DNA of 64,000 nt from contig NZ_AP024452.1 of assembly GCF_016865485.1 (NCBI RefSeq), positions 2,874,501 to 2,938,500 of the forward strand. Reading direction: 5' to 3'. The position numbers and the translations under genes are program-made. Origin of the DNA: Luteitalea sp. TBR-22. Lineage in GTDB: Bacteria > Acidobacteriota > Vicinamibacteria > Vicinamibacterales > Vicinamibacteraceae. This document shows, piece by piece, positions 1 to 64,000 of this stretch. Below the pieces are notes generated by a model that saw only the letters and a list, made by a program, of their open reading frames with translations, was not told where the DNA came from and made no database searches. How positions within the stretch are numbered: position 1 is the first letter of the stretch; every line of letters starts with the position of its first letter.

Positions 1-605
1 ATCAGCGTGGTCGCGCCGAGGGCCGCGATCCCGGCCGCCATCCACAGCGCCTGCGCCGACCGGATCTGCCAGAGGATCGGCAGCGCCGCCGCCGCGCCGG
101 CGAACACCGAGAAGGCGAAGAACAGGGCGGTCAGCACGCGCCGCATCGCGACGTGCCGGTCGTAGACCAGGTCCATCGTGGAGAGCAGTGCCGCGGTGGC
201 CAGCAGCACGACGAACAGCACGTTGCGGCTGCCCGTCGTCGTGCTCAGCCAGTACACGGGCAGGATGAAGAACAGCAGCTGCTGGTAGAAGTTCTTGTTC
301 AAGTAGTTGATGACCAGTTGCGCGCGCAGCCGCCACGTGCGCGACAACCCGCCGCCCCGCACGATGAAGGGCAGCGCCATGCTGGTCACCCAGATGAACC
401 CCACGTGGATCACCGCGATGCGCAGGTACGCGACGTTGCGCGAGCCGAGCCACATCACGCCGATGCCGAAGGCGAGCGCCCAGAGGCTGTGGAGCCACCA
501 GAGCTGCGTCTCGTGGGCCTCGAGCCAACCGGTCGCGCCTTCCCAGGCCGCGCGCGGCAACCAGCGCAGGGCGGGGCGCTCACGGGGTTCGTCGAGGACC
601 TCCAC
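1..605 (-). CDS. Polytopic membrane protein, partial (DUF5924-like)
   Basis: This reading frame runs off the left edge, so the C-terminus is missing; about 201 residues are visible. A GTG start is taken at 605, nine bases after the stop of the upstream pseudouridine synthase gene, which suggests co-transcription. After a short charged N-terminus it shows several hydrophobic helices: around WWLHSLWALAFGIGVMWLG, then a segment containing FIWVTSMALPFIV, then a loop with LINYLNKNFYQQ leading into further helices. The motif NYxNKNFYQQ followed by membrane segments recalls the DUF5924 family of uncharacterised inner-membrane proteins, but this is recognition from memory. No catalytic motif is visible and the function is unknown. 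Confidence 0.6.
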   Translation of the reverse strand, partial: MEVLDEPRERPALRWLPRAAWEGATGWLEAHETQLWWLHSLWALAFGIGVMWLGSRNVAYLRIAVIHVGFIWVTSMALPFIVRGGGLSRTWRLRAQLVINYLNKNFYQQLLFFILPVYWLSTTTGSRNVLFVVLLATAALLSTMDLVYDRHVAMRRVLTALFFAFSVFAGAAAALPILWQIRSAQALWMAAGIAALGATTL

Positions 606-614
606 TCCCCAATT

Positions 615-1586
615 CTACGGGACGCGTCCCCCTTGCTGCCGGGCCTGCTTGCGCAGGCGATCGATCAGGTCGCGCAGGTCGTCGGGCAGCGGCGCCGTCA
701 GTTCGACCTGCGCGCCGGTGACCGGATGCGCGAAGGCCAGGCGTTGCGCGTGCAACGCCTGCCTCGGGAACCGCACGCCGTGGCCCGGCGCTCCCTCGCG
801 TGGACGGTAGCGGCGATCGCCGACCAGGGAGTGGCCCCGCAAGTGCGCCTGTGCCCGAATCTGGCCTTGCCGGCCCGTGTGCAAGGTGATCTCGAGGAGC
901 GTCGTCTCGGCAAACCGACTCACCACGCGATAGGCGCACGACGCGTCGCGTGCCTCGGGATCGCCCTCGCGCGCCGGTCGCTGCACGAAGGCCTCCTCGT
1001 CCCAGCTCAGCCGATCTTCCCAGATGCCCTCGGCGGGCGACGGGTGGCCGTTGACCAGCGCCAGGTAGATGCGGGTCGGCGTGCGGCGTGCGAACTGGTG
1101 CACGAGGGTCATCCGCGCCCGTTCCGTGAGGGCGAAGAGCACGAGCCCCGAGGTGTCCTTGTCGATCCGGTGCACGACCAGCGGCGCCCGGGTGCGGTGC
1201 GAGCGGTATCGGTCGTGGAGCAGTGCCAAGACGGATGGCGTGGCGCTCTCGCCGTCGAGCGGCACGGTGAGCAGGCCGGCAGGCTTGTTGACCACGACCA
1301 GCGACTCGTCCTCGTGCAGGATGTCGAGCCCGTCACGTGCGGCAGGCCGTGGGGCCTTCGCCGCCGAGCCCGGACGGTCCATCCAGAGGCGAATACGGTC
1401 GCCGACGGCCAGTTCCCTCGACGCTGCCGGCAGGCCGACCTCCTCGTCGTTGACGAAGACGCGGCCGCGCGCCAGCGCGTCGGCGGCGCGGCTGCGAGAC
1501 GCGGCACGGCCCGGGACCGCCAGGAACTTGTCGAGGCGCTGCCCGGCATCGGCGTCCTGGACCTCCCAGGTCTGGTCACTCTTCAC
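615..1586 (-). CDS. RluA/RluD-family pseudouridine synthase
   Basis: Converts specific uridines of rRNA or tRNA to pseudouridine in the cytoplasm. The N-terminus has an S4 RNA-binding domain (GQRLDKFLAVPGRAASRS, then a short FVNDEEV strand). The catalytic domain carries HRIDKDTSGL, the RluA-family motif with the catalytic aspartate, plus the downstream GRQGQIRAQAHLRGHSLVGD block that matches the family's R-x-H-Q-I-R-x-H region. In this block the usual histidine-glutamine order is altered to QGQIRAQ. GTG 1586 is preferred because the residues upstream to 1628 (a possible ATG) look unlike protein and family members start close to the S4 domain. The exact target base cannot be told from sequence. 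Confidence 0.85.
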   Translation of the reverse strand: MKSDQTWEVQDADAGQRLDKFLAVPGRAASRSRAADALARGRVFVNDEEVGLPAASRELAVGDRIRLWMDRPGSAAKAPRPAARDGLDILHEDESLVVVNKPAGLLTVPLDGESATPSVLALLHDRYRSHRTRAPLVVHRIDKDTSGLVLFALTERARMTLVHQFARRTPTRIYLALVNGHPSPAEGIWEDRLSWDEEAFVQRPAREGDPEARDASCAYRVVSRFAETTLLEITLHTGRQGQIRAQAHLRGHSLVGDRRYRPREGAPGHGVRFPRQALHAQRLAFAHPVTGAQVELTAPLPDDLRDLIDRLRKQARQQGGRVP

Positions 1587-1697
1587 TCGACAAGCGTACC
1601 GCTTCGGCGTCGTCGGGCGTCGGTGCATGGCCCTGTGGGGCAGGGGCGGCGCATGGTCGGGTCGGGGCCGCGCCTCGTGCTACCCTGCCGGCCGGCC

Positions 1698-2588
1698 ATG
1701 CGCATCGGAATCGACCTGGGCGGCACCAAGATCGAGGCTCTGGCACTCGGCGACCACGGCGAATCGCTCCATCGCGAGCGGCTGCCGACGCCGCGGCACG
1801 ACTACGAGGGCACGCTGGCGGCGATCGGCGAACTGGTGCGCCGCTGCGAGAGCGCCACGGGCAGGACGGGCACGGTCGGCGTCGGCATGCCCGGGGCGAT
1901 CTCGCCGGCGACCGGCCTGGTCAAGAACGCCAACTCCACCTGGTTGAACCGCCAGCCCTTCGCCGAGGATCTGCAGCGGGTGCTCGGGCGTCAGGTCCGG
2001 TTCGCCAACGACGCCAACTGCCTCGCCCTGTCGGAGGCCACCGACGGCGCGGCGGCGGGCGCGCCGGTCGTGTTCGGCGTGATTCTCGGCACCGGGGTCG
2101 GTGGCGGACTCGTGGTCAACGGCAACGCGGTGATTGGCGCCAATGCCGTGGGCGGGGAGTGGGGTCACAACATGCTGCCCTGGCCGGAGGACGACGAATA
2201 TCCCGGTCCCGCCTGCTACTGCGGCCTGACGGGCTGCATCGAGACGTGGCTGTCGGGTCCGGCCTTCGCCCGCGACTTCCTGCACCATGCCGGACGCGAA
2301 GCGACGGCGGCGCAGGTGCTCACGATGGCCGAGGGCGGCGACGCCGAGGCCGAGGCCGCGTGGCGGCGCTACGAGCGGCGCCTGGCCCGCGCCCTCGCCA
2401 GCCTGATCAACATCGTCGATCCCGACGTCATCGTGGCCGGCGGCGGCCTGTCCAACGTCGGGCGCCTGTTCACCAACGTTCCTGCGTTGTGGGAGCAGTG
2501 GGTGTTCTCCGACCGCGTCGACACGAGGTTCGTGCCGGCCATGTACGGGGACTCGAGCGGCGTGCGCGGCGCGGCCTGGCTGTGGTGA
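1698..2588 (+). CDS. ROK-family sugar kinase (fructokinase-like)
   Basis: A 296-residue ROK kinase that would phosphorylate a hexose with ATP. The N-terminus has the phosphate-binding motif IGIDLGGTKIE. FANDANCLALSEA carries the catalytic aspartate region, GVILGTGVGGGLVVNG is the second glycine-rich loop, and GGEWGHNMLPW followed by CYCGLTGCIETW is the ROK signature with the zinc-binding CxCGxxGCxE pattern. The ATG at 1698 is chosen because homology to ROK proteins begins exactly there; the open frame extends far upstream only because of high GC. Gene order gives no substrate; fructose, glucose or N-acetylhexosamine are all possible, and bacterial fructokinases most often show this CYCGxxGCIETxxSGPA form. 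Confidence 0.9.
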   Translation: MRIGIDLGGTKIEALALGDHGESLHRERLPTPRHDYEGTLAAIGELVRRCESATGRTGTVGVGMPGAISPATGLVKNANSTWLNRQPFAEDLQRVLGRQVRFANDANCLALSEATDGAAAGAPVVFGVILGTGVGGGLVVNGNAVIGANAVGGEWGHNMLPWPEDDEYPGPACYCGLTGCIETWLSGPAFARDFLHHAGREATAAQVLTMAEGGDAEAEAAWRRYERRLARALASLINIVDPDVIVAGGGLSNVGRLFTNVPALWEQWVFSDRVDTRFVPAMYGDSSGVRGAAWLW

Positions 2589-2637
2589 CGCGCCATGTCG
2601 TGACGGGCTGGCGCCCGGCGCGATCGTCGTCGCCGTC

Positions 2638-2698
2638 GCCCTGCTCACACCGTAGCCGCCGCCCTGCTCACACCGTAGCCGTCGCCCTTGGGCGACGG
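2638..2698. repeat. Direct repeat pair and 9-bp hairpin after the ROK kinase
   Basis: A 21-base unit, CCCTGCTCACACCGTAGCCG with a leading G, occurs at 2638-2658 and again at 2661-2681, period 23. It runs directly into a perfect inverted repeat, CCGTCGCCC (2679-2687), TT, GGGCGACGG (2690-2698), a 9-bp stem with a two-base loop. The hairpin may end transcription of the ROK gene but has no T-tract. Confidence 0.75.
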
Positions 2699-2720
2699 TC
2701 AGTCAGTGCTGCCGCGCTGC

Positions 2721-2844
2721 GCGTCGGGCAAGCCCGACGCCTACACATCGAGGCGAGCCCGACGCCTACACATCGAGGCAAGCCGGGCGCCTTCAGCCCC
2801 GGGTCGAGCCCGACGCCTGCACCGGGGCAGGCGCGACGCCTAGA
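2721..2844. repeat. 25-bp tandem repeats with palindromic core
   Basis: The unit GCCCGACGCCTACACATCGA plus GGCGA is found intact at 2732-2756 and, with one change, at 2757-2781. Diverged copies start near 2782 and 2808, and a partial copy ends near 2844. An extra arm, GCGTCGGGC at 2721-2729, pairs with GCCCGACGC of the first copy across AA to form a 9-bp hairpin. The last partial copy contains CTA of the neighbouring ATPase stop codon (2840-2842), so the array has grown right up to, or into, the end of that gene. Too short and without spacers for a CRISPR. Confidence 0.8.
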
Positions 2845-3691
2845 CGCCCCGCAATTGCGCGACGAACGCCGCGACCTCCGGGTCGGCGGGCGCCGCGCGC
2901 ACCTCGTCGAGCGTCCCGGACTGCACGAGGCGGCCATCGTGCATCACCGACAGCCGGTCGCCGAGCAGCGCGGCCTCCTCGAGGTCGTGGGTCACGAACA
3001 GGATGGTCTTGCGCACCCGTTGCTGCAGTGCGCGTAGCTCCTCCTGCAGCTTCCGGCGCATCAGGGCATCGACGGCCGAGAACGGCTCGTCCATCAACAG
3101 CACGTCGGCGTCGGTGGCGAGCGCGCGCGCGATGCCGACACGCTGCTGCATGCCGCCCGACAACTCGCGCACGTCGCGGTCGCCCCAACCGGCCAGGCCG
3201 ACCAGCGCGAGCTTCTCCTCGACGATGGCCCGACGCGTCGCCGGGGGATCGCCGCGCAACTCGAGGCCGAGCGCGACGTTCTCGGCCACCGTGCGCGTCG
3301 GCAGCAGCGCGAACTGCTGGAAGACCATGGCGACGCGCCGCCGTCGGACCTGCCGGAGGCGCTCCTGGTCGCAGGTGGCGACGTCGACGTCGCTGTCGCC
3401 GTCGGTGATCCACACGTGCCCCCGCGTCACGGCGGTGAGCCGGTTGGCCGTCCGCAGCAGCGTCGACTTGCCGGATCCGGAGGGGCCGACCAGCACCGAG
3501 AGCTCGCCACGCCTGACCCCGAGCGAGGCCGCGCGCACCGCGACCAGCACGTCGTGGCGCTCGGCAACCTCCGTCCGCGTCGCGCCGGCATCGCAGTCGG
3601 CCAGCGCGGCGGCCAGCCGTCGCGCCCGCGAGCGCGCCGGGCCGCGTGGGAAGAGCACGTCCACGGCGTCGAAGCGGAGCACGTCGCTCAC
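2840..3691 (-). CDS. Choline/glycine betaine ABC transporter ATP-binding protein
   Basis: ATPase subunit of an osmoprotectant or choline importer. Walker A is GPSGSGKST, the Q-loop lies in MVFQQFALLPTRTVAENV, the ABC signature is LSGGMQQRVGIARAL, Walker B is VLLMDEPFSAVDAL, and the switch histidine is in ILFVTHDLEEA. The length, 283 residues, fits ProV/ChoV proteins without the C-terminal CBS domains that ProV and OpuAA carry. GTG 3691 overlaps the stop of the permease gene by four bases (GTGA), so translation is probably coupled. The large open frame running further upstream on this strand is a shadow of the permease gene. Confidence 0.9.
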   Translation of the reverse strand: MSDVLRFDAVDVLFPRGPARSRARRLAAALADCDAGATRTEVAERHDVLVAVRAASLGVRRGELSVLVGPSGSGKSTLLRTANRLTAVTRGHVWITDGDSDVDVATCDQERLRQVRRRRVAMVFQQFALLPTRTVAENVALGLELRGDPPATRRAIVEEKLALVGLAGWGDRDVRELSGGMQQRVGIARALATDADVLLMDEPFSAVDALMRRKLQEELRALQQRVRKTILFVTHDLEEAALLGDRLSVMHDGRLVQSGTLDEVRAAPADPEVAAFVAQLRGV

Positions 3692-5514
3692 CGGCGGTCG
3701 TTCCGATCGCTGGGGCGGGCGAGCCGATCGAGGATGATGGCGACCAGTACGATCGCCACGCCGGCCTCGATGCCCATCCCCACCTGCACCGTGTTCAGGG
3801 CGCGGACCACCGGGACGCCGAGCCCGCCCGCCCCGACCAGCGCGGCGATCACGACCATGGAGAGGCTGAGCATGATGCACTGGCTGATGCCGGTGAGGAT
3901 GGCCGACGCCGCGCTCGGCAACTCGATCTTGGTGAGCAGCTGCCATGGCGTCGCGCCGAAGGCCTGTCCGGCCTCGACGAGCGGCCGCGGCACCGAGGCG
4001 ATGCCGAGCTGCGTGAGGCGAATCGGCGCGGGCAGCGCGAAGACCACCGTCGACAGCAGGCCTGGCACCACACCGAGGCCGAAGAGCACGAGCGTCGGCG
4101 TGAGGTAGACGAAGGTCGGCAGCGTCTGCATCAGGTCGAGCACCGGTCGCAGCGCCGCGTCGACCGCCGGCACGCGAGCCGCCAGGACGCCGACGGGCAC
4201 GCCGATGGCGGTGCTCACACCGGCCGCCACGAGCACGAGGGCGAGCGTCTCCAGCGTCGCGGCCCAGTACCCGAGATTCATGATCAGCAGCAGCGCCGCG
4301 AGCACGAAGACCGCAAGCGCGAGGGAGCGTCGCCGCCACCACGCCGCGGCGACCAGGAGCGCCATCAGGAGCGGGGCCGGCGTGCGGGTCAGCGCGGCGT
4401 GCGCGCCGCCGACCACGGCCGCCACGATGCGCGACACGAGGTCGAAGCCGCCGCGCGCGTGGCCTCGCGCGACGTCGACCAGGGTGGTCGCCGCCCGGCC
4501 GAGAGGCAGCTTGTGGGCGGTGATCAGCCGCTCGAACGATCCGCGGCGATCGCCCTCGAAGGCACCGGTGGCTCCGGGCGGGGACACCGGCACGCGGGCC
4601 GTCACGCCCGTCAGCCACGCCTCGCGACGCGCCGGGTGGGAGGCGATCCACGAGCGGGCGGCCTCGGCCGGCGAACGACGCTGCGTCAGGATGGCGTCCA
4701 TCCACGCGTTCTCCTCGTCGACGGTGAAGACGAGGTTGCGGAGGAGGCGACCCACGTTGGGGCAGGCGGCCGCGTACCCGCGCCGCGTCAGCGTGTGCAC
4801 GGTGGCGCCGCCGTAGTCGGGCCCGAACCAGGCGTCGCCACCCGACAGGTACCGCAGTGCGATGCGCGTGTTCATCGGATGGGGCGCCCATCCCAGGAAC
4901 ACGATGGGCCGACGTGCACGCACCGCGCGGTCCACCTCGGCCAGCATGCCCTGCTCGCTCGATTCCACCAGGGTGAAGCCCCGCAGGCCTGCCGCGCCCG
5001 TCCTGATCATCGCCAGCAGGGTCTCGTTGGCCTCGTTGCCGGGCTCGATGCCGTGGATGCGCCCTCCCAGCGCCTGGCGGAAGCGCCCGATGTCGGCGAA
5101 GTCGCGCAGGCCTTCGTCCCAGAGGTAGGCGGGCACCGCCAGCGTGTAGCGCGCGCCTCGCAGGTTGGTCGCCACGACGTCCACGGCGTGATCGGCGAGG
5201 TAGGGCGCCAGCATCTCCTGCTGCGACGGCATCCAGTTGCCGAGGAAGACGTCGACGTCGGCGTTGCGGAGCGAGGCGAACGTCACCGGCACCGACAGCA
5301 CCGTGGTGCGGGGCTCGTACCCGAGGGAGGTGAGGAGGTCGGCCAGCACGGCCGTGGTCGCGCTGACGTCGGTCCAGCCGACGTCCGAGAGACGAACGAC
5401 CCGGCAGGCGTCGGGGTCAGGGGGCGCAGGCGCCTGCGCGAACGTCGGGCTCGTCAGGGCCAGCAGCGCAGCCGCGACGAGCCAGCCTCGCCGGTCAGCG
5501 ACAGATTGCGACAC
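3688..5514 (-). CDS. Fused choline-binding protein and ABC permease (ChoX-ChoW type)
   Basis: A 608-residue fusion of a periplasmic substrate-binding domain with an inner-membrane permease. A signal peptide (residues 1-27, ending SPTFAQA) leads into a ChoX-like domain (about 35-310) with strongly conserved blocks: LSDVGWTDVSATT, DVFLGNWMPSQ, GIEPGNEANETL, VESSEQGMLAEV, FLGWAPHPMN and the C-terminal YAAACPNVGRLL. These are typical of choline-specific binding proteins rather than ProX. The second half (about 385-600) is a ProW-type permease with several helices and the EAGQAFGATPWQLLTKIELP coupling loop. It is followed by the ATPase gene with a 4-base overlap. Choline as substrate is inferred from family resemblance. 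Confidence 0.88.
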   Translation of the reverse strand: MSQSVADRRGWLVAAALLALTSPTFAQAPAPPDPDACRVVRLSDVGWTDVSATTAVLADLLTSLGYEPRTTVLSVPVTFASLRNADVDVFLGNWMPSQQEMLAPYLADHAVDVVATNLRGARYTLAVPAYLWDEGLRDFADIGRFRQALGGRIHGIEPGNEANETLLAMIRTGAAGLRGFTLVESSEQGMLAEVDRAVRARRPIVFLGWAPHPMNTRIALRYLSGGDAWFGPDYGGATVHTLTRRGYAAACPNVGRLLRNLVFTVDEENAWMDAILTQRRSPAEAARSWIASHPARREAWLTGVTARVPVSPPGATGAFEGDRRGSFERLITAHKLPLGRAATTLVDVARGHARGGFDLVSRIVAAVVGGAHAALTRTPAPLLMALLVAAAWWRRRSLALAVFVLAALLLIMNLGYWAATLETLALVLVAAGVSTAIGVPVGVLAARVPAVDAALRPVLDLMQTLPTFVYLTPTLVLFGLGVVPGLLSTVVFALPAPIRLTQLGIASVPRPLVEAGQAFGATPWQLLTKIELPSAASAILTGISQCIMLSLSMVVIAALVGAGGLGVPVVRALNTVQVGMGIEAGVAIVLVAIILDRLARPSDRNDRR

Positions 5515-7195
5515 CGGGGCGCGCCGCGTCGACGGCCAGCGTGATGCGCGTCACGTTCCGCGCCCCGACCTCGATGGTGCAGTCGCTCGTGAAGGCGCTG
5601 CCGCTGGCGGTCACGACCTGAAGCCGGTAGGCGCCGGGGGCCACCGCGGGCGCCGCGAAGACACCGGAACCATCGCTCACCACGTCGGAGGGGCCCGATG
5701 TCCGTCCCGCGGCATCGAGGCGAACCTGCGCGCCGTCCACTGGGGCGCCCGTGCCGTCCTCGAGCGTCCCGAGGACGTGGCCCACGGTGTCCTTCCAGGG
5801 GGTCGCCGGGCGCGGGACGGGCACGAGGAACAGGGGCGGCTGTCCGGGATCGACCACCTGACCGCTGGTGGTGCGTCCCGTGCGCAGGGCGGAGGCGAAG
5901 TCCTCGACCGGCCGCTGCGGCGTGTCGCGACCGACCGGCTGCGACAGCGGGTTGTTGACGACGGGGGCGTTGTTGGCTGCGAGGGAGAAGAACGTGATGC
6001 CGCCGCTCGGGCCTGCGGCATCGAGGGCGCCGCGGGCCTGCCGCATCGTCCCCTCGAGGGAGTTCTGGTAGGCGCCGAGCCCGATCACGAAGGGACGCGC
6101 CGGCTGCGCCGTGGCGAGCCACGTGAGCCAGCCGGTGAACTCGTCAGCACCGGACGTCACGTGTTCCTGCCGGTAGACCTGCGGCACGATGACGTCGACC
6201 GAGCCGTCGGCCGCCCATCGGAACCAGTCCTGGAACACGCGCCCGTACGCGACGGTGCCGCGCGAATCACCTTGCGGGGGCGCGCCGCTGGCGTTGGCCG
6301 ACACACTCACCACGAGCGAGGGGCGCACGGCGAGCGCGGCGAGCGCCACGCGACGGGTAAGGGCCGAAATCTGCTCGCGACGCCAGTCGCTCCAGGCGGC
6401 GTCGTCCTGGCCCGGCAGCCCCGTCTGGCCGGTGCGGGCCCGGAAGCGTGCCACCGACACGGCGTTGTAGCCGATGCTGGCGCTGCCCGACGGAGCTTCG
6501 GGGTAGTGCAGGGCGTCGATGCGCAACCCGTCGACCGGGTAGCGCTGCACCAGTGCCGTCACCAGGTCGACGACGTAGGTCGCCGCGGCCGGGTGGCCGA
6601 AGTCGAGCCAGTAGTCGTTGCCGAACCGGTAGCCCTCCATGGAGGTGCCATTGCCGTCGGGCTGCAGCGTGCGGGTCAGCCAGTTCTCGGCGCCCTCGAC
6701 CAGGCGGCCGCCGTTGAAACCGTGGCGGATGAAGACGTGGCGCGGGTCGGACGGTGCGGTCGAGAGGTGCCAGACCGGGCCGAGGGTGACCAGCGCATGC
6801 ACCTCGATGCCGGCCGTACGGGCCTTCGCGATGATGTCCCCGAGCGGGTCGAAACCGGGATCGATGGCGACGTTCTCGGGGGCCGGCTCGCCCGAATCGA
6901 GGTAGAACGCGTCGCCACGCCGTCGCACCTGCACGTACAGCACGTTGGCGTGCATGGCGGCGGCGCGCGAGACCACCAGCGAGACGTCCTCAGGCGATCC
7001 GACCCGGCTGTTGAAGGTGTCGACGAAGGCCGCCCGCCAGCGGGGGACCGCGTCCTGGGCGTAGGAAGGCGCACTGACCGCACATACCGCCAGCGTGACG
7101 GCCAGGAGGCCGGTCAACCACCGGGGCAGGCGGTCGTTCAAGAGCCCGGACAGGGTTGAACGGCCACGCACGCTGATGCGATGGTAATGAGCCAT
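5495..7195 (-). CDS. Secreted glycosyl-hydrolase-like (GHL10/DUF187-type) protein with C-terminal carboxypeptidase-regulatory-like domain
   Basis: About 566 residues with an N-terminal signal segment (hydrophobic run ending SAPSYAQDA). The main domain matches the family of glycosyl-hydrolase-like TIM barrels: WRAAFVDTFNSR at the start, NVLYVQVRRRGDAFY, HALVTLGPVWH, LRIDALHYPE (candidate catalytic acidic residues), VSVSANA, and DVIVPQVYRQEH. It ends in a roughly 90-residue beta domain (VLGTLEDGTGAPVDGAQVRLD to GAYRLQV) like carboxypeptidase regulatory or CnaB folds. The ATG at 7195 is chosen from the signal peptide; the frame is open far upstream only as a shadow of the MBOAT gene. The stop overlaps the start of the choline transporter gene by 20 bases. 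Substrate unknown; a glycan is likely. Confidence 0.82.
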   Translation of the reverse strand: MAHYHRISVRGRSTLSGLLNDRLPRWLTGLLAVTLAVCAVSAPSYAQDAVPRWRAAFVDTFNSRVGSPEDVSLVVSRAAAMHANVLYVQVRRRGDAFYLDSGEPAPENVAIDPGFDPLGDIIAKARTAGIEVHALVTLGPVWHLSTAPSDPRHVFIRHGFNGGRLVEGAENWLTRTLQPDGNGTSMEGYRFGNDYWLDFGHPAAATYVVDLVTALVQRYPVDGLRIDALHYPEAPSGSASIGYNAVSVARFRARTGQTGLPGQDDAAWSDWRREQISALTRRVALAALAVRPSLVVSVSANASGAPPQGDSRGTVAYGRVFQDWFRWAADGSVDVIVPQVYRQEHVTSGADEFTGWLTWLATAQPARPFVIGLGAYQNSLEGTMRQARGALDAAGPSGGITFFSLAANNAPVVNNPLSQPVGRDTPQRPVEDFASALRTGRTTSGQVVDPGQPPLFLVPVPRPATPWKDTVGHVLGTLEDGTGAPVDGAQVRLDAAGRTSGPSDVVSDGSGVFAAPAVAPGAYRLQVVTASGSAFTSDCTIEVGARNVTRITLAVDAARPGVAICR

Positions 7196-7252
7196 GCGTC
7201 CGTTTGTCCACGCTTCAGTCGGGATGAGTCGCGGTCGTCCCGCTGGTCCGGC

Positions 7253-8668
7253 GTGAATTTCGTCTCCTGGGCCTTCGCGGCGCTTCTGCTGATCGTCTGG
7301 CTCGCTCGCGTCACCGTGGGCAGGCGCAAGGTCGAGCGCCCCTACGTCTGGGTCCTGCTGGTAGCCAGCCTCGTGTTCTATGGCTGGCACATTCCCGCCT
7401 ACCTGTGGGTCCTGCTGCTGTCGGCCGCCATCGACTACCAGGCCGCCATGGCCCTGGAGCGGCCCGGCAGGTCGGAGCGTGCTCGCAAGGCCATCCTCGC
7501 CGTGTCCCTGGGCACGAATCTGGGCCTGCTGGCCTTCTTCAAGTATTTCGGGTTCGCGCTCGACAACCTGCAGTGGGCGTCGGAGCGGGTCGGCCTGCCC
7601 TTCGATCGGCCGACCTGGTCGGTGGTCCTCCCGATGGGCATCAGCTTCTACACGTTCCAGTCGATGAGCTACACGATCGACGTCTACCGACGGGAGCTGC
7701 GGGCGCTGGCGAGCTTCCGCGACTTCCTCCTGTTCATCGCCTTCTTTCCGCAGCTGGTCGCGGGGCCGATCGTCCGCGCCTCGGAGTTCCTGCCACAGAT
7801 GCCGCGGGTGCGGCGCCTCCACTGGCCGGTGGTCGCTTCGGGACTGGCGCTCATCGTCGAGGGCTACTTCCTCAAGATGGTGTGCGCCGACAACCTGGCC
7901 GGCTACGTGGACAAGTACTGGGCCCAGGGCTACCGGGTGGATGGCAACAGCGTCGTGATGGTCTGGCTGGCCCTGCTGTTCAGCGGCCAGATCTTCTGTG
8001 ACTTCGCCGGGTACTCGCAGATCGCCCGTGGCTGTGCCTACCTGCTCGGATACCGGTTGCCGGTCAACTTCCGCAGTCCGTACATCGCCGGGTCCTTCAA
8101 GAACTTCTGGGAGCGCTGGCACATCACGCTGTCGCGCTGGCTGCGCGACTACCTGTACGTCCCGCTGGGCGGCAACCGGGTGTCGCCGCGCCGTACGTAC
8201 GTCAACCTGCTGGTGGTGATGCTGCTCGGCGGGCTGTGGCACGGGGCGGCCTGGACCTACGTGGTGTGGGGCGGGCTGCACGGGTCGGCGCTGGCCATCG
8301 AGCGCTGGCTCGGCCTGCATCGCGGCCTCGAACAGCGGGCGTGGTGGCTGCGCGCCGGCTGGGGCGTGGTCGTGCAGGTCGTGGTGTTGGTGGCCTGGGT
8401 GTTCTTCCGCAGCGAGTCGTTCCCGGGAGCCCTGCAGTTCCTGCGCAACGTGGCACGCCTGGAGCCGGCGACGCTGAACATGGAGATGTGGACCGGGCTG
8501 GCGTTCCTGCTGCCGATTGTCGTCGCGCACGCCTGGACCTGGCTGGTCGAGCACGGGTGGGTGGCGCCCCTCACGCCCATGCGACGCGCGGCGCTGACCG
8601 GCGCGTTGCTCTACGGCATCCTGACCGCCTACGGCAGCTCGAACGCCTTCATCTACTTCCAGTTCTGA
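7253..8668 (+). CDS. MBOAT-family membrane O-acyltransferase (AlgI-like)
   Basis: A 471-residue polytopic protein of the membrane-bound O-acyltransferase family, which moves acyl groups (usually acetyl) across the inner membrane for transfer to exported polysaccharide. Seen: MGISFYTFQSMSYTIDVYR, FPQLVAGPIVR, CDFAGYSQIARGCAYLLGY, and the catalytic-histidine region FWERWHITLSRWLRDYLYVPLGGN followed by LLGGLWHGAAWTYVVWG with the second conserved histidine. GTG 7253 is preferred; the 24 residues before it in frame are charged and not membrane-like. The next gene encodes an SGNH protein, the usual periplasmic partner of AlgI-type enzymes. Confidence 0.92.
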   Translation: MNFVSWAFAALLLIVWLARVTVGRRKVERPYVWVLLVASLVFYGWHIPAYLWVLLLSAAIDYQAAMALERPGRSERARKAILAVSLGTNLGLLAFFKYFGFALDNLQWASERVGLPFDRPTWSVVLPMGISFYTFQSMSYTIDVYRRELRALASFRDFLLFIAFFPQLVAGPIVRASEFLPQMPRVRRLHWPVVASGLALIVEGYFLKMVCADNLAGYVDKYWAQGYRVDGNSVVMVWLALLFSGQIFCDFAGYSQIARGCAYLLGYRLPVNFRSPYIAGSFKNFWERWHITLSRWLRDYLYVPLGGNRVSPRRTYVNLLVVMLLGGLWHGAAWTYVVWGGLHGSALAIERWLGLHRGLEQRAWWLRAGWGVVVQVVVLVAWVFFRSESFPGALQFLRNVARLEPATLNMEMWTGLAFLLPIVVAHAWTWLVEHGWVAPLTPMRRAALTGALLYGILTAYGSSNAFIYFQF

Positions 8669-8670
8669 CC

Positions 8671-8700
8671 GGCAGTCGGCAGTCGGCAGTCGGCAGTCGG
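8671..8700. repeat. Heptamer microsatellite (GGCAGTC)x4
   Basis: Four perfect tandem copies of GGCAGTC plus GG lie three bases after the MBOAT stop codon and about 25 bases before the SGNH start. Variation in copy number would change the distance between the two genes. A single degenerate relative, on the opposite strand, is seen near 18740 between other genes, so the motif may recur in this genome. Confidence 0.85.
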
Positions 8701-8725
8701 CCGGGAGGCGGGTATCCTGCAAGTG

Positions 8726-9703
8726 ATGACCAAGCGAGACCGGAAGGCCGCGCGTGCCGTCCTGCTGGCGCTGGCGACGTTCGTCTTCTGCGCGGTCGAG
8801 GGCTGGGGCATCTGGAAGTTCTCGGCGCTCCGCCGCTTCGACCTCGACATCGCGACGGCGAAGCCGGCGCCGCCGGACCATTACCTCGCGCACGATCGCG
8901 GCGGTCACGTCGACCATCACGTGCTGTTCCACGGGCTCGACGAGGCGTCGCTGCAGCACCTGCGTCGCGCCGACGTCCTCCTGATGGGCAACTCCCGACT
9001 GATGTTCGCCCTGCGCGGCGACGCCCTGCGCCGCTACTTCACGGCGCGCGGGCTCCGGCCGTTCGCTCTCGGCTTCGGACATCAGGAGCAGCACCGTTTT
9101 CCGCAGGAAGTGATGACGCGGCACGGGTTGCGGCCGAAGGTGGTCCTGGCCAACGTCGACAACTTCTTCGGTGGCGTCACCTCGCCGTGGGGCGAGCGTG
9201 TCCTGGCCGACACCGCCTTCGATGCGCGCAAGGCGGAGTTCGAGGCCAACGCCTCGCACGTGGTGCGCCGGGTCCTGCACCGCGTCGTGCCCCACGTCCC
9301 CGACCTGGTCGACGGCGAACGTGAGTTCGTCATCTACCGCGCCGAGCGCGACGGCAGCTGGTTCATCGCCACCGAGTTCGGCGCGAGCGCCCGATTGCGC
9401 GGCTTCTACAGTGGGCGCGATGTCGTCCGCCCGCACAACCTGGCGCTGGCCAGGGCATTCAAGGAGTCTGTCGAGGCCGCCGGTGCCCGGCTGGTGTTCG
9501 TGCTGGTGCCGGGGCCGGACGTCTCGCTGACTCATGCGCGGCAGCTGGCCGACATGACCGGCGTGCCGCTCGTCGCCCCGGAGGTCGAGGGCCTGCGGAC
9601 GATGGACGGCTCGCATCTCACCGACGAGAGCGCCGAGCGGTACGCCTCGGTGTTCTTCCGGTACCTCGATCCCGTGCTGGACGAGGTGTTGCGATTACCA
9701 TGA
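8726..9703 (+). CDS. Membrane-anchored SGNH-like protein, partner of the MBOAT acyltransferase
   Basis: About 325 residues with one N-terminal membrane anchor (AVLLALATFVFCAVEGWGI), then a domain in the periplasm. DVLLMGNSRLMFAL resembles the block I Ser-containing GxSR motif of SGNH/AlgX-like proteins. DGSHLTDESAERYA near the C-terminus supplies the DxxH pair expected for the catalytic triad. No other enzyme family fits. Its place 57 bases after an MBOAT gene is the usual arrangement in alginate-type O-acetylation systems, where the SGNH protein completes transfer to the glycan. GTG three bases earlier is an alternative start. Confidence 0.7.
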   Translation: MTKRDRKAARAVLLALATFVFCAVEGWGIWKFSALRRFDLDIATAKPAPPDHYLAHDRGGHVDHHVLFHGLDEASLQHLRRADVLLMGNSRLMFALRGDALRRYFTARGLRPFALGFGHQEQHRFPQEVMTRHGLRPKVVLANVDNFFGGVTSPWGERVLADTAFDARKAEFEANASHVVRRVLHRVVPHVPDLVDGEREFVIYRAERDGSWFIATEFGASARLRGFYSGRDVVRPHNLALARAFKESVEAAGARLVFVLVPGPDVSLTHARQLADMTGVPLVAPEVEGLRTMDGSHLTDESAERYASVFFRYLDPVLDEVLRLP

Positions 9704-9707
9704 GCGG

Positions 9708-10766
9708 ATGCGCACCCCAGGCCGGGTTCTCGTCGCGGCCGTGTTGGCGACGACGACCCTGCTCGCCGCCCCCGGGCAGGACGCCACGCCCCCGATGAAC
9801 GGCACGCTCACCGACGTCGAAGGTCTGCTCGTCGGTCACGCGGTGCGCAGCGAACGTCCCACCGGATGCACCGTCATCGTCGCGCGAGATGGCGCCACTG
9901 GCGGCGTGGATGTCCGGGGGGCTGCCCCCGGCACCCGCGAGACCGATCTGCTCGATCCCCTGAACACCGTGGAACAGGTGCACGCGGTCGTGCTGGCTGG
10001 TGGCAGCGCGTTCGGCCTCGACGTGGCCAGTGGCGTGATGGCGTGGCTCGAGGGCCAGGGCATCGGGTTCCCGGTGGGCGGCCTGCGCGTTCCCATCGTG
10101 CCTGCCGCCATCCTCTTCGACCTCGGCGTGGGCGATGGCCGGATTCGACCGGACGCCTCCTGCGGTCGCTCGGCCGCGGCATCGGCTTCGAGCGCGCCGG
10201 TGGCGCAGGGCAACGTCGGCGCCGGCGCGGGCGCCACGGTGGGGAAGATGTACGGCCTGGCGCGCGCCATGAAGGGCGGCGTCGGGAGTGCCTCCATCCG
10301 CTTGCCCGATGGCACGGTCGTGGCGGCGCTGGTGGCCGTCAACGCGCGCGGCGACGTGATCGATCCGGACTCGGGCGCCGTGGTGGCCGGCGTGCGGACC
10401 GAGGACGGCCGCGGCCTGGCCGACGCGCGCGCCCTCCTGCGACGAGGGCTTCCGGCGCCGGGCGCGGCCGCCGAGAACACGACGATCGGCGTCGTCGCGA
10501 CCAACGCGTCGCTGACCAAGACGCAGGCCAACCTCATGGCGCGCATGGCGCACGATGGCTTCGCTCGCGCGATTGCGCCCGTGCACACCCCGATGGACGG
10601 CGACACCATCTTCGCGCTCGCGACGGGACGCCGCGTCGGCCAGGCCGACGTCGGGCTGATCGGCGCGCTCGCCGCCGACGTCATGGCCCGGGCCATCGTC
10701 AATGCCGTACGCCACGCCGAGCCGCTGCCGGGCCTGCCGTCGGCGCGCAGCCTGGGCGCGCGGTAG
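9708..10766 (+). CDS. P1 (S58/DmpA-type) peptidase, secreted
   Basis: A 352-residue P1-family protein, self-processing N-terminal nucleophile aminopeptidases. A signal peptide covers about residues 1-24. Family blocks are VEGLLVGHAVRSERPTGCTV, VLAGGSAFGLDVASGVMAWLE, GNVGAGAGATVGK and the autocleavage/nucleophile region NTTIGVVATNASLTK, where cleavage before a Thr or Ser is expected. MARMAHDGFARAIAPVHTP follows as in homologues. It starts only four bases after the SGNH gene and is followed six bases after its stop by a sodium:solute symporter. The pair may import and process a peptide or amide, but no substrate is evident. Confidence 0.87.
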   Translation: MRTPGRVLVAAVLATTTLLAAPGQDATPPMNGTLTDVEGLLVGHAVRSERPTGCTVIVARDGATGGVDVRGAAPGTRETDLLDPLNTVEQVHAVVLAGGSAFGLDVASGVMAWLEGQGIGFPVGGLRVPIVPAAILFDLGVGDGRIRPDASCGRSAAASASSAPVAQGNVGAGAGATVGKMYGLARAMKGGVGSASIRLPDGTVVAALVAVNARGDVIDPDSGAVVAGVRTEDGRGLADARALLRRGLPAPGAAAENTTIGVVATNASLTKTQANLMARMAHDGFARAIAPVHTPMDGDTIFALATGRRVGQADVGLIGALAADVMARAIVNAVRHAEPLPGLPSARSLGAR

Positions 10767-10772
10767 CGCCGC

Positions 10773-12161
10773 ATGCTGATCGCATCGCTGCTCGCGTACG
10801 CCGCAGGCCTCATCCTCCTCGGGTGGTGGTCGTCGCGGCATGCGACGGCGTCCGACTTCTTCGTCGCCGGTCGTCGGCTCTCGCCGACCCTCCTCGCGGG
10901 GACGCTCATCGCCGCCAACATCGGGGCGGGCTCGACGGTCGGGGCGGCCGGGCTGGGGTATCGCGACGGGATCGCCGCCTGGTGGTGGGTCGGCTCGGCG
11001 GGCGTGGGCTCGGTCGCGCTCGCGCTCTGGGTGGGACCGCGCATCTGGCGGGCAGCGGTTGCCGGCGACCATCGCACCCTGGGCGATTACCTCCACGCGC
11101 GTTTTGGCGCGGAGGTCCGCGGCCTGATGGCGGCGTTGCTGTGGGTCGGCTCCCTGGCGATCCTCGCGGCGCAGTTGATCGCGCTGGCCGGCCTGCTCGA
11201 GACGGTTGCCGGCGTGCCGCGCGCGTGGGGGTGCGTGATCGGCGGCCTCGTGAGCACGCTGTACTTCGCGACGGGCGGGCTGCTGTCCTCGGCGACCGTG
11301 AACGCGGTGCAGGTGGTGGTGCTGGTGGTCGGCTTGACGCTGGCCATTCCGTGGACGTGGCCTGCCGCGGGGCTCGCGGCGTCCCTGCCAGCCACGGTCC
11401 CGTCTGGCTATTGGCACCCGCTGTCGGATGGACCGAGCGGCATCGTGTATCTCGCGCTCCTCGGCCCGTCGTTCGTCGTGTCGCCGGGTCTCGTCCAGAA
11501 GGTCTACGGCGCCCGCGACGAGCGGGCCGTGCGGCTGGGCGTCATGGCCAACGCGGTCGTCCTGCTGGTGTTTGCCGCCATCCCGCCGCTGCTCGGCATG
11601 CTCGCCCGGGTCGGTCACCCCGACCTGGCCAACCACGAACTCGCGTTGCCGGTGATGCTGCGCGACGACCTGCCGACGTGGCTCGGGGCGCTCGCGCTCG
11701 CGGCGCTGTTCTCGGCCGAGGTGAGCACGGCCGACGCGGTGCTGTTCATGCTCTCGACGTCGTTGGCGCGCGACCTGTACGCCGGCCATCTCCGGCCCGG
11801 GGCCAGCCAGGCCGATCAACTGCGCGTGGTGCGCATCGCCTCGGTGGTGAGCGGCGCACTCGGCGTCGGCGTCGCCATCTGGGCCGGCAGCATCGTCACC
11901 TCGCTGAAACTGTTCTACAGCGTGCTCAGCGCCGGCCTGTTCGTGCCGGTGATGGCCGGCCTGTTCGTCCGCCGCGCCGGCCGCGCCGATGCGCTGACGT
12001 CGATGCTAGCAGGGATCATCACGACCGCGGTGCTGCACGTGGCGACGGGCGGCGTCGGCGTCGCCGGCCTGGCGCCAGTGGTGTGGGGGCTGGTCGCCTC
12101 CTGCGCGGCGCTGGGCGTCTCGTTGCTGCTGGCCGCGCCGGCCCGGCCAGCGGAAGGCTAG
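10773..12161 (+). CDS. Sodium:solute symporter (SSS family)
   Basis: A 462-residue transporter with about 13 hydrophobic segments. Near the N-terminus are SDFFVAGRRLSPTLLAGTLIAANIGAGSTVGAAGLGY, the typical SSS start with the unwound helix 1, and later FSAEVSTADAVLFMLSTSLARDLY, the family's sodium-site signature helix. The substrate (amino acid, proline, sugar, carboxylate) cannot be read from sequence. It follows the P1 peptidase by six bases and is probably co-transcribed. Its stop codon overlaps the stop of the convergent acyltransferase gene: the sequence CTAG at 12158-12161 gives TAG on both strands. Confidence 0.9.
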   Translation: MLIASLLAYAAGLILLGWWSSRHATASDFFVAGRRLSPTLLAGTLIAANIGAGSTVGAAGLGYRDGIAAWWWVGSAGVGSVALALWVGPRIWRAAVAGDHRTLGDYLHARFGAEVRGLMAALLWVGSLAILAAQLIALAGLLETVAGVPRAWGCVIGGLVSTLYFATGGLLSSATVNAVQVVVLVVGLTLAIPWTWPAAGLAASLPATVPSGYWHPLSDGPSGIVYLALLGPSFVVSPGLVQKVYGARDERAVRLGVMANAVVLLVFAAIPPLLGMLARVGHPDLANHELALPVMLRDDLPTWLGALALAALFSAEVSTADAVLFMLSTSLARDLYAGHLRPGASQADQLRVVRIASVVSGALGVGVAIWAGSIVTSLKLFYSVLSAGLFVPVMAGLFVRRAGRADALTSMLAGIITTAVLHVATGGVGVAGLAPVVWGLVASCAALGVSLLLAAPARPAEG

Positions 12162-14263
12162 CGGTCGTCCGAGGCCGATCCAGCCGCGACCACGGTGGGT
12201 GACAGTGGTGGCGAGTCCAGCCAGGGCGCCAGATGCGGTGCGAGGGCTGCCGAGAGCGTGCGCATGTATGTGGCAGTGATGTGGTGCTTGTCTCGATACA
12301 CGAGCACGTTGCCGACGACTGGTCGACATTCGATGCTGTCGCAGAAGTACCGTGACAGGTCGATGGTGGTCATGCCGGCCGGCAGGTCATCCCTGCCGTC
12401 GGCAGGATTGGTGCGGCCCAGCACGTCGTCCCGGCGCATGCGGCATCGAGGACTCGAGGCCCCGAACATGTCGATGCACTGCGCAGGGTCGAGGCGGCTC
12501 CAGGGGTTGTCGCGTACGGCGACGATCGCAATGCCCATCGCGCTGAGCTCGCGGAACTTCGCCACATAGCCCTCTGGCACGTACTCGATCAGGTTGCGTT
12601 CGCCGGCCGTCGAGTCGACGTCTCGAACGGCACGGGTGAGGATCGTGAACACGGCATCGGGGCGTGCGTTGCGCAGGACCTCGATCACCTTGCGGTTCCA
12701 GCGGAGACATGACGCCACGGCAGGGCCTGGTGTCTTGTCGGTGCGCGGGTCGTCGCTGAACCAACAGGCACTCTTGGTCAGGTTCAGGATCCTGACGCCG
12801 TGCCGCTCGGCAAGATCCTGCAGCGCAGGCAGCCACTGGGCAGAGTGTGACCCGCCGACGAGCGCAATCGTGTGCCGGGCGTCAGCGCGGCCGTACTGGC
12901 AGACCTTCGCGACTTCACTCTTGTCGTCCTGGTGGCACCCGTCGCGATAGGAGACAGGCAGGTCTCCCTTGACCGCGAAAGGCTCGGGTATCGGCGCCCG
13001 AGGCGCCAACGCGGCCCCGAGGGTGGGTTCCATGAGGACCCGAGCTCCGGGATAGGCGGCGCCGTCGTGGCGCGCGCCAGCGCGTTGCGCCGCCCGTCGG
13101 ATCCGAGCGGTGTACTCCTGCCATCCGGCAAGGCTCCCTACGAGCACCCCACCGCAGACTGCCGCCACGGCCAGGGTACGGGCGGGCGATAGGCCCGCGG
13201 CGGCCTTCCGGACCGGGGACTCGATGAAGGTCGTCGTGAGCCAGGCGAGGACGCCGGCGACGGCGATGATGCCGAGGCCGGCGAGCAGCGAGACCTCCGG
13301 ATGCTGCGAGTACGCGAGGTAGAACACCAGCAAGGGCCAGTGCCACAGGTAGAACGCGTACGAGATGTCGCCGACGACGACCAGCGGCGTCGCGGCCAGG
13401 AGTCGGTCTGCGCCGAACCGGGACCCACTCGTGCCGGCGACGAGCACCAGCGCCGCAGCGAGCGTGGGCCACAGCGCGGCATACCCGGGGAAGAGGCGGG
13501 AGACCGGCAGCAGGGCTCCGCAGCTGACCACCGCCAGCAGGCCCGTCCATCCCAGGAGCGTGCGGACCATCGTTGACAGCGGCCGACCCGCGAAGAACAA
13601 CGACACCATCCCCCCGAGTGCGAACTCCCACAGGCGGGCGAAGGTGTTGAAGTAGGTGAACGGCTGATTGAGGCGCGTGGCCACGATGGAGAACGCGAGC
13701 GACACGCCTCCAACGACGACCAGTGCCGTCTGCAGTCCTGCGCGCGCCGGCCGGCCACTCGCGTGGGCCAGGCGTGCGGCCGCCACCAACAGGATCGGCC
13801 AGAGGACGTAGAACTGGCCTTGGGTCGACAGCGCCCAGAAATGCATGAAGGGACTGGGCGTCTCTTCTCGGGCCAGATAGTCGACGGCGTTGAGGGCGAG
13901 TTGCCAGTTCTCGAGATACACCGCCGACGCCAGGGCCTCACGTATGGCGTCAGCCCATAGGACCCGAGGCAGCAGGAGGTACACGGCCAGGCTCGTCACC
14001 GCGATCACCGTGAGAGCCGCCGGCAGCAAGCGCCCGAGCAGCCGCGCCGAGTAGCTGCCGAAGTCGACGCGCCCGGAACGCTCGATCTGTCTCACCAGCG
14101 AGCCGATGATCAGGAACCCGGACACCACGAAGAACACGTCGACCCCACCTGACACGCGGCGAAACCAGATGTGGTAGGCCGCCACGAGGAGGGCGGCTAC
14201 GGTGCGCAGTCCCTGGATCTCGGGCCGGAACGCCTCTTCGACGCTTCGCGGTGGGGCAGTCAT
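12158..14263 (-). CDS. OafA-type acyltransferase 3 with C-terminal SGNH domain
   Basis: A 701-residue inner-membrane acyltransferase. The N-terminal acyltransferase-3 domain (about 1-390) begins RPEIQGLRTVAALLVAAYHIW with the catalytic-type histidine and includes GVDVFFVVSGFLI and ten or so helices. The C-terminal third (about 420-690) is an extracytoplasmic SGNH domain: IALVGGSHSAQWLPAL is block I, and KHHITATYMRTLSAAL holds the final histidine. This architecture is known for OafA-like enzymes that O-acetylate O-antigen, peptidoglycan or capsules. It is a second O-acylation system in the window, separate from the MBOAT pair. It lies 41 bases downstream of the HD-GYP gene on the same strand. 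Confidence 0.9.
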   Translation of the reverse strand: MTAPPRSVEEAFRPEIQGLRTVAALLVAAYHIWFRRVSGGVDVFFVVSGFLIIGSLVRQIERSGRVDFGSYSARLLGRLLPAALTVIAVTSLAVYLLLPRVLWADAIREALASAVYLENWQLALNAVDYLAREETPSPFMHFWALSTQGQFYVLWPILLVAAARLAHASGRPARAGLQTALVVVGGVSLAFSIVATRLNQPFTYFNTFARLWEFALGGMVSLFFAGRPLSTMVRTLLGWTGLLAVVSCGALLPVSRLFPGYAALWPTLAAALVLVAGTSGSRFGADRLLAATPLVVVGDISYAFYLWHWPLLVFYLAYSQHPEVSLLAGLGIIAVAGVLAWLTTTFIESPVRKAAAGLSPARTLAVAAVCGGVLVGSLAGWQEYTARIRRAAQRAGARHDGAAYPGARVLMEPTLGAALAPRAPIPEPFAVKGDLPVSYRDGCHQDDKSEVAKVCQYGRADARHTIALVGGSHSAQWLPALQDLAERHGVRILNLTKSACWFSDDPRTDKTPGPAVASCLRWNRKVIEVLRNARPDAVFTILTRAVRDVDSTAGERNLIEYVPEGYVAKFRELSAMGIAIVAVRDNPWSRLDPAQCIDMFGASSPRCRMRRDDVLGRTNPADGRDDLPAGMTTIDLSRYFCDSIECRPVVGNVLVYRDKHHITATYMRTLSAALAPHLAPWLDSPPLSPTVVAAGSASDDR

Positions 14264-14304
14264 CCTTCAGGTACTCGGTGAGCCGGCGCGGACCTTCAGT
14301 CCCA

Positions 14305-15351
14305 TCAGAACAGCCGGTCGCGCCGGGCGACGGCCGCGAAGGCGGCGACCACGTCGGGGTCGAAGGCGAAGCCGGCCTCGTCCCTGATGTGCCCGATGGC
14401 CTCGTCGCATCGGTCGTGCGCCGGCGCGCCGCGCGGGTGCGTCATCGCGTCGAAGACGTCGGCGACGTGGGTGATGCGGCCGGCCAGCGGGATGTCGGCC
14501 CCGGCAAGGCCAGACGGGTAGCCGGCGCCGTCCCAGCGCTCGTGGTGCGTGAGGGCGATGTCCTCGGCGGTCCGCAGCAGGGCGCCCTGGCTGCCCGACA
14601 GGATGTCGGCTCCGATCACCGTGTGACGCTTCATCTCCTCGAACTCCGCGGGCGTCAGTGGCCCGGGCTTCAGGAGGATCGCGTCGCGGATGCCGATCTT
14701 GCCCACGTCGTGCAGCGGCGCTGCGCGTTCGATGGTCAGGACCGTGTCGCCGGCCAGCCCGAGTTCGCGCGCGATGGCGCCCGACACCCGACCGACGCGC
14801 CGCGTGTGCTCGCCCGTGTTGTCGTCGCGGAACTCGGCGGCCAACGCGAGACGCTCGAGGATCTCGACGCGGGCGATCTCGAGCTTCCGGGTGCGTTCCT
14901 GCACCGTCGCTTCGAGCCCGCGATTGTGCTTGTCCAACTGCAGGTACAGGAAGCGGGTGGTCAGCAGGTTGCGGATCCGGAGCAGGGCCTCGACGGCGTC
15001 GAACGGCTTGTTGAGGAAGTCGCGTGCACCCGCCCCGAGGGCCCGCTGCCGCACCTCGACGCTCAGGTCGGCGGTGACGACCAGAATCGGGAGGTATCGC
15101 TCGGCGTTCAGGCGGTCCTGCAGCAACTGCATCACCCCGAAGCCGTCCAGGCCCGGCATGTGCAGGTCGAGCAGGATCAGGTCGGGGCTGACCTGCTGCA
15201 CCAGGGCCGCCACCTGCTCGGGCGCCGTCGTCGAGTACAGCCGGTGGTAGCCCGCGGACGTCAGCAGGCGCTCGAGCAGGCGGATGTTCGGCGCCTGGTC
15301 GTCGACGATCAGGATGCGGGCGCGCGTGATCGGCTCGGTGAGCGTCGGCAC
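14305..15351 (-). CDS. Response regulator with HD-GYP phosphodiesterase domain
   Basis: A 348-residue two-domain protein. The receiver domain (about 10-130) has the acidic pair DD at 17-18, the phosphoacceptor D62 in [10 protein letters not shown] and the conserved lysine in FLNKPF. A short coiled linker follows ([23 protein letters not shown]). The HD-GYP domain (about 165-340) has [14 protein letters not shown] and [14 protein letters not shown], so both the HD metal site and the GYP loop are intact, as needed for c-di-GMP hydrolysis. The usual tail DALTSxRPYK is altered to [10 protein letters not shown]. No sensor kinase is adjacent. GTG start at 15351. It could link c-di-GMP turnover to envelope polysaccharide genes in the region, but that is inference. 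Confidence 0.92.
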
Positions 15352-15438
15352 TGCCCGGAATTATAGCGGCCACTCCCGGGCCGGCCCGCGCCGGCCCCAC
15401 CGCCTCCGGCGAGACTGCGCCGCGCGTCGGCGCGTCCG

Positions 15439-16590
15439 ATGGGCATGTCCTGGCTGGCCGCGGTCACCCTCCTGTTGTTCCTCGGCGCCCTGGTCGACGT
15501 GGGCGTCGGCATGCGCAGGCTGCGGCGCCTCGACGGACCGCCGGCGCCGCCCCCCGGCCGATGGCCGTCCCTCTCGGTGGTGATTCCGGCGCGCAACGAG
15601 GCACGTCACCTCGCCGAGGCCCTGCAATCGGTGCTCGCCCTGGACTATCCAGCCCTCGAGATCCTCGTCGTCGACGACCGATCCACCGACGCCACCCCGC
15701 AGATTCTCGAGGAACTGGCCCGCCGTCATCCGACCCTCCGTGTGACCACCGTCACCGACCTGCCCGACGGGTGGATGGGGAAGAACCACGCGCTGTCGGT
15801 CGGCGCCGGCCTGACGGAGGGCGAGCTGCTCCTGTTCACCGACGCCGACGTGGTGATGGCACCCGACGCGGTGCGGCGTGCCGTCGCCATCCTCGAGGCC
15901 GACGGGCTCGATCACCTGGCGGTCGCCCCGCGCATCGTGGCGCGCTCGTTCGCGCTCCGCTGCATGGTGGCGACGTTCGGCCTGTATTTCACGCTGTTCA
16001 TGCGGCCCTGGCGGGCCTCGACGCCGGGCGCGCGCGAGTCCATCGGCATCGGCGCATTCAACCTCGTGCGGCGACGCACGTACGAGGCGATCGGCACGCA
16101 CGCCCGCGTCAGGATGGCGCCCGACGACGACCTGCAACTCGGTCGGGCGATCAAGGGGGATGGCCATCGGCAAGCCCTGGCGCTCTCGGGGGCCCTGGTG
16201 TCGGTGGAGTGGTACGCCAGCGTGCGCGAGCTGGTCGCCGGGTTGATGAAGAACGCCTTCGCGGGGCTCGACTACCGGGTGTCGCTCGTCGCCGGCTCGG
16301 TCGTCGCGCTGCTGGTCATCAACGTCTGGCCCTTCGTGGCCCTCCTCACCGCGTCAGGCCCGACCTGGTGGCTGAACCTCGCGGTCGCCACTGCGGCCGT
16401 GACGTTGTTCGTGACGCACACGCGCATGCACGGGGGGCGGGGCGGGGAAGTGGTGATGTATCCACTGGCCACGCTGCTCTTCTGCTGGATCCTGGTGCGC
16501 GCAGCGTGGATGGCCCTGGGGACCGGCGGCATCGAGTGGCGCGGGCGGCGGTACCCCCTGGACCGTATCCGCGCGGCGCGCCTTCGGTGA
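15439..16590 (+). CDS. Membrane-bound family 2 glycosyltransferase
   Basis: A 383-residue processive-like GT2 enzyme. One N-terminal helix is followed by a GT-A domain: LSVVIPARNEARHLAEALQSV, EILVVDDRSTDATPQIL, and LLFTDADVVMAPDAV with the DxD-type metal site. WMGKNHALSVGAG is typical of carotenoid and hopanoid-associated glycosyltransferases. The C-terminus has about three helices (LVAGSVVALLVINVWPFVALL and onward). The acceptor is likely a membrane lipid, by analogy with CrtQ and HpnB, but this is not proven by sequence. Transcribed divergently from the HD-GYP gene over an 87-base gap. Confidence 0.85.
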   Translation: MGMSWLAAVTLLLFLGALVDVGVGMRRLRRLDGPPAPPPGRWPSLSVVIPARNEARHLAEALQSVLALDYPALEILVVDDRSTDATPQILEELARRHPTLRVTTVTDLPDGWMGKNHALSVGAGLTEGELLLFTDADVVMAPDAVRRAVAILEADGLDHLAVAPRIVARSFALRCMVATFGLYFTLFMRPWRASTPGARESIGIGAFNLVRRRTYEAIGTHARVRMAPDDDLQLGRAIKGDGHRQALALSGALVSVEWYASVRELVAGLMKNAFAGLDYRVSLVAGSVVALLVINVWPFVALLTASGPTWWLNLAVATAAVTLFVTHTRMHGGRGGEVVMYPLATLLFCWILVRAAWMALGTGGIEWRGRRYPLDRIRAARLR

Positions 16591-16594
16591 CCGG

Positions 16595-16650
16595 TTGTCC
16601 TCGTATGTCAGGGTATTATGCTTATGACTTGATTAACTCAACTTTTGAGT
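16595..16650 (+). promoter_or_regulatory. Promoter and operator-like dyad of the tyrosine-degradation operon
   Basis: The gap before hppD is strikingly AT-rich for this window. A plausible promoter is TTGTCC (16595-16600), 16-base spacer, TATGCT (16617-16622). TATTAT at 16614-16619 is an alternative -10. Just downstream lies a perfect 6-bp dyad, ACTCAA (16636-16641), CTT, TTGAGT (16645-16650), positioned where a repressor could block initiation or elongation. A ribosome site GAGAGG (16654-16659) follows. Confidence 0.5.
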
Positions 16651-16665
16651 AGCGAGAGGCCTCAC

Positions 16666-17754
16666 GTGCCCAGCAACCCCCTGCGCCTCAGGAGCATCCA
16701 CCACGTCAAGTACGTGGTCGGCAACGCCAAGCAAGCCGCCTTCTACTACCGGAAAGCCTTCGGGTTCTCGCAGTTGGCCTACGCAGGCCTCGAGACCGGC
16801 AACCGCGACCTCGCCTGCTATGCCCTCGAGCAGGGCCGGGCGCGCCTCGTCCTCGTCACGCCCTATCGCGCCAACTCGCCGGAGGCCGAGCACCTCCACG
16901 CCCATGGCGATGGCATCGTGGACATCGCCTTCCACGTCGACGACGCCGATGCGGCGTTTCACGAGGCGGTCCGTCGCGGGGCCGAGCCCGCGGTCGAGCC
17001 CCGCACGCTCAGCGACGAGCACGGCCGCGTGCGGCATGCCGCCATCCGGACCTACGGCGACACCATCCATTCGTTCTATGGGCTGCGCGATTACAGCGGC
17101 CCGTTCCTGCCCGGATACGCGTCGCGGCCCGTCGCCGGCGAGGACGTCGGCATCCTGCGCATCGATCACATGGTCGGCAACGTCGAACTCGGCCGGATGG
17201 AGCACTGGGCGCGCTGGTATTCCGATGTGCTCGGCTTCGAGCGGTTCATCTCCTTCGACGACAAGGACATCTCCACCGAGTACAGCGCGCTCATGAGCAT
17301 CGTGATGAGCGACGACTCGCACGCGATCAAGTTCCCGCTCAACGAGCCGGCGCCGGGCCGGCGCAAGAGCCAGATCGACGAATACCTCGACTTCTACGGC
17401 GGTCCTGGCGTGCAGCACGTGGCGCTCCTCACGCAGGACATCGCCCGCACCGTGTCGGCGCTGCGTGCCAACGGCGTCGAGTTCCTGAGCGTGCCCGATT
17501 CCTATTACGACCTGCTGCCCGCGCGGGTCGGCGCCATCGACGAGGAACTGGCCATGATCCGCTCGCTGGGGATCCTGGTCGACCGCGACGAGGAAGGCTA
17601 TCTCCTGCAGTTGTTCTCGCGGCCGGTGGAGGACCGCCCGACGGTGTTCTACGAGATCATCCAGCGCAAGGGCAGCCGTGGGTTCGGGAAGGGCAATTTC
17701 CGCGCGCTGTTCGAGGCGATCGAGCGCGAACAGGCCGTGCGTGGAAACCTGTAG
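16666..17754 (+). CDS. hppD: 4-hydroxyphenylpyruvate dioxygenase
   Basis: Non-haem iron dioxygenase converting 4-hydroxyphenylpyruvate to homogentisate in tyrosine catabolism. It has two vicinal-oxygen-chelate halves. The C-terminal half carries the three iron ligands: histidine 168 in RIDHMVGN, histidine 251 in GVQHVAL and glutamate 330 in PTVFYEIIQ. The C-terminal block [20 protein letters not shown] is the family hallmark. The start is taken as GTG 16666 because GAGAGG lies six bases upstream; a TTG at 16645 would add seven residues but sits inside the operator-like dyad. The next two genes follow within 10 and 79 bases, forming a tyrosine degradation operon. Confidence 0.96.
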
Positions 17755-17764
17755 AATCACGCCG

Positions 17765-18697
17765 GTGCCTCGCTCCCACGCGTTGCTCGCCGGGCTGTTC
17801 GACTACGCGGGGCTCTTCCCGCCCGCCGGTCAGCCCCTCGAAGAGGCCCTGGCCAGCTACGCGCGCTACCGTGCGTCGCGCGACGGCTGGATGCTGGGCC
17901 GGTTCGTGGTCCCCGCCTCGCAACTCGAGGCGGTGAGCGCGGCGGCCCTCCGGTACCTGCCGACGGGCGACGCCTCCGTTTCCTGGCGCTTCAGCGCGCT
18001 GGGGGGACCCGACCCCCAGGCGGACGTGGCCCACGTGAGCGCCTTCAACGGCCGCCACGCCGACGCCCTGGCCGGCGCCGCGATCGTCGACACGTTCGAA
18101 GTGAAGGTCACCAGCGTGGAGGACGTGCGGGCGGCGCGCGCCTGGGCGAGCCGCGGGTTCGAGGTGTACTGCGAGGTGCCGCTCGGCGGCGACACCGAGC
18201 GCCTGCTCGATGCCGTGGCGCACGCTGGCCTGCACGCCAAGGTCCGCACCGGCGGGACGACGATCGGCAGCGTGCCGAGCGCCGACCTGGTCGCCGAGTT
18301 CCTGTGCGGCTGCGTCGCCCGTGGCGTCGTGTCGAAGGCGACCGCCGGCCTGCACCACGCCGTCAGCGGCATGCACGCATCCTGGCCGGGCGGCGAGCAC
18401 GGGCCGATGATCGGCTTCCTCAACCTGGTCCTGGCTGCCGGCATCGCGGAAGGAGCCGGCCGTGCGGCGGCGCAGAGCCCGGAGGTGTGCGCCACCGTGT
18501 CGCACCTGCTCGGCGTCTCCAGTGCCCCGTCCTGGCTCGGTCACTCCGTGGTCGAGTGGAGGGGGGACCACGGCGCGGTGATCGAGGGACCGCTCGACCA
18601 GTTCGCCGTCGCGGGCCGCGCCCTGGTGCGCAGCATCGGTACCTGCTCGTTCGAGGAACCCGTCACCGAGGCCCGAGGCATCGGGCTGCTGCAATGA
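17765..18697 (+). CDS. Conserved protein of unknown function in the tyrosine operon
   Basis: A 310-residue protein encoded between hppD and fahA, ten bases after hppD, GTG start. No known enzyme motif is recognised. Conserved-looking blocks are ALLAGLFDYAGLFPPA at the N-terminus, EVKVTSVEDVRAA, GFEVYCEVPLGGD and AKVRTGGTTIGSVPSADLVAEFL followed by KATAGLHHAV. The periodic strand-helix pattern in the middle suggests a TIM-barrel-like fold, with KVRTGG and KATAGLHH as likely active-site loops. Position suggests a role in homogentisate or fumarylacetoacetate metabolism; homogentisate dioxygenase and maleylacetoacetate isomerase are not in this operon. Function is not known. Confidence 0.75.
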   Translation: MPRSHALLAGLFDYAGLFPPAGQPLEEALASYARYRASRDGWMLGRFVVPASQLEAVSAAALRYLPTGDASVSWRFSALGGPDPQADVAHVSAFNGRHADALAGAAIVDTFEVKVTSVEDVRAARAWASRGFEVYCEVPLGGDTERLLDAVAHAGLHAKVRTGGTTIGSVPSADLVAEFLCGCVARGVVSKATAGLHHAVSGMHASWPGGEHGPMIGFLNLVLAAGIAEGAGRAAAQSPEVCATVSHLLGVSSAPSWLGHSVVEWRGDHGAVIEGPLDQFAVAGRALVRSIGTCSFEEPVTEARGIGLLQ

Positions 18698-18776
18698 ATC
18701 CTCGGCCCCCGGGCCGCGTCCGTTGCAGGTCGCGCCGGACCGCCGACTGCCGGCTGTCGACCGCCGGAGCCTCGCG

Positions 18777-20072
18777 GTGATCGACCACACGCACGATCCG
18801 CTCGCGCGCACCTGGCTCGACGAGGTGGCCCCGCCGGCACAGTCCTTCGCCCTGCAGATCCTGCCGTATGGGGCGTTCACGACGACCGGGCAGGACGTGC
18901 CTCGCCTCGGCGTCGCGATCGGCGGCCACGTGCTGGATCTGTTCGCCGCGCTGCATGCGGGCCTGGTGGACGACCTCGATGGCGCCCTCAGGCCGGCGCT
19001 GCGCGCCTCGACGCTGAACCCGCTGCTGGCCTTGCCTCCGGCGTCGTGGACGTCGCTCCGACACCGCCTGTACGCGTTGCTGGTCGACGATGCCGGGGGG
19101 TGGCGGGCGGCGCGGGACCTGGTGCGCGAATGCATCGTGCCGCTGGCGGCGGTGTCGATGCACCTGCCGGTGGCGGTCGGCGACTACACGGACTTCTACG
19201 CCTCGCGCCACCACGCCTTCAACGTCGGCACGATGCTGCGTCCCGACCAGCCGCTGCACCCCAACTACGTGCACGTCCCGATCGGGTATCACGGTCGCGC
19301 CTCCTCGATCGTCGTCAGTGGCACCCCGGTGACCCGGCCGGTGGGGCAGTCGCTGCCGCAGGGCGCTTCGGCGCCCGTGTTCGGCCCGTCGCAGCGCCTC
19401 GACTACGAGCTCGAGGCAGGGCTGGTGATCGGCGGGGAGAACGCGCTCGGCGAGCCCGTGCCGATCGCCCGGGCGCGCGAGCGGGTGTTCGGCCTGGTGC
19501 TGCTGAACGACTGGTCGGCGCGCGACATCCAGGCCTGGGAGTACCAGCCGCTCGGCCCGTTCCTGTCCAAGAGCTTCGCGACGTCGATCTCGGCCTGGGT
19601 GGTGCCGCTGGAAGCGCTGGCGCCGCGCCGCGTCGCGGCGGCGAGCCGGGAGGCCGACGACCCGCCGGTGTTGCCGTACCTGTGGGACGAGGAGGATCAG
19701 GCGCGTGGTGCGATCGACCTGGACCTCGAGGTGACCCTGCAGACGGCGCGCATGCGCGACCTGGAGCACCCGCCCGAGCATGTAAGCGCGAGCAACCTGC
19801 GTGACCTCATGTGGACGCCCGCGCAACTGGTGGCGCACCACACCAGCAACGGCTGCAACCTCCGCCCCGGGGATCTGCTGGGTACCGGCACGGTGTCGGG
19901 CCCGCGGCCGGGGGCACGCGGCTGCCTGTTCGAGCGCACGTGGCGCGGCACCGAGCCGCTGGCGTTGTCGTCGGGGGAGACGCGACGATTCCTCGAGGAC
20001 GGGGATCGCGTCGAGTTCCGCGGCCTTGCCGGGATGACCTGCGTGGGTGAGGTCCGCGCGACGGCCGGCTGA
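18777..20072 (+). CDS. fahA: Fumarylacetoacetase
   Basis: Hydrolyses fumarylacetoacetate to fumarate and acetoacetate, the last step of tyrosine breakdown. About 431 residues, the normal length for the two-domain enzyme. The N-terminal domain begins FALQILPYGAF. The catalytic domain has VGDYTDFYASRHHAFNVG, RPNYVHVPIGYHGRASS-type sequence (here HPNYVHVPIGYHGRASS), DYELEAGLVIG, LLNDWSARDIQAWEY, PLGPFLSKSFATSIS and the glycine-rich GTGTVSGP near the end; these include the calcium-binding acids and the catalytic histidine. GTG 18777 is chosen because the upstream in-frame residues resemble the non-coding repeat-like spacer (18698-18776). Confidence 0.95.
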   Translation: MIDHTHDPLARTWLDEVAPPAQSFALQILPYGAFTTTGQDVPRLGVAIGGHVLDLFAALHAGLVDDLDGALRPALRASTLNPLLALPPASWTSLRHRLYALLVDDAGGWRAARDLVRECIVPLAAVSMHLPVAVGDYTDFYASRHHAFNVGTMLRPDQPLHPNYVHVPIGYHGRASSIVVSGTPVTRPVGQSLPQGASAPVFGPSQRLDYELEAGLVIGGENALGEPVPIARARERVFGLVLLNDWSARDIQAWEYQPLGPFLSKSFATSISAWVVPLEALAPRRVAAASREADDPPVLPYLWDEEDQARGAIDLDLEVTLQTARMRDLEHPPEHVSASNLRDLMWTPAQLVAHHTSNGCNLRPGDLLGTGTVSGPRPGARGCLFERTWRGTEPLALSSGETRRFLEDGDRVEFRGLAGMTCVGEVRATAG

Positions 20073-20096
20073 GGGCCGGGCCGGAGACCCGGCCCT
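20072..20096. terminator. Hairpin between convergent fahA and the UDP-sugar dehydrogenase gene
   Basis: A perfect 9-bp inverted repeat, AGGGCCGGG (20072-20080) and CCCGGCCCT (20088-20096), with a 7-base loop, starts at the last base of the fahA stop. The convergent gene stops at 20115. No T-tract is present on either strand, so it may pause polymerase or protect mRNA 3' ends in both directions. Confidence 0.6.
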
Positions 20097-20114
20097 GCCC
20101 CCGATGGGAAGCCT

Positions 20115-21431
20115 CTAGGCCCGGACCACCGTCACCGGGCCGGCGGGCGATGCCTTCACGATGTTGCGGGTGTCGATCACCAGGGGCACGCCGGCATACA
20201 GCGAGGCGTCCTTGAACTGGGCGTGCGCCGTGGACACCAGCAGCGCGTCGTAGTTCCGGAACGTGGCGTTGTCGCACGGCACCGACGACAGGTTGAGCGA
20301 GTGCCGCCGGCCGTGGCGCGCGTGCGGGAAGTACGGGTCGCAGTAGTCGACGTGCGCGCCCTTGTCCTGCAGGTACTCGATGAGCTCGTACGACGGCGAC
20401 TCGCGGTCGTCGTCGATGTTCTCCTTGTAGCTCAGGCCCAGCACCAGGATGCGCGAGCCCTTGACGCTCTTCTGCGCGTCGTTGAGCGCGTCGGCGACCT
20501 TGCCCACCACGTAGCGCGGCATCGAGGTGTTCACCTCGCCGGCCAGCTCGATGAACCGCGTCCACATGCCGAACTCGGATGCCTTCCAGGACAGGTAGAA
20601 GGGATCGAGCGGGATGCAGTGGCCGCCGAGCCCGGGGCCCGGATAGAACGGGGTGAAGCCGAACGGCTTGGTCTTCGCTGCCTCGATCACTTCCCACACG
20701 TTGATGCCCATGCGGTCGAAGGTGATCTTCAGCTCGTTGACCAGCGCGATGTTGATCGACCGGAAGACGTTCTCGAGCAGCTTGGACGACTCGGCGACGC
20801 GCGCCGACGACACCGGGACCACCTTGTCCACACCGGCGGCATAGAGGGCCACGGCGGCCTCGGTCGACGCGTCGTTCACGCCGCCGACGACCTTGGGGAT
20901 CGTCTTGGTGTTGAAGTGGGCGTTGCCCGGGTCCTCGCGCTCCGGCGAGAACGCCAGCAGGAAGTCGTCGGGGCAGCGCAGGCCCGTCGTCTCGAGGATC
21001 GGCAGCACTTCCTCGTCGGTCGTGCCGGGATAGGTGGTGGACTCGAGGACCACCAGCTGTCCCTTGCGCAGCCGCGGGGCGATCGCCTTGGCGGTGTTGT
21101 GGATGTAGGAGAGGTCCGGTTCCCGGTGCGTGCCGAGCGGCGTCGGCACGCAGATGAGGATGGCGTCGCACTCGCGCAGCTGGTCGAAGTCGGTCGTGGC
21201 GACGAACCGCCCGCGCGCGATGGAGGCCTTCACGCGGTCGCCGCCGATGTGGCGGATGTAGGACTCGCCGCGGTTGAGGGCGTCGACCTTCTTGGGGTCG
21301 AGATCGAAGCCGCGGACCGTGAAGCCCGCTTCCTCGAACACGAGCGCGAGGGGCAGCCCGACGTAGCCCTGGCCGATGATGCCGACGACCGCCGACCGGT
21401 CGCTGATGCGCGAAAGCAGTTGCTGATTCAT
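20115..21431 (-). CDS. UDP-N-acetyl-hexosamine 6-dehydrogenase (WbpA/TviB-like)
   Basis: A 438-residue NAD-dependent nucleotide-sugar dehydrogenase that would oxidise C6 of a UDP-sugar to a uronic acid. The Rossmann motif is VVGIIGQGYVGLPLAL, the middle domain has ESTTYPGTTDEEV and FSPEREDPGN, the catalytic cysteine is C272 in PGLGGHCIPLDPFYL, and the C-terminal domain has VLGLSYKENIDDDRESP. The SPEREDPGN and GLGGHCIPLDP forms match WbpA/WecC-type enzymes acting on UDP-GlcNAc or UDP-ManNAc rather than UDP-glucose dehydrogenases. The divergent neighbour is a UDP-GlcNAc 2-epimerase, consistent with a UDP-ManNAcA or UDP-GlcNAcA route. Exact substrate is inferred. Confidence 0.9.
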   Translation of the reverse strand: MNQQLLSRISDRSAVVGIIGQGYVGLPLALVFEEAGFTVRGFDLDPKKVDALNRGESYIRHIGGDRVKASIARGRFVATTDFDQLRECDAILICVPTPLGTHREPDLSYIHNTAKAIAPRLRKGQLVVLESTTYPGTTDEEVLPILETTGLRCPDDFLLAFSPEREDPGNAHFNTKTIPKVVGGVNDASTEAAVALYAAGVDKVVPVSSARVAESSKLLENVFRSINIALVNELKITFDRMGINVWEVIEAAKTKPFGFTPFYPGPGLGGHCIPLDPFYLSWKASEFGMWTRFIELAGEVNTSMPRYVVGKVADALNDAQKSVKGSRILVLGLSYKENIDDDRESPSYELIEYLQDKGAHVDYCDPYFPHARHGRRHSLNLSSVPCDNATFRNYDALLVSTAHAQFKDASLYAGVPLVIDTRNIVKASPAGPVTVVRA

Positions 21432-21648
21432 TGGACGATTGGCGCCTCGTGGTCGACTCGGGGTGCGAGAGCCGTACCGCGCCCCAAAGGGTACCAGAGG
21501 TCAGCCTGCCCGCGGAGGCTCGGCGGCGCCCAACGGCCGGAGACGAGGAGGGGGCGACCGACGCCGCGCGGCCCGCTCGCAGCGGCGTGCTGGGTTACAG
21601 TGGTCCCGCGCCGGGCCCCTACCGCCTCGGCCCAGGACAGACCTGCCA
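21432..21648. promoter_or_regulatory. Divergent intergenic region between UDP-sugar dehydrogenase and wecB
   Basis: About 217 bases without a convincing gene separate two divergently transcribed nucleotide-sugar genes, so promoters for both should lie here. TTACAG at 21594-21599 is the only -10-like element noticed for the plus strand, with no clear -35. Open frames across it are GC-driven extensions of wecB. Confidence 0.35.
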
Positions 21649-22740
21649 ATGCGCGTGACATGCATCGTGGGCGCCCGGCCCAACTTCATGAAGGTCGCCC
21701 CGATCCTCGCGGCCATGCGTCCGCTCGACGCGATCGAGCCCCGGCTGGTGCACACCGGCCAGCACTACGACGAACGGATGTCGACGCTCTTCTTCCGCGA
21801 GCTGGGCCTGCCGCAACCCGATGCCTATCTGGGCGTGGGCTCCGGGTCGCATGCCGTGCAGACCGCGCGGGTGATGGAGTTGTTCGACGCCGACCTCGAC
21901 CAGCATCCCGCGGACGTCGTGCTCGTGGTGGGCGACGTCAACTCGACGATTGCCTGCGCCCTGGTGGCCGCCAAGCGCGGCGTCGGCGTGGCGCACGTGG
22001 AGGCCGGCCTGCGCAGCCGCGACCGGCAGATGCCCGAGGAGATCAACCGGGTGCTCACCGATCAGATCTCCGACTGGCTGTTCACGAGCGAGCGCTCTGC
22101 CCTGGACAACCTCGTGGCCGAGGGCATCGACCCGGCGCGCGTGCATTTCGTGGGCAACGTGATGATCGACACCCTGGTCACGCATCGCGCGGCCGCTGCG
22201 CGCCGTCCCGTGCTCGCCGACCTGGGCTGTACGCCGAAAGGCTACGCGATCATCACGCTGCACCGGCCGAGCAACGTCGACACCCCCGAGGCGGCCGCCA
22301 ACACCGTGCGTGCCGTCGAAGCCGTGGCGGCGCGGCTGCCGACGATCATCCCGTTCCACCCCCGAACGTCGGGCAAGCTGCAGCAGTTCGGCTTGCTGGA
22401 CCGCGTCACGTCGCTGCCCGGGGTGCGCGTGGTCGAGCCGCAGGGGTACCTCGACTTCCTGTGCCTCATGGACAACGCGGCGCTGGTCTTCACCGATTCG
22501 GGCGGCATCCAGGAGGAGACGACGGCGCTCGGCGTGCCGTGCCTCACGTTCCGCGACTCCACCGAGCGGCCCATCACCGTCACCGAGGGCACCAACGTGC
22601 TGCTGGGGACCGATGCGGCGTCGGTGCCCGACGCGGTGGAGGAGGCGTTGAAGGGGCGGCGTGGCGCGCGCGTGCCGGAGTACTGGGACGGCAAGGCCGC
22701 CGAGCGCATCGTCGCCGTGTTGAGCCGCGCGTCGTCCTAG
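21649..22740 (+). CDS. wecB: UDP-N-acetylglucosamine 2-epimerase (non-hydrolysing)
   Basis: A 363-residue epimerase interconverting UDP-GlcNAc and UDP-ManNAc. Family motifs: CIVGARPNFMKVAPI at the N-terminus, LVHTGQHYDERMS, VVGDVNSTIACALVA, HVEAGLRSRDRQMPEEINR, ITLHRPSNVDTPE, and FTDSGGIQEETTALGVPCLTFRDSTERP. All the acidic and histidine residues around these blocks are present. The ATG at 21649 is chosen because the homology starts there. It stands divergent to a WbpA/WecC-like dehydrogenase, so UDP-ManNAc could be oxidised to UDP-ManNAcA. Confidence 0.95.
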   Translation: MRVTCIVGARPNFMKVAPILAAMRPLDAIEPRLVHTGQHYDERMSTLFFRELGLPQPDAYLGVGSGSHAVQTARVMELFDADLDQHPADVVLVVGDVNSTIACALVAAKRGVGVAHVEAGLRSRDRQMPEEINRVLTDQISDWLFTSERSALDNLVAEGIDPARVHFVGNVMIDTLVTHRAAAARRPVLADLGCTPKGYAIITLHRPSNVDTPEAAANTVRAVEAVAARLPTIIPFHPRTSGKLQQFGLLDRVTSLPGVRVVEPQGYLDFLCLMDNAALVFTDSGGIQEETTALGVPCLTFRDSTERPITVTEGTNVLLGTDAASVPDAVEEALKGRRGARVPEYWDGKAAERIVAVLSRASS

Positions 22741-22754
22741 GCCCGGCGCCGGGC
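22741..22754. terminator. GC-rich palindrome between convergent wecB and deacetylase genes
   Basis: GCCCGGCGCCGGGC is a perfect 14-base palindrome directly after the wecB stop; the convergent gene stops at 22763. It could act as a two-way transcription barrier but lacks a T-tract, and a loop would have to use the central bases. Confidence 0.45.
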
Positions 22755-22762
22755 GCTGCCGG

Positions 22763-23638
22763 TCAGTCCAGAGTGTGCGCGGGCAAGGGGCCCATCGCGG
22801 CGACCACGTCGACCACCGGGGCGAACCGGAACTCGTCGATGAGGCGAGTGAGGCGGCCCATCGTGCGCCCGAGGTTGCCGTAATGGCGCAGTCGCGTCGC
22901 CATGCCGACCGGCAGCCGGGGCTGCTCGGTGTCGATCTCCCAGGGGTGCAGGTAGAAGATGGCCGACCGGCCCTCGCGCCGGTTCAGGCGACTGATGCCA
23001 GCCCGCGTCCAGCCGTAGGGCAGGAGGCGGAAGTAGCCGCCGCCGGCGACCGCGAGGTTCTGTCCCGCGACATGCACGGTGGACGGAGGCACTTCCTGCA
23101 GCGTGCCGGCCGGCCTCGAGACGGTGTACGAGTGCCGCGGCGCGTCGGGGATGCCGTAGCGATCGTGATGGACGGGGAAGACGCTCGCGTCGTAGGCATA
23201 GCCTTCCTCGAGCAGCACGTCGAGGGCCCACAGCGATCGCCTGGTGATGCTGAAACTCGGCGCGCGATAGCCGCGCACGGCCGTTCCGGCCAGGTCCTCG
23301 AGCAACTGCTTGCTGCGTCGCACGTCCTCGCGGAAGGCGTCGGGCGTCAGGGTGTAGACGATCTCGTGCCAGTAGCCGTGTGAGGCGATCTCGTGACCGG
23401 CCGCGGCAATTTCCCTCACCAGGGCGGGATACCGGTCGGCCACCCAGCCGAGCACGAAGAACGTCGCCCTGACGCGTCGGGACGCGAACAACTCGAGCAG
23501 CATCTGCGTGGTCGGCACCACGCGCGACGGCAGCGTCTCCCACTGGTGACGCGGGGCGACGGCCTCGAGGGCACTGGCGTGGAAGTACTCCTCCACGTCG
23601 ATGGACATCGCATTCAGCGGAAGAGGGCGGTCGGCCAC
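22763..23638 (-). CDS. Polysaccharide deacetylase, DUF3473/exosortase-A-associated type
   Basis: About 291 residues. It begins LNAMSIDVEEYFHASAL, the form found in exosortase-A-associated deacetylases, where the second aspartate of the NodB metal site sits in the DVE motif. HEIASHGYWHEIVYTL holds the metal histidines, VRGYRAPSFSITRR is the conserved arginine loop, and the C-terminal DUF3473 region has SAIFYLHPWEIDTEQPRL. It would remove N-acetyl groups from an exported or lipid-linked glycan. GTG 23638 is chosen from homology. The exosortase gene about 7 kb downstream supports the same system. Confidence 0.87.
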   Translation of the reverse strand: MADRPLPLNAMSIDVEEYFHASALEAVAPRHQWETLPSRVVPTTQMLLELFASRRVRATFFVLGWVADRYPALVREIAAAGHEIASHGYWHEIVYTLTPDAFREDVRRSKQLLEDLAGTAVRGYRAPSFSITRRSLWALDVLLEEGYAYDASVFPVHHDRYGIPDAPRHSYTVSRPAGTLQEVPPSTVHVAGQNLAVAGGGYFRLLPYGWTRAGISRLNRREGRSAIFYLHPWEIDTEQPRLPVGMATRLRHYGNLGRTMGRLTRLIDEFRFAPVVDVVAAMGPLPAHTLD

Positions 23639-23699
23639 GGCTGCGGGCAATTGTCGTCGGAAGGGATCCGGCCAGGCAAACGAAATGCCCGCGGTCGGC

Positions 23700-24233
23700 T
23701 CAGGAGCGTGGGGGGGCGAGCGGCGGATGCCGCGTGTCGCGCTCCGACAGCACCGGCGTCTCCACCGGCCAGCTGACGCCCAGCACCGGGTCGTTCCACA
23801 TGACCCCGCCCTCGTCGGCCGGGTCGTAGAACTCCGTGCACTTGTACTCGACCTGCGCGACCTCGCTGACCACGCAGAAGCCGTGCGCATAGCCGGGCGG
23901 CACGTAGATCTGGTGGAAGTTGTCGGCCGACAGCGCGACGCCGACCCACTGGCCGTAGGTCGGCGACGACGGGTCGATGTCGGCGGCCACGTCGTAGATC
24001 TCGCCCTCGACCACCCGCACCAGCTTGCCCTGCGGCCGGGTGCGCTGGAAGTGCAGGCCGCGCAGGGTGCCCTTGCGTGAACGCGAGTGGTTATCCTGCA
24101 CGAACGCGACGTCGAGGCCGGCCTCGGCGTACCGCGTCGCGTGGTAGGTCTCGAGGAAGAAGCCGCGCTCGTCGCGGAAGACCCGGGGCTCGATGATGAC
24201 GACCCCTGGCAGCGCCGTCTTCAGCACGCGCAC
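23700..24233 (-). CDS. rfbC: dTDP-4-dehydrorhamnose 3,5-epimerase
   Basis: A 177-residue cupin-like epimerase acting in dTDP-L-rhamnose synthesis. Motifs: [41 protein letters not shown] with the catalytic histidine, [19 protein letters not shown], and [19 protein letters not shown] 24233 lies one base after the stop of rfbA, so the two genes are tightly linked. rfbB and rfbD are not in this window. Confidence 0.95.
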
Positions 24234-24234
24234 G

Positions 24235-25173
24235 TCAGCGCCCCTGGGCCACGAGGCGCAGCAGGTACTGGCCGTAGGAGTTCTTCCGCATCGGCGTCGC
24301 AATGCGTTCGACCTGGGCCGCGTCGATGTATCCCATGCGCCAGGCGATTTCCTCCACGCATGCGAGCATCAGGCCTTGCCGTTCCTCGATGGTCTGCACG
24401 AAGAGGGAGGCCTGCAGCAACGATTCGTGGGTGCCCGTGTCGAGCCAGGCGTAACCCCGCCCGAACCGTTCGACGTGGAGGCTGCCGCGCTGCAGGTAGA
24501 CGCGATTGACGTCGGTGATCTCCAGCTCGCCCCGCGGCGACGGCTCGAGGCCTGCCGCGATGTCGAGGACGGCATTGTCGTAGAAGTACAGCCCCGTCAC
24601 CGCCCAGGTCGAGCGCGGCGCGGCCGGCTTCTCCTCCAGGCTCAGCGCCCGTCCGTCCGGGCCGAACTCCACGACGCCATACCGCTCGGGGTCGCGCACC
24701 TCGTAGCCGAAGACCGTGGCGCCTTCGGCGCGAGCCGCCGCGGCCTGCAGCACCTCCGGCAGGCCGTGCCCGTAGAAGATGTTGTCGCCGAGCGCGAGCG
24801 CCACCCGACGCGCGCCCACGAAGTCGCGCCCGATGACGAAGGCCTGTGCGAGCCCATCGGGACTCGGCTGCACGGCGTAGGACAGGGTCAGGCCCAGGTC
24901 GGCGCCATCGCCGAGCAGCCGCTTGAAGCTGTCGGCGTCCTCGGGCGTCGTGATGATCAGGATGTCGCGGATGCCCGCCAGCATCAGGGTGGCCAGCGGG
25001 TAGTAGATCATCGGCTTGTTGTAGACGGGCACCAACTGCTTGCACACGCCTCGGGTCACGGGATACAGCCGCGTGCCGGACCCGCCCGCCAGGATGATCC
25101 CGGACAAGCCGGCCGCCGGAGCCACGTGCCGGACACCGTCATCCGACGCTTCCGAGCGGAAGGTGGTTGCCAT
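24235..25173 (-). CDS. rfbA: Glucose-1-phosphate thymidylyltransferase
   Basis: Makes dTDP-glucose from dTTP and glucose-1-phosphate, the first step to dTDP-L-rhamnose. About 312 residues including an N-terminal extension of roughly 22 residues before [30 protein letters not shown]-type sequence (nucleotide-binding loop GGSGTRLYP and the lysine of NKPMIYYPL). Further blocks: [44 protein letters not shown] and [16 protein letters not shown] 25173 is preferred over the longer frame to 25233. The leader 25174-25318 is AT-richer than average and should hold its promoter, but no clear -35/-10 pair was found. Confidence 0.95.
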
Positions 25174-25318
25174 GTTGACTTTAGTTGTTTCTGGGCGAGA
25201 CACAGCTGCCGTTGGGCATCGAGAGGCGCACAAAAATGCCAGTGAATGTGGACCGGGGCAGGTCTGCCACCGTTACGGTACGAGCCTTGCTAGTCGCATA
25301 TCCGCGGCGACAGACGCA

Positions 25319-25537
25319 TGGACATCCACTTCATTTCCTCGCTCACCCCCGACGATGAGGACCGCCTCGCTCCGGCGCTGCTGGAGGCGCTGAAGCCGAT
25401 GCTCGGTTTGATGCCCATCGCCTACACCATCCGCATCAAGACTGCCAGCAACACAGTCTACCAGCACACCAGAACCGAGCTCGAGCCGGCCGAGGCCGCC
25501 TCGGACGGCCTCGGTGGTGTGCAAACCAGCGGCTGAG
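25319..25537 (+). CDS. Small protein of unknown function (72 residues)
   Basis: ATG at 25319, ending at the TGA near 25536. The first 50 residues look like a real protein: MDIHFISSLTPDDEDRLAPA, then ALKPMLGLMPIAYTIRI, then a strand with NTVYQHT. The pattern is an amphipathic helix followed by two beta strands. The last 20 residues are low-complexity. Codon choice is less GC-extreme than neighbours. It stands alone between rfbA (divergent) and the TIGR03790-like gene. The short palindrome ACCGTTACGGT lies upstream at 25269-25279. No function recognised; a non-coding explanation remains possible. Confidence 0.5.
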
Positions 25538-25600
25538 GCTCACCGCCTGGCTGCGCTATCGTAGGCGGAGGCGGGCCGGGCAGGCCAGCCCTGGAGGCTC

Positions 25601-27421
25601 ATGTCCCTGCGTATTCTGTGTGGCCTGGCGCTCGTGGGCCTGTCCCTGGCGCCCGGCACGGCCGTTGCGGCCCGCCGCGACGTGCTGGTGGTGGTCAATC
25701 GACAGGTGGCCGACGGGGCGGCGGTGGCCGATGCCTACCGCGCCGCGCGCGACATCCCTGCCGACCATGTGGTGGCGGTCGACCTCCCGGCTGCCGAATC
25801 GATCACCCGCGCCGAGTACCTGGCGCGCATCGAGGGCCCCATCGCCGCCTGGCTGAACACCCGGGCCGCCCACGACGACATCGTCCACATCGTCCTCACT
25901 CGCGGCGTGCCGCTGAAGGTGCTCGCCGAGGCCGGGGGACGCATGCCCCTCGGGAGCGTCGACTCCAACCTCGCGCTGCTCTATCGGCGTCTGACCGGCG
26001 CCCCGGTCGGGCCTGGCCCGCTGCCCAATCCCTTGTTCACCGAGCGTCCGGCGGCGGATGGTCAGTGGCCGGCCTTCGACCGTCGGCTCCACGACATCTA
26101 TCTGGTGAGCCGCCTCGACGGCTTCACCCGCGAGGACGCCCAAGCCCTTGCGACCCGGTGTGGCCCTCCACCGGCGCAGGTGCGCATCGTGCTTGACGGA
26201 CGGTCCCCAGGCTCCGGGCCCGAGCACCAGTGGCTGCCGGTTGCGGCGCAGCGTCTCCGGGAACGCCAGCCCACCCCGGTCGTCGACCTCGACCAGACGG
26301 CGCAGGCGATCAGCGGTGGCGCTCCGGCGCTGGGCTACTTCGCATGGGGCACGGCCGACCCGTCGCTCAGGATGCGCGCACCGCTGGTGTCCTTCGTGCC
26401 GGGGGCCGTCGGGGCCAGCATGTCGAGCAGCGACGTGCGCACGTTCAAGGAGCCGCCCGCGGCCTGGCGGCCCGGGACGCCGGGGCCGGACGCACGGCAC
26501 GAGGGGTCCTCCGACTGGTTGGCCGGCGACTGGGTCAGGGCCGGCATCACCGGCTGGGCCGGCGCCGTGGCCGATCCCTACGTCGATGGCGTCACCCGGC
26601 CGCACGTCTTCCTCCCGGCGTACCTGTCGGGGCGCTCGCTCGGGGAGGCCTTCGGGCTCGCGACGCGATACCTCGGCTGGCGAACGGTCGTGCTCGGCGA
26701 TCCCCTGTGTCGGCCGTTCGGCAGCGAGCCCGCGCCTGCCGACTACGAGCGTGAGGAGATGTCGGGCCTGACCCGGCCCATGTTCGATCGCCGCGTCGAC
26801 CAGGCGCGTCGCCAGGAACGGCCGCCCTCCGTCGAGGCCGCCGCCCTGCAGGTCGCCGTTGGCGCGCGTCTCGGCCAGGAGCAGCGTCCGCGCGCCCTCG
26901 AACTGCTGCGCAGCTGGATTGCCGCGCACCCCGACGACCTGGCGGCCCGCCAGCTGCTCGGCCTCACGTTGAATCCCGTCACCGAACGGGCGGAAGCCAT
27001 CGAGGCCTATCGGTCCGTCCTGGCGGTGCGGCCCGACGACACGGTGATGCAGAACAACCTCGCGTACGTGCTCGCCACCGAGCCCGACGGTCGCGCAGAG
27101 GCGCTCCGCCTGGCCCGTCGGGCCTACGAGCAGAGCCGCGGAGAGCCGTCGGTGGCCGACACGCTGGGGTGGGTGCTCTATCACACCGGCGAACTCGACG
27201 AGGCCGGCCGTGTGCTGCAGGAGGCCGTCCGACGCGCGCCGCGCCTGGTGGACGCCCGCCTGCATCTCGCGCTGGTGCAGCTGAAACAGGACACGGGCGA
27301 TCGCGGGCGACAGCAGTGGCTGGAGGCGGGAAAGATCGACCCACAGGTCGGCCAACGCCCGGAGGCGGCGCCGCTCCTGGCGGCCTTCGGTCCGGCAGTC
27401 CCGCCTGACGTGCGCCGGTGA
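25601..27421 (+). CDS. TIGR03790-like exported protein with C-terminal TPR repeats
   Basis: A 606-residue protein with a signal peptide (about 1-23). The N-terminal part has VLVVVNRQVADGAAVADAYR, RDIPADHVVAVDLP and IVHIVLTRGVPLKVL followed by GSVDSNLALLYRR, the pattern of the TIGR03790 family seen in several environmental phyla. DWLAGDWVRAGITGWAGAVADPY and the RTVVLGDPLCRPF block follow. From about residue 420 come tetratricopeptide-like helices (DDLAARQLLGL, TVMQNNLAYVLATEPDG, SVADTLGWVLYHTGELDEA). It heads an operon-like run with a YdcF protein, PrsT and exosortase, so an export or surface-assembly role is likely, but no activity is known. Confidence 0.78.
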   Translation: MSLRILCGLALVGLSLAPGTAVAARRDVLVVVNRQVADGAAVADAYRAARDIPADHVVAVDLPAAESITRAEYLARIEGPIAAWLNTRAAHDDIVHIVLTRGVPLKVLAEAGGRMPLGSVDSNLALLYRRLTGAPVGPGPLPNPLFTERPAADGQWPAFDRRLHDIYLVSRLDGFTREDAQALATRCGPPPAQVRIVLDGRSPGSGPEHQWLPVAAQRLRERQPTPVVDLDQTAQAISGGAPALGYFAWGTADPSLRMRAPLVSFVPGAVGASMSSSDVRTFKEPPAAWRPGTPGPDARHEGSSDWLAGDWVRAGITGWAGAVADPYVDGVTRPHVFLPAYLSGRSLGEAFGLATRYLGWRTVVLGDPLCRPFGSEPAPADYEREEMSGLTRPMFDRRVDQARRQERPPSVEAAALQVAVGARLGQEQRPRALELLRSWIAAHPDDLAARQLLGLTLNPVTERAEAIEAYRSVLAVRPDDTVMQNNLAYVLATEPDGRAEALRLARRAYEQSRGEPSVADTLGWVLYHTGELDEAGRVLQEAVRRAPRLVDARLHLALVQLKQDTGDRGRQQWLEAGKIDPQVGQRPEAAPLLAAFGPAVPPDVRR

Positions 27422-28062
27422 ATGGTCGCCACTCGCCACGCCGGTGGACGGCGTGGCTGGCCGGCGTCGTCGCGGTGCTGTTGGTGGGCACCCTGCCCCT
27501 CGGGCCGTGGCTGGTGCGGAGCCGTCCCGTCGCCTCCCCCGAGGTCATCCTCGTGCTCGGCAGCCATGAGTCCGAGCGGTTGCCCCATGCCGCCCGTCTG
27601 GCACGCCAGTGGCCCACCGCACGCATCTGGCTGACTCAGCCCGTCGTCGTCACCCTGCACAACTGCGAGGACTGCGCCCACCGGATCGACGTCCTCGGTC
27701 GCCTCGGCGTGGACCCGCCCCGTGTCCGCCTGATCGCGCCGCGCGTGCGGAACACGTTCGACGAGCTGGCGGCGGCCCGGCGCCTCGCGGCAGCGGAGGG
27801 CGTCCGGCGGATCCTGGTCGTTACCTCGCCCTACCATACGCGGCGGGTGATCGGGCTGGTGTCGGCGGCAGGATGGCTCGCCAGCGTCGGCGTCGAGCCC
27901 TGTCCCACGCCGTCGGGCCTCGCGTGGCCCTGGTGGAGTCGGCGCTACGACCGCCGATATGTCGTGTACGAGGTGGCCGCGCTGGCCGAGAACTCGTGGC
28001 GGCACGGCATCGCGCCTCGCCACTGGCTGGCGGCCGATCGTGGTGCAGCAGCCACGCTATAG
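27418..28062 (+). CDS. YdcF/DUF218-family membrane-anchored protein
   Basis: A 214-residue protein with one N-terminal membrane helix (WTAWLAGVVAVLLVGTLPLG), then a DUF218 domain: EVILVLGSHESERLPHAARLA, IWLTQP, TFDELAAARRLAAAEGVRRILVVTSPYHTRRV. This is the ElyC/SanA/YdcF family, which acts at the envelope in undefined ways; members often sit in polysaccharide loci. CEDCAHR is a small cysteine pair in the middle. GTG 27418 overlaps the previous stop by four bases (GTGA). Confidence 0.8.
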   Translation: MNGRHSPRRWTAWLAGVVAVLLVGTLPLGPWLVRSRPVASPEVILVLGSHESERLPHAARLARQWPTARIWLTQPVVVTLHNCEDCAHRIDVLGRLGVDPPRVRLIAPRVRNTFDELAAARRLAAAEGVRRILVVTSPYHTRRVIGLVSAAGWLASVGVEPCPTPSGLAWPWWSRRYDRRYVVYEVAALAENSWRHGIAPRHWLAADRGAAATL

Positions 28063-28089
28063 TGGGCTGACAGGGTCAGCCCGGAGGAG
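28058..28089 (+). promoter_or_regulatory. -10 element, 8-bp hairpin and Shine-Dalgarno before prsT-like gene
   Basis: TATAGT (28058-28063) includes the stop of the YdcF gene and could be a -10 box; no good -35 is seen. It is followed at once by a perfect hairpin, GGGCTGAC (28064-28071), AGG, GTCAGCCC (28075-28082), and then by GGAGGAG (28083-28089), six bases before the GTG start. The hairpin therefore abuts the ribosome site. Confidence 0.5.
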
Positions 28090-28095
28090 TCGCAG

Positions 28096-30381
28096 GTGCA
28101 GATGATGTCGAAGATGACCGCAGGGCTCGGGTGCGTCGTGCTCGTGCTGTCGATGTCCGTGGGGTGTTCCAAGGATCCCGCGGTGGTTCGCCAGCAGTAC
28201 TACGACAGCGCAACCAAGTTGATGGCGGACAAGAAGTACGACGACGCCATCGTCCAGCTGCGGAACGCGCTGAAGGCCGACCCGAAGTTCGGCGAGGCGC
28301 GCCTGAAGCTCGCCGAGGCGTACGCCGAGACCGGGGACACCCGGCGCGCCGTGCAGGAGTACATCCGCGCGGCCGACCTGCTGCCGGGCAATGCCGACGC
28401 CCAGATCAAGGCCGGCAGCGTGATGTTGCTGTCGGGGCGGTTCGAGGAGGCGCGCAGCCGCGCCGAGAAGGCGCTGCAGGCCGACCCCAAGAGCCTCGAC
28501 GCGCGCATCCTGCTCGGCAACGCCATCGCCGGCTCCAAGGACATCGACGGCGCCCTGAAGGAACTCGAGGAGGCGGTCGCGCTGTCGCCGTCGGAGAGCC
28601 GTGGCTACACCGCCCTCGGCGCGGCGCAGTTGGCCAAGGGACAGGCTGACGTCGCCGAAGCGACCTTCCGCAAGGCGGTCGAGGTGCAACCGTCGGCCGT
28701 GCCTGCCCGGCTGGCGCTGGCCAACTTCCTCTGGAGCACCAATCGACGCGACGAGGCCCTGGCGGAACTGCAACAGGCGTCCAGGCTGGAGCCCAACAAC
28801 AAGCTGGTCAATCGCGCCCTGGTGACGTTCAACCTGGCCACCGGCAACGCGGCCGCGGCCGAGCCGTACCTGAAGGCCCTCGCGGCCGACCCGAAGGACG
28901 TCGCCTCGCGCATCGCCCTCGGTGACTACTACCTGCGGCTGAACAAGCTGAAGGAAGCCCGTGAACTCTTGAACGCCCTCGCCAAGGAGAAGGAGGGCTT
29001 CGGCCCGGCGCGGCTGAAGCTGGCCGGCCTGGCGTTTGCCGAGAAGAATCCCACCGAAGCGTACCGCCTCGTCGACGAGGTCCTGAAACAGAGCCCCAAG
29101 TCCGTCGACGCCTTGCTGGTCAAGTCGCGCATGCTGCGTGCCGAGGGCAAGGCCAAGGAAGCCCTCGCGGCGGCGACGGCCGCGACGGCAGCACAACCGG
29201 AGTCGGTGGCGGCCCACTACGAACGGGGTCTGGCCGAACTGGACCTCTCGATGCTCACCGAAGGCGTCAAGAGCCTGCGCGAGGCCGTGCGACTCAATCC
29301 GAAGGCGGCCGCCATCCACCTGCAACTGGCCAATGCGCTGCTCCGGCAGCGCGAGTTCGGCGCGGCGCTGGTGGCGGCCGAGGACGCGCTGCGCAATGCG
29401 CCGCAGGATGCGACGGCGCACCTGATGGTGGCACGCGCCCAGATGGCGGCCGGCGATCTGAAGGCGGCAGCCGCGACGCTGGCGCCGTTGCAGAAGCAGT
29501 TCCCCGACGTCGCCATCGTGTCGAGTCAACTCGGGTCGCTGCGGCTGCTGCAGCGTGACGTCGCCGGGGCGCGGCAGGCGTTCGAGCGCGCGTTGCAGCT
29601 CGAGCCGGGGCAGGTGGACGCCGTGCAGGGCCTGTCGCTCATCGACGTTGCCGAGCGCAAGCCGGAACAGGCCGTCGCCCGCCTGGAAGCCTTGCTGGCC
29701 AAGGACCCCGACAACGTCCGTTACCTGCAGCTCGCGGCGCGTTCCTACATGACGACGCGCAACTTCGACAAGGCCGAGAAGGCCCTGCGACGGGTACTCG
29801 CGCTGGACACCAACAACCTCGAGACGTACGGCCTGCTCGGCCAGCTGTACCTCATGCAGAACAAGGCGGATCAGGCGCTGAAGGAGTACGAGGCACTGAG
29901 CCGGCAGCAGCCCAGCGCGGTCGGGCCGCACACGGTGGTCGCGATGCTGCTGCAGAGCATGAACCGGCTCGACGAGGCGCAGAAGCGATACGAGCGCGTC
30001 ATCGAGATCGATCGCGAGGCGCCGGTGGCAGCCAACAACCTGGCGTGGATGTATGCCGAGGGGCGCGGGAACATCGACGTCGCGCTGCAACTGGCGCAGA
30101 CGGCCAGGCGGCGTCTGCCCAACGAAGCCGCGGTCGCCGACACGCTCGGCTGGATCTACGTCAAGAAGCAGCAGTATCCGCAGGCGGTGCGCGAGCTGAC
30201 CGAGGCGGTGGCCAAGGATCCCGACAATCCCGAGTACCAGTACCACCTCGGCGAGGCGTACAAGGGCAGCGGCGACATCCCGAAGGCGCGGGCGGCGCTG
30301 CAGAAGGCCGTCGCGCGGCCGTTCGCGGCCAGTGATGCGGCTCGAAAGGCTCTGGCGTCCCTTCCGGCGTCCGGCAACTGA
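28096..30381 (+). CDS. prsT: PEP-CTERM/exosortase-type TPR lipoprotein (PrsT-like)
   Basis: A 761-residue lipoprotein: the signal region ends in MSVGC with lipobox cysteine 24. Nearly all the rest is tetratricopeptide repeats, for example KKYDDAIVQLRNALKADPKF, TRRAVQEYIRAADLLPG, and near the end VADTLGWIYVKKQQYPQAVREL. The length and the lone lipobox match the TPR lipoprotein PrsT that sits beside exosortase genes in PEP-CTERM systems. It likely organises export or anchoring of glycan or proteins in the periplasm. The GTG start has an excellent GGAGGAG site. The exosortase gene begins one base after its stop. Confidence 0.87.
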   Translation: MQMMSKMTAGLGCVVLVLSMSVGCSKDPAVVRQQYYDSATKLMADKKYDDAIVQLRNALKADPKFGEARLKLAEAYAETGDTRRAVQEYIRAADLLPGNADAQIKAGSVMLLSGRFEEARSRAEKALQADPKSLDARILLGNAIAGSKDIDGALKELEEAVALSPSESRGYTALGAAQLAKGQADVAEATFRKAVEVQPSAVPARLALANFLWSTNRRDEALAELQQASRLEPNNKLVNRALVTFNLATGNAAAAEPYLKALAADPKDVASRIALGDYYLRLNKLKEARELLNALAKEKEGFGPARLKLAGLAFAEKNPTEAYRLVDEVLKQSPKSVDALLVKSRMLRAEGKAKEALAAATAATAAQPESVAAHYERGLAELDLSMLTEGVKSLREAVRLNPKAAAIHLQLANALLRQREFGAALVAAEDALRNAPQDATAHLMVARAQMAAGDLKAAAATLAPLQKQFPDVAIVSSQLGSLRLLQRDVAGARQAFERALQLEPGQVDAVQGLSLIDVAERKPEQAVARLEALLAKDPDNVRYLQLAARSYMTTRNFDKAEKALRRVLALDTNNLETYGLLGQLYLMQNKADQALKEYEALSRQQPSAVGPHTVVAMLLQSMNRLDEAQKRYERVIEIDREAPVAANNLAWMYAEGRGNIDVALQLAQTARRRLPNEAAVADTLGWIYVKKQQYPQAVRELTEAVAKDPDNPEYQYHLGEAYKGSGDIPKARAALQKAVARPFAASDAARKALASLPASGN

Positions 30382-30382
30382 C

Positions 30383-31261
30383 ATGGCAAGCACGCTGACA
30401 CTCCCGACGACGACCGCGCGGGTGCGTCCGCTGGCCGACGTTCGCCTCTGGCTGGTGCTCGCGGCGCTCGTGGCGTTGTACGCGCCGACCGTGTCGTGGC
30501 TCTGGGAGCGCTGGACGATGAGCGTCTGGCACAACGCGCACGGGATGCTGATCCCGTTCGTGGTCGCGTACTTCGTGCGCGACGAGCTGGAACGCTACGA
30601 CGGGCCGGTCGAGGAGGGCAGCGCCTGGGGCTTTGCCTGGCTCGTGCCGGCGCTGGCCATGCACGTGCTCGATGGCGCCATGCACACGCAACTGCTCTCG
30701 GCAGCCTCGATGGTCGTCGCGGCGCCGGGGTTGTCGTGGCTGTTCCTCGGGCCGTCGCGCTCGCGAGCCATCCTCTTCCCCTTGCTGTTCCTCGCGTTCA
30801 TGCTGCCGATCCCGCTCGGCGTGACCGAACGGCTGCACCTTGCGCTCCGTCACCTCACGGCCGGCGGGGTGGAGCACCTCGTGCCGATGTTCGGCGTGCC
30901 GCTGTTCCGCGACGGGCTCACGCTGCTGAGCGGCGAGTCGCGCCTGCTGGTCGCCGACGCGTGCAGCGGCTTTTCCACCCTCTATGCGGCGATGACGGTG
31001 GCCTTGCTGACGGCGTACTTCTGTCCGGTCGCGTGGCGCCGGGTCCTCGTGGTCGTCGCCGCCGCCCCGATTGCCATCGGCGCCAACATCCTGCGGGTGT
31101 CGCTGTTGGTGCTGCTGGTCAGGACCTACGGCAATGGGGTGCTGGAGACGTGGATGCACGAGGGCTCCGGCATCCTCACCTTCGTCCTCGCGCTGCCCCT
31201 GATCTTCTGGCTGGGGACGCCGCCCCAATCCGTGGCCAAGGAGCCGGCCACGCAGGGGTGA
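30383..31261 (+). CDS. Exosortase/archaeosortase family membrane transpeptidase
   Basis: A 292-residue protein with about eight membrane helices. The catalytic set typical of exosortases is visible: cysteine 194 in VADACSGFSTLYAAM, arginine 238 in GANILRVSLL and histidine 259 in WMHEGSG. Exosortases cut PEP-CTERM-type sorting tails after export and are thought to attach the protein elsewhere in the envelope. The ATG at 30383 lies one base after the prsT-like stop. No PEP-CTERM-tailed protein was recognised in this window, so its targets are elsewhere. The next gene overlaps by four bases. Confidence 0.92.
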   Translation: MASTLTLPTTTARVRPLADVRLWLVLAALVALYAPTVSWLWERWTMSVWHNAHGMLIPFVVAYFVRDELERYDGPVEEGSAWGFAWLVPALAMHVLDGAMHTQLLSAASMVVAAPGLSWLFLGPSRSRAILFPLLFLAFMLPIPLGVTERLHLALRHLTAGGVEHLVPMFGVPLFRDGLTLLSGESRLLVADACSGFSTLYAAMTVALLTAYFCPVAWRRVLVVVAAAPIAIGANILRVSLLVLLVRTYGNGVLETWMHEGSGILTFVLALPLIFWLGTPPQSVAKEPATQG

Positions 31262-31887
31262 CCCGCATGCTCTCGGCGCGGTACGCGACACCGGTCCTCG
31301 TCCTGCTCGCGCTGGCGCTGGTGCCGACGGTGGTCAACTCGTACGTCGGGCGCAAGATCGTCGAGTCGCCGGCGCTGCGTGACGCGCTGCCGGAGGTGCT
31401 CGACGGCACGGCTTCCATGCCGACCGACCGGCGCGCGACGACGATCAAGAAGGAGTTCGACAGCGAGGACTGGGTCGAGCGCGAGTTCGTCGACGCACGT
31501 GGCAGCCGCAGCGTGGTGCTGGCGGTGCGCTCGTACGACATGAAGCGCCTCTATCACCATCCGGAACTCGCGGTGTCGGAGACCGACTACGAACGGGAGT
31601 CGGTGGAGCGGGTGGACGGCAAGCACGGGCCCCTGGACGTGCACGTCCTGCGGTCCGGCGGCGGCAGCACCGTGGCGGCGTACGCCTTGCTCTTCAAGGG
31701 CCGCACGATCGGCAATCCGTACCTCTTCCAGTTGACCAAGGCGCCCGAGTTGCTGCTGCTCGGCCAGCGACCGCTCACGCTGGTGTTCGTCGAGGCGCCG
31801 GCCGGGTCGCGGAGTGAAGGCGTGGCGACGCCGGCGATCTCGCGGCTCGTCTCGGCCGTGACGGCGCTGCAGTCCTCGCCCTCCTGA
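31258..31887 (+). CDS. Exosortase-associated protein of unknown function
   Basis: About 209 residues, starting GTG 31258 in a 4-base overlap with the exosortase stop (ATG 31267 is an alternative). One N-terminal hydrophobic segment (VLVLLALALVPTVVNSYV) serves as signal or anchor. The rest is an extracytoplasmic domain with KEFDSEDWVEREFVD, LAVRSYDMKRLYHHPEL and a C-terminal LTLVFVEAP strand. Position is that of EpsI (DUF3485), but the CLPG and VHxP motifs of EpsI are not present, so it is not assigned to that family. It presumably works with the exosortase. Confidence 0.7.
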   Translation: MTRMLSARYATPVLVLLALALVPTVVNSYVGRKIVESPALRDALPEVLDGTASMPTDRRATTIKKEFDSEDWVEREFVDARGSRSVVLAVRSYDMKRLYHHPELAVSETDYERESVERVDGKHGPLDVHVLRSGGGSTVAAYALLFKGRTIGNPYLFQLTKAPELLLLGQRPLTLVFVEAPAGSRSEGVATPAISRLVSAVTALQSSPS

Positions 31888-31896
31888 CCGGCCCCG

Positions 31897-33237
31897 TCAC
31901 GGCTCGTAGGCGCCCACGGCGTGAGGCCCGCCGGAGGGCCGCGCTCGTCCGGAGCGATCGACGGTGACGGCCTCCCGCGCCGGCGCACGGAGCGCCGGGC
32001 GTGTGGGCACGAGTCGGTAGTCGTCGCGCGATGCGTCGATGAACGCTGTCGCGTCCACGGCGATCATCTCGTCCCCCAAGCCGGACGACGCCGACGACCG
32101 GAGCTGCAGCAGGTTGGCCAACTGCACCTCCGCGTTGGGCGCCTGCACGGCAGCCACCGGCACCTCCACGGCCCGACCGAACGTGGCGTGTTCGACGCGC
32201 AGCAGCGCGATGTCGTCCTCGTGCCGGATGCCGGTGCGCAGGTGGTGGAGCACCGCGTTGCGCACCGTGACGCGGGCGCCGCGATCTCCGGGGCCCCGTA
32301 GCCTGAAGCCGATCGTGCTGTGGTGCACGGTGACGCCGTCGAAGGTCGCATCGACGCGTTCCTTGATGTTGAAGGCGGCCATGTTCGGAATCAGGCCGCC
32401 CTCGAATCCCCAGGCCTCGACGTCCCTCACGTCGAGCTTCGCCCGTCGGCCGTGGCGGATGGTCTTGGTGTCGATGGCGTTCTCGCCCGGCACCACCCCG
32501 GCGGCGAACCCGTTGGCCGGCGCGTCGAGCGGTGCCAGCCAGATGCGTGACGACTCGATCGTCACCTCGGTCCATCCGGGGGCGGTGCGCCCCGGATCGA
32601 GCTGGATGCCGTCGCCGGAGAACGTGTGGATCTCGCTGCGGCGGACGGTGAGGCGCTCCACGGCGCCGGCCACCAGACCATGGGCGTCGGTCCGGCCGTG
32701 ACGGGCATCGAGGCAGTGATGGATCAGGACCTCATCCAACTGCACGTCCGACGGCGCTGCCATGTCGACGCAATCGCGCCCTGCACGCCTGACCTCGACG
32801 CGGCGCATCACGAGATGGGCTGCAGGGTCGGCGACGCGCACCGCGTCGTCCGGTCCGTACTCGCCGTCGAGGACGAGGTTGTCGAGGACAAGGTACGGAT
32901 GCTCGAGCGTGGCAACGCGACCGGGGGCCGTGACGATGGGACGGTGTGCCGGGTCTGCACCGCGTATCACCAGCGGCCGTGTCGGCTCGCCGCCCCGGCG
33001 TGGGCGCAGGGTCTCGTGATACGTGCCGGTCGCGATGACGACCGTGTCGCCCGGCCCGGCAGCGTCGAGCGCCTGAGCGATGGTGCCAAAGGGATGAGTC
33101 GGGTCGCCGGTGCCGGCGGTCGAGGCGGAGACATCGACATGCCAGGCGCGGCCGTCGCGGGCGGCCCGCGCTTCGGGGCCGCAGCCCGTCAGGCACGCGG
33201 CGACCAGGAGGATTGATGCCCGCCCAATGGCGCTCAC
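31897..33237 (-). CDS. Parallel beta-helix lipoprotein (DUF1565-like)
   Basis: A 446-residue lipoprotein: signal LLVAACLTGC with the lipobox cysteine near residue 19. WHVDVSASTAGTGDPTHPFGTIAQALDAAGPGDTV-type sequence (seen as GDPTHPFGTIAQAL and GDTVVIATGTYHE) is the classic opening of right-handed beta-helix proteins such as chondroitinase B and DUF1565 members. Repeated short strands follow, such as LVLDNLVLDGEYG, DGIQLDPG and LRVEHATFG. It ends HAVGAYEP, as in many of these proteins. It may be a lyase or binding protein for an acidic glycan; catalytic residues cannot be named. GTG start at 33237, divergent from the alcohol dehydrogenase gene. Confidence 0.8.
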   Translation of the reverse strand: MSAIGRASILLVAACLTGCGPEARAARDGRAWHVDVSASTAGTGDPTHPFGTIAQALDAAGPGDTVVIATGTYHETLRPRRGGEPTRPLVIRGADPAHRPIVTAPGRVATLEHPYLVLDNLVLDGEYGPDDAVRVADPAAHLVMRRVEVRRAGRDCVDMAAPSDVQLDEVLIHHCLDARHGRTDAHGLVAGAVERLTVRRSEIHTFSGDGIQLDPGRTAPGWTEVTIESSRIWLAPLDAPANGFAAGVVPGENAIDTKTIRHGRRAKLDVRDVEAWGFEGGLIPNMAAFNIKERVDATFDGVTVHHSTIGFRLRGPGDRGARVTVRNAVLHHLRTGIRHEDDIALLRVEHATFGRAVEVPVAAVQAPNAEVQLANLLQLRSSASSGLGDEMIAVDATAFIDASRDDYRLVPTRPALRAPAREAVTVDRSGRARPSGGPHAVGAYEP

Positions 33238-33309
33238 GAGCCTTTGGCCCCAGTCATGCCGGTATCCTATCGTGGCCCCGCATCACCGCCGCCGCGTGGC
33301 GTGACCGCC

Positions 33310-33315
33310 TATAAT
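33310..33315 (+). promoter_or_regulatory. TATAAT box upstream of the LuxC/LuxE gene cluster
   Basis: A perfect TATAAT at 33310-33315, 33 bases before the ATG of the alcohol dehydrogenase gene, is the best -10 box noticed in the window. A TTGACA-like -35 is not visible at the right distance, so an activator or different sigma factor may be needed. It could drive the following run of overlapping genes. Confidence 0.5.
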
Positions 33316-33348
33316 CAGACTTTCGTCAGACCCTCCGCCTACCTCACG

Positions 33349-34467
33349 ATGCCGTTCGCGTTCCCAACATTCAGGCACCCACCGCTGGTCACCCATGGCA
33401 CCGGCGCCATCAAGTCGCTGGCTGGTGGCGACAGGTGGCCCGACACGGTGTTGTTCGTCTCGGGTGCCGCCCCGGTGCACGCGTATCTGGGCCAGGCATG
33501 GGCCAAGGCCGGACCGGCCCTCGATTCGATCCGGACGGTCATCAAGCCTGCCGGGGAACCCTCCTGGGAGATGTGTCTGGCAGCGGCGGACGTCCTCCGC
33601 AACGCCCGTCCGCGTCGGATTGTCGCAGTGGGTGGGGGAGCCGTCCTGGACGGAGCGCGGCTGGCCTGGCTCATCGCCGTCGACGCGCTGGACGCCAACG
33701 GGCGGCTCACCGAGCAGTGGCAGGAGCGTCGTCGCCACCTCGAACTCGTCCTGGTGCCGACCACGTGTGGGTCCGGCGCCGAAGCGGCGACGATCGCCGT
33801 GCTCTCCCTGGACGGACGCAAGGTGCCGGTCGTCTCGCCCGCCCTGTTGGCCGACGAGGTCGTCCTCGACAGCCGCTTCCTGTCGAGCGTTGACGAGTTC
33901 ACGCTCGCGTGCTCGCTGGCCGATGCCCTGTCACATGCGTTCGAGGCGTGGATGTCCATCGTGCCTGGGCGGCTGGCCAAGGAAGCGGCGATCTCCTGTC
34001 TCCGTCTCATCCTCTCCGACGGCCAGGCGTACGACCGTCACGCACGCCTGATGGATGCCGGCTTCCTGGGCGGCCTGGCGGCCGCCCATTGCTCGGTCGG
34101 CCTGGTGCACGCGTTCGCGCACTCGATCGCGCGATTCGGCGTCGGACACGGCCACGCCAATGCGGTCGCGCTGCTGCCCGGACTCCGGAGGATGCTGGCA
34201 AGGCCCAACGCCCCGGAGTTGCTGGCGGCGATCGGCATGACGCCAGACGGCCTGCTGTCACGGGTCAGCGACCTGATTCGGCCGGCGCTCCAGCGAGAAC
34301 TGCCGTCGCCTGCCGCCGCGGTGCTCGCCGATGCGCGCGATCGGCAGCAACTGGGCGAGGTCATCGTCGCCGACCCGTGCATGCGCACCTCCGCGGTGAC
34401 CGCCGAAGACCTGGACATGGAGGCGTGGCTCGGCGAGATTCGCGACCGCGCTCCGGCCCAGTGTTGA
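33349..34467 (+). CDS. Iron-containing alcohol dehydrogenase family protein
   Basis: A 372-residue group III alcohol dehydrogenase-like enzyme that would reduce an aldehyde with NAD(P)H. The N-terminal half binds the nucleotide (VAVGGGAVLDGARLAW and the LVPTTCGSGAEAATIA loop). The metal site is intact: D192 and H196 in ADALSHAFEAW, a histidine in GLVHAFAHSIARF, and H267 in GVGHGHANAVALL. It opens a cluster that also holds AMP ligase, LuxE-like, LuxC-like, ACP and SDR genes, so its likely substrate is an aldehyde produced by the LuxC-like reductase (inference). Confidence 0.87.
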   Translation: MPFAFPTFRHPPLVTHGTGAIKSLAGGDRWPDTVLFVSGAAPVHAYLGQAWAKAGPALDSIRTVIKPAGEPSWEMCLAAADVLRNARPRRIVAVGGGAVLDGARLAWLIAVDALDANGRLTEQWQERRRHLELVLVPTTCGSGAEAATIAVLSLDGRKVPVVSPALLADEVVLDSRFLSSVDEFTLACSLADALSHAFEAWMSIVPGRLAKEAAISCLRLILSDGQAYDRHARLMDAGFLGGLAAAHCSVGLVHAFAHSIARFGVGHGHANAVALLPGLRRMLARPNAPELLAAIGMTPDGLLSRVSDLIRPALQRELPSPAAAVLADARDRQQLGEVIVADPCMRTSAVTAEDLDMEAWLGEIRDRAPAQC

Positions 34468-35897
34468 ACGTCTGGCTTCTGGACCGACTCGAGTACGTCG
34501 ACCCGGCGCGGCTCGCGCTCGAAGACGACGATGTGAGTTGGACGTACGGACAACTGAAGGACCGCGCGCGCACGGCCGGCGGTGTCCTGGTCCGGCAATA
34601 CGGACCCGGGCGATACATCGTGATCCCGATGCGGCCCGGGGCGCCCTCGGTGGCGCTCCTGCTCGGGGTCATGTACGCCGGCTGCACGCCCGTGCCGGTG
34701 GATCCCGAACTGCCACCGGCGGCGCTGCAGTACATCGTCGAGAAGAGCGGGGCGGTGGGCATCGTCGATCCTGCCCGCCCGGACCTGTGGGAGGACGGCC
34801 CCTCGGTCGACCTGGCCGGCCGCAGCGACATGCCTGCCCTGGTCCTGTTCACGTCAGGCACGACCGGACACCCGAAGGGCGTCGTGGTGTCGCACGCGAA
34901 TCTCGAGCACTCCTGCAGCGCGATCAGCGAGTACCTCGACTACCCGCAGTGGAACTCCGCGGCCGTGGTGCTACCGCTGCACTACAGCTACGGCCTGGTG
35001 TCGCAGGTCCTCTGCCAGCTCTCGGTCGGGGGGCGGGTCGTCGTCTTCCCGACCATGCGCAATCCCGTGAAGGTGGCGCGGCGAGTGGAGTCGCTCGGTC
35101 TGGCCTCGTTCTGCGGCGTGCCCTCGACATTCCATGCGTTGGGCACGATCCACGGGATGACGCCGATCGCGATGCCGTCGGTGCGGGTGGTGTGCTCGGC
35201 TGGCGCCGCGCTGGATCGGACGCGGCTCGGGGTGATGCGTGACATCTTCCCGTCGGCGGTGATCTTCAACAACTACGGGATGACCGAGGCGGCCCCCCGG
35301 ATTGCCTACATTCGCGACGACGATCCGCGCTTCGGGGAAGCGACCTGCGGCAAGCCGATGCGGGGTGTGGAGGTGCGGGTGGTCGATCCCGCGACCTGGC
35401 AGCCCCTGCCGGACGGCGAGGCGGGCATGTTGGTCGTGCGCGGCCCGAATGTCACCGCCGGCTACCTGAACGATCCCGAGTTGACGGCTGCCGCCTTCAC
35501 GCCGGACGGGTTCCTGATCTCGGGCGACATGGCGGCGCTGCGTGACGGCTACATCTACATCAGCGGCCGGTACGACGACGTGTTCAACGTGGGCGGGGAG
35601 AAGGTGTCGCCGCTCGAAGTCGAGCACGCGGTCGCCCAGCATCCTGCGGTCGAGCAGGTGGTCGTGCGCGGGGTTGCCGACGCGCAGCGGGGGGCGGTCC
35701 CGGTGGCCTTCGTCCGCCTGCGCGCGCCGGTGACGCGCCGGGAACTGATGGCATCGGCGAGGGAGCACGTGACCCCGATCCGCATCCCGACGCGGTTCCT
35801 GGAGGTCCGCGGATTCCCGATGACGTCGAACGGTAAAGTGCAGCGGCGGCTGCTCACTGCCGATGATCCGGAGTGGGTCATCAGGGAGATCGAGTGA
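34461..35897 (+). CDS. AMP-dependent acyl ligase
   Basis: A 478-residue adenylate-forming enzyme. Core motifs: LVLFTSGTTGHPKG (A3), FNNYGMTEAAPRIAY (A5), YISGRYDDVFNVGGEKVSP (A8) and NGKVQRRLL with the catalytic A10 lysine. It would activate a carboxylic acid to the acyl-adenylate and load it on CoA or on the ACP encoded three genes downstream. It is somewhat short, lacking an extended N-terminus, and resembles the exosortase-A-associated ligases only in general. The GTG at 34461 overlaps the dehydrogenase stop by seven bases; TTG 34464 would overlap by four. Confidence 0.88.
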   Translation: MLNVWLLDRLEYVDPARLALEDDDVSWTYGQLKDRARTAGGVLVRQYGPGRYIVIPMRPGAPSVALLLGVMYAGCTPVPVDPELPPAALQYIVEKSGAVGIVDPARPDLWEDGPSVDLAGRSDMPALVLFTSGTTGHPKGVVVSHANLEHSCSAISEYLDYPQWNSAAVVLPLHYSYGLVSQVLCQLSVGGRVVVFPTMRNPVKVARRVESLGLASFCGVPSTFHALGTIHGMTPIAMPSVRVVCSAGAALDRTRLGVMRDIFPSAVIFNNYGMTEAAPRIAYIRDDDPRFGEATCGKPMRGVEVRVVDPATWQPLPDGEAGMLVVRGPNVTAGYLNDPELTAAAFTPDGFLISGDMAALRDGYIYISGRYDDVFNVGGEKVSPLEVEHAVAQHPAVEQVVVRGVADAQRGAVPVAFVRLRAPVTRRELMASAREHVTPIRIPTRFLEVRGFPMTSNGKVQRRLLTADDPEWVIREIE

Positions 35898-36982
35898 TGT
35901 TTCTGTCGAACGTGCCGCCGTACGGCCTCGCGCCGGCCGAGAAGGCGGCGTACCTCGTGCCGCGGCTCACGGAACTGGTCTCGCACCACGAGCAGCAGTG
36001 CGCACCGTATCGACTGCTCGTGGGAGACTGGCGGCGGCACATGCACGACGAGGTGACCTCGGTCGAGCAGCTGCCGTTCCTGCCCGTCACCGCCTTCAAG
36101 GAGTACGACCTGCAGTCGGCGGCCTCGGCCGTGTCGGTGCGTTCGTCGTCGACGACCGGCCAGCAGCCGTCGCGGATCTTCATGGACAAGGTCACGCGCG
36201 GCCGGACCTCGTTGTCGGCGCGGGCGATCCTGGCCGACTTCATCGGCGAGGGCGCCAGGCCGTACCTGGTGTTCGACGCCGAGGAGGCCGTGCGAGGCGG
36301 GGCGCTCAGCGCGCGGGCGGCGGCCGTCCTGAGCCTGGCGCATTTCGCCGAGACCTTCCATTTCGTGATGCGTCTGGAGGGCGGCCAGCCGGTGCTCGAC
36401 CCGGAGGCACTCGCGCGTGCCCTGGAGGCGATCGGCGACCGTCCGTTCGTCGGCTACGGCTTCACCTACCTGCTGTACCAGGCCCACGCGGCGATTGCGG
36501 CGGCAGGCGGCGGTCGGTCCATGCACGCCGACAGCGTGCTGCTGCACAGTGGTGGCTGGAAGCGGCTGACCAGCGAGGCCGTGTCGCGCGAGGCGTTCGA
36601 TGCCACGGTTTCGGGCGTCTGGCAGCTCGAACCGCACCGGGTGATCGACTTCTACGGGCTGGTGGAACAGGTGGGCGTGCCCTATCCCGACTGCCGTGCG
36701 GGACTGAAGCACGTCCCCTACTGGGCTGACGTGGTCGTCCGCCGCGCCGATACGCTGGACCCGGCCGGCGTGGGGGAGACCGGGTTGCTGCAACTGGTGA
36801 ACTGCCTGCCGCTCGGCGCGCCCAACCACAGCGTGCTGACCGAGGACCTGGGTGAGATCGTGTTGGAGGACGGGTGCGCATGCGGGCGGCGAGGCCGGGC
36901 GTTCGCGTTCCGCGGGCGGGCCCCGCGCGCCGAGGTCCGGGGCTGCAGCGACACGATGACGCCCCGCCGGGATGTCGCATGA
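35897..36982 (+). CDS. LuxE-family acyl-protein synthetase
   Basis: A 361-residue member of the LuxE (PF04443) family, ATP-dependent enzymes that activate fatty acids and, in luminous bacteria, pass acyl groups to LuxC. Seen: LPFLPVTAFKEYDL, the nucleotide-loop-like SSSTTGQQPSRI at about 83-94, LLHSGGWK and VIDFYGLVEQVGVPYPDC, and a C-terminal cysteine-containing tail (EDGCACGRRG, then RGCSD) where LuxE carries its acyl-accepting cysteine. The usual SSGTTG is SSSTTG here. The ATG shares one base with the previous stop. The next gene overlaps by four bases and encodes the LuxC homologue. Confidence 0.85.
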   Translation: MFLSNVPPYGLAPAEKAAYLVPRLTELVSHHEQQCAPYRLLVGDWRRHMHDEVTSVEQLPFLPVTAFKEYDLQSAASAVSVRSSSTTGQQPSRIFMDKVTRGRTSLSARAILADFIGEGARPYLVFDAEEAVRGGALSARAAAVLSLAHFAETFHFVMRLEGGQPVLDPEALARALEAIGDRPFVGYGFTYLLYQAHAAIAAAGGGRSMHADSVLLHSGGWKRLTSEAVSREAFDATVSGVWQLEPHRVIDFYGLVEQVGVPYPDCRAGLKHVPYWADVVVRRADTLDPAGVGETGLLQLVNCLPLGAPNHSVLTEDLGEIVLEDGCACGRRGRAFAFRGRAPRAEVRGCSDTMTPRRDVA

Positions 36983-38223
36983 GCGTCGTGCAGCAGGGCG
37001 CCGCGGCGCAGATCCGTGAATGGACGCAGGCGCTCGGTCCCAGTCGAGCGAGCAGTGCCGATCGGCGCGAGGCGCTGAACCAGCTGTCGGACGATCTGCT
37101 CGTGAACCGGGCAGGCATCCCGCCGGCGCTGGCCGCGGCAGGCGTCGCGTTCCTTGCCACGTTCCTCCGCCACTCGTCCATCGAGGCGGCGCTGGCCCGT
37201 GAGTTGCCCTCGGCCGAGGCCCTCGACCGGTTCGTGCCGGTGGGCGGGCGCAAGAGCATCCGGATTCTTCCGCGCGGTACCGTCGCGCAGTGGATTGCGG
37301 GCAACGTGCCGCTGCTGGCGATGTTCTCGTGGGCCCTGGCGTCGGTGACCGGCAACCGCAGCATCCTCCGCCTGAGTACGCGGCAGGACGACTTCGTCAC
37401 CCCGTTGCTGGCCAGGCTCGCCGCCCTGTCGGAGGCCGGCGCCGAGATGGCGCGCGAGACGCTGGTGGTGAGCTTCGAGCGCGAGGACCTCGAGGCGCAC
37501 GTCGCCATGAGCCGCGCCGCCGACGTGCGCGTGGCGTGGGGCGGCCTCGAGGCGGTCGAGGCCATCCGCGATCTGCCGGCCCGCTGGGAGACGGAGACCA
37601 TCGTCCTGGGCCCTCGCGTCAGCCTGGCGGTGGTCGATCCGCGGGAGGTCACCGATCGATTGCTGACACGCCTGGCGATCGACGTCATCTACTTCGATCA
37701 GCTGGCGTGCTCGTCGCCCCAATGGCTGTTCGTGAGGGGCACGAGGGCCGAGGCGGAGCACTTCACCGAGCGGCTCGCCGTCGAGTTCGACAAGCAGACC
37801 CGGGCCATCCCGAGACACGTGCTCGATTACGGCGAGACCTACCGCATCCACCTGGATCGCACGCGGGTCCTGCTCGACGGCGGCACGCTGTTCCGCGACG
37901 AGCAGACGCGTTGGACCGTGTCGGTCGTCGATCGACCGCAGGACCTGGTCACGTGCGCGAACCGGTTCCTGCAGGTGATGCCGTTCGACGACTTCGCGCA
38001 GGTCCACGCGCTCATCCCGGAGAACGTGCAGACGGCCGTCACGCTGCTCGGCCCCGAGGACACCGAGACGTTCACCGAGGGCGCCGCGCGGCGCGGCGTC
38101 TGTCGCTTCCCCCGCCCTGGCGAGGGAAGCCATTTCGAAACGCCGTGGGATGGCATCCCGCTGGTATCGCGACTCACGCGCTGGGTGCTGCGCACCGACG
38201 CGCACGCAAGAGGAGAGCAATGA
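36979..38223 (+). CDS. LuxC-family acyl-CoA/acyl-protein reductase
   Basis: A 414-residue aldehyde-dehydrogenase-fold reductase like LuxC, which reduces acyl thioesters to aldehydes with NADPH. Seen: RILPRGTVAQWIAGNVPLLAMFSW-type sequence (block PRGTVAQWIAGNVP), TGNRSILRLS, VRVAWGGLEAVEAIR and the active-site region FDQLACSSPQWLFV with cysteine 244. The length fits LuxC (about 450-480 residues in Vibrio, shorter in polysaccharide loci). ATG 36979 overlaps the LuxE stop by four bases and the stop overlaps the ACP start by four, so LuxE, LuxC and ACP are translationally linked. Luciferase genes are absent. Confidence 0.87.
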   Translation: MSVVQQGAAAQIREWTQALGPSRASSADRREALNQLSDDLLVNRAGIPPALAAAGVAFLATFLRHSSIEAALARELPSAEALDRFVPVGGRKSIRILPRGTVAQWIAGNVPLLAMFSWALASVTGNRSILRLSTRQDDFVTPLLARLAALSEAGAEMARETLVVSFEREDLEAHVAMSRAADVRVAWGGLEAVEAIRDLPARWETETIVLGPRVSLAVVDPREVTDRLLTRLAIDVIYFDQLACSSPQWLFVRGTRAEAEHFTERLAVEFDKQTRAIPRHVLDYGETYRIHLDRTRVLLDGGTLFRDEQTRWTVSVVDRPQDLVTCANRFLQVMPFDDFAQVHALIPENVQTAVTLLGPEDTETFTEGAARRGVCRFPRPGEGSHFETPWDGIPLVSRLTRWVLRTDAHARGEQ

Positions 38224-38468
38224 CCGACACCGACGTGTCCACGAAGTTGAAGCAGCTGATCGCCCACCTGTTCAAGGTGTCGGTGGACGAACTGTCCGAC
38301 GAGGTCGGCCCGGGCGACGTGTCCGGCTGGGACTCGCTCGGCCACGTGACGCTGATGGTGGAGATCCAGAAGCAGTTCGGCACGCACATCCCGGTCGAGG
38401 ACGCGATCGAGGTCGAGTCGATCGCCGACATCGTCAGGCTGCTCGAGCGCGAGGGGTCTGCTGCGTGA
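38220..38468 (+). CDS. Acyl carrier protein
   Basis: An 82-residue acidic four-helix carrier. Serine 39 in GWDSLGHVTLM is the 4'-phosphopantetheine site. The start has AGGAGAG upstream and overlaps the luxC-like stop by four bases; the SDR gene overlaps its end by four. It probably carries the acid activated by the AMP ligase or LuxE-like protein, for reduction by the LuxC-like protein. Confidence 0.93.
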   Translation: MTDTDVSTKLKQLIAHLFKVSVDELSDEVGPGDVSGWDSLGHVTLMVEIQKQFGTHIPVEDAIEVESIADIVRLLEREGSAA

Positions 38469-39220
38469 AGATTGCCGGGACGATCGCGGTCGTCACGGGC
38501 GGCGCGTCGGGCATCGGCAAGGCCTTCGCGCAGCGCCTGCTCGCGAGGGGCGCCACCGTGTGGATCCTCGATCGCGACCAGGCGGCGCTGGCGCAGGCCG
38601 TTGCCGAACTGCAGCCCGACGGCGACCTGCGGCACATCCGCTGTGACGTGGGCGACGAGGCGGCCGTCGTGCAGGCAGTGCGCGAGATCGACGAGCAATC
38701 CGGCGGCGTGGACATCCTGGTCAACAACGCGGCCGTGCTCCGCGATCAGGCGCTGGTGTCGCGCCTGGGGCGGCACATACGACAGCACTCGACCGCCGAC
38801 TGGCACGAGACGCTGCACAGCAACCTCACGAGCGTGTTCCTCATGAGCCGGCAGGTCGGCGAGAGCATGTTGCGCCGCCGGCGCGGGGGACTCATCGTGA
38901 ACATCTCGTCGATCTCGCGCCTCGGTAACGCGGGGCAGACGGCCTACGCGGCCAGCAAGGCGGCCGTCGCAGCCATGACCGTCACCTGGTCGCAGGAACT
39001 GGCTCCCTACGGCATCCGGGTCGTGGGCATCGCGCCGGGGTTCGTGGAGACGCCGATGACCCGCGCCATCCCCCCGCTGTTCCTCGAGCAGTTGCGGGAG
39101 CGCACGCCGCAGAAGCGGTTCGGCACGCTGGAGGAGTTCAAGGAGACGCTCGAGTTCGTGATCGTCAACGATTACCTGAACGGCAAGATCCTCGAGGTCG
39201 ATGGTGGACTCCGTTTCTGA
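38465..39220 (+). CDS. Short-chain dehydrogenase/reductase (FabG-like)
   Basis: A 251-residue classical SDR. The nucleotide loop is TGGASGIGKA (11-20), NNAA at 87-90, catalytic serine in NISSISR (148-149), tyrosine 161 and lysine 165 in TAYAASKAA, and PGFVETPMTR after it. The most likely role is reduction of a 3-oxoacyl-ACP or a small ketone or aldehyde in the same pathway. GTG 38465 overlaps the ACP stop by four bases. A long insertion between NNAA and the catalytic serine (SRLGRHIRQHSTADWHE) is typical of FabG-like enzymes in surface-glycan loci. Confidence 0.9.
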   Translation: MKIAGTIAVVTGGASGIGKAFAQRLLARGATVWILDRDQAALAQAVAELQPDGDLRHIRCDVGDEAAVVQAVREIDEQSGGVDILVNNAAVLRDQALVSRLGRHIRQHSTADWHETLHSNLTSVFLMSRQVGESMLRRRRGGLIVNISSISRLGNAGQTAYAASKAAVAAMTVTWSQELAPYGIRVVGIAPGFVETPMTRAIPPLFLEQLRERTPQKRFGTLEEFKETLEFVIVNDYLNGKILEVDGGLRF

Positions 39221-40304
39221 GCCCACTGCGACCCCGCGCCCGCGCGGGCTGATCGGCTACGCGCCGGAGCTGATCGACGAGATTGTCGCGCTGCAATACG
39301 AGATGTTCCCGCAGCGCGAGTGGGGCCTCATCGAGCCCCGCTGGCGATGGATGTTCGAGGAGTCGGCGCGGCGCGTCGGCGTTGCGCCGATGGTGTGGGT
39401 GTACCGCGCGTCCAGCGGGGTCGTCGCGCACCACGGCGCGATCGCGGTCCGGTGCAAGGTCGGTGACCAGACGCTCACCACCGGCTGGTTCGTCGAGACG
39501 ATGGTGCACGAGAAGTACCGGGGCCGCGCCGTGGGGCCGATGCTGGTGAAGAAGGCGCTCGAGGACGTGCCCTTCAATCTGTCGCTGGGACAGACGACGC
39601 AGATGCGCGAGATGCAGTTCGCCCTCGGCTGGGTCGAGGTCGCGCCGCTCCCGCTGGCCGCGCTCGCCGTACGCGGAGCGAGGGTCCTGACGGGCAAGGG
39701 CCACCCGGCCACGCGTCCGCTCGCGTCGCTGGTCCTGGACGCGCGTCGTCGCCTGGGGATGTTGCGCGGTGGAACGCTGCGCGGCGTGGACGTGGTCCGT
39801 GATGGCGCCTTTGGAGCCGAGCACGACGCGTTGTGGGAGCGAGTGGCGGCGGCGGTGCCGGTGGCGGTCGTCCGCGACGCCTCCTTCCTGACATGGAAGT
39901 ACCGCAGCCAGCCCGGCCAGCGATCGGTGACGTTCGACGTGCGACAGGGCGCGCGGCTGCTCGGGACGGTGGCGTACGTCGTGCGCGAGCCCGACAGCGC
40001 GTACCGCTACCGCCGCGCGGTGGTCACCGACATCCTCGTCCCGCCGAGCGAGCCGGCGTCGGTCCGGGCGTGCGTCCGGGCGTTGCACGACGTGGCGCGC
40101 GAGGACGGCGTCGACCTGGTGTCGGTCGGCCTGCGCCAGCCGGTGATCGAGGCGGAGTTGCGGCGGCAGGGCTATCTCACGCGCCCGCCGCAGAGAGTGT
40201 TCCTGGTGGCCGGGCCCGAGGGACATCCGGTGCGCCAGTGGCTGGACGCGCCCGACGCGTGGTTCCTGAGCACCAGCGACTCGGACATCGACCGCCCATG
40301 GTAG
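39201..40304 (+). CDS. Double GNAT-domain acyltransferase
   Basis: A 367-residue protein with two GNAT-like halves. The first (about 20-140) has the acyl-CoA binding motif A: FVETMVHEKYRGRAVGPMLV. The second (about 190-350) has VVRDASFLTWKYRSQPG, a strand-rich middle and AREDGVDLVSVGLRQP, with RQGYLTRPPQRVFLV at its end, as in the Mig-14 or FemX-like GNAT groups. It overlaps the SDR stop by 20 bases. In this context it may transfer an acyl or aminoacyl group to a sugar amine. The donor could be acyl-ACP made by the upstream genes; this is inference. Confidence 0.75.
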   Translation: MVDSVSEPTATPRPRGLIGYAPELIDEIVALQYEMFPQREWGLIEPRWRWMFEESARRVGVAPMVWVYRASSGVVAHHGAIAVRCKVGDQTLTTGWFVETMVHEKYRGRAVGPMLVKKALEDVPFNLSLGQTTQMREMQFALGWVEVAPLPLAALAVRGARVLTGKGHPATRPLASLVLDARRRLGMLRGGTLRGVDVVRDGAFGAEHDALWERVAAAVPVAVVRDASFLTWKYRSQPGQRSVTFDVRQGARLLGTVAYVVREPDSAYRYRRAVVTDILVPPSEPASVRACVRALHDVAREDGVDLVSVGLRQPVIEAELRRQGYLTRPPQRVFLVAGPEGHPVRQWLDAPDAWFLSTSDSDIDRPW

Positions 40305-41689
40305 CCGCGCCCATGGACCAGCGAGTGGCGCGGGCGGGGACACCGGCCGGCGGCCGCGGTGTCCTGATCGTCACGACGAACTTCCCCCCCGATCGACGCG
40401 CGGGCACTCACCGCCTCCTGCGCTTCGCGCGGAACCTCGACGCACTCGGCTGGCGCGTCGTGGTCCTCACGATGGATCCGCGGTCGTATCGCCCCGGAGT
40501 GCCCGTGGACGACCGCCTGCTGCGGGAGATCCCCGCATCGGTCGTGGTGGGACGCACGCGCGTGCCGTGGCGCGCCGAGGCGCCTCCCGCGCCGTCCGCA
40601 GGCACGGCGGCGGGCGCCCCGACCACCGCGCCGGCGAGGGCGTCTCGGCCGCGCGGGAGGGTCGAGCGCACCATCCGCAAGTTCTGGCAGGACCTGACCA
40701 CCACGCCCGACCCGGAGCTGGCCTGGTGGCTGCCCACGGTGCCTGAGGGCGCGGCGCTCGCTCGGGCACACCGCCTCGACGTGATCCTGTCGTCGGCGCC
40801 GCCGTTCACCCCGCACCTGGCGGCTGCGGAGATCGCGCGGCGCACGAAGCTGCCCTGGGTCGCCGACTTCCGGGACCCGTGGTCACGCGCGCCATGGGTG
40901 CTCGACCAGCGCACCCGCGGGTGGACCGGGTGGGTCCACCAGCGGCTCGAGCGCATGACCATCGGCCGCGCGTCGCGCGTGGTGCTCAACACGCGGCCCA
41001 TGCAACAGGACTTCATGGCGCACTATCCGCCGGCCATGGCGTCCAAGTTCCTCACGATTCCGAACGGCTTCGACAGCGAGGCCCTCGAGCGTGGGCTGCG
41101 GCCCGTGGCGCGGACGGCTCCGGCCTCGACGCTGGTCCTGTGCCACACCGGCAATCTGTACCAGGCGCGCGATCCCCGGCCGTTGTTGCGGGCCCTGGCC
41201 ACGGTGCTGACCGACGGCTCGATGCCCGCCGATGCCTTCCGCCTGCAGTTGGTCGGCGGCGCCGGCGGCGAGTTCGATACGGCCAACGAGGTGGCGCGGC
41301 TCGGCATCGCGCACGCCGTGGAGTTCGTGCCGCCCGTGTCGCACGGCGAGAGCCTCGGATACCTCCGGGCCGCCGACGTCCTGCTCGTCGTGCAGCCCGA
41401 CACGGCCGTGCAGGTGCCGGTGAAGCTTTACGAGTATCTGTGGGCCCGCAAGCCGATTCTCGCGATGGCCTCAGCCGGCGCCGTCGCCGACCTCGTCACC
41501 GACGGGAAGGTCGGCATCGTCGTCGCCGCCGACGACGATCGCGCGATTGCGGAGGCGCTCCGCGAATTCCAGCGTCGCCGCGCGACGCTGGGGGCCGACT
41601 ACGTGGCGCCGGCTGCCTTCCTGGAGCAGCTCGAGGGCACGACGTTGACCCGACGGTTGCACGACGTGCTGATGGACCTCACCGCATGA
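40298..41689 (+). CDS. Family 4 glycosyltransferase
   Basis: A 463-residue GT-B enzyme. The N-terminal domain begins VLIVTTNFPPDRRAGTHRLLRFARNL-type sequence (block TTNFPPDRRAGTHR), then a low-complexity Ala/Pro/Thr linker (about 85-110), then WVADFRDPWSR, RVVLNTRPMQQDF and FLTIPNGFD. The donor domain has LCHTGNLYQARDPRPLLRAL and PVKLYEYLWARKPILAMASAG with the conserved E of the GT4 EX7E-like region. ATG 40298 overlaps the GNAT stop; ATG 40313 is an alternative. The inserted linker is unusual for the family. Confidence 0.87.
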   Translation: MVAAPMDQRVARAGTPAGGRGVLIVTTNFPPDRRAGTHRLLRFARNLDALGWRVVVLTMDPRSYRPGVPVDDRLLREIPASVVVGRTRVPWRAEAPPAPSAGTAAGAPTTAPARASRPRGRVERTIRKFWQDLTTTPDPELAWWLPTVPEGAALARAHRLDVILSSAPPFTPHLAAAEIARRTKLPWVADFRDPWSRAPWVLDQRTRGWTGWVHQRLERMTIGRASRVVLNTRPMQQDFMAHYPPAMASKFLTIPNGFDSEALERGLRPVARTAPASTLVLCHTGNLYQARDPRPLLRALATVLTDGSMPADAFRLQLVGGAGGEFDTANEVARLGIAHAVEFVPPVSHGESLGYLRAADVLLVVQPDTAVQVPVKLYEYLWARKPILAMASAGAVADLVTDGKVGIVVAADDDRAIAEALREFQRRRATLGADYVAPAAFLEQLEGTTLTRRLHDVLMDLTA

Positions 41690-43668
41690 GGAGGCCGGGC
41701 GCGCGCGAGGCCGTGTGGCTGACGGCGACGGGCGCCGTCCTCGCGTCCGGGGTCGACGGCGTGCTGCTCGAACTGCAGCGTGGATTCTTCTCGGGCGGCT
41801 TTCTGGCCCGCGACGTCGCGACCACCTGGGCTGATCGCGCGTGCTTCCTCGTCGGCTCACTGGCCGTCGATGCGACATGCGCCGGTTTCGGCGTCGGGCT
41901 CGCCCTGTGGCTGGCTGGGCGGATGCGCTGGGGTGCCCTGGCGCGCCGCCTGCTCGCCGTCGGGTTGGCCGCCGGCCCGCTCGTCCTGGCGAGCCTGGTC
42001 CAGTACCAGATCCTGGCCCGTCTCGGCGACGCGTTCGACATCGGGCTGATGTTCGATCTGGTCGGGCGCAAGCCCTCGGAACTCCTCGCGGTGTCGTCGG
42101 CCCAGTTGCTCCTGCCCGTCGCCCTCGGGATCGCGCTGGTCGCCGGGTGCGGCTTGCTGCTGCGCGTCCTGAACAGGCGCTGGCCAGGCGGCGTCCTGGC
42201 CGCGCCGGGTTGGCAGCTGCTGGTGGGCGCCCTGGCGTGCGGCGTGCTGCTGGTGGCGGGGAGCACGTGGTTGCGCGTCAGCAGCGACGTGCAGGACAAC
42301 GGGCTGCGCCGCAAGCCCGCCGGGCAGGTCGTCGGCACCCTGGTGACGTGGGCCAGCGACGTCGATCGCGACGGGCACGGCCTGCTGGCCCGACCGGCCG
42401 ATCCGGCGCCCTTCGACGCGCGGATCTACCCGTACGCCATCGACATCCCCGGTAACGGGATCGACGAGGACGGGATCGGCGGCGACCTGCCCGTCATGGC
42501 GCGCGCCGGCAGCACTTCGCCGCCGGCGGTGACGTTCACGCGCACGCCGCCCGTCCTGGTCGTGTTCCTCGAGACGTTCCGCGCCGACCTGCTCGGGGCA
42601 CGCGAGGGTGCGCGAGAGGTCACGCCGGTGCTCAACGCCCTCGCCGCTGCCGGGGCGTCCACCGTACAGGCCTTCTCCCACAACGGCTACACGGTGCAGT
42701 CGCGCTACCACCTGTTCACGGGCGCGCTGGCGGGGCGCGTGCCGGACGGGACGCTGCTCGACGACTTCGCGCGGCGCGGGTACGACACGGCCTATTTCTC
42801 GGCTCAGGACGAGTCGTTCGGCGGCCGGGCGTACGACATCGGCGCCTCTCGCGCGACGCATTTCTACGATGCCCGCCAGGACAAGGCGCGGCGTTACACC
42901 AGGTTCGCGACCGCCGGCAGCCTTGGCGTCTCGACCGAGGTGGTGCTCGAACGCGTGACGACGTATCTCGGCACCCGCGCGCGGACTCGGCCCCTGTTCC
43001 TGTACGTGAACTTCTACGACACGCACTATCCGTACTGGCACGACGGCCTGCGGCCGCTGCTGTCCGACGTGCGCGTCGCCCAGGGCGACATCGTCGACGC
43101 GCGCGCAGACGACGTGCGACGGATGTACCGGAACACCGCGGCCAACGTCGACGCCGCGATCGGTCGCCTCCGCGATCTGGTGCGCGTCCACGCCGGCGAG
43201 GAACCAGCGATCGTGGTGCTGGCCGACCACGGCGAGAGTCTCTTCGAGGACGGGTACCTCGGGCATGGCTATGTGCTCAACGATCAGCAGACCCGCATTC
43301 CCCTGATCGTGTCGGGCCTGGCCCTCGCGGCGTGCGAACCGGTCGGGCAGGCCGACCTGAGGGGCGCCATCCTCGAGGCGCTCGCGGCCGCGCCGGCGTC
43401 GGCCGTCAGGCCGGCGTTCCGCGCCTGCCCGGGGCACGCGGTCTTCCAGTACCTCGGGACGATCGGCCGCCCTCGCCAGATCGGGTTCGCGCGTGCCGGC
43501 GGACGCATCGTGTATGACATCCGCGAGCAGCAGGTGCGCCGTGACGAGGGCGCCTGGACCCGCGTGGACGCCCTCACGGGGGAGGCGCGCGCCGAGTGGC
43601 TGGCGCTCGTGCAGTACTGGGAGCGGCTCCGCGTCGCCGGCGTGCCCGCCGACGGAGGGGAGTCGTGA
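41686..43668 (+). CDS. Membrane alkaline-phosphatase-fold enzyme (sulfatase/LtaS-like) with MopE-like linker
   Basis: A 660-residue protein: about five N-terminal helices (to about residue 205), a linker (about 225-270) and an extracytoplasmic alkaline-phosphatase-superfamily domain. The linker reads DVDRDGHG, then IPGNGIDEDGIGGD, close to the calcium-binding-like MopE motif. The catalytic domain has VVFLETFRADLLG with E296, a presumed nucleophile threonine 336 in TVQSRYHLFTG, YVNFYDTHYPYW and VVLADHGESLFEDGYLGHG with metal-binding D/H. The sulfatase CxPSR is replaced by TxQSR, so it is more like a phosphotransferase (LtaS, EptA) than a sulfatase. It may add a phospho-substituent to the glycan. 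Confidence 0.8.
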   Translation: MRRPGAREAVWLTATGAVLASGVDGVLLELQRGFFSGGFLARDVATTWADRACFLVGSLAVDATCAGFGVGLALWLAGRMRWGALARRLLAVGLAAGPLVLASLVQYQILARLGDAFDIGLMFDLVGRKPSELLAVSSAQLLLPVALGIALVAGCGLLLRVLNRRWPGGVLAAPGWQLLVGALACGVLLVAGSTWLRVSSDVQDNGLRRKPAGQVVGTLVTWASDVDRDGHGLLARPADPAPFDARIYPYAIDIPGNGIDEDGIGGDLPVMARAGSTSPPAVTFTRTPPVLVVFLETFRADLLGAREGAREVTPVLNALAAAGASTVQAFSHNGYTVQSRYHLFTGALAGRVPDGTLLDDFARRGYDTAYFSAQDESFGGRAYDIGASRATHFYDARQDKARRYTRFATAGSLGVSTEVVLERVTTYLGTRARTRPLFLYVNFYDTHYPYWHDGLRPLLSDVRVAQGDIVDARADDVRRMYRNTAANVDAAIGRLRDLVRVHAGEEPAIVVLADHGESLFEDGYLGHGYVLNDQQTRIPLIVSGLALAACEPVGQADLRGAILEALAAAPASAVRPAFRACPGHAVFQYLGTIGRPRQIGFARAGGRIVYDIREQQVRRDEGAWTRVDALTGEARAEWLALVQYWERLRVAGVPADGGES

Positions 43669-44780
43669 GCGCGACCCGGCCGCCGATTCGCGTCCTGCAC
43701 GTGATCCATCACCTCCAGCCCGGAGGAATGGAATACGGGCTCATCAAGATCGTGAACGGACTGGTGGGCAGCGGGGTCGAAAGCACGATCTGCAGCACGA
43801 CCACCGCGAACCCGACGATGCGCGCGCTGCTGCATCCTTCCGTTGGCCTGATCGAGCTGACTCGCCGGCCCGGCAACGACCCGCGGCTGGTGTGGCAGTT
43901 GTACCGGACGTTCCGGCGGGAGCGACCGGACATCGTGCATACGCACGCGTGGGGCACCCTGGTCGAGGGGTTCGTCGCCGCCCGCCTCGCTCGCGTCCCG
44001 GTGGTCATGCACGGCGAGCACGGCACGCTGCAGCTCGGGGCGTCGCAGGTGCGGGTGCAGCGCTGGATCTGGCCCCGCGTCGACGTGCTGCTGTCGGTCT
44101 CCTCGCGACTGGCCGAGCGGATGGCGGCCACGGTCGGCATCCCCCTGGAGCGGGTGACGGTGGTGCGCAACGGCGTCGATTTGTCGCGGTTTGGCACCAC
44201 GCCGCGCGCGGCGGCCCGGCACGCCCTCGGCGTGCCCGACGATCTCGTGCTGATCGGCCACGCCGGACGGCTCGTGCCGGTGAAGGATCAGGCGGGGCTG
44301 GTCGAGGCTGCGGCACGACTGAAGGCGCAGGGGCTTGCCTTCCGGGTCGTGATCGCGGGCGACGGACCGCTGCGTCCCGACCTGGAGGCGCAGATTGCGG
44401 CGCTGGAGGTCGGTGAGTGCGTGCACCTGCTCGGGCACCAGGCAGACGTCGAGCGGTTGTTCGCCGCGCTCGACGTGTACGTGCTGTGCTCCCGCTCGGA
44501 GGGCATGCCGAATACGATCCTCGAGGCGATGGCCAGCGGCGTGGCCGTCGTGTCCACCAGGGTTGGCGGGGCCGACGAACTCGTGGTGGATGGCGAGACC
44601 GGCTGCCTGGTACCGCCGGCGCAACCGGCGGCCCTGGCCGACGCCATCGGCCGGCTGGTGAGCGATGCTTCGGCGCGAGAGCGCATGGGCAGGATGGGGC
44701 GGCAGCGCGCCACGACGACTTTCGGATTGCCGACCATGATTGCGGGATACGAGGCGGTGTACGCGGGGGCGACGCGATGA
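43665..44780 (+). CDS. Family 4 glycosyltransferase (exosortase-system-like)
   Basis: A 371-residue GT-B enzyme. The start IRVLHVIHHLQPGGMEYGLIKIVNGL-type block (HHLQPGGMEYGL) resembles TIGR03088 glycosyltransferases of exosortase-A loci. Then DIVHTHAWGTLVEGF, TVVRNGVDLSRF, IGHAGRLVPVKDQAGLVEA, and VLCSRSEGMPNTILEAMASG with the EX7E donor motif. GTG 43665 overlaps the previous stop by four bases and has GGAGGGG upstream. Probable role: adding a sugar to the lipid-linked repeat unit. Confidence 0.92.
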   Translation: MSATRPPIRVLHVIHHLQPGGMEYGLIKIVNGLVGSGVESTICSTTTANPTMRALLHPSVGLIELTRRPGNDPRLVWQLYRTFRRERPDIVHTHAWGTLVEGFVAARLARVPVVMHGEHGTLQLGASQVRVQRWIWPRVDVLLSVSSRLAERMAATVGIPLERVTVVRNGVDLSRFGTTPRAAARHALGVPDDLVLIGHAGRLVPVKDQAGLVEAAARLKAQGLAFRVVIAGDGPLRPDLEAQIAALEVGECVHLLGHQADVERLFAALDVYVLCSRSEGMPNTILEAMASGVAVVSTRVGGADELVVDGETGCLVPPAQPAALADAIGRLVSDASARERMGRMGRQRATTTFGLPTMIAGYEAVYAGATR

Positions 44781-44790
44781 GGCGGCAGGC

Positions 44791-45999
44791 ATGCTGACAG
44801 CGCTGGCCGCATCGGCGGCGGGGTTGCTGGCCGCGCACGAATTCCTGGCGCGTGGCAGCGGTCGCGGGGGCGGCGCCTGGCGCTGGGCGCGCCGCGGGGT
44901 CCTGTTGCTGTTGCTGGTGGTGACCGCGATTGGCGCCGACCGTGCCGGCCTGCAGGCGCGCCTCGGGCACCTGGTGTCCCGGGAACGGGAGACGCGCAGC
45001 CCCGTGCTCGATGGCACGGGCGACCCTTTCCTCGTCAGGCAGGCCGAGGCGCAGGTGCCGGTGCACCCCTATCCGGAAGGACGTGGTCGCGAAGCCATCG
45101 AGGCCTGGCAGCGGGAGACGCGCGATGCCGTGCGCGCTCGCGCCCGGTTCGCCGTGGCCGCCGACCAACCCAGCGAGGTGACCGTCGTCTCGCGTGAGGC
45201 GGTGGGGGACGTGACGCGCACACTGGTGACCTTCCGGGCCGCTGATGGCACGCCGCTGCCCGCCTTCGTGCACGAACCGACCCGCGGTGGCCGGCGGGCA
45301 GGCATTCTCGTCGTGCCCGGGCACGGCCGCGGCGCCCGAGCGACCGCCGGGATGGTGGGCAAGGACTACCAGCACGGCGCTGCCCTGGAACTGGCCCGGC
45401 GGGGCTTTGTGACGATCACCCCGGAACTGCGGGGGTTCGGTCTTCTGTCATCCACCGGCGCGCCGATGCACCGGGCGGTGGCGGCCACGGCGCTGCAGAG
45501 TGGCACGTTCTACAAGGCCGTCGTGGTGGACGATCTGGGGCGCGCGTTGACGGTCCTGTCGCGATGGCAAGGCGTCGACCCGGCCAGGCTCGGCGTTGCT
45601 GGTGCATCGCTCGGCGGCGAGATTGCCGTGATGCTCGCGGTGGTCGACGACCGGGTGCGCGTCGTGGCGAGCCAGAGCTACGGTGGTGACACCGGTCCGG
45701 CGCGGGTGGCCGGCAACGATGACGACGAGGCGGAGCAGACACCTCACGGCTGCCACACGTTCCCGGGCATCAACACGCTCTTGTGGCAGGAGGATTGGTT
45801 CCGGCTCCTGGCTCCGCGAGCAGTGCTGGTGAGCCGCGGACGCACGAACACGCCGCGCAAGGCCGACGCCTTCAAGGTGATCGTCGGCCGGGCGTACGCC
45901 GACGTCGGGCAGGCGGATCGATTCACGTTCGCCGTCGAGCCGGGCGGGCACGAGTTCTTCGTGGAGCCGGTCGCGGCCTTCTTCGAGCGGTGGTTGTGA
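44791..45999 (+). CDS. Membrane-anchored alpha/beta hydrolase (dienelactone hydrolase/acetyl-xylan-esterase-like)
   Basis: A 402-residue protein with an N-terminal hydrophobic region (two segments to about residue 50), then an alpha/beta-hydrolase domain. GILVVPGHGRGARATAG is an oxyanion-side loop, GVAGASLGGEIAVML carries the nucleophile serine in GxSxG, and EPGGHEFFVEP the catalytic histidine. GINTLLWQEDWFRLLAPRAVLV is the strand leading to the acid. It could remove an acyl group from a surface glycan or split a lipid ester. Starts 10 bases after the glycosyltransferase stop. Confidence 0.82.
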   Translation: MLTALAASAAGLLAAHEFLARGSGRGGGAWRWARRGVLLLLLVVTAIGADRAGLQARLGHLVSRERETRSPVLDGTGDPFLVRQAEAQVPVHPYPEGRGREAIEAWQRETRDAVRARARFAVAADQPSEVTVVSREAVGDVTRTLVTFRAADGTPLPAFVHEPTRGGRRAGILVVPGHGRGARATAGMVGKDYQHGAALELARRGFVTITPELRGFGLLSSTGAPMHRAVAATALQSGTFYKAVVVDDLGRALTVLSRWQGVDPARLGVAGASLGGEIAVMLAVVDDRVRVVASQSYGGDTGPARVAGNDDDEAEQTPHGCHTFPGINTLLWQEDWFRLLAPRAVLVSRGRTNTPRKADAFKVIVGRAYADVGQADRFTFAVEPGGHEFFVEPVAAFFERWL

Positions 46000-46058
46000 T
46001 GAGGACACCCGAATCCGGACGCACCCCCTGTCCCGCCCCGGCCGCGGGGGATCCCTGA

Positions 46059-46907
46059 ATGGCCGCCAACCCGTCTCCGGGCCCTTGGCGCAGGGCGACC
46101 GCATCCCTGCGCGTGCTGCCGGACTTCGTGATCATCGGGACACAGAAGGGCGGTACGAGTTCCCTGTACCAGTACCTGGCCATGCACCCCGATGTCCTGC
46201 CGGCGTTCAAGAAGGAAGTGCACTACTTCGGCTGGGAGTATGCCCGCGGCCCACGCTGGTATCGAGCGCATTTCCCGCTGGCGTGGGCGCGCGACGCGCA
46301 CGCGCGACGGTTGGGCACTCCGGCGGTGACGGGCGAGGCGACGCCGTACTACCTGTTCCATCCACACGTGCCCGGCCGCATGCATGCGCTGGTGCCCGAG
46401 GCGAGGGTGCTGGTGCTGCTGCGTGATCCCGTGAGCCGGGCGTTGTCGTCCTATCGTCACCAGGTGCGGCAGGGACGCGAGACGCGTCCGCTCCTGCAGG
46501 CGATGACCGAAGAGCACGCGACGCTGGCGGGCGAGGTGGCGCGCCTCGAGGCCGACCCGTTGTACAAGGGCGAGGCGCACCGGCACTTCTCCTACGTCTC
46601 GCGCGGCTTCTACGCCGACCAACTGGAGCGCTGGTTTGCCGTCTACCCGCGGGAGCAGATTCTGGTGCTGCGCAGCGAGGACTTCTTTCGCGAGACGGCG
46701 TCGGTGTACGCCCGGGTCGTCGAGTTCCTCGGGCTGCGGCCCTGGGCGCCGTCGGCGTTCACTCCGTACAATGTGGCGCGCAGCCAGGCACTGCGCGTCG
46801 AGCCCGACGAAGCGGCGACACGGGCCTGGCTTGCCGCGACGTACGCGCCGCACAACGTGCGGCTGGAGTCGATGCTGGAGCGCAATCTCGGGTGGACGGC
46901 ACCGTGA
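46059..46907 (+). CDS. Carbohydrate sulfotransferase (heparan-sulfate sulfotransferase type)
   Basis: A 282-residue PAPS-dependent sulfotransferase. The 5'-phosphosulfate loop is IIGTQKGGTSSLYQYL at about residues 25-40. The 3'-phosphate site is in VLLRDPVSRALSSYRHQVRQG. KKEVHYFGWEY and EATPYYLF are the substrate-side blocks of this family. It would sulfate a hydroxyl or amine of the locus glycan, using PAPS from a pathway whose first gene (cysD) lies at the window's end. The stretch 46000-46058 before it contains only a 19-codon open frame. The next gene overlaps by four bases. Confidence 0.9.
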   Translation: MAANPSPGPWRRATASLRVLPDFVIIGTQKGGTSSLYQYLAMHPDVLPAFKKEVHYFGWEYARGPRWYRAHFPLAWARDAHARRLGTPAVTGEATPYYLFHPHVPGRMHALVPEARVLVLLRDPVSRALSSYRHQVRQGRETRPLLQAMTEEHATLAGEVARLEADPLYKGEAHRHFSYVSRGFYADQLERWFAVYPREQILVLRSEDFFRETASVYARVVEFLGLRPWAPSAFTPYNVARSQALRVEPDEAATRAWLAATYAPHNVRLESMLERNLGWTAP

Positions 46908-48466
46908 CGCAGGCAGGCGGCCCCGGCCAGGGGAAGGGCAGGGGAAAGAAGAAGCAGCGGGAGACGTACGGCAAGGTTGCCAAGAAGGGCGCGGCGTGGT
47001 CGGCCATTCGCCAGGGCGGCCACGAACTGATGGCCGTGCCGTTCTCGATGGTCATGGCACGCCTGCTCACGCCGAAGGAGTTCGGCGTCGCCGTTGCCGC
47101 GTCGTTCTTCGTCCTGCTGTCGGCGCGCCTGATGCAGTTCGGGTTCGGGGCCGCCCTCGTGCGGGTGAAGGAGGTGCGAGAGGAGCACACGTCGTCGGTG
47201 TTCCTGGTGAGCCTGGGAACCGGCCTGGTCAGCTATGGCGTCCTGTTCCTGTGCGCCCCGGCCATCGGGCGCTTCTTCCAGAGTCCACAGTCGGGAGAAC
47301 TCGTGCGCGTGGCGGCGCTGAGTTTCGTGCTCAGCCCGTTTGGCAGCGTGGCCAGCTCCATGCTCACCCGTCGCATGGAGTTCCGGGCGATCGCGCTCGC
47401 GGACTGGACCGACAGCCTGGTGGGCTCGGTGACCACGATCGCCCTCGCGCTGGCCGGGTGGAGCTACTGGAGCATCGTGTACGGGCAGGTCGCGGCCACC
47501 GGACTGCGCGTCCTGTTGCAGATGTACCTGGCCCGGTGGCGACCGTCGCTGCGTTTCTCACGGGCCGCCCTGCGTGAACTGCTGTCGTACGGCCTGGGTG
47601 TCCAGACCAAGCGGTTGCTCGAGTACGCGGCGGCCAACCTCGACAACCTCGTCGTCGGCCGCCTGATGGACATGGCGTCGCTCGGCTTCTACGACAAGGC
47701 CTTCAGCACGATGGGGCGGCTGGTCAATCGCCTGACGCTCGGACAGGCTCCCTTCCGGATCTTCTCGATCATCAACGAGGATCGCGAGCGCTTCCAGCGT
47801 GCCTACGAGCGGTTGATCCTGAGCGTGACCATGCTGGGCTACCCGGCCCTCACCGTGTGCATCGTCGTCGCCGGCCCGCTGTTCGACGTGCTCTACGGTC
47901 GGCGATGGGCCGCCGCCGTGTTGCCCTTCCAGATTCTGTGTGTCGGCGGCGCACTGAAATTGCTGAACAACTACGGGAGCCAGGCCAACGAAGCGCTTGG
48001 GGGAATCTGGCGGCAGGCGAGTCGGCAGGCGATCGGGACGGTTCTGGTCGTGGTCGGCGCCTATGTCGGGACCCGCGCCGGCGGCATCGCGGGGGCCGCG
48101 CTCGGGGTGACGGTGGCGACGGCGGTGCTCACGTTGAGCATGCAGGCACTGGTACGCCGCGCCCTCGGGCTGTCGTGGCGCGAGCTGTTGCGCCCGCAAG
48201 TGCCCGCGGTGATGTGCTCCCTCGTGCTTGCCGCGGTGTTGATGCTTGCGCTCCGTGGCCTGGCCCGCGTGGTGCCGCACGCCTCGTCGCTCCTGGTGCT
48301 CGCGATCACGCTGGCGTTGGCGGCCGGGGTCTTCGTGCTCTTCATCATCGGCAGTCCCTATGGCAGCCTGCGAGCGCTGGTCCGCGAAACCGCCGAGGAT
48401 CTCCTGCCTGGGCGCCTCGCCCTCATCGTCGGCCGGGTCGTGCCTTCTCCGGGAGGCGGGCAGTGA
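46904..48466 (+). CDS. Wzx-type oligosaccharide flippase
   Basis: A 520-residue polytopic transporter with about 12-14 helices. After a basic soluble N-terminus (GQGKGRGKKKQRETYGK) come the family blocks AIRQGGHELMAVPFSMVMARLLTPKEFG, FGFGAALVR, ASLGFYDKAF and QAPFRIFSIINEDRERF. It would move the lipid-linked oligosaccharide from the cytoplasmic to the periplasmic side. GTG 46904 is used because it overlaps the sulfotransferase stop by four bases, as elsewhere here; GTG 46892 is possible. Confidence 0.88.
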   Translation: MTQAGGPGQGKGRGKKKQRETYGKVAKKGAAWSAIRQGGHELMAVPFSMVMARLLTPKEFGVAVAASFFVLLSARLMQFGFGAALVRVKEVREEHTSSVFLVSLGTGLVSYGVLFLCAPAIGRFFQSPQSGELVRVAALSFVLSPFGSVASSMLTRRMEFRAIALADWTDSLVGSVTTIALALAGWSYWSIVYGQVAATGLRVLLQMYLARWRPSLRFSRAALRELLSYGLGVQTKRLLEYAAANLDNLVVGRLMDMASLGFYDKAFSTMGRLVNRLTLGQAPFRIFSIINEDRERFQRAYERLILSVTMLGYPALTVCIVVAGPLFDVLYGRRWAAAVLPFQILCVGGALKLLNNYGSQANEALGGIWRQASRQAIGTVLVVVGAYVGTRAGGIAGAALGVTVATAVLTLSMQALVRRALGLSWRELLRPQVPAVMCSLVLAAVLMLALRGLARVVPHASSLLVLAITLALAAGVFVLFIIGSPYGSLRALVRETAEDLLPGRLALIVGRVVPSPGGGQ

Positions 48467-49653
48467 CGGCACCGACGCCCGGGGTCATCCTGGCACTCGC
48501 GCCCAACCCGTGGGAGGGGCCGTGGATGAATCGTCAGCAACTGCTCTCGCGCCTTGGCGTCGGCCGCACGATCCTGTACTCGACCGGCGTGCCGCAGCGC
48601 GGGCGCCGCAAGGGGCCCGCTGGTGGGGTGGGTGGCCGTGTGGTGCGGGCCGACCATGTCTACCTCGATGCGCCGCCCTCGTGGCTGCTGCGGCCGAACC
48701 GCCCGGCCGTGGCAGGGGAGCTGGTCGACGCCATTGCCGCGCGTCGGTTGCGTCGCCTGGCCCGCGAGCTGGGGACAGGGCCAGTGCTCACCTACGTCTT
48801 CCACCCGAAGTTCTGGCCGCTGGCGCGTCGCATCGGGGGCGATCGACTCGTCTTTCACGCGTACGACCTCTATCACCTGCAGGGGAAGCAGACCCATACG
48901 TACGACCGCGAGGAGCAGGCACTGGCCAGGGCCGCCGATCTCGTGATCGGATCCTCCACGCCCATCGCGGAGTACTTGCGGACCATCAGTGGGCGCCACG
49001 TCGAGACGCTGGACAACGCCGCCGACTATGCGGCGTTCTCGGCACCGCCGCTCTCGTGGGCCGAGGGGCCGCCCGACGTGGCCGCGCTGCCGCGGCCGCG
49101 CGTCGGGTACACTGGCGCCCTCAACCGGAAGGTCGACTTCGAACTCCTGGCCGACCTGTCGGCGCGCCGCCCCGACGTGCAGTTCGTCCTGATCGGGCAG
49201 ATGGGTCGGCTCGATGCGGTTGGCGAGTCCGCCGCCGCCAGCTTGCGCCAGCGGACCAACGTTCATTGGCTCGGCTTCAAGTCGCCAGCGGCGTTGCCCG
49301 GATACATGGGCGCGATGGACGCCAACCTGATGTGTTACCGGGCGAGCGGCGAGGCGTGGACCGCCGGCATCTACCCGTTGAAACTGCACGAGTACCTGGC
49401 GGTCGGGCGGCCGGTGATTTCGACCGACCTGCCGACCGTGCGCCCGTTCGCGGACGTGATTCGCATCGCGACCTCGCCCGACGATTGGGCGTCGGCACTG
49501 AACGAGGCGCTGCGCGACGGGGGCACGGGCACGCCGGAAGCCCGGCGCGCTCGGGCTCGCGACAACAGCTGGGATGCGCGCGCGGCGCAACTCGGCGCAT
49601 GGATAGACGATGTCATGGGACGGCGGACCGAGACCTCCTCGTCCGCCCGCTGA
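48463..49653 (+). CDS. GT-B glycosyltransferase
   Basis: A 396-residue enzyme with a GT-B fold. Seen: LALAPNPWEGPWMNRQQLLSRL at the N-terminus, TYVFHPKFWPLA, LVFHAYDLYH, VIGSSTPIAEYL, RPRVGYTGALNRKVDFELLADLSAR-type sequence (block GYTGALNRKVDFELL), and the donor block GIYPLKLHEYLAVGRPVISTDLP. It resembles glycosyltransferases of exopolysaccharide loci (GT1/GT4-like). GTG 48463 overlaps the flippase stop by four bases. Confidence 0.88.
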   Translation: MTAPTPGVILALAPNPWEGPWMNRQQLLSRLGVGRTILYSTGVPQRGRRKGPAGGVGGRVVRADHVYLDAPPSWLLRPNRPAVAGELVDAIAARRLRRLARELGTGPVLTYVFHPKFWPLARRIGGDRLVFHAYDLYHLQGKQTHTYDREEQALARAADLVIGSSTPIAEYLRTISGRHVETLDNAADYAAFSAPPLSWAEGPPDVAALPRPRVGYTGALNRKVDFELLADLSARRPDVQFVLIGQMGRLDAVGESAAASLRQRTNVHWLGFKSPAALPGYMGAMDANLMCYRASGEAWTAGIYPLKLHEYLAVGRPVISTDLPTVRPFADVIRIATSPDDWASALNEALRDGGTGTPEARRARARDNSWDARAAQLGAWIDDVMGRRTETSSSAR

Positions 49654-49665
49654 AGGAGCGCAATC

Positions 49666-50583
49666 GTGTCGGCTCGTCGAGTGTTCCTGCAGGTGTGCCA
49701 ACGCGGGTTGGCCAGCGCCCTCTCCCGCGTCGAGCGAAACCTCGCGCCCGGCCCGGCCCCGCAGCGACGGCCCGGCTTCTCGTTGCAGCATGCCTATGCC
49801 ACCGGCTGGGCCGACTATCCATGCGTGTTCGTCCTGTCGACCGGACGAGGCGGCACCGAAACGCTCACGGCGCTGGCCGGTCTTTCCCCGGGACTCGTGG
49901 CCAGTCACGAGCCGTTCCCGCGCCTGATCAAGGCCTCCTACGACGCCTACCTTGCCGGGGCGAGCGTAGCCACCGATCGCCACTGGATCGACCTGGTGCT
50001 CGCCTCCCGGGACGACCTCGTCCGCGGCGCTGTCCAGAAGGGCAAGGTCTACGTCGAGACCAACAACCGCCTGACGTATCTCGCACCCGCACTCGCGACG
50101 GCCTTTCCCGCCAGCCGCTTCATCCACGTCTATCGCGACCCGTTCGCGTTCGTCAGGAGCGCGATGCGTCGGCGCTATTTCGCCGGGCACGACTGGGATT
50201 TCGCGCGCGTGCGGCCGCGTCCTGATGAACCGCTGGCCGCGACATGGAACACGCTGCCGCGGATCGAGTGCTGCGCGTGGCTGTGGGCGCGGACCAACTC
50301 GGACGCCCACGCGTGGATGTCGACCCTGCCGCCGGAGCGGCGGCTGTCGCTGCGTGCCGAGGACCTGTTCGAGGGCCGGCCCGAAACGCTTCAGGCGGTG
50401 TTCGGATTCTGCGGTGTCGAGGTGCCGCCGCGAGAGCGGGTGCAGGAAGTCCTCGGCGCCAAGCTCAATGCCCAGCAGCACGGGAACTTCCCCGAGGCCG
50501 GGGCCTGGGCGGAGGAAGAGCGCGAGCGCGTGTGGAAGTACACCGCAGACATCGCGACCGCGCTCGGCTACTCGCGCGACTGA
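49666..50583 (+). CDS. Sulfotransferase-family protein
   Basis: A 305-residue sulfotransferase-fold protein. CVFVLSTGRGGTETLTALAGL gives the phosphosulfate loop, and RFIHVYRDPFAFVRSAMRRRYF the 3'-phosphate-binding arginine-serine region. It lacks a clear membrane segment. GTG 49666 has AAGGAG upstream. It ends the plus-strand run; its stop lies inside a perfect inverted repeat shared with the convergent gene. Confidence 0.83.
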   Translation: MSARRVFLQVCQRGLASALSRVERNLAPGPAPQRRPGFSLQHAYATGWADYPCVFVLSTGRGGTETLTALAGLSPGLVASHEPFPRLIKASYDAYLAGASVATDRHWIDLVLASRDDLVRGAVQKGKVYVETNNRLTYLAPALATAFPASRFIHVYRDPFAFVRSAMRRRYFAGHDWDFARVRPRPDEPLAATWNTLPRIECCAWLWARTNSDAHAWMSTLPPERRLSLRAEDLFEGRPETLQAVFGFCGVEVPPRERVQEVLGAKLNAQQHGNFPEAGAWAEEERERVWKYTADIATALGYSRD

Positions 50584-50602
50584 TCGTCGCGGCGATCAGT
50601 CG
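50577..50602. terminator. Inverted repeat covering both convergent stop codons
   Basis: A perfect 10-bp stem, CGACTGATCG (50577-50586) and CGATCAGTCG (50593-50602), with a 6-base loop TCGCGG. It contains the stop of the sulfotransferase gene (50581-50583) and of the convergent secreted-protein gene (50596-50598). It likely serves both mRNAs as a 3'-end hairpin. Confidence 0.7.
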
Positions 50603-51930
50603 ACGGGCGAACTGATGCGGAGGTTGCGCGGCGCCTGCGGACGCGCCGTCGGCAGCACGGCCGGGCCAGCTCCGGGTCGGCTCAGGAACGCTCCGATCTC
50701 CTTCGGAGGGTCGCGCAGGATCACGATGTTGCGGACGTAGGCGACCAGGTCGCGCAGGTCGGTCAGGCGTCCGTCGGGCAACTGCGCCGTCGAGGTGTTG
50801 AACTCGACGTAGAACTTGTCGATGCGTCCTCCCCGCACACTCACCGGTACGCGGTCGTAGATCTGTACGGGCCCCACCTGCTCATCTGCCATCCACAGGT
50901 CGACGTAGTCGTAGTCGTTGGCGCGCTGCTCGATGCGGATCCACCATCGCGTCCACCGATTCGGGTACACGATGAAGAAGTCGTTGACCGTCGGCATCAC
51001 GGGATTGTTGTCGGTGATCCCGGGTCCGAGCTGATTCCCGGTCGACAGCAGCCAGTCGGCCGGGCCGCCGATGTTGTTGTAGGACCGCAGTCGTCCCGCA
51101 GCCGCCACGTGGCGCGCCGGGTCGAACGGCGGCTTCTCCAGGGGAGCGCCATCGAAGTGGGTCTGTGGCTCCAGCCAGATGGACTGGTCGGACGACAGCT
51201 GGAACGCCTTGAAGTTGCCGATCCCGTTGTTCAGGAAACTGTCGGTGAAGTAGGCATCCCAGGTGATGAACCAGGTGGCGCCGTCGAACGACTCGAACGG
51301 CACGCGAATCTGGTTGGCCAGGCTGTTGCCTGACAGGTGCACGCGTTCGCCCGGCTGGTGCGGCATGGCCTGCGTCCCGTACGCGCCGCGCCTGCTGAGC
51401 TTCACGATGCCGGTGGCACGGTCCAGCGGCGTCACGTCGGTGGCCGTCACCATGATCTCGCTGCCCACACGAATCTGGTCGCCCTTGGCGTTCAGGGCGG
51501 TGGTCACCTTGGTCACGTCACCGTCGAGGTCCGCGAGATCCAGCGTCAGGCTGGTGGCGTTGATGGGCTTGACCAGCTGCGTGCCGCTCTGCAGGTTGAA
51601 CGGGGGAATGACCACCTTGGCTGCGTCCTGCGCGTGGGGGTCCAGGTCGTTGCCCGGGTCGTAGGTCACCGAGAGCGGGTCGGAATTGGAGGCCGCAAAG
51701 CCGCCATCCTTGGGCCGAGCGAGCTGGCCGGGGCTGCGGAGGCTGTAGCTCTTCCAGTGATCGGGACGGGCCACGAGGGCATCGAAGTAGGCGTGCGGCG
51801 ACGTGCTCTGCGCCGGCAGGGTCGCCACGACCGTGGCCACCAGGCCGGCTGCCAGGACAAGCGCGCGTCCCGTGCCTTGCCAGCGACCGTGGCGGGACGA
51901 TGTCGGTGTGGAGTGGTGCGAGCCGTTCAC
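50596..51930 (-). CDS. Secreted protein of unknown function with phage-type beta insert
   Basis: A 444-residue exported protein: basic N-terminus, hydrophobic segment ALVLAAGLVATVVATLPAQ, then HAYFDALVARPDHWKSYSLR. The same order of motifs occurs in the next gene (HAYF, SYSLR, DGGFA, NQIRVPF, KAFQL, FNTST, LVAYVRNIVILR), so the two are paralogues. Residues about 109-201 are absent from the shorter paralogue and read DQIRVGSEIMVTATDV, then RGAYGTQAMPHQPGERVHL, like beta modules of phage tail proteins. No catalytic motif is recognised; the many strands suggest a jelly-roll. GTG 51930, 23 bases after the other paralogue's stop. Confidence 0.75.
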   Translation of the reverse strand: MNGSHHSTPTSSRHGRWQGTGRALVLAAGLVATVVATLPAQSTSPHAYFDALVARPDHWKSYSLRSPGQLARPKDGGFAASNSDPLSVTYDPGNDLDPHAQDAAKVVIPPFNLQSGTQLVKPINATSLTLDLADLDGDVTKVTTALNAKGDQIRVGSEIMVTATDVTPLDRATGIVKLSRRGAYGTQAMPHQPGERVHLSGNSLANQIRVPFESFDGATWFITWDAYFTDSFLNNGIGNFKAFQLSSDQSIWLEPQTHFDGAPLEKPPFDPARHVAAAGRLRSYNNIGGPADWLLSTGNQLGPGITDNNPVMPTVNDFFIVYPNRWTRWWIRIEQRANDYDYVDLWMADEQVGPVQIYDRVPVSVRGGRIDKFYVEFNTSTAQLPDGRLTDLRDLVAYVRNIVILRDPPKEIGAFLSRPGAGPAVLPTARPQAPRNLRISSPVD

Positions 51931-51953
51931 GTGTGGTGCTCCTCGCGCCCCCT

Positions 51954-52922
51954 TCACGGGGTCGCGCGTCTTGTCGAACCGCGGCCGTCGCCCTTGGCAA
52001 TCGGCCGTCGGAGAATGTCCTTCATGTCGACCGTGGGCCTGAGCACGACGACGTTGCGCGCGTACGCGACCAACTCGGGGCGCCCGGGCTTGATGTCCTT
52101 GGTGGAGGTGTTGTACTCGAGCCAGAAGCGCTCCCACTGCTGCGACTTCTCGTTCGGCCGTACGCCTTCCTTGTCGTAGAGCAGGACGGGGTCGCGCGTC
52201 TCGTCGGCGACCCAGAGCGAGAAGTCCCAACGGCCGTCGCCGCCCGGGCGAGGCGTGAGCCGCACCCAGTACCGGGTCCAGGTGGCGGGGGCGATGGCGA
52301 ACGCTTCCTTGATGCCGCCGAGCCCGCCGCTGCCGAACTTCACGCCGCCCGCCTTGGAACCCTTGCGGTCGCCTGCGCCGCCGTACTGACGGACGTCGAT
52401 CACGGCCACCGCCCGAGGGAACCGCTGTGCACGCCTGAAGCGCGCCCGGACCTCGGTCCAGATGCGGCCGCCCGACTCCAACTGGAAGGCCTTGTAGTCC
52501 TCGATGCCCGAGATGGCGTACTGGAACTCCTCCCCCCACCAGGCATCCCACGTGACCACGAAGCCCGTCGGGTCATGTCGGAGCGGCAACCGCACCTGAT
52601 TGGGAAGGCTGTTGGCCCGCTGACTGATCAGGATCTTGGCGGCGTCCTGCTTGAGCGGGTACGTGTCGGCGCCGGGCGCGTACGTGACGGCCAGCGGACG
52701 CTTGGCGCTCTGCGCGTAGCCCCCGTCCTGACGGGGCTTGAGCTGGGCCGGATCGCGGAGGCTGTAGGACGCGACGTGGTCCTTGCTGCCAACCAGGCTG
52801 GCGAAGTATGCATGCTCGTCTGCGCTGCCCGTGGCCGGCGACGCTTGTCTCCCTTGGCCGAGCAGCAGTCCGGCCGAGCCGAGAGCGAGAACGCAACAAC
52901 TGACGAAGGTTAGACGAGGCAT
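51954..52922 (-). CDS. Secreted protein of unknown function, paralogue of the preceding gene product
   Basis: A 322-residue exported protein: MPRLTFVSCCVLALGSAGLL signal region with a cysteine pair, followed by HAYFASLVGSKDHVASYSLR, DGGYAQSAKRPLAVTYAPG, NSLPNQVRLPL, FVVTWDAWWGEEF, DYKAFQLESGGRIW and LVAYARNVVVL. It matches the neighbouring product over its length and represents the family without the beta insert. WDAWWG and WTRYWVRLTPRPGG suggest an aromatic-lined groove, as in glycan-binding jelly-rolls. It has a 253-base structured leader. Enzyme or binding protein for the locus glycan is possible; not recognised. Confidence 0.75.
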   Translation of the reverse strand: MPRLTFVSCCVLALGSAGLLLGQGRQASPATGSADEHAYFASLVGSKDHVASYSLRDPAQLKPRQDGGYAQSAKRPLAVTYAPGADTYPLKQDAAKILISQRANSLPNQVRLPLRHDPTGFVVTWDAWWGEEFQYAISGIEDYKAFQLESGGRIWTEVRARFRRAQRFPRAVAVIDVRQYGGAGDRKGSKAGGVKFGSGGLGGIKEAFAIAPATWTRYWVRLTPRPGGDGRWDFSLWVADETRDPVLLYDKEGVRPNEKSQQWERFWLEYNTSTKDIKPGRPELVAYARNVVVLRPTVDMKDILRRPIAKGDGRGSTRRATP

Positions 52923-53175
52923 GTGGCGTGCTCACGCGCCGTGGCGGCAGGAGGCCGCCACGGCAATCCGAGGTTGCAAAGAAGGGACCAAGGCGCCGGC
53001 GACGAAAAGGTGAGGGCGGCCGATGAAGCGAGCCGCCCGTGTAGCGATTACGACACCGGATGGGATGTTTTGGCCGGTGCGACGCCACTTCGGGGCCGGC
53101 GCGCGCGGCTGCGCCGGCTTCCATTTTGCCGCTGAGATTACAAAACTGCCGATGTTGTGCCGGGTACCACGTCGG
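52923..53175 (-). promoter_or_regulatory. Structured leader upstream of the tandem secreted paralogues
   Basis: About 253 bases without a gene. Four perfect stems lie along the transcript of the paralogue genes: 53095-53102 with 53111-53118 (GCCGGCGC arms), 53054-53059 with 53074-53079 (CACCGG/CCGGTG), 53014-53020 with 53032-53038 (GGGCGGC/GCCGCCC), and 52938-52948 with 52954-52964 (11 bp, GCCGTGGCGGC arms). The last has, on the mRNA strand, the loop CTCCT and ends 16 bases before the GTG/ATG start. No known riboswitch motif was recognised. TGTAAT near 53138-53143 on the minus strand is a possible -10. Confidence 0.45.
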
Positions 53176-54171
53176 TCAACGACGTCCGAGGCGTGCGCGC
53201 GCGTGGCCTTTCACGACTTCCCAACGGTAGCGGGCCATGACGCCGAACTGGGTGCGGAACAGGTTGCTGGCGATGCGGTCCGCGTGCAGGGCCAGGTGCT
53301 CACCGAGTCCAACCGGCTGTCCGACCACGCCCGGGTTGATGACCGGATAGCCCAGATCCGCCAGCAGGGCCCCGGCCACGCGCTCGATCGTGCGGATGGC
53401 GTCGGGTGGAACCTTCTTCCGCCACTTCTCCGTGTTGTCGGCCTTGAGCAGCGCCCCGATCTCGGACGAGATCCGATCGAGGCGCTCGGCCCCGGCGTCG
53501 CCGCCGGTGAAGTCGATGATGTCGGTGAGCACCTTGGCCGGTGTCGCCATGAACTGCTCGTAGCGGACTTCCATGTAGCGGGACGGCCCGAGCCTGGCGC
53601 CGAGCTGGCGGCCGGTCGTCAGGTGTGACACCCAGTCCACAGCGCCGAAATGCCAGCTGCGTTCGAGCAGGAGGTCCGTCGACGTGCGCATCGACAGGAC
53701 CACGTCCCGGGCATCGCGGATGCAGTGGACGAACCGCGCCGACGGGAACAGGTCATCGATCTGGTGGCCCGTGACGCGCGCGAACGACGCCCGCTTGTAG
53801 CCCCAGTTGCTCTTGCCGTGCGTGGCGGCGGTCGCCGAGAACACGGCCTCGATGACGCCGCCGTAGGTACGGCGCGGCACGCGCGCGAACAGCTCCTCTT
53901 CGCTCAGCGACATGCCACGGTGCCGCAGTCGCTCGGTGAAGTACCGGTCGGCGAACAGGTGCGCGATCAGCCGCCGGAGATTGGCGTCGTCACTCAGCGG
54001 CTGGTAATGCGCCAGGTTCCGGTGGAAGCGGAGCAGCGTCCCGTTGTCGCGGCAGATGTGGATGTCGAGGAACCGGTTGACCATCTGCGACAGGAAGGTG
54101 GTCCCGGAGCGCGGACTCCCCATGATCAGCAGCGGAGCGTGCGTGCGTCCTTCGGTTGGCGTCTGCGACAT
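53176..54171 (-). CDS. Sulfotransferase-family protein
   Basis: A 331-residue sulfotransferase. LLIMGSPRSGTTFLSQMVNRF is the phosphosulfate loop (about 13-33) and RFVHCIRDARDVVLSMRTS carries the 3'-phosphate-binding residues. YMEVRYEQFMATPAKVL is the family's VRYEDL-like segment. The C-terminus is long and basic (VMARYRWEVVKGHARARLGRR). Its gene is the most downstream of three sulfotransferase genes on the minus strand; an 81-base gap separates it from the next, with a possible TGTAAT box around 54240 on the minus strand. Confidence 0.85.
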   Translation of the reverse strand: MSQTPTEGRTHAPLLIMGSPRSGTTFLSQMVNRFLDIHICRDNGTLLRFHRNLAHYQPLSDDANLRRLIAHLFADRYFTERLRHRGMSLSEEELFARVPRRTYGGVIEAVFSATAATHGKSNWGYKRASFARVTGHQIDDLFPSARFVHCIRDARDVVLSMRTSTDLLLERSWHFGAVDWVSHLTTGRQLGARLGPSRYMEVRYEQFMATPAKVLTDIIDFTGGDAGAERLDRISSEIGALLKADNTEKWRKKVPPDAIRTIERVAGALLADLGYPVINPGVVGQPVGLGEHLALHADRIASNLFRTQFGVMARYRWEVVKGHARARLGRR

Positions 54172-54252
54172 CCTGTCTGTGCCTCGTCTCTCTGGCGAGC
54201 CGGTCGTGGCGGCGCCCGGCCCGGCTGCTGCCGGGCGAGCCCTATTACAGCA

Positions 54253-55203
54253 TCACCCATACCCCAGCCTTGCGGCCCAGGGTGCGGTGATGGCGAGCAC
54301 GCGTTCCTGTTCCGCCGTCGTGAGCCCGTTCCGCCACGCCTCGTCCTGACGAAGTTCCAGGCGAGCCGTGATGCGCATCCGGTTGCCCAGCACGTGCTGG
54401 CTGGCGGGCTCCACCTCAGGCAATGGTGCAATCGGCGCCAGACCCGCAAAAGACCAGAGGCGCCCGAGCGAGCCCAACGGATCGACGCACAGGTCCTCGT
54501 ACCGCAAGTGCAGGCGGCGGTCGGCCGGCAGGGGTGCCAGCAGATGGGCCGCCGCCGCCTGGTCATGGCTCCAGACGGTCGCGGCGGCGTCGAAGGCTTC
54601 ACCTCGTCGCCGGGCCGAATAGGCCACGCCCCGGGGATCGCGGGTGAGCCACACCACGCGGACGTCGATCTCCGGCACCTCGAGCAGGTGCGTCAGGCGC
54701 GTCGGCAGCTTGGTGCAGTCCAGCACCACGCGGCCGCCCGACTCGTCGAGGATCGCCTGCAGGAACGCCACGTTGACGGCATCGACCCGTCGCATGCGCG
54801 CGCGATGGATCGGGAGGTGGCGCGAGGCCCATCGGCGAAGCCGCCGCAACGGGATGGAGGAGGTCTCTCTCGTGAACAGCCGGTCCAGCAGGGGAGATTC
54901 GAAGCGGTAGTCGTTTCCCCAGTGTCGGGCGTCGAGCACCAGGCCGGCACGGGCGACACGCGCGAACACGGCCTTCCAGAACGGGCAGGCGGCGATGGTC
55001 TCGCCGCAGGAACAGCGCTGCTCGGCCGCCCGGCCCTCGCGCCGAATGGAAGGCTTGACGTGCGCCTCGCCGACGCTGGCCATCTCGGGGTGCCGGCTCG
55101 CCAGCAGCGCGAGCAGTGTCGAGCCGCTGTGGCTCGACCCCACGACATAGACGACGGGCAGGCGCGTGGCCGGGCCCGCCGGATCAGCCGAACCCGAGCT
55201 CAC
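54253..55203 (-). CDS. Sulfotransferase-family protein with CxCG-CPFW motif
   Basis: A 316-residue sulfotransferase. VVYVVGSSHSGSTLLALLAS is the phosphosulfate loop, VVWLTRDPRGVAYSARRRGEAFD the 3'-phosphate site, and LHLRYEDLCVDPLGSL the RYEDL segment. Between the loop and the helical middle is CSCGETIAACPFW, four conserved cysteines shared with the upstream paralogue; it may form a small metal or disulfide knuckle. GTG 55203 overlaps the paralogue's stop by 20 bases. Confidence 0.85.
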   Translation of the reverse strand: MSSGSADPAGPATRLPVVYVVGSSHSGSTLLALLASRHPEMASVGEAHVKPSIRREGRAAEQRCSCGETIAACPFWKAVFARVARAGLVLDARHWGNDYRFESPLLDRLFTRETSSIPLRRLRRWASRHLPIHRARMRRVDAVNVAFLQAILDESGGRVVLDCTKLPTRLTHLLEVPEIDVRVVWLTRDPRGVAYSARRRGEAFDAAATVWSHDQAAAAHLLAPLPADRRLHLRYEDLCVDPLGSLGRLWSFAGLAPIAPLPEVEPASQHVLGNRMRITARLELRQDEAWRNGLTTAEQERVLAITAPWAARLGYG

Positions 55204-56107
55204 GATTCAGGCTACCGGCGATGGCCAGGACCTGCCGCAGTTCCTCGGCGTCGAGGCGGGTCTTCCAGCTGTCGTCGACGCGGACGCGGATGGCTCCGCC
55301 CATGCGCATGTTGTTGCCCAGGACGTGGTGCGCCGTTGCATCGACAGCGGTCGGCGGGTCGATGCGCGAGACCCCGCAGAACGCGTACACGTTCCGGAGG
55401 GTCGTGACCGGGTCGGCGCACATCTCCTCGTATCGGACGCGGTGGAACGGGACCTGAGGGTAGGCGCGCGCCACATCGGCAATCGTCGTCTGGTCCCGGT
55501 ACCAGGTGCGAGCGGCATCGACCGGCGACATGCCACGCTTCTTGGCCGACGCGGCGTACCCCCGCACGTCGCGCACGAGGTGGAGCAGCTTCATGTCGAG
55601 CTCAGGCACGCGCAGCATGTGGACCAGGCGTGGGGTCCGCTTGGAGGTGTCGGCAAACACGCGGGCCCCCTGCGCGTGCAGGATGGCCCTGATGAAGGCG
55701 ACGTTGGCCGTGTCGATGGCGGCGACACGGCCGCGGTACCCGGGTACGTGGTCGGCGGCCCACCGGACCAGGTCGCGGCCGCGCGTCGTGTTGCAGAGGC
55801 GATTGAGCGCCCGTTGCGCCAACGGCTGTTCGAAGCGGTAGTCATTGGCCCACCGCTCGGGGCCGAGGTCCTCGCCGAGCACCCGGGCCTGCGCGAAGAC
55901 CGCCGTCCAGAACGGACACTCGCCGATGGTGCGGCCGCAGGAGCAGGTGGCGGAAGCGCTGTCGCCCCGCCGCCGGATCTTGGGCTTGACCGCCGTCTCG
56001 CCGACACAGGCGATTTCGGGATGGCTGTCGAGCAGCAAGGCGAGCAGGGTGGAACCGCTGTGGCCGCAGCCCGCGATGTACACGACCGGTGTGGCGTCAG
56101 TAGGCAT
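55184..56107 (-). CDS. Sulfotransferase-family protein, tandem paralogue with CxCG-CPFW motif
   Basis: About 307 residues, clearly related to the gene downstream: VVYIAGCGHSGSTLLALLLD, CSCGRTIGECPFW, LLHLVRDVRGYAASAKKRG, FHRVRYEEMCADP and HHVLGNNMRM occur in the same order. The pair probably arose by tandem duplication and then diverged in the middle domain, where acceptor specificity resides. ATG 56107 is preferred; GTG 56128 would add seven residues. Confidence 0.85.
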   Translation of the reverse strand: MPTDATPVVYIAGCGHSGSTLLALLLDSHPEIACVGETAVKPKIRRRGDSASATCSCGRTIGECPFWTAVFAQARVLGEDLGPERWANDYRFEQPLAQRALNRLCNTTRGRDLVRWAADHVPGYRGRVAAIDTANVAFIRAILHAQGARVFADTSKRTPRLVHMLRVPELDMKLLHLVRDVRGYAASAKKRGMSPVDAARTWYRDQTTIADVARAYPQVPFHRVRYEEMCADPVTTLRNVYAFCGVSRIDPPTAVDATAHHVLGNNMRMGGAIRVRVDDSWKTRLDAEELRQVLAIAGSLNRELGFG

Positions 56108-56156
56108 GAAGTCGATGGGCCGGGCCACGGGCGCGCGCGCACGTCAGCGCTGCGAC

Positions 56157-56162
56157 TATACT
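56157..56162 (+). promoter_or_regulatory. TATACT -10-like element in the divergent sulfotransferase gap
   Basis: TATACT lies 68 bases before the ATG at 56231, in the 123-base gap between divergent sulfotransferase genes, where a plus-strand promoter is needed. The upstream region is GC-rich and shows no TTGACA-like -35, so support is moderate to weak. Confidence 0.35.
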
Positions 56163-56230
56163 CAAACCGGCCCGACCGCTCCAATGCTCCGCACGACGTG
56201 CCGTCGGCGTCGGGCCGTCTCGACTGCCGA

Positions 56231-57100
56231 ATGTCGCGAGAATCCCACGCCCCCGCCGAAAGCCTGCCTGAGCGCCTCGTCCGCAAGAGCCGGCGCGTCG
56301 CCAAGGAAGCCCGGCGCCGACTGCTCAACCTGACGCAGGGCGGGGCGCCCGACACGCGCGTTGTCTTCATCATGGGCGCGCAGCGCTCCGGGACGCGCGT
56401 GCCTCTGGTGGCCCTGGAGAGCGCCCCCGGCATCCTGACCTACCGCGAAGGAGCCCGGCCCTACTTCCGGAATGGGCGCCTGCAGCCAGACGCCGAGCTC
56501 GATCGCCTGTTCGCGGCGTGCCAGTTTCCCGTCCTCGTGATCAAGCCGCTCAGCGAGTCGCATCGGGCGCAGGAGTTGCTCGCGCGCTTCCCGACCTCGC
56601 GCGTCCTCTGGATCTTCAGGCGCCCCGAGGACACGATTCGCTCCGCCTCGATCAAGTGGGACAGCGGCGGGGTCGCCGTCAGCGGGCTGATGGACGGCAC
56701 GCTGCCCGACGACGACTGGCGTCGCGGTGGCGTGACTGCCGAGGCGATGGCCGAGGCGCGCGCCCTCTACCGTCCCGGCCTCTCCCTGCAGCACGCCAAC
56801 GCCATCCTCTGGTACCTTCGGAGCCGATTGGTGCTCGATCTCGGCCTCTTCGACCACCCCCGCGTGCTCGTGGTGCGCTACGAGGACCTGTCGAGCGCCC
56901 CAGCCGCACACTTTCCCCGGGTCTTCGACTTTGTCGGCCAACCGTGCCGCGAGTCGTATCTGGCCGGCATCCACGACCGATCGGTCCGACGCGCGACGCT
57001 CGACGACGTGCCTGCCGAGGTGGTGGCGGCGTGCAACCAATTGCACACCGCCATCGAGCGCCGGTACCTGGCGCAGGCGTCATCCGCCGGACGGGCGTGA
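56231..57100 (+). CDS. Sulfotransferase-family protein
   Basis: A 289-residue sulfotransferase-fold protein. VVFIMGAQRSGTRVPLVALE is the phosphosulfate loop, RVLWIFRRPEDTIRSASIKW the 3'-phosphate site and VLVVRYEDLSSAPAAHF the RYEDL segment. The N-terminus is basic (LVRKSRRVAKEARRRLLN). It is followed six bases after its stop by a NodB deacetylase gene, suggesting a deacetylation and N-sulfation pair, as in heparan-like modification (inference). Confidence 0.85.
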   Translation: MSRESHAPAESLPERLVRKSRRVAKEARRRLLNLTQGGAPDTRVVFIMGAQRSGTRVPLVALESAPGILTYREGARPYFRNGRLQPDAELDRLFAACQFPVLVIKPLSESHRAQELLARFPTSRVLWIFRRPEDTIRSASIKWDSGGVAVSGLMDGTLPDDDWRRGGVTAEAMAEARALYRPGLSLQHANAILWYLRSRLVLDLGLFDHPRVLVVRYEDLSSAPAAHFPRVFDFVGQPCRESYLAGIHDRSVRRATLDDVPAEVVAACNQLHTAIERRYLAQASSAGRA

Positions 57101-57106
57101 CCACCG

Positions 57107-58195
57107 ATGGCCGACAAGCAGGCAGTCAAGCAGGTGCTCTTGCAGGCGAGCCGGGCCACGGGCCTGGTGGCGGCCGCGCGCGTGGCGACCCGGCACGGCT
57201 TCAACGTGATCGGCTTCCACGGGGTCAGCCTGGCCGACGAACACCGGCGCTTCCCGACCCTGTTCATCTCGCCGGCGACGTTCGAGCGGCGCCTGGCCTT
57301 CCTCGCGCGCCAGTACCGGATCGTGTCCCTCGAGGAGGCGCTCGCCCAGCACGCGGCCGGACGGATCGGTCCCAGGCAGGTCGTGCTCACGTTCGACGAT
57401 GGCTTCTACAACTTCCTCGGCGCGGCCATTCCACTCCTGAAGAAGTACGGTGCGCCGGCCACGGTCTACACCGTGTCCAACGACATCGAGACCGCCGACC
57501 CGATGTTCAACCTGTTGCTGCGCGACATGGTGCTGCACGCGCCCGGACCGACGGCAACGGGGCTGCCGCACGACCCGGCGGCCACCTGTGACCTGACCTC
57601 CTTGCCAGCGCGGGAGCGTGTCGTCAGTGACGTCCTGTCGGCCTTCTACGCGCGCTGCCTCGACAGCGAGGCACGCTGGACCTACTGTCGAACGGCCGCC
57701 GCGGCCCTCCGCGTCGACATGGACGAGAAGATCCGGGCGCGCTACTGGGATCGGTTGAATGCCGCTGAAGTTCGCGACGTGGTGGCCCAGGGATTCGACG
57801 TCCAGTTGCACACGCACTCGCACCGGAACGTCGTCGAGAACCGTGAGGTCGTCCGTGAGGAGGTCCGGCGCAATCGGGCCGTCCTCGAACGGCTCACCAG
57901 ACGGACCGTGACCGACTTCTGCTACCCCCTTGGCCTCTGGGACAAGGACGTGTGGCCCGACCTGCGCGCCGAGGGCGTCCGCAGCGCCGTCACGACCCGG
58001 AACGGGCCCAACTACCCGCAGACCCCGGTGCTGGCTCTGCGCCGCTACCTGACGGGCGAGGCGATGACCGACCTCGAGTTCGAGGTCGGCCTGAGTGGCC
58101 TTCGGTGGTTGGGCCACGCGCTCCAGCGGCCAGGCACGCGCTTCGAGGCGTCCGAGAAGCGGCTGCGGTACAAGGAACAACCCCAGCTCTACTGA
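57107..58195 (+). CDS. NodB-type polysaccharide deacetylase
   Basis: A 362-residue carbohydrate esterase 4 protein. FNVIGFHGVS begins the domain, VVLTFDDGFYNFL holds the DD metal/catalytic motif, VQLHTHSHRNVV holds the HxxxH metal-type histidines, and FCYPLGLWDKDV matches motif 3. An inserted helical segment of about 100 residues lies between the TFDDG and HTHSH motifs. No signal peptide is clear, so it may act on a cytoplasmic-side lipid-linked sugar. Together with the neighbouring sulfotransferase it could yield N-sulfated amino sugars. Confidence 0.9.
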   Translation: MADKQAVKQVLLQASRATGLVAAARVATRHGFNVIGFHGVSLADEHRRFPTLFISPATFERRLAFLARQYRIVSLEEALAQHAAGRIGPRQVVLTFDDGFYNFLGAAIPLLKKYGAPATVYTVSNDIETADPMFNLLLRDMVLHAPGPTATGLPHDPAATCDLTSLPARERVVSDVLSAFYARCLDSEARWTYCRTAAAALRVDMDEKIRARYWDRLNAAEVRDVVAQGFDVQLHTHSHRNVVENREVVREEVRRNRAVLERLTRRTVTDFCYPLGLWDKDVWPDLRAEGVRSAVTTRNGPNYPQTPVLALRRYLTGEAMTDLEFEVGLSGLRWLGHALQRPGTRFEASEKRLRYKEQPQLY

Positions 58196-58228
58196 AGCCG
58201 TTCGGGTTGCGCGCTGGCCTCGAAGGTC

Positions 58229-59536
58229 CTAGGCCGCGATCGCCTGGTCGGGCGGGGCCGAGGCGAGGGCTTCCACGGCCGGGTCGTAGAGCTCCGAGTA
58301 GCGCAACAGCAACGCCACCAGCCAGAATCCCCACTCGTTGCCGAGGAACGACCCGAACATGCAGTGGATCAGGTAGCCAGCGGTGGCGACCACGAAGCAC
58401 ACACCCGTCAACGCGCCGTCGGGGTTCCCGGCGAGGCGCGCCTTGTTGCTGGTTCGGTAGGCCAGCACCGCGGCCCCCAGAATCATCGTCAGGTGGAGGG
58501 CCAGGCCCTGCACGCCCCAACTCGTGGCCTCGGTGAGGTATCCGTTGTGGAGCGACCGATCTTCCTCCACGCCGACATCGCGCAGGTACCGGCCGCCCAG
58601 CACGTACTTGAAGGCACCACCGCCTGCACCCAACGGGTAATCCTGCAGCATCGCGAGGCCGGCGCCCCAGAATTCGAGGCGACTGGCGGCTGACTGGTCA
58701 CGGTCTTCGGACCCGACGAACGTCGTCATGAACCGGTCGAAGATCTTCGGGTTGCCGAGCAGGAAGAAGAGGGCGATGCTTCCGAGCGCCAGCGTCTGGA
58801 GGGCGCGCTTGCGGCTCGCACCGCGCGCGAGGAGCGGGAACGACGCCGCGGCGCCGATCAGTCCGAGGAAGCCTCCGCGACTGTTGCACAGCAGCACGAC
58901 GTTGAGCGACAGCGGCGCCGAGAACAGGACCGTCAGCTTGTGGAAGAGGCGGCTGTCGACGAACAGGCTGCCGGTGAGCGGCAGTGTCGTGAGGAGGAGG
59001 CAGGCCAGGCTGTTGGCCGAATCGGCGCCAGGCGCGCCGACGCCCTCGAGTCGGCCGCCCGAGAAATAGCCCCGGTCGTTGATCGTGACCTCGTAGCCGA
59101 TGTAGGCGGCGCCGAAAGCGATCGCCATGATCGCGAGGCGGAGGTCGCGCTTGTCGCGGATCGCCTGCCACATCAGGAACACGAGCAGGACGTACTTGAG
59201 CAGTTCCGAGTAGTTGCCGACGCTGATGGCCGGCTTGGGCGCCAGGAAGAAGTGGACGAACGTCGCGTTGACGGTCATCAACAGGGCTGCGGCGTGCGAA
59301 AACGTGAATCGGTGTCCCTCGCGGGGCTGGGGCCTGTTGAGTACCACCGTGACGATGAGGACGAAGCCGGCCACCAGCGCGTAACGGAGGTTCGGCACCT
59401 CGTCCCCCCACCACCAGTTCTGTGGGGCGGCGAAGAAGGTCGCCATGTACAACGCGATGGCCCACGTCGGACGCGCGATGGACATGAGGCCCGTGAGGCC
59501 GAGGATCAGGAACCACAGGGCCGCGGTGGCGCTCAC
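58229..59536 (-). CDS. O-antigen ligase/polymerase-like membrane protein (TIGR03097-like)
   Basis: A 435-residue protein with about ten helices, resembling the putative O-glycosylation ligase associated with exosortase A. Seen: FFAAPQNWWWGDEVPNLRYALV at the N-terminus, LLCNSRGGFLGLIGA, and the large periplasmic loop with SRLEFWGAGLAMLQDYPLGAGGGAF and DRSLHNGYLTEATSWG, which carries the conserved arginine and histidine of WaaL/Wzy-like enzymes. It would polymerise or ligate the flipped oligosaccharide. GTG start at 59536. TACAAT near 59639-59644 on this strand is a possible -10. Confidence 0.87.
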   Translation of the reverse strand: MSATAALWFLILGLTGLMSIARPTWAIALYMATFFAAPQNWWWGDEVPNLRYALVAGFVLIVTVVLNRPQPREGHRFTFSHAAALLMTVNATFVHFFLAPKPAISVGNYSELLKYVLLVFLMWQAIRDKRDLRLAIMAIAFGAAYIGYEVTINDRGYFSGGRLEGVGAPGADSANSLACLLLTTLPLTGSLFVDSRLFHKLTVLFSAPLSLNVVLLCNSRGGFLGLIGAAASFPLLARGASRKRALQTLALGSIALFFLLGNPKIFDRFMTTFVGSEDRDQSAASRLEFWGAGLAMLQDYPLGAGGGAFKYVLGGRYLRDVGVEEDRSLHNGYLTEATSWGVQGLALHLTMILGAAVLAYRTSNKARLAGNPDGALTGVCFVVATAGYLIHCMFGSFLGNEWGFWLVALLLRYSELYDPAVEALASAPPDQAIAA

Positions 59537-59665
59537 GCGAGGGGCTCCGCAGGGGTCGCAAACGGGGGCAGGGGGGATCGCTGGGGCACGGGCTCTCTCC
59601 GGGGTGCGCCACCCACGCCGTGGCGTGGCTCCGGGACCGCATTGTACTGTGCGACCAATCGGCGA

Positions 59666-60721
59666 TCAGGCGCCGATCTGCAGTTCGCGCTCGAGCCAGC
59701 GCGCGTGGAAACCGCGCAAGCGCCGGTTGTACAGGTTGGTCGGGAAGCGCGCCTGTTGCAGGGTCAGGGTGCCGAGGTGGTTGATCCGGTGCTGGAGCGA
59801 GAGCAGCCGGAACAGCGGGTCGGCATTGGTGAGCCCCGGCGCGAACCCTTCGAGCAGAGCCTGCAGGAGGGCTTCCACGATGGTCCTGCGGAACTGCGGC
59901 TTGGCCCGCAGCAAGTCCGTCTGGACATAGAGGCGGGCCAGATCGTGCATCGTCGTCCCTCGCGAGGCCATGGCGAAATCGAGGACCACGATGCGGTCGC
60001 CATCGACGAGGACGTTTCCCGGAGCCAGGTCGGCGTGGATGGGCACCCGGCGGAGCGCGGAGGGGGGGAGGCGGGCTCCGAGCTCTTCGATGCGGCGGAG
60101 CAGGGCATGGCGGCGCTGGCCGGTCACGATGCGGCTGCCGGCCTCGACCAGGCGCGTCAGTCGGATGTCGATGTAGTCGCGGAGTTCGCCGACCGTGGCG
60201 TGATCGTCGCCGGGGTCGATGGTCTGGAAGGCGCGAAGCCAGCGCCCCGTCCGTGCCATCGTCTCGCGCATGGCTGCCAACCGCTCGACGCCCGGGAACC
60301 AGGCAGCCTCGGACTCCAGCACGGCCAGTAGCGTCTGGCCGCTCGCCTCTTCGGTCATGCTGGCCAGCAGATCCGGATAGCAGACGATCGGCCGGACGGC
60401 CCCGCAGCCAGGGACGGCCGAGAGCGCCTGATGGATTCGCCGGGTGGTCTCGAAGTCGTGCACCACACGCTGCCGCATCAACACCTCGCCGTCGGGTACC
60501 GGCTTGGGCTTGAAGATCTTCAGGAAGCAGTAGGACGACGGGTGGTCGAGCGCCCCCCGATGAAGTCCGAGACGGAGGATGTGCGAGAAGGGCCGCGCCT
60601 CGTACGCGACGGGCACCAGCCGCGCGTCGTCACCGAACAAGGCGGGCGTTTCTGTGCGGAGGCGGTCCAGGACGGGCGCGAACACGGCAGGCGCGGGCGC
60701 GCCGGGCGCTAGGGGCTGCAT
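59666..60721 (-). CDS. Aminoglycoside-phosphotransferase-fold kinase
   Basis: A 351-residue APH-family kinase. The N-lobe has YCFLKIFKPKPVPDG with the ATP lysine; the C-lobe has IHADLAPGNVLVDGDRIVVLDFAMA, with the HxDxxxxN catalytic loop and the metal DFA motif. DxxLLRAKPQFRRTIVEALL and a basic tail follow. Kinases of this type in surface-glycan loci (for example lipopolysaccharide or undecaprenol kinases) may phosphorylate a sugar or lipid. Substrate unknown. It lies 129 bases upstream of the O-antigen ligase gene on the same strand. Confidence 0.85.
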   Translation of the reverse strand: MQPLAPGAPAPAVFAPVLDRLRTETPALFGDDARLVPVAYEARPFSHILRLGLHRGALDHPSSYCFLKIFKPKPVPDGEVLMRQRVVHDFETTRRIHQALSAVPGCGAVRPIVCYPDLLASMTEEASGQTLLAVLESEAAWFPGVERLAAMRETMARTGRWLRAFQTIDPGDDHATVGELRDYIDIRLTRLVEAGSRIVTGQRRHALLRRIEELGARLPPSALRRVPIHADLAPGNVLVDGDRIVVLDFAMASRGTTMHDLARLYVQTDLLRAKPQFRRTIVEALLQALLEGFAPGLTNADPLFRLLSLQHRINHLGTLTLQQARFPTNLYNRRLRGFHARWLERELQIGA

Positions 60722-61008
60722 GCCGACTTCAGTCGCGGAGGCCTGGCGCCCGGCGTGCCTGGCCTTCTGTGCTTTCGAGCCGGATTGCCGATTGGTGGTT
60801 CACGAATGGTGCGCTCATCGGTCAGGAGTACAGCAGTGATCGGCCAGAGTGTACCAGTGACTCGTCCAGCGACCGTTGGAGCGGTCCGGCTCGACGGTGA
60901 GTCTCATGGCACAATCGGGAGGCGACCGATGCCGAGTCCCGTGAGCCGTCTCCGGACGGTCGGGATGCGTCGGCGCGCGGTTGCCGGTGGTCGCCTGTGG
61001 GAGCCTGC
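60722..61008. promoter_or_regulatory. Divergent intergenic region, no gene seen
   Basis: About 287 bases between the divergent kinase and AlgD-like genes. No convincing coding sequence: the short open frames have no homology-like features. CACAAT at 60907-60912 is a weak -10-like element for the plus strand. Promoters for both genes are expected here. Confidence 0.3.
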
Positions 61009-62343
61009 ATGAACATTGCCATCTTTGGCCTCGGATACGTCGGTTCGGTGTCGGCGGCTTGTCTGGCCGCTGCCGGTCATCGCGTGATCGGGGTGGACCT
61101 CGACCCGAACAAGCTCGCGTTGCTCCGCAGCGGCAGGGCCCCGGTCAGCGAGCCGGGCCTGGACGAGTTGCTTGGGCGGATGATCGCCGAGGACCGCGTG
61201 TCGGTCACCGACGACGCGACGGCGGCCGTGCAGGCCTCCGACCTGTCCCTCGTGTGCGTGGCGACGCCGAGCCGTCCCAACGGCAGCCTCGACACCACGT
61301 ATCTCGAGCGGGTGATGGCGCAGATCGGCAAGGCGCTGGCGGGGCAATCTGCCTACCATGTGGTCGCCGTGCGGAGTACGGTGCTGCCCGGTGTCGTCGA
61401 AGGCCACCTCGTGCCGATCCTGCAGGAGTCGAGTGGACGTCGCGTGCCGGAGGAGGTCGGGGTGTGCGTCAATCCCGAGTTCCTTCGCGAGGGCAGCGCG
61501 CTGGCCGACTTCGAGCAGCCGCCGTTCACGATCGTCGGCGAGACGCATCCGAAAGCGGGTGAGGTGCTGTTGCAGGCCTACGCTCACCTCGGGGCTCCGG
61601 TGCATCGCGTCCGGCCCGACGAAGCGTCGATGGTCAAGTACGCCAGCAACAACTACCACGCGATCAAGGTGGCGTTTGCCAACGAGATCGGGGCGGTGTG
61701 TTCGCAACTCGGCGCCGACGGCCACACGGTGATGCGCATCTTCTGTGAGGACCACGACCTCAACATCTCCCCGAAGTACCTGCGGCCGGGCTTCGGGTTC
61801 GGCGGCTCGTGCCTGCCGAAGGACCTGCGCGCCCTGGTCTACGTGGCCAAGGACCGGGACCTGCACACGCCCCTGCTCGACAGCGTCATTCCCAGCAACG
61901 ACGCGCACATCAAGCGAGTGGTCGATGCGATCCTCGAGAAGCGCAAGCGCAAGGTCGCTCTGCTCGGGCTCAGCTTCAAGAACGGCAGCGACGACCTGCG
62001 CGAGAGCCCGTTCGTTCGCCTGGCCGAGGCACTGATCGGCAAGGGCGTCCCGCTGCGCATCTTCGATCCGGACGTCGAACTGACCAGCGTGTTCGGCCGC
62101 AATCGTGCCTACATCGAAGACCACCTGCCGCACGTGGCCCAACTGGCCGCGGCGACGATCGACGAGGCCATTGCCGACGCCGAGATCATCGTGGTTGGCA
62201 AGAAGGTCGTCGACGGCGCAACGCTGCAGGCGGCCGCCGCCGGTCGGACGGTGATCGATCTGGTGGGCGTCCCGGAACTGGCCGGGGCACTGCGCCCGTG
62301 GGCATCCGCCTCCGCGTCGATGGTGGCCGCTTCGGGCGCATGA
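61009..62343 (+). CDS. GDP-mannose 6-dehydrogenase-like nucleotide-sugar dehydrogenase (AlgD-like)
   Basis: A 444-residue enzyme. MNIAIFGLGYVGSVSAACLA is the Rossmann start, VNPEFLREGSALADF and MVKYASNNYHAIKVAFANEIG the middle domain, and LRPGFGFGGSCLPKDLRAL carries the catalytic cysteine at residue 268, the same position as in the AlgD of Pseudomonas aeruginosa. LLGLSFKNGSDDLRESPFV is the C-terminal block. The overall pattern fits AlgD better than UDP-glucose dehydrogenase. It would make GDP-mannuronic acid, a second uronic acid source next to the WbpA-like enzyme at 20115. Confidence 0.9.
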   Translation: MNIAIFGLGYVGSVSAACLAAAGHRVIGVDLDPNKLALLRSGRAPVSEPGLDELLGRMIAEDRVSVTDDATAAVQASDLSLVCVATPSRPNGSLDTTYLERVMAQIGKALAGQSAYHVVAVRSTVLPGVVEGHLVPILQESSGRRVPEEVGVCVNPEFLREGSALADFEQPPFTIVGETHPKAGEVLLQAYAHLGAPVHRVRPDEASMVKYASNNYHAIKVAFANEIGAVCSQLGADGHTVMRIFCEDHDLNISPKYLRPGFGFGGSCLPKDLRALVYVAKDRDLHTPLLDSVIPSNDAHIKRVVDAILEKRKRKVALLGLSFKNGSDDLRESPFVRLAEALIGKGVPLRIFDPDVELTSVFGRNRAYIEDHLPHVAQLAAATIDEAIADAEIIVVGKKVVDGATLQAAAAGRTVIDLVGVPELAGALRPWASASASMVAASGA

Positions 62344-63359
62344 CGGACTCCGGGGCGGTTGGGGCGAGCGGGGGACGCGTGACCTACGTGTCCTGGGCGG
62401 AGTCGTGCAGCCGCAGCGATCACACGGCGCGCGAACTCGGCGGCCGGTCGTTCATGATCTATCGCCCCGAATACGGCAGCCGGGCCTCGACCATCCTGCT
62501 GAAGTATCTCGGGCAGTGGCGCGAGACGGCCGCGGTGCTCCGACGAGAGCGGCCCGAAGCGGTGTTCGTGATGACGCCGCCGCTGTTTGCGTCACTGCCG
62601 GCGTTCCTGTATGCCTGGCGACGTGGCGCGCGGGTCGTCCTCGACGCCCACTCCGCCGCGTTCATGCATCCGCGGTGGCGCCACCTGCAGTGGCTGCAGC
62701 GGTTGCTCTGCCGTCGCGCGGCGACGACGCTGGTGCACAACGCCCACATCGCCGATCTCGTGCGCGAGGCAGGCGCCCATGCCACGCTGGTGCCCGACGT
62801 GCCGGTGGTCTATCCGGCCATCGATCCGTTCGCCCGGCCGGCGGCCTTCACCGTCGTGGCGGTGTGCTCGTTCAACTACGACGAGCCCATCGCGGAGATG
62901 CTGCAGGCGGCGGCGCTGCTGCCGGACGTGCGGTTCTTCATGACGGGCAACCCGAAGCACCTGTCGGCGGACCTCAAGGCGCGCGTGCCCGCCAACGTCA
63001 CGCTCACCGGATTCGTCACTACCGAGGCGTTCGGTGGGTTGCTGACCGGCGCCGACGTGGTGATGACGCTGACGACCCGTGATCACACGATGTTGCGGGG
63101 GGCGTACGAGGCGATCTACCAGGGCACGCCGGTCATCGTGTCCGACTGGCCGATCCTGCGGGAGTTCTTCGCTGAAGGCGCGTGCCACGTCGACAACACC
63201 CCGGAGGCCATCGCCGCGGCCATCGGGGAGGTGCAGGGCAACCTGGCGGCGTTTCGCGCCGGCGCGCAGCGGTTGCGCGCGCGGAAACTCGAGGCCTGGG
63301 CGAGCACCCGCCAGGCGATCCTGGATCGGCTGGGCGTCCGGGCCGATCACGGCAGTTAA
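62340..63359 (+). CDS. GT-B glycosyltransferase (family 4-like)
   Basis: A 339-residue enzyme with GT-B features: [20 protein letters not shown] at the N-terminus, [67 protein letters not shown] and [27 protein letters not shown] with the donor glutamate. The short N-terminal domain is typical of the FkbM-free GT4 subgroup in exopolysaccharide loci. ATG 62340 overlaps the AlgD-like stop by four bases. Confidence 0.87.
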
Positions 63360-63388
63360 CCACCACGAAGGCGGACGCATACACTTCC

Positions 63389-64000
63389 ATGTCCACGCTC
63401 ACGCACCTGCAGCGGCTCGAAGCCGAAAGCATCCACATCATGCGGGAGGTCGTCGCCGAGGCCGAGAACCCGGTGATGCTCTACTCGGTCGGCAAGGACA
63501 GCGCCGCGATGCTCCACGTGGCGATGAAGGCCTTCTACCCGGCCCCACCGCCGTTCCCGTTGCTCCACATCGACACGAAGTGGAAGTTCCGGGAGATGAT
63601 CCGGTTCCGCGACGAACACACGGCCAACCTCGGGTGCAAGCTGCTGGTGCACACCAACCAGGAAGGGCTCGCCCGCGGCATCAACCCGTTCTCGGCCGGC
63701 TCGCAGGTCCACACCGACGTCATGAAGACGCAGGCCCTGCGCCAGGCGCTCGACATGTACAAGTTCGACATGGCGCTCGGCGGCGCGCGCCGCGACGAGG
63801 AGAAGTCGCGCGCCAAGGAGCGCGTGTTCTCGTTCCGGTCGGCGCAGCATCGCTGGGATCCCAAGCGCCAGCGTCCGGAGCTGTGGCGCCTCTACAACGC
63901 CCGCAAGCAGAAGGGCGAGAGCGTCCGGGTGTTCCCGATGTCGAACTGGACCGAGCTCGACATCTGGCAGTACATCCACCTCGAGAACATCCCGCTGCCC
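63389..64000 (+). CDS. cysD: Sulfate adenylyltransferase subunit 2, partial
   Basis: The first 204 codons of CysD, cut by the window end. It forms adenosine phosphosulfate with CysN, on the route to PAPS. The PP-loop is [12 protein letters not shown] at about residues 32-43, then [38 protein letters not shown], and [16 protein letters not shown], all signature blocks. It follows the glycosyltransferase stop by 29 bases and supplies activated sulfate for the six sulfotransferases in the window. Confidence 0.96.

What the first reader, a model, noticed from the sequence alone, without database searches (positions are those of the whole stretch)
33349..40304. LuxC/LuxE-like acyl reduction module embedded in a surface-glycan locus
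Seven tightly overlapping genes encode iron-containing alcohol dehydrogenase, AMP ligase, LuxE-like synthetase, LuxC-like reductase, ACP, SDR and a double-GNAT protein. LuxE and LuxC make fatty aldehydes in luminous bacteria, but luciferase and LuxD are absent. The simplest reading is that an acid is activated, loaded on ACP, reduced by LuxC to an aldehyde and then to an alcohol by the Fe-dehydrogenase, for use as a glycan substituent or glycolipid tail. The GNAT protein may transfer the acyl group. The order LuxE-LuxC-ACP is held together by 4-base overlaps. The genes are followed directly by glycosyltransferases.
Basis: partly seen in the sequence, partly recalled or inferred. Interest (0 to 1): 0.85.

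Follow-up and report, generated by a model that had tools for sequence, protein, structure and literature searches.

The report
Acid-reducing cassette in exopolysaccharide locus
A plant-associated bacterium carries a seven-gene cassette, shared with a few unrelated bacteria, that probably reduces an organic acid with relatives of two light-organ enzymes and attaches the product to its surface sugar coat, much as the cholera bacterium is thought to decorate its own surface sugar.

Summary
Seven co-directional, overlapping genes (33349-40304) encode Fe-ADH, AMP ligase, LuxE, LuxC, ACP, a FabG-like SDR and a tandem-GNAT protein, between an exosortase block and glycosyltransferases in Luteitalea sp. 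TBR-22. Catalytic residues are intact. The exact seven-gene order recurs in an acidobacterial MAG, a Rheinheimera MAG and a planctomycete MAG; a Woeseiaceae MAG has six of seven. All four genomes hold an exosortase. Six other genomes of the family gave no LuxC match, and two same-genus genomes have the exosortase block without the cassette: a sporadic, probably laterally moved cassette.

In Vibrio cholerae O1, ACP, AMP ligase and a LuxE-domain protein are assigned to the tetronate substituent, and the ligase is reported to act on the finished hydroxy acid. I therefore prefer two separate activations: LuxE-LuxC-FeADH reduce a carboxylate to an alcohol; AMP ligase-ACP then load the hydroxy acid (SDR perhaps tailoring it) and the GNAT protein transfers it to the glycan. 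Substrate, product and acceptor are unknown. ACP/SDR/AMP ligase/LuxE/LuxC sets are already described in flagellin-glycosylation islands, so this is a new variant of a known kind.

The parts
33349..34467 (+). Iron-containing alcohol dehydrogenase
   Evidence: PF00465 1.3e-21 and PF25137 4.7e-10; D192, H196, H254, H267 (metal-ligand positions, named from recall) invariant in 5 of 5 cassette homologues, window included; start 33349 fits the alignment
34461..35897 (+). AMP-forming acyl ligase (adenylation enzyme)
   Evidence: PF00501 3.1e-67 and PF13193 2.7e-15; 48-58% identical in four cassette relatives; not the XrtA ligase TIGR03098 (187 of 592 bits)
35894..36982 (+). LuxE-like acyl-protein synthetase (start GTG 35894 or ATG 35897)
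   Evidence: PF04443 8.9e-43; profile A1 matches LuxE of 7xc6 at 7.8e-45 with the C-terminal Cys aligned; that Cys invariant in 10 of 10 and 9 of 9
36979..38223 (+). LuxC-like acyl-thioester reductase
   Evidence: PF05893 7.6e-64; matches LuxC of 7xc6 at 3e-17, ACSSP aligned with ACFST; C244 invariant in 9 of 9 and 8 of 8; the only PF05893 match in the genome at E 0.001
38220..38468 (+). Acyl carrier protein with GWDSLGHV phosphopantetheine motif
   Evidence: PF00550 7.1e-9; 58-74% identical in four cassette relatives; motif read
38465..39220 (+). Short-chain dehydrogenase, 3-oxoacyl-ACP reductase (FabG)-like
   Evidence: PF00106 1.8e-54; best NCBIfam PRK08217, 265.6 of 298 bits, below cut-off; S148/S149, Y161, K165 invariant in 5 of 5
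39201..40304 (+). Tandem-GNAT protein, predicted acyltransferase
   Evidence: PF13527 3.9e-5; 41-47% identical in three cassette relatives; Eis- and NMT-like fold
40298..41689 (+). GT4 glycosyltransferase overlapping the cassette
   Evidence: PF13692 1.7e-12
28096..30381 (+). PrsT, XrtA/PEP-CTERM TPR lipoprotein (upstream flank)
   Evidence: TIGR02917 366.6 bits over cut-off 312.2
30383..31261 (+). Exosortase (upstream flank)
   Evidence: PF09721 1.4e-56; TIGR02602 134.6 bits over cut-off 105.55; best subtypes XrtA and XrtW, both below their cut-offs
31258..31887 (+). EpsI-like protein (upstream flank)
   Evidence: PF11984 8.5e-8
31897..33237 (-). Unnamed protein between the exosortase block and the cassette; a homologue lies upstream of the cassette in L052 too
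   Evidence: 47% identical in L052, 64% in L141; no Pfam match at 0.001

Best explanation
The seven genes are a horizontally transferable cassette that makes an acyl substituent carrying a reduced (hydroxylated) end and installs it on an exosortase-linked exopolysaccharide. Likely steps: (1) LuxE adenylates a free carboxylic acid, probably a short hydroxy- or dicarboxylic acid, takes the acyl group on its C-terminal Cys and passes it to LuxC Cys244; (2) LuxC reduces the thioester with NADPH to an aldehyde; (3) the Fe-alcohol dehydrogenase reduces the aldehyde to an alcohol; (4) the AMP ligase activates the other carboxylate and loads the hydroxy acid on the dedicated ACP; (5) the FabG-like SDR may tailor the ACP-bound acyl group; (6) the tandem-GNAT protein transfers it to an amine or hydroxyl of the glycan. 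Shown here: gene set, order, intact catalytic residues, conservation, locus context. Inferred: every reaction, the order of steps 1-4, substrate, product and acceptor.
For: Exact gene order FeADH-AMPlig-LuxE-LuxC-ACP-SDR-GNAT in 3 of 80 LuxE loci (L052, L053, L055) and 6 of 7 genes in L054. AMP ligase and LuxC each accompany LuxE in 72 of 80 loci, so the core is a unit. FeADH-bearing loci cluster on the LuxE tree: nine rows form one clade (100/98), each with FeADH beside LuxE; the label (11 of 81 rows) needs 3 changes, against a mean of 10.5 and a minimum of 8 in 200 shuffles. Thus FeADH is tied to the LuxE partner, as aldehyde -> alcohol predicts. LuxC and LuxE cysteines align with those of the solved luminous pair. 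V. cholerae O1 precedent: RfbL is reported to activate 2,4-dihydroxybutanoic acid onto CoA or RfbK; RfbN has a LuxE domain; in-frame deletion of the AMP ligase gene wbeL abolishes O1 antigen, whose amino groups carry tetronate. Different acyltransferase types flank related modules: tandem GNAT (window, L052, L053, L055), PF13480 GNAT (L054), PF13302 GNAT (L056) and hexapeptide transferase (L057), as expected if the module supplies an acyl donor. L056 also has NeuB and a cytidylyltransferase nearby. Locus: exosortase, PrsT, EpsI, glycosyltransferases, flippase; 4 of 4 other cassette genomes have an exosortase.
Against: No amino-sugar aminotransferase (PF01041, E 1e-20) lies in the window; the nearest is about 350 kb away, so an N-acylated amino sugar is not evident. 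The RfbKLMNO sequences were not held, so kinship with V. cholerae was not tested by sequence, and its pathway is itself called putative. FeADH is detected in only 11 of 80 LuxE loci, so alcohol formation by FeADH is not general; in two Asgard archaeal loci it lies outside the main clade, and L189, a strong match to the FeADH-linked LuxE profile (5.7e-103), shows no FeADH. On the tree the window row has an odd letter make-up and L057 a long branch. The exosortases of the cassette genomes are not shown to lie in the same locus: for G400 and G401 they are on other contigs than the cassette. The SDR has no firm role. Distant GNAT homologues of the order sit near yqeY and murJ (10 of 14 loci), with a DegT aminotransferase in only 5 of 14, which says little about acceptor. 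The reverse (oxidative) direction is not excluded.
Confidence: 0.5

Rival explanations
1. One reading: the AMP ligase loads an acid on ACP, LuxE/LuxC take it from ACP and reduce it to an aldehyde, and FeADH makes an alcohol used as a glycan substituent or glycolipid tail.
For: Same genes; LuxC and ACP genes are adjacent and overlap by 4 nt; authors of the Aeromonas and enterobacterial papers also suggest a liposugar component.
Against: LuxE becomes redundant; the V. cholerae ligase is reported to act on the finished hydroxy acid; LuxE/LuxC are far below long-chain-specific cut-offs; an alcohol product gives the acyltransferase nothing to transfer.
Confidence: 0.2
2. The LuxE-LuxC product is an aldehyde that is itself the building block (for example for reductive N-alkylation or condensation), FeADH and SDR being side or detoxifying steps.
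For: 69 of 80 LuxE loci show no FeADH by this search, so the aldehyde may be the general product.
Against: In this clade FeADH is inherited with LuxE; the cassette itself holds no aminotransferase and none is near.
Confidence: 0.12
3. The cassette serves something other than the EPS (a secreted small molecule or lipid) and sits in the glycan locus by chance.
For: Substrate and acceptor unknown; ACP + AMP ligase + SDR also occur in secondary metabolism (recalled); exosortases of two of the four other cassette genomes lie on another contig.
Against: 4 of 4 other cassette genomes carry an exosortase, and glycosyltransferases or XrtA-type genes flank the cassette in L052-L055; the cassette overlaps a GT gene by 7 nt in the window.
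Confidence: 0.12

Closest known systems
Vibrio cholerae O1 tetronate genes (rfb/wbe, VC0248-VC0252; RfbK ACP, RfbL AMP ligase, RfbN with LuxE domain)
   Same: Carrier protein, AMP ligase and LuxE-domain protein in a surface-polysaccharide locus, assigned to a hydroxy-acyl substituent. An alcohol dehydrogenase (RfbM) and acyltransferase (RfbO) are recalled, not read in a call.
   Different: Here LuxE and LuxC are separate genes, an SDR and a tandem GNAT are added, the host locus is exosortase EPS, and no aminotransferase is near. No sequence comparison was possible.
Aeromonas group II polar-flagellin glycosylation islands
   Same: ACP, 3-oxoacyl-ACP reductase, AMP synthetase, LuxE, LuxC, with a glycosyltransferase downstream of luxC.
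   Different: No FeADH or tandem GNAT in the passages read; pseudaminic acid genes there, no such aminotransferase here; LuxC, not the GNAT gene, is followed by the glycosyltransferase there.
Enterobacterial flagellin glycosylation islands
   Same: Acp, LuxE, LuxC, CaiC (AMP ligase), FabG sets in many strains.
   Different: Flagellin glycan, not EPS; no FeADH in the passages read.
Luminous-bacteria fatty acid reductase LuxC-LuxE (PDB 7xc6)
   Same: Families, catalytic cysteines, adjacent genes.
   Different: No LuxD among the seven genes; far below the equivalog cut-offs; ACP, AMP ligase, FeADH, SDR, GNAT added.
XrtA/PEP-CTERM exopolysaccharide loci
   Same: Exosortase, PrsT, EpsI, GTs; 32 PEP-CTERM matches in the genome.
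   Different: The LuxE/LuxC cassette is absent between EpsI and the next gene in the 2 same-genus loci that could be read across.

Membership tests
LuxC-LuxE fatty acid reductase superfamily (PF05893, PF04443) | Profile match and conserved nucleophilic Cys in both proteins | tested here: met
Luminous lux fatty acid reductase (NCBIfam LuxE/LuxC equivalogs) | Score over the curated cut-offs | tested here: not met
   LuxE 44.6 of 550 bits, LuxC 88.7 of 750 bits
Luminous lux fatty acid reductase (NCBIfam LuxE/LuxC equivalogs) | luxD in the operon | tested here: not met
   One weak partial PF02273 match 3.1 Mb away; none of the seven genes matches it
Luminous lux fatty acid reductase (NCBIfam LuxE/LuxC equivalogs) | Luciferase genes luxA/luxB | not tested
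   No search made; none of the seven genes matches a luciferase family
V. cholerae O1-type tetronate module (RfbKLMNO) | ACP + AMP ligase + LuxE-domain protein (+ alcohol dehydrogenase, recalled) in a surface-polysaccharide locus | tested here: met
   literature
V. cholerae O1-type tetronate module (RfbKLMNO) | Sequence kinship with RfbK/L/M/N/O | not testable with these tools
V. cholerae O1-type tetronate module (RfbKLMNO) | Amino-sugar acceptor made at the same locus | tested here: not met
   No PF01041 aminotransferase in the window; nearest about 350 kb away
Aeromonas group II flagellin glycosylation island | ACP, SDR, AMP synthetase, LuxE, LuxC, downstream GT | tested here: met
   (as a set; the order differs)
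Aeromonas group II flagellin glycosylation island | Pseudaminic acid (pse) genes | tested here: not met
   No PseC-type aminotransferase in the window; the other pse genes were not profiled
XrtA/PEP-CTERM exopolysaccharide locus | Exosortase, PrsT and PEP-CTERM substrates | tested here: met
   Exosortase and PrsT over cut-off; 32 PEP-CTERM matches in the genome; the XrtA subtype is below its own cut-off (148 of 208 bits)
Eis-like tandem GNAT | Two GNAT domains in one chain, full-length structural match | tested here: met
   Z 16-17 over 281-296 residues, model pLDDT 74 from 4 sequences; Foldseek ranks N-myristoyltransferases first; no sequence match in PDB at E 0.1

The most novel reading that the evidence does not exclude
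An undescribed cross-phylum cassette joins a two-enzyme free-acid reductase of the Lux type, an Fe-alcohol dehydrogenase and a tandem-GNAT acyltransferase to exosortase-linked exopolysaccharide, giving a hydroxy-acyl decorated (and, from the neighbouring sulfotransferases, perhaps sulfated) polysaccharide. The FeADH-linked LuxE clade would then be a genomic marker for short hydroxy-acyl glycan substituents outside luminous bacteria, from Acidobacteriota to Planctomycetota and Paenibacillus.
Probability: 0.35. Interest if true: 0.62.

Novelty: new variant of a known kind. Interest (0 to 1): 0.47.

Why it matters
LuxE and LuxC are best known from luminescence, yet alone found at least 497 coding relatives of this LuxE in genome records, and 72 of the 80 kept loci have an AMP ligase beside it. 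If the reading is right, many 'lux' reductases serve surface-sugar decoration, and gene content (FeADH or not, which acyltransferase) would help to predict the substituent. It would give a testable function for a module that the two flagellin papers (passages) describe only as fatty acid synthesis genes, and a handle on the chemistry of exosortase-linked EPS in Acidobacteriota.

Tried and rejected
Glycolipid or fatty-alcohol tail: not excluded, but long-chain-specific models fail by a wide margin.

GNAT as proof of an amino-sugar acceptor: looked promising when one distant homologue (L164) lay downstream of a nucleotide-sugar epimerase and a DegT aminotransferase, but over 14 loci only 5 have DegT, while 10 have yqeY and murJ within about 6 kb. 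I do not use it.

Yersinia ruckeri O1 legionaminic acid cluster as a second worked precedent (recalled 4-hydroxybutyryl group): the passages of PMC6028603 and PMC5552943 that I saw name no LuxE, LuxC or ACP in that cluster. Dropped.

Exosortase with LuxE/LuxC in print: 174 papers held two of five terms; 10 listed and seen by title and start of abstract; lux genes with O-antigen, flagellin or glycan; 20 of 25 and 2 of 2 listed. Among the listed papers only the two flagellin papers bear on lux genes in glycan loci; one search also lists the 2006 PEP-CTERM paper, which I did not open (its counts there: no LuxE, no LuxC). This is no full literature search; only open PMC text is held.

Plasmids as vehicle: the LuxE protein search gave 34 plasmid records, all under 60% identity, best listed 36%, so no evidence of plasmid carriage.

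Counting caveats: one search uses tblastn with the window's own proteins, so diverged partners are missed (for example L111's LuxC, found later as an ORF and aligned). L186 gives the same identities and scores, gene by gene, as L053 and was not counted as independent; L190 is the contig of L052. L107's FeADH lies about 4 kb downstream and was left out of the first label count; with it the tree needs 4 changes. The 80 loci are the best of 497, not a random sample. Not every window gene was profiled.


Full report
What is there. The window is bases 2,874,501-2,938,500 of a 6,468,984-base single-contig genome. That length equals the published chromosome of Luteitalea sp. TBR-22, an acidobacterium isolated from duckweed (PMC8852301, abstract in a listing and two passages). 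An AlphaFold model of the GNAT protein from four sequences (mean pLDDT 74) matches tandem-GNAT proteins over nearly its whole length: Eis-type acetyltransferases and N-myristoyltransferases. A shared fold does not give its substrate.

Is it working? LuxC Cys244 lies in ACSSP, aligned with the ACFST of the solved luminous LuxC (7xc6), and is invariant in 9 of 9 aligned LuxC proteins of the phylum and 8 of 8 in the FeADH-linked set. The LuxE Cys near the C-terminus aligns with that of 7xc6 LuxE and is invariant in 10 of 10 and 9 of 9. That these are the acylated residues is recalled. FeADH keeps the four positions that bind metal in this family (recalled) in 5 of 5, and the SDR keeps its Ser-Tyr-Lys residues in 5 of 5.

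Is it conserved together? Of these 80, 72 have an AMP ligase and 72 a LuxC near LuxE on the same strand, 44 an SDR, 37 an ACP, 11 an FeADH and 3 the GNAT (lower bounds). The exact order FeADH-AMPlig-LuxE-LuxC-ACP-SDR-GNAT is found in L052 (Acidobacteria MAG), L053 (Rheinheimera tuosuensis MAG) and L055 (Planctomycetota MAG); L054 (Woeseiaceae MAG) has the first six, with a different, PF13480-type GNAT gene just upstream. On an 81-row LuxE tree the window and these four form one supported group (99/96), inside a nine-row group (100/98) in which every locus has FeADH beside LuxE. FeADH presence needs 3 changes on the tree, against 8 or more in each of 200 shuffles. Four other acidobacterial LuxE rows fall elsewhere in the tree. 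Cautions: the window row has an odd letter make-up and L057 a long branch. In the order of Rheinheimera, 6 of 296 genomes match the FeADH-type LuxE profile: two are L053's and L054's own genomes, G511 carries what looks like the L053 cassette again, two (L187, L188) show AMPlig-ACP-FeADH-LuxE, and one (L189) shows SDR-ACP-AMPlig-LuxE-LuxC without FeADH.

How did it come here? LuxE is found in 33 of 396 genomes of the phylum, own included. LuxC is found in 1 of 7 genomes of the family, the own one. The FeADH-type LuxE is found in 2 of 193 genomes of the class: the own one and the source of L052. In two same-genus genomes (G125, G396) the PrsT-exosortase-EpsI block runs directly into the homologue of window gene 41686-43668, with no cassette between. 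A third (G362) has EpsI and the 31897-33237 gene, but its contig ends 1.5 kb further on, with no cassette match. Lateral gain (or repeated loss) is the natural reading; the direction is not proved.

Where does it sit? Upstream are PrsT and an exosortase (both over general cut-offs) and EpsI; the genome holds 32 PEP-CTERM matches. Downstream are glycosyltransferases, a sulfatase-family protein and a flippase. All 4 other cassette genomes have an exosortase (E 2.4e-72 to 2.9e-49), against 0 of 2 for L056 and L057, a weak match for L111's genome (1.8e-8), and 1 of 14 control genomes, an archaeon. For L053's and L054's genomes the exosortase is on another contig than the cassette, so a common locus is not shown. 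Neighbours in these loci resemble XrtA-system genes: the extra ligase in L054 is over its TIGR03098 cut-off and L055 has a PEP-CTERM protein over cut-off, while the amidotransferases of L052 and L053 and the glycosyltransferases of L053 and L055 score below theirs.

What does it do? The most useful precedent is the V. [quoted passage not shown] RfbL, an AMP ligase, is reported to activate 2,4-dihydroxybutanoic acid and attach it to CoA or to the carrier RfbK (PMC12208996, passages); RfbN contains a LuxE domain (PMC4772473, passages). The original pathway paper (Morona 1995) was seen only as a reference. That RfbM is an alcohol dehydrogenase, RfbO an acyltransferase and RfbN also LuxC-like is recalled. 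By this analogy LuxE/LuxC/FeADH make the hydroxy acid and the ligase/ACP pair activates it afterwards. The acyltransferase beside related modules differs from locus to locus: tandem GNAT, PF13480 GNAT (L054), PF13302 GNAT (L056), hexapeptide transferase (L057). That fits a module that supplies an acyl donor. In L056 (Paenibacillus mellifer) it lies beside NeuB and cytidylyltransferase genes, which points to a nonulosonic acid locus.

Against this reading: the window has no aminotransferase for an amino sugar, and the nearest is about 350 kb away, so the acceptor may be a hydroxyl or a deacetylated hexosamine (two polysaccharide deacetylases lie in the window). The SDR is unexplained. Substrate chain length rests only on failure of long-chain-specific models. 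FeADH is missing from most LuxE loci.

Known or new? ACP, 3-oxoacyl-ACP reductase, AMP synthetase, LuxE and LuxC with a glycosyltransferase are described in group II flagellin glycosylation islands of 98 Aeromonas strains (97 of them with the conserved glycosyltransferase; PMC7874193, passages) and similar sets in many Enterobacteriaceae (PMC4875605, passages). So the core is known, with no proven chemistry in the passages read. The FeADH + tandem-GNAT cassette in exosortase loci appeared in none of the papers listed. I rate it a new variant of a known kind.

Noticed in passing
window 46059-46907, 49681-50583 (+); 53176-54171, 54253-55203, 55184-56128 (-); 63389-64000 (+): Five sulfotransferase-family genes plus a PAPS_reduct-domain (CysD-like) gene at the right edge; an APS kinase gene also lies upstream of the cassette in L052. 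Suggests a sulfated exopolysaccharide.
   Followed up: partly
L036, L037, L040 (acidobacterial loci): LuxC lies in longer open frames (551 aa, cut by the locus end; 857 and 883 aa) beside a separate LuxE; L037 shows a second weak LuxE-like match in that frame, suggesting a LuxC-LuxE fusion.
   Followed up: no
L082 and L116: Two Asgard archaeal MAG contigs carry FeADH-LuxE-LuxC with an AMP ligase and ACP-like match nearby.
   Followed up: partly
L056 10098-10853: A 251-aa gene without Pfam match sits between LuxE and LuxC in Paenibacillus mellifer.
   Followed up: no
L164-L177: Distant homologues of the tandem GNAT lie within about 6 kb of yqeY and murJ in 10 of 14 loci of related Acidobacteriota, a possible cell-wall role.
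   Followed up: partly
window 22763-23608 (-) and 57107-58195 (+): Two polysaccharide deacetylases, possible makers of free amines for N-acylation.
   Followed up: no
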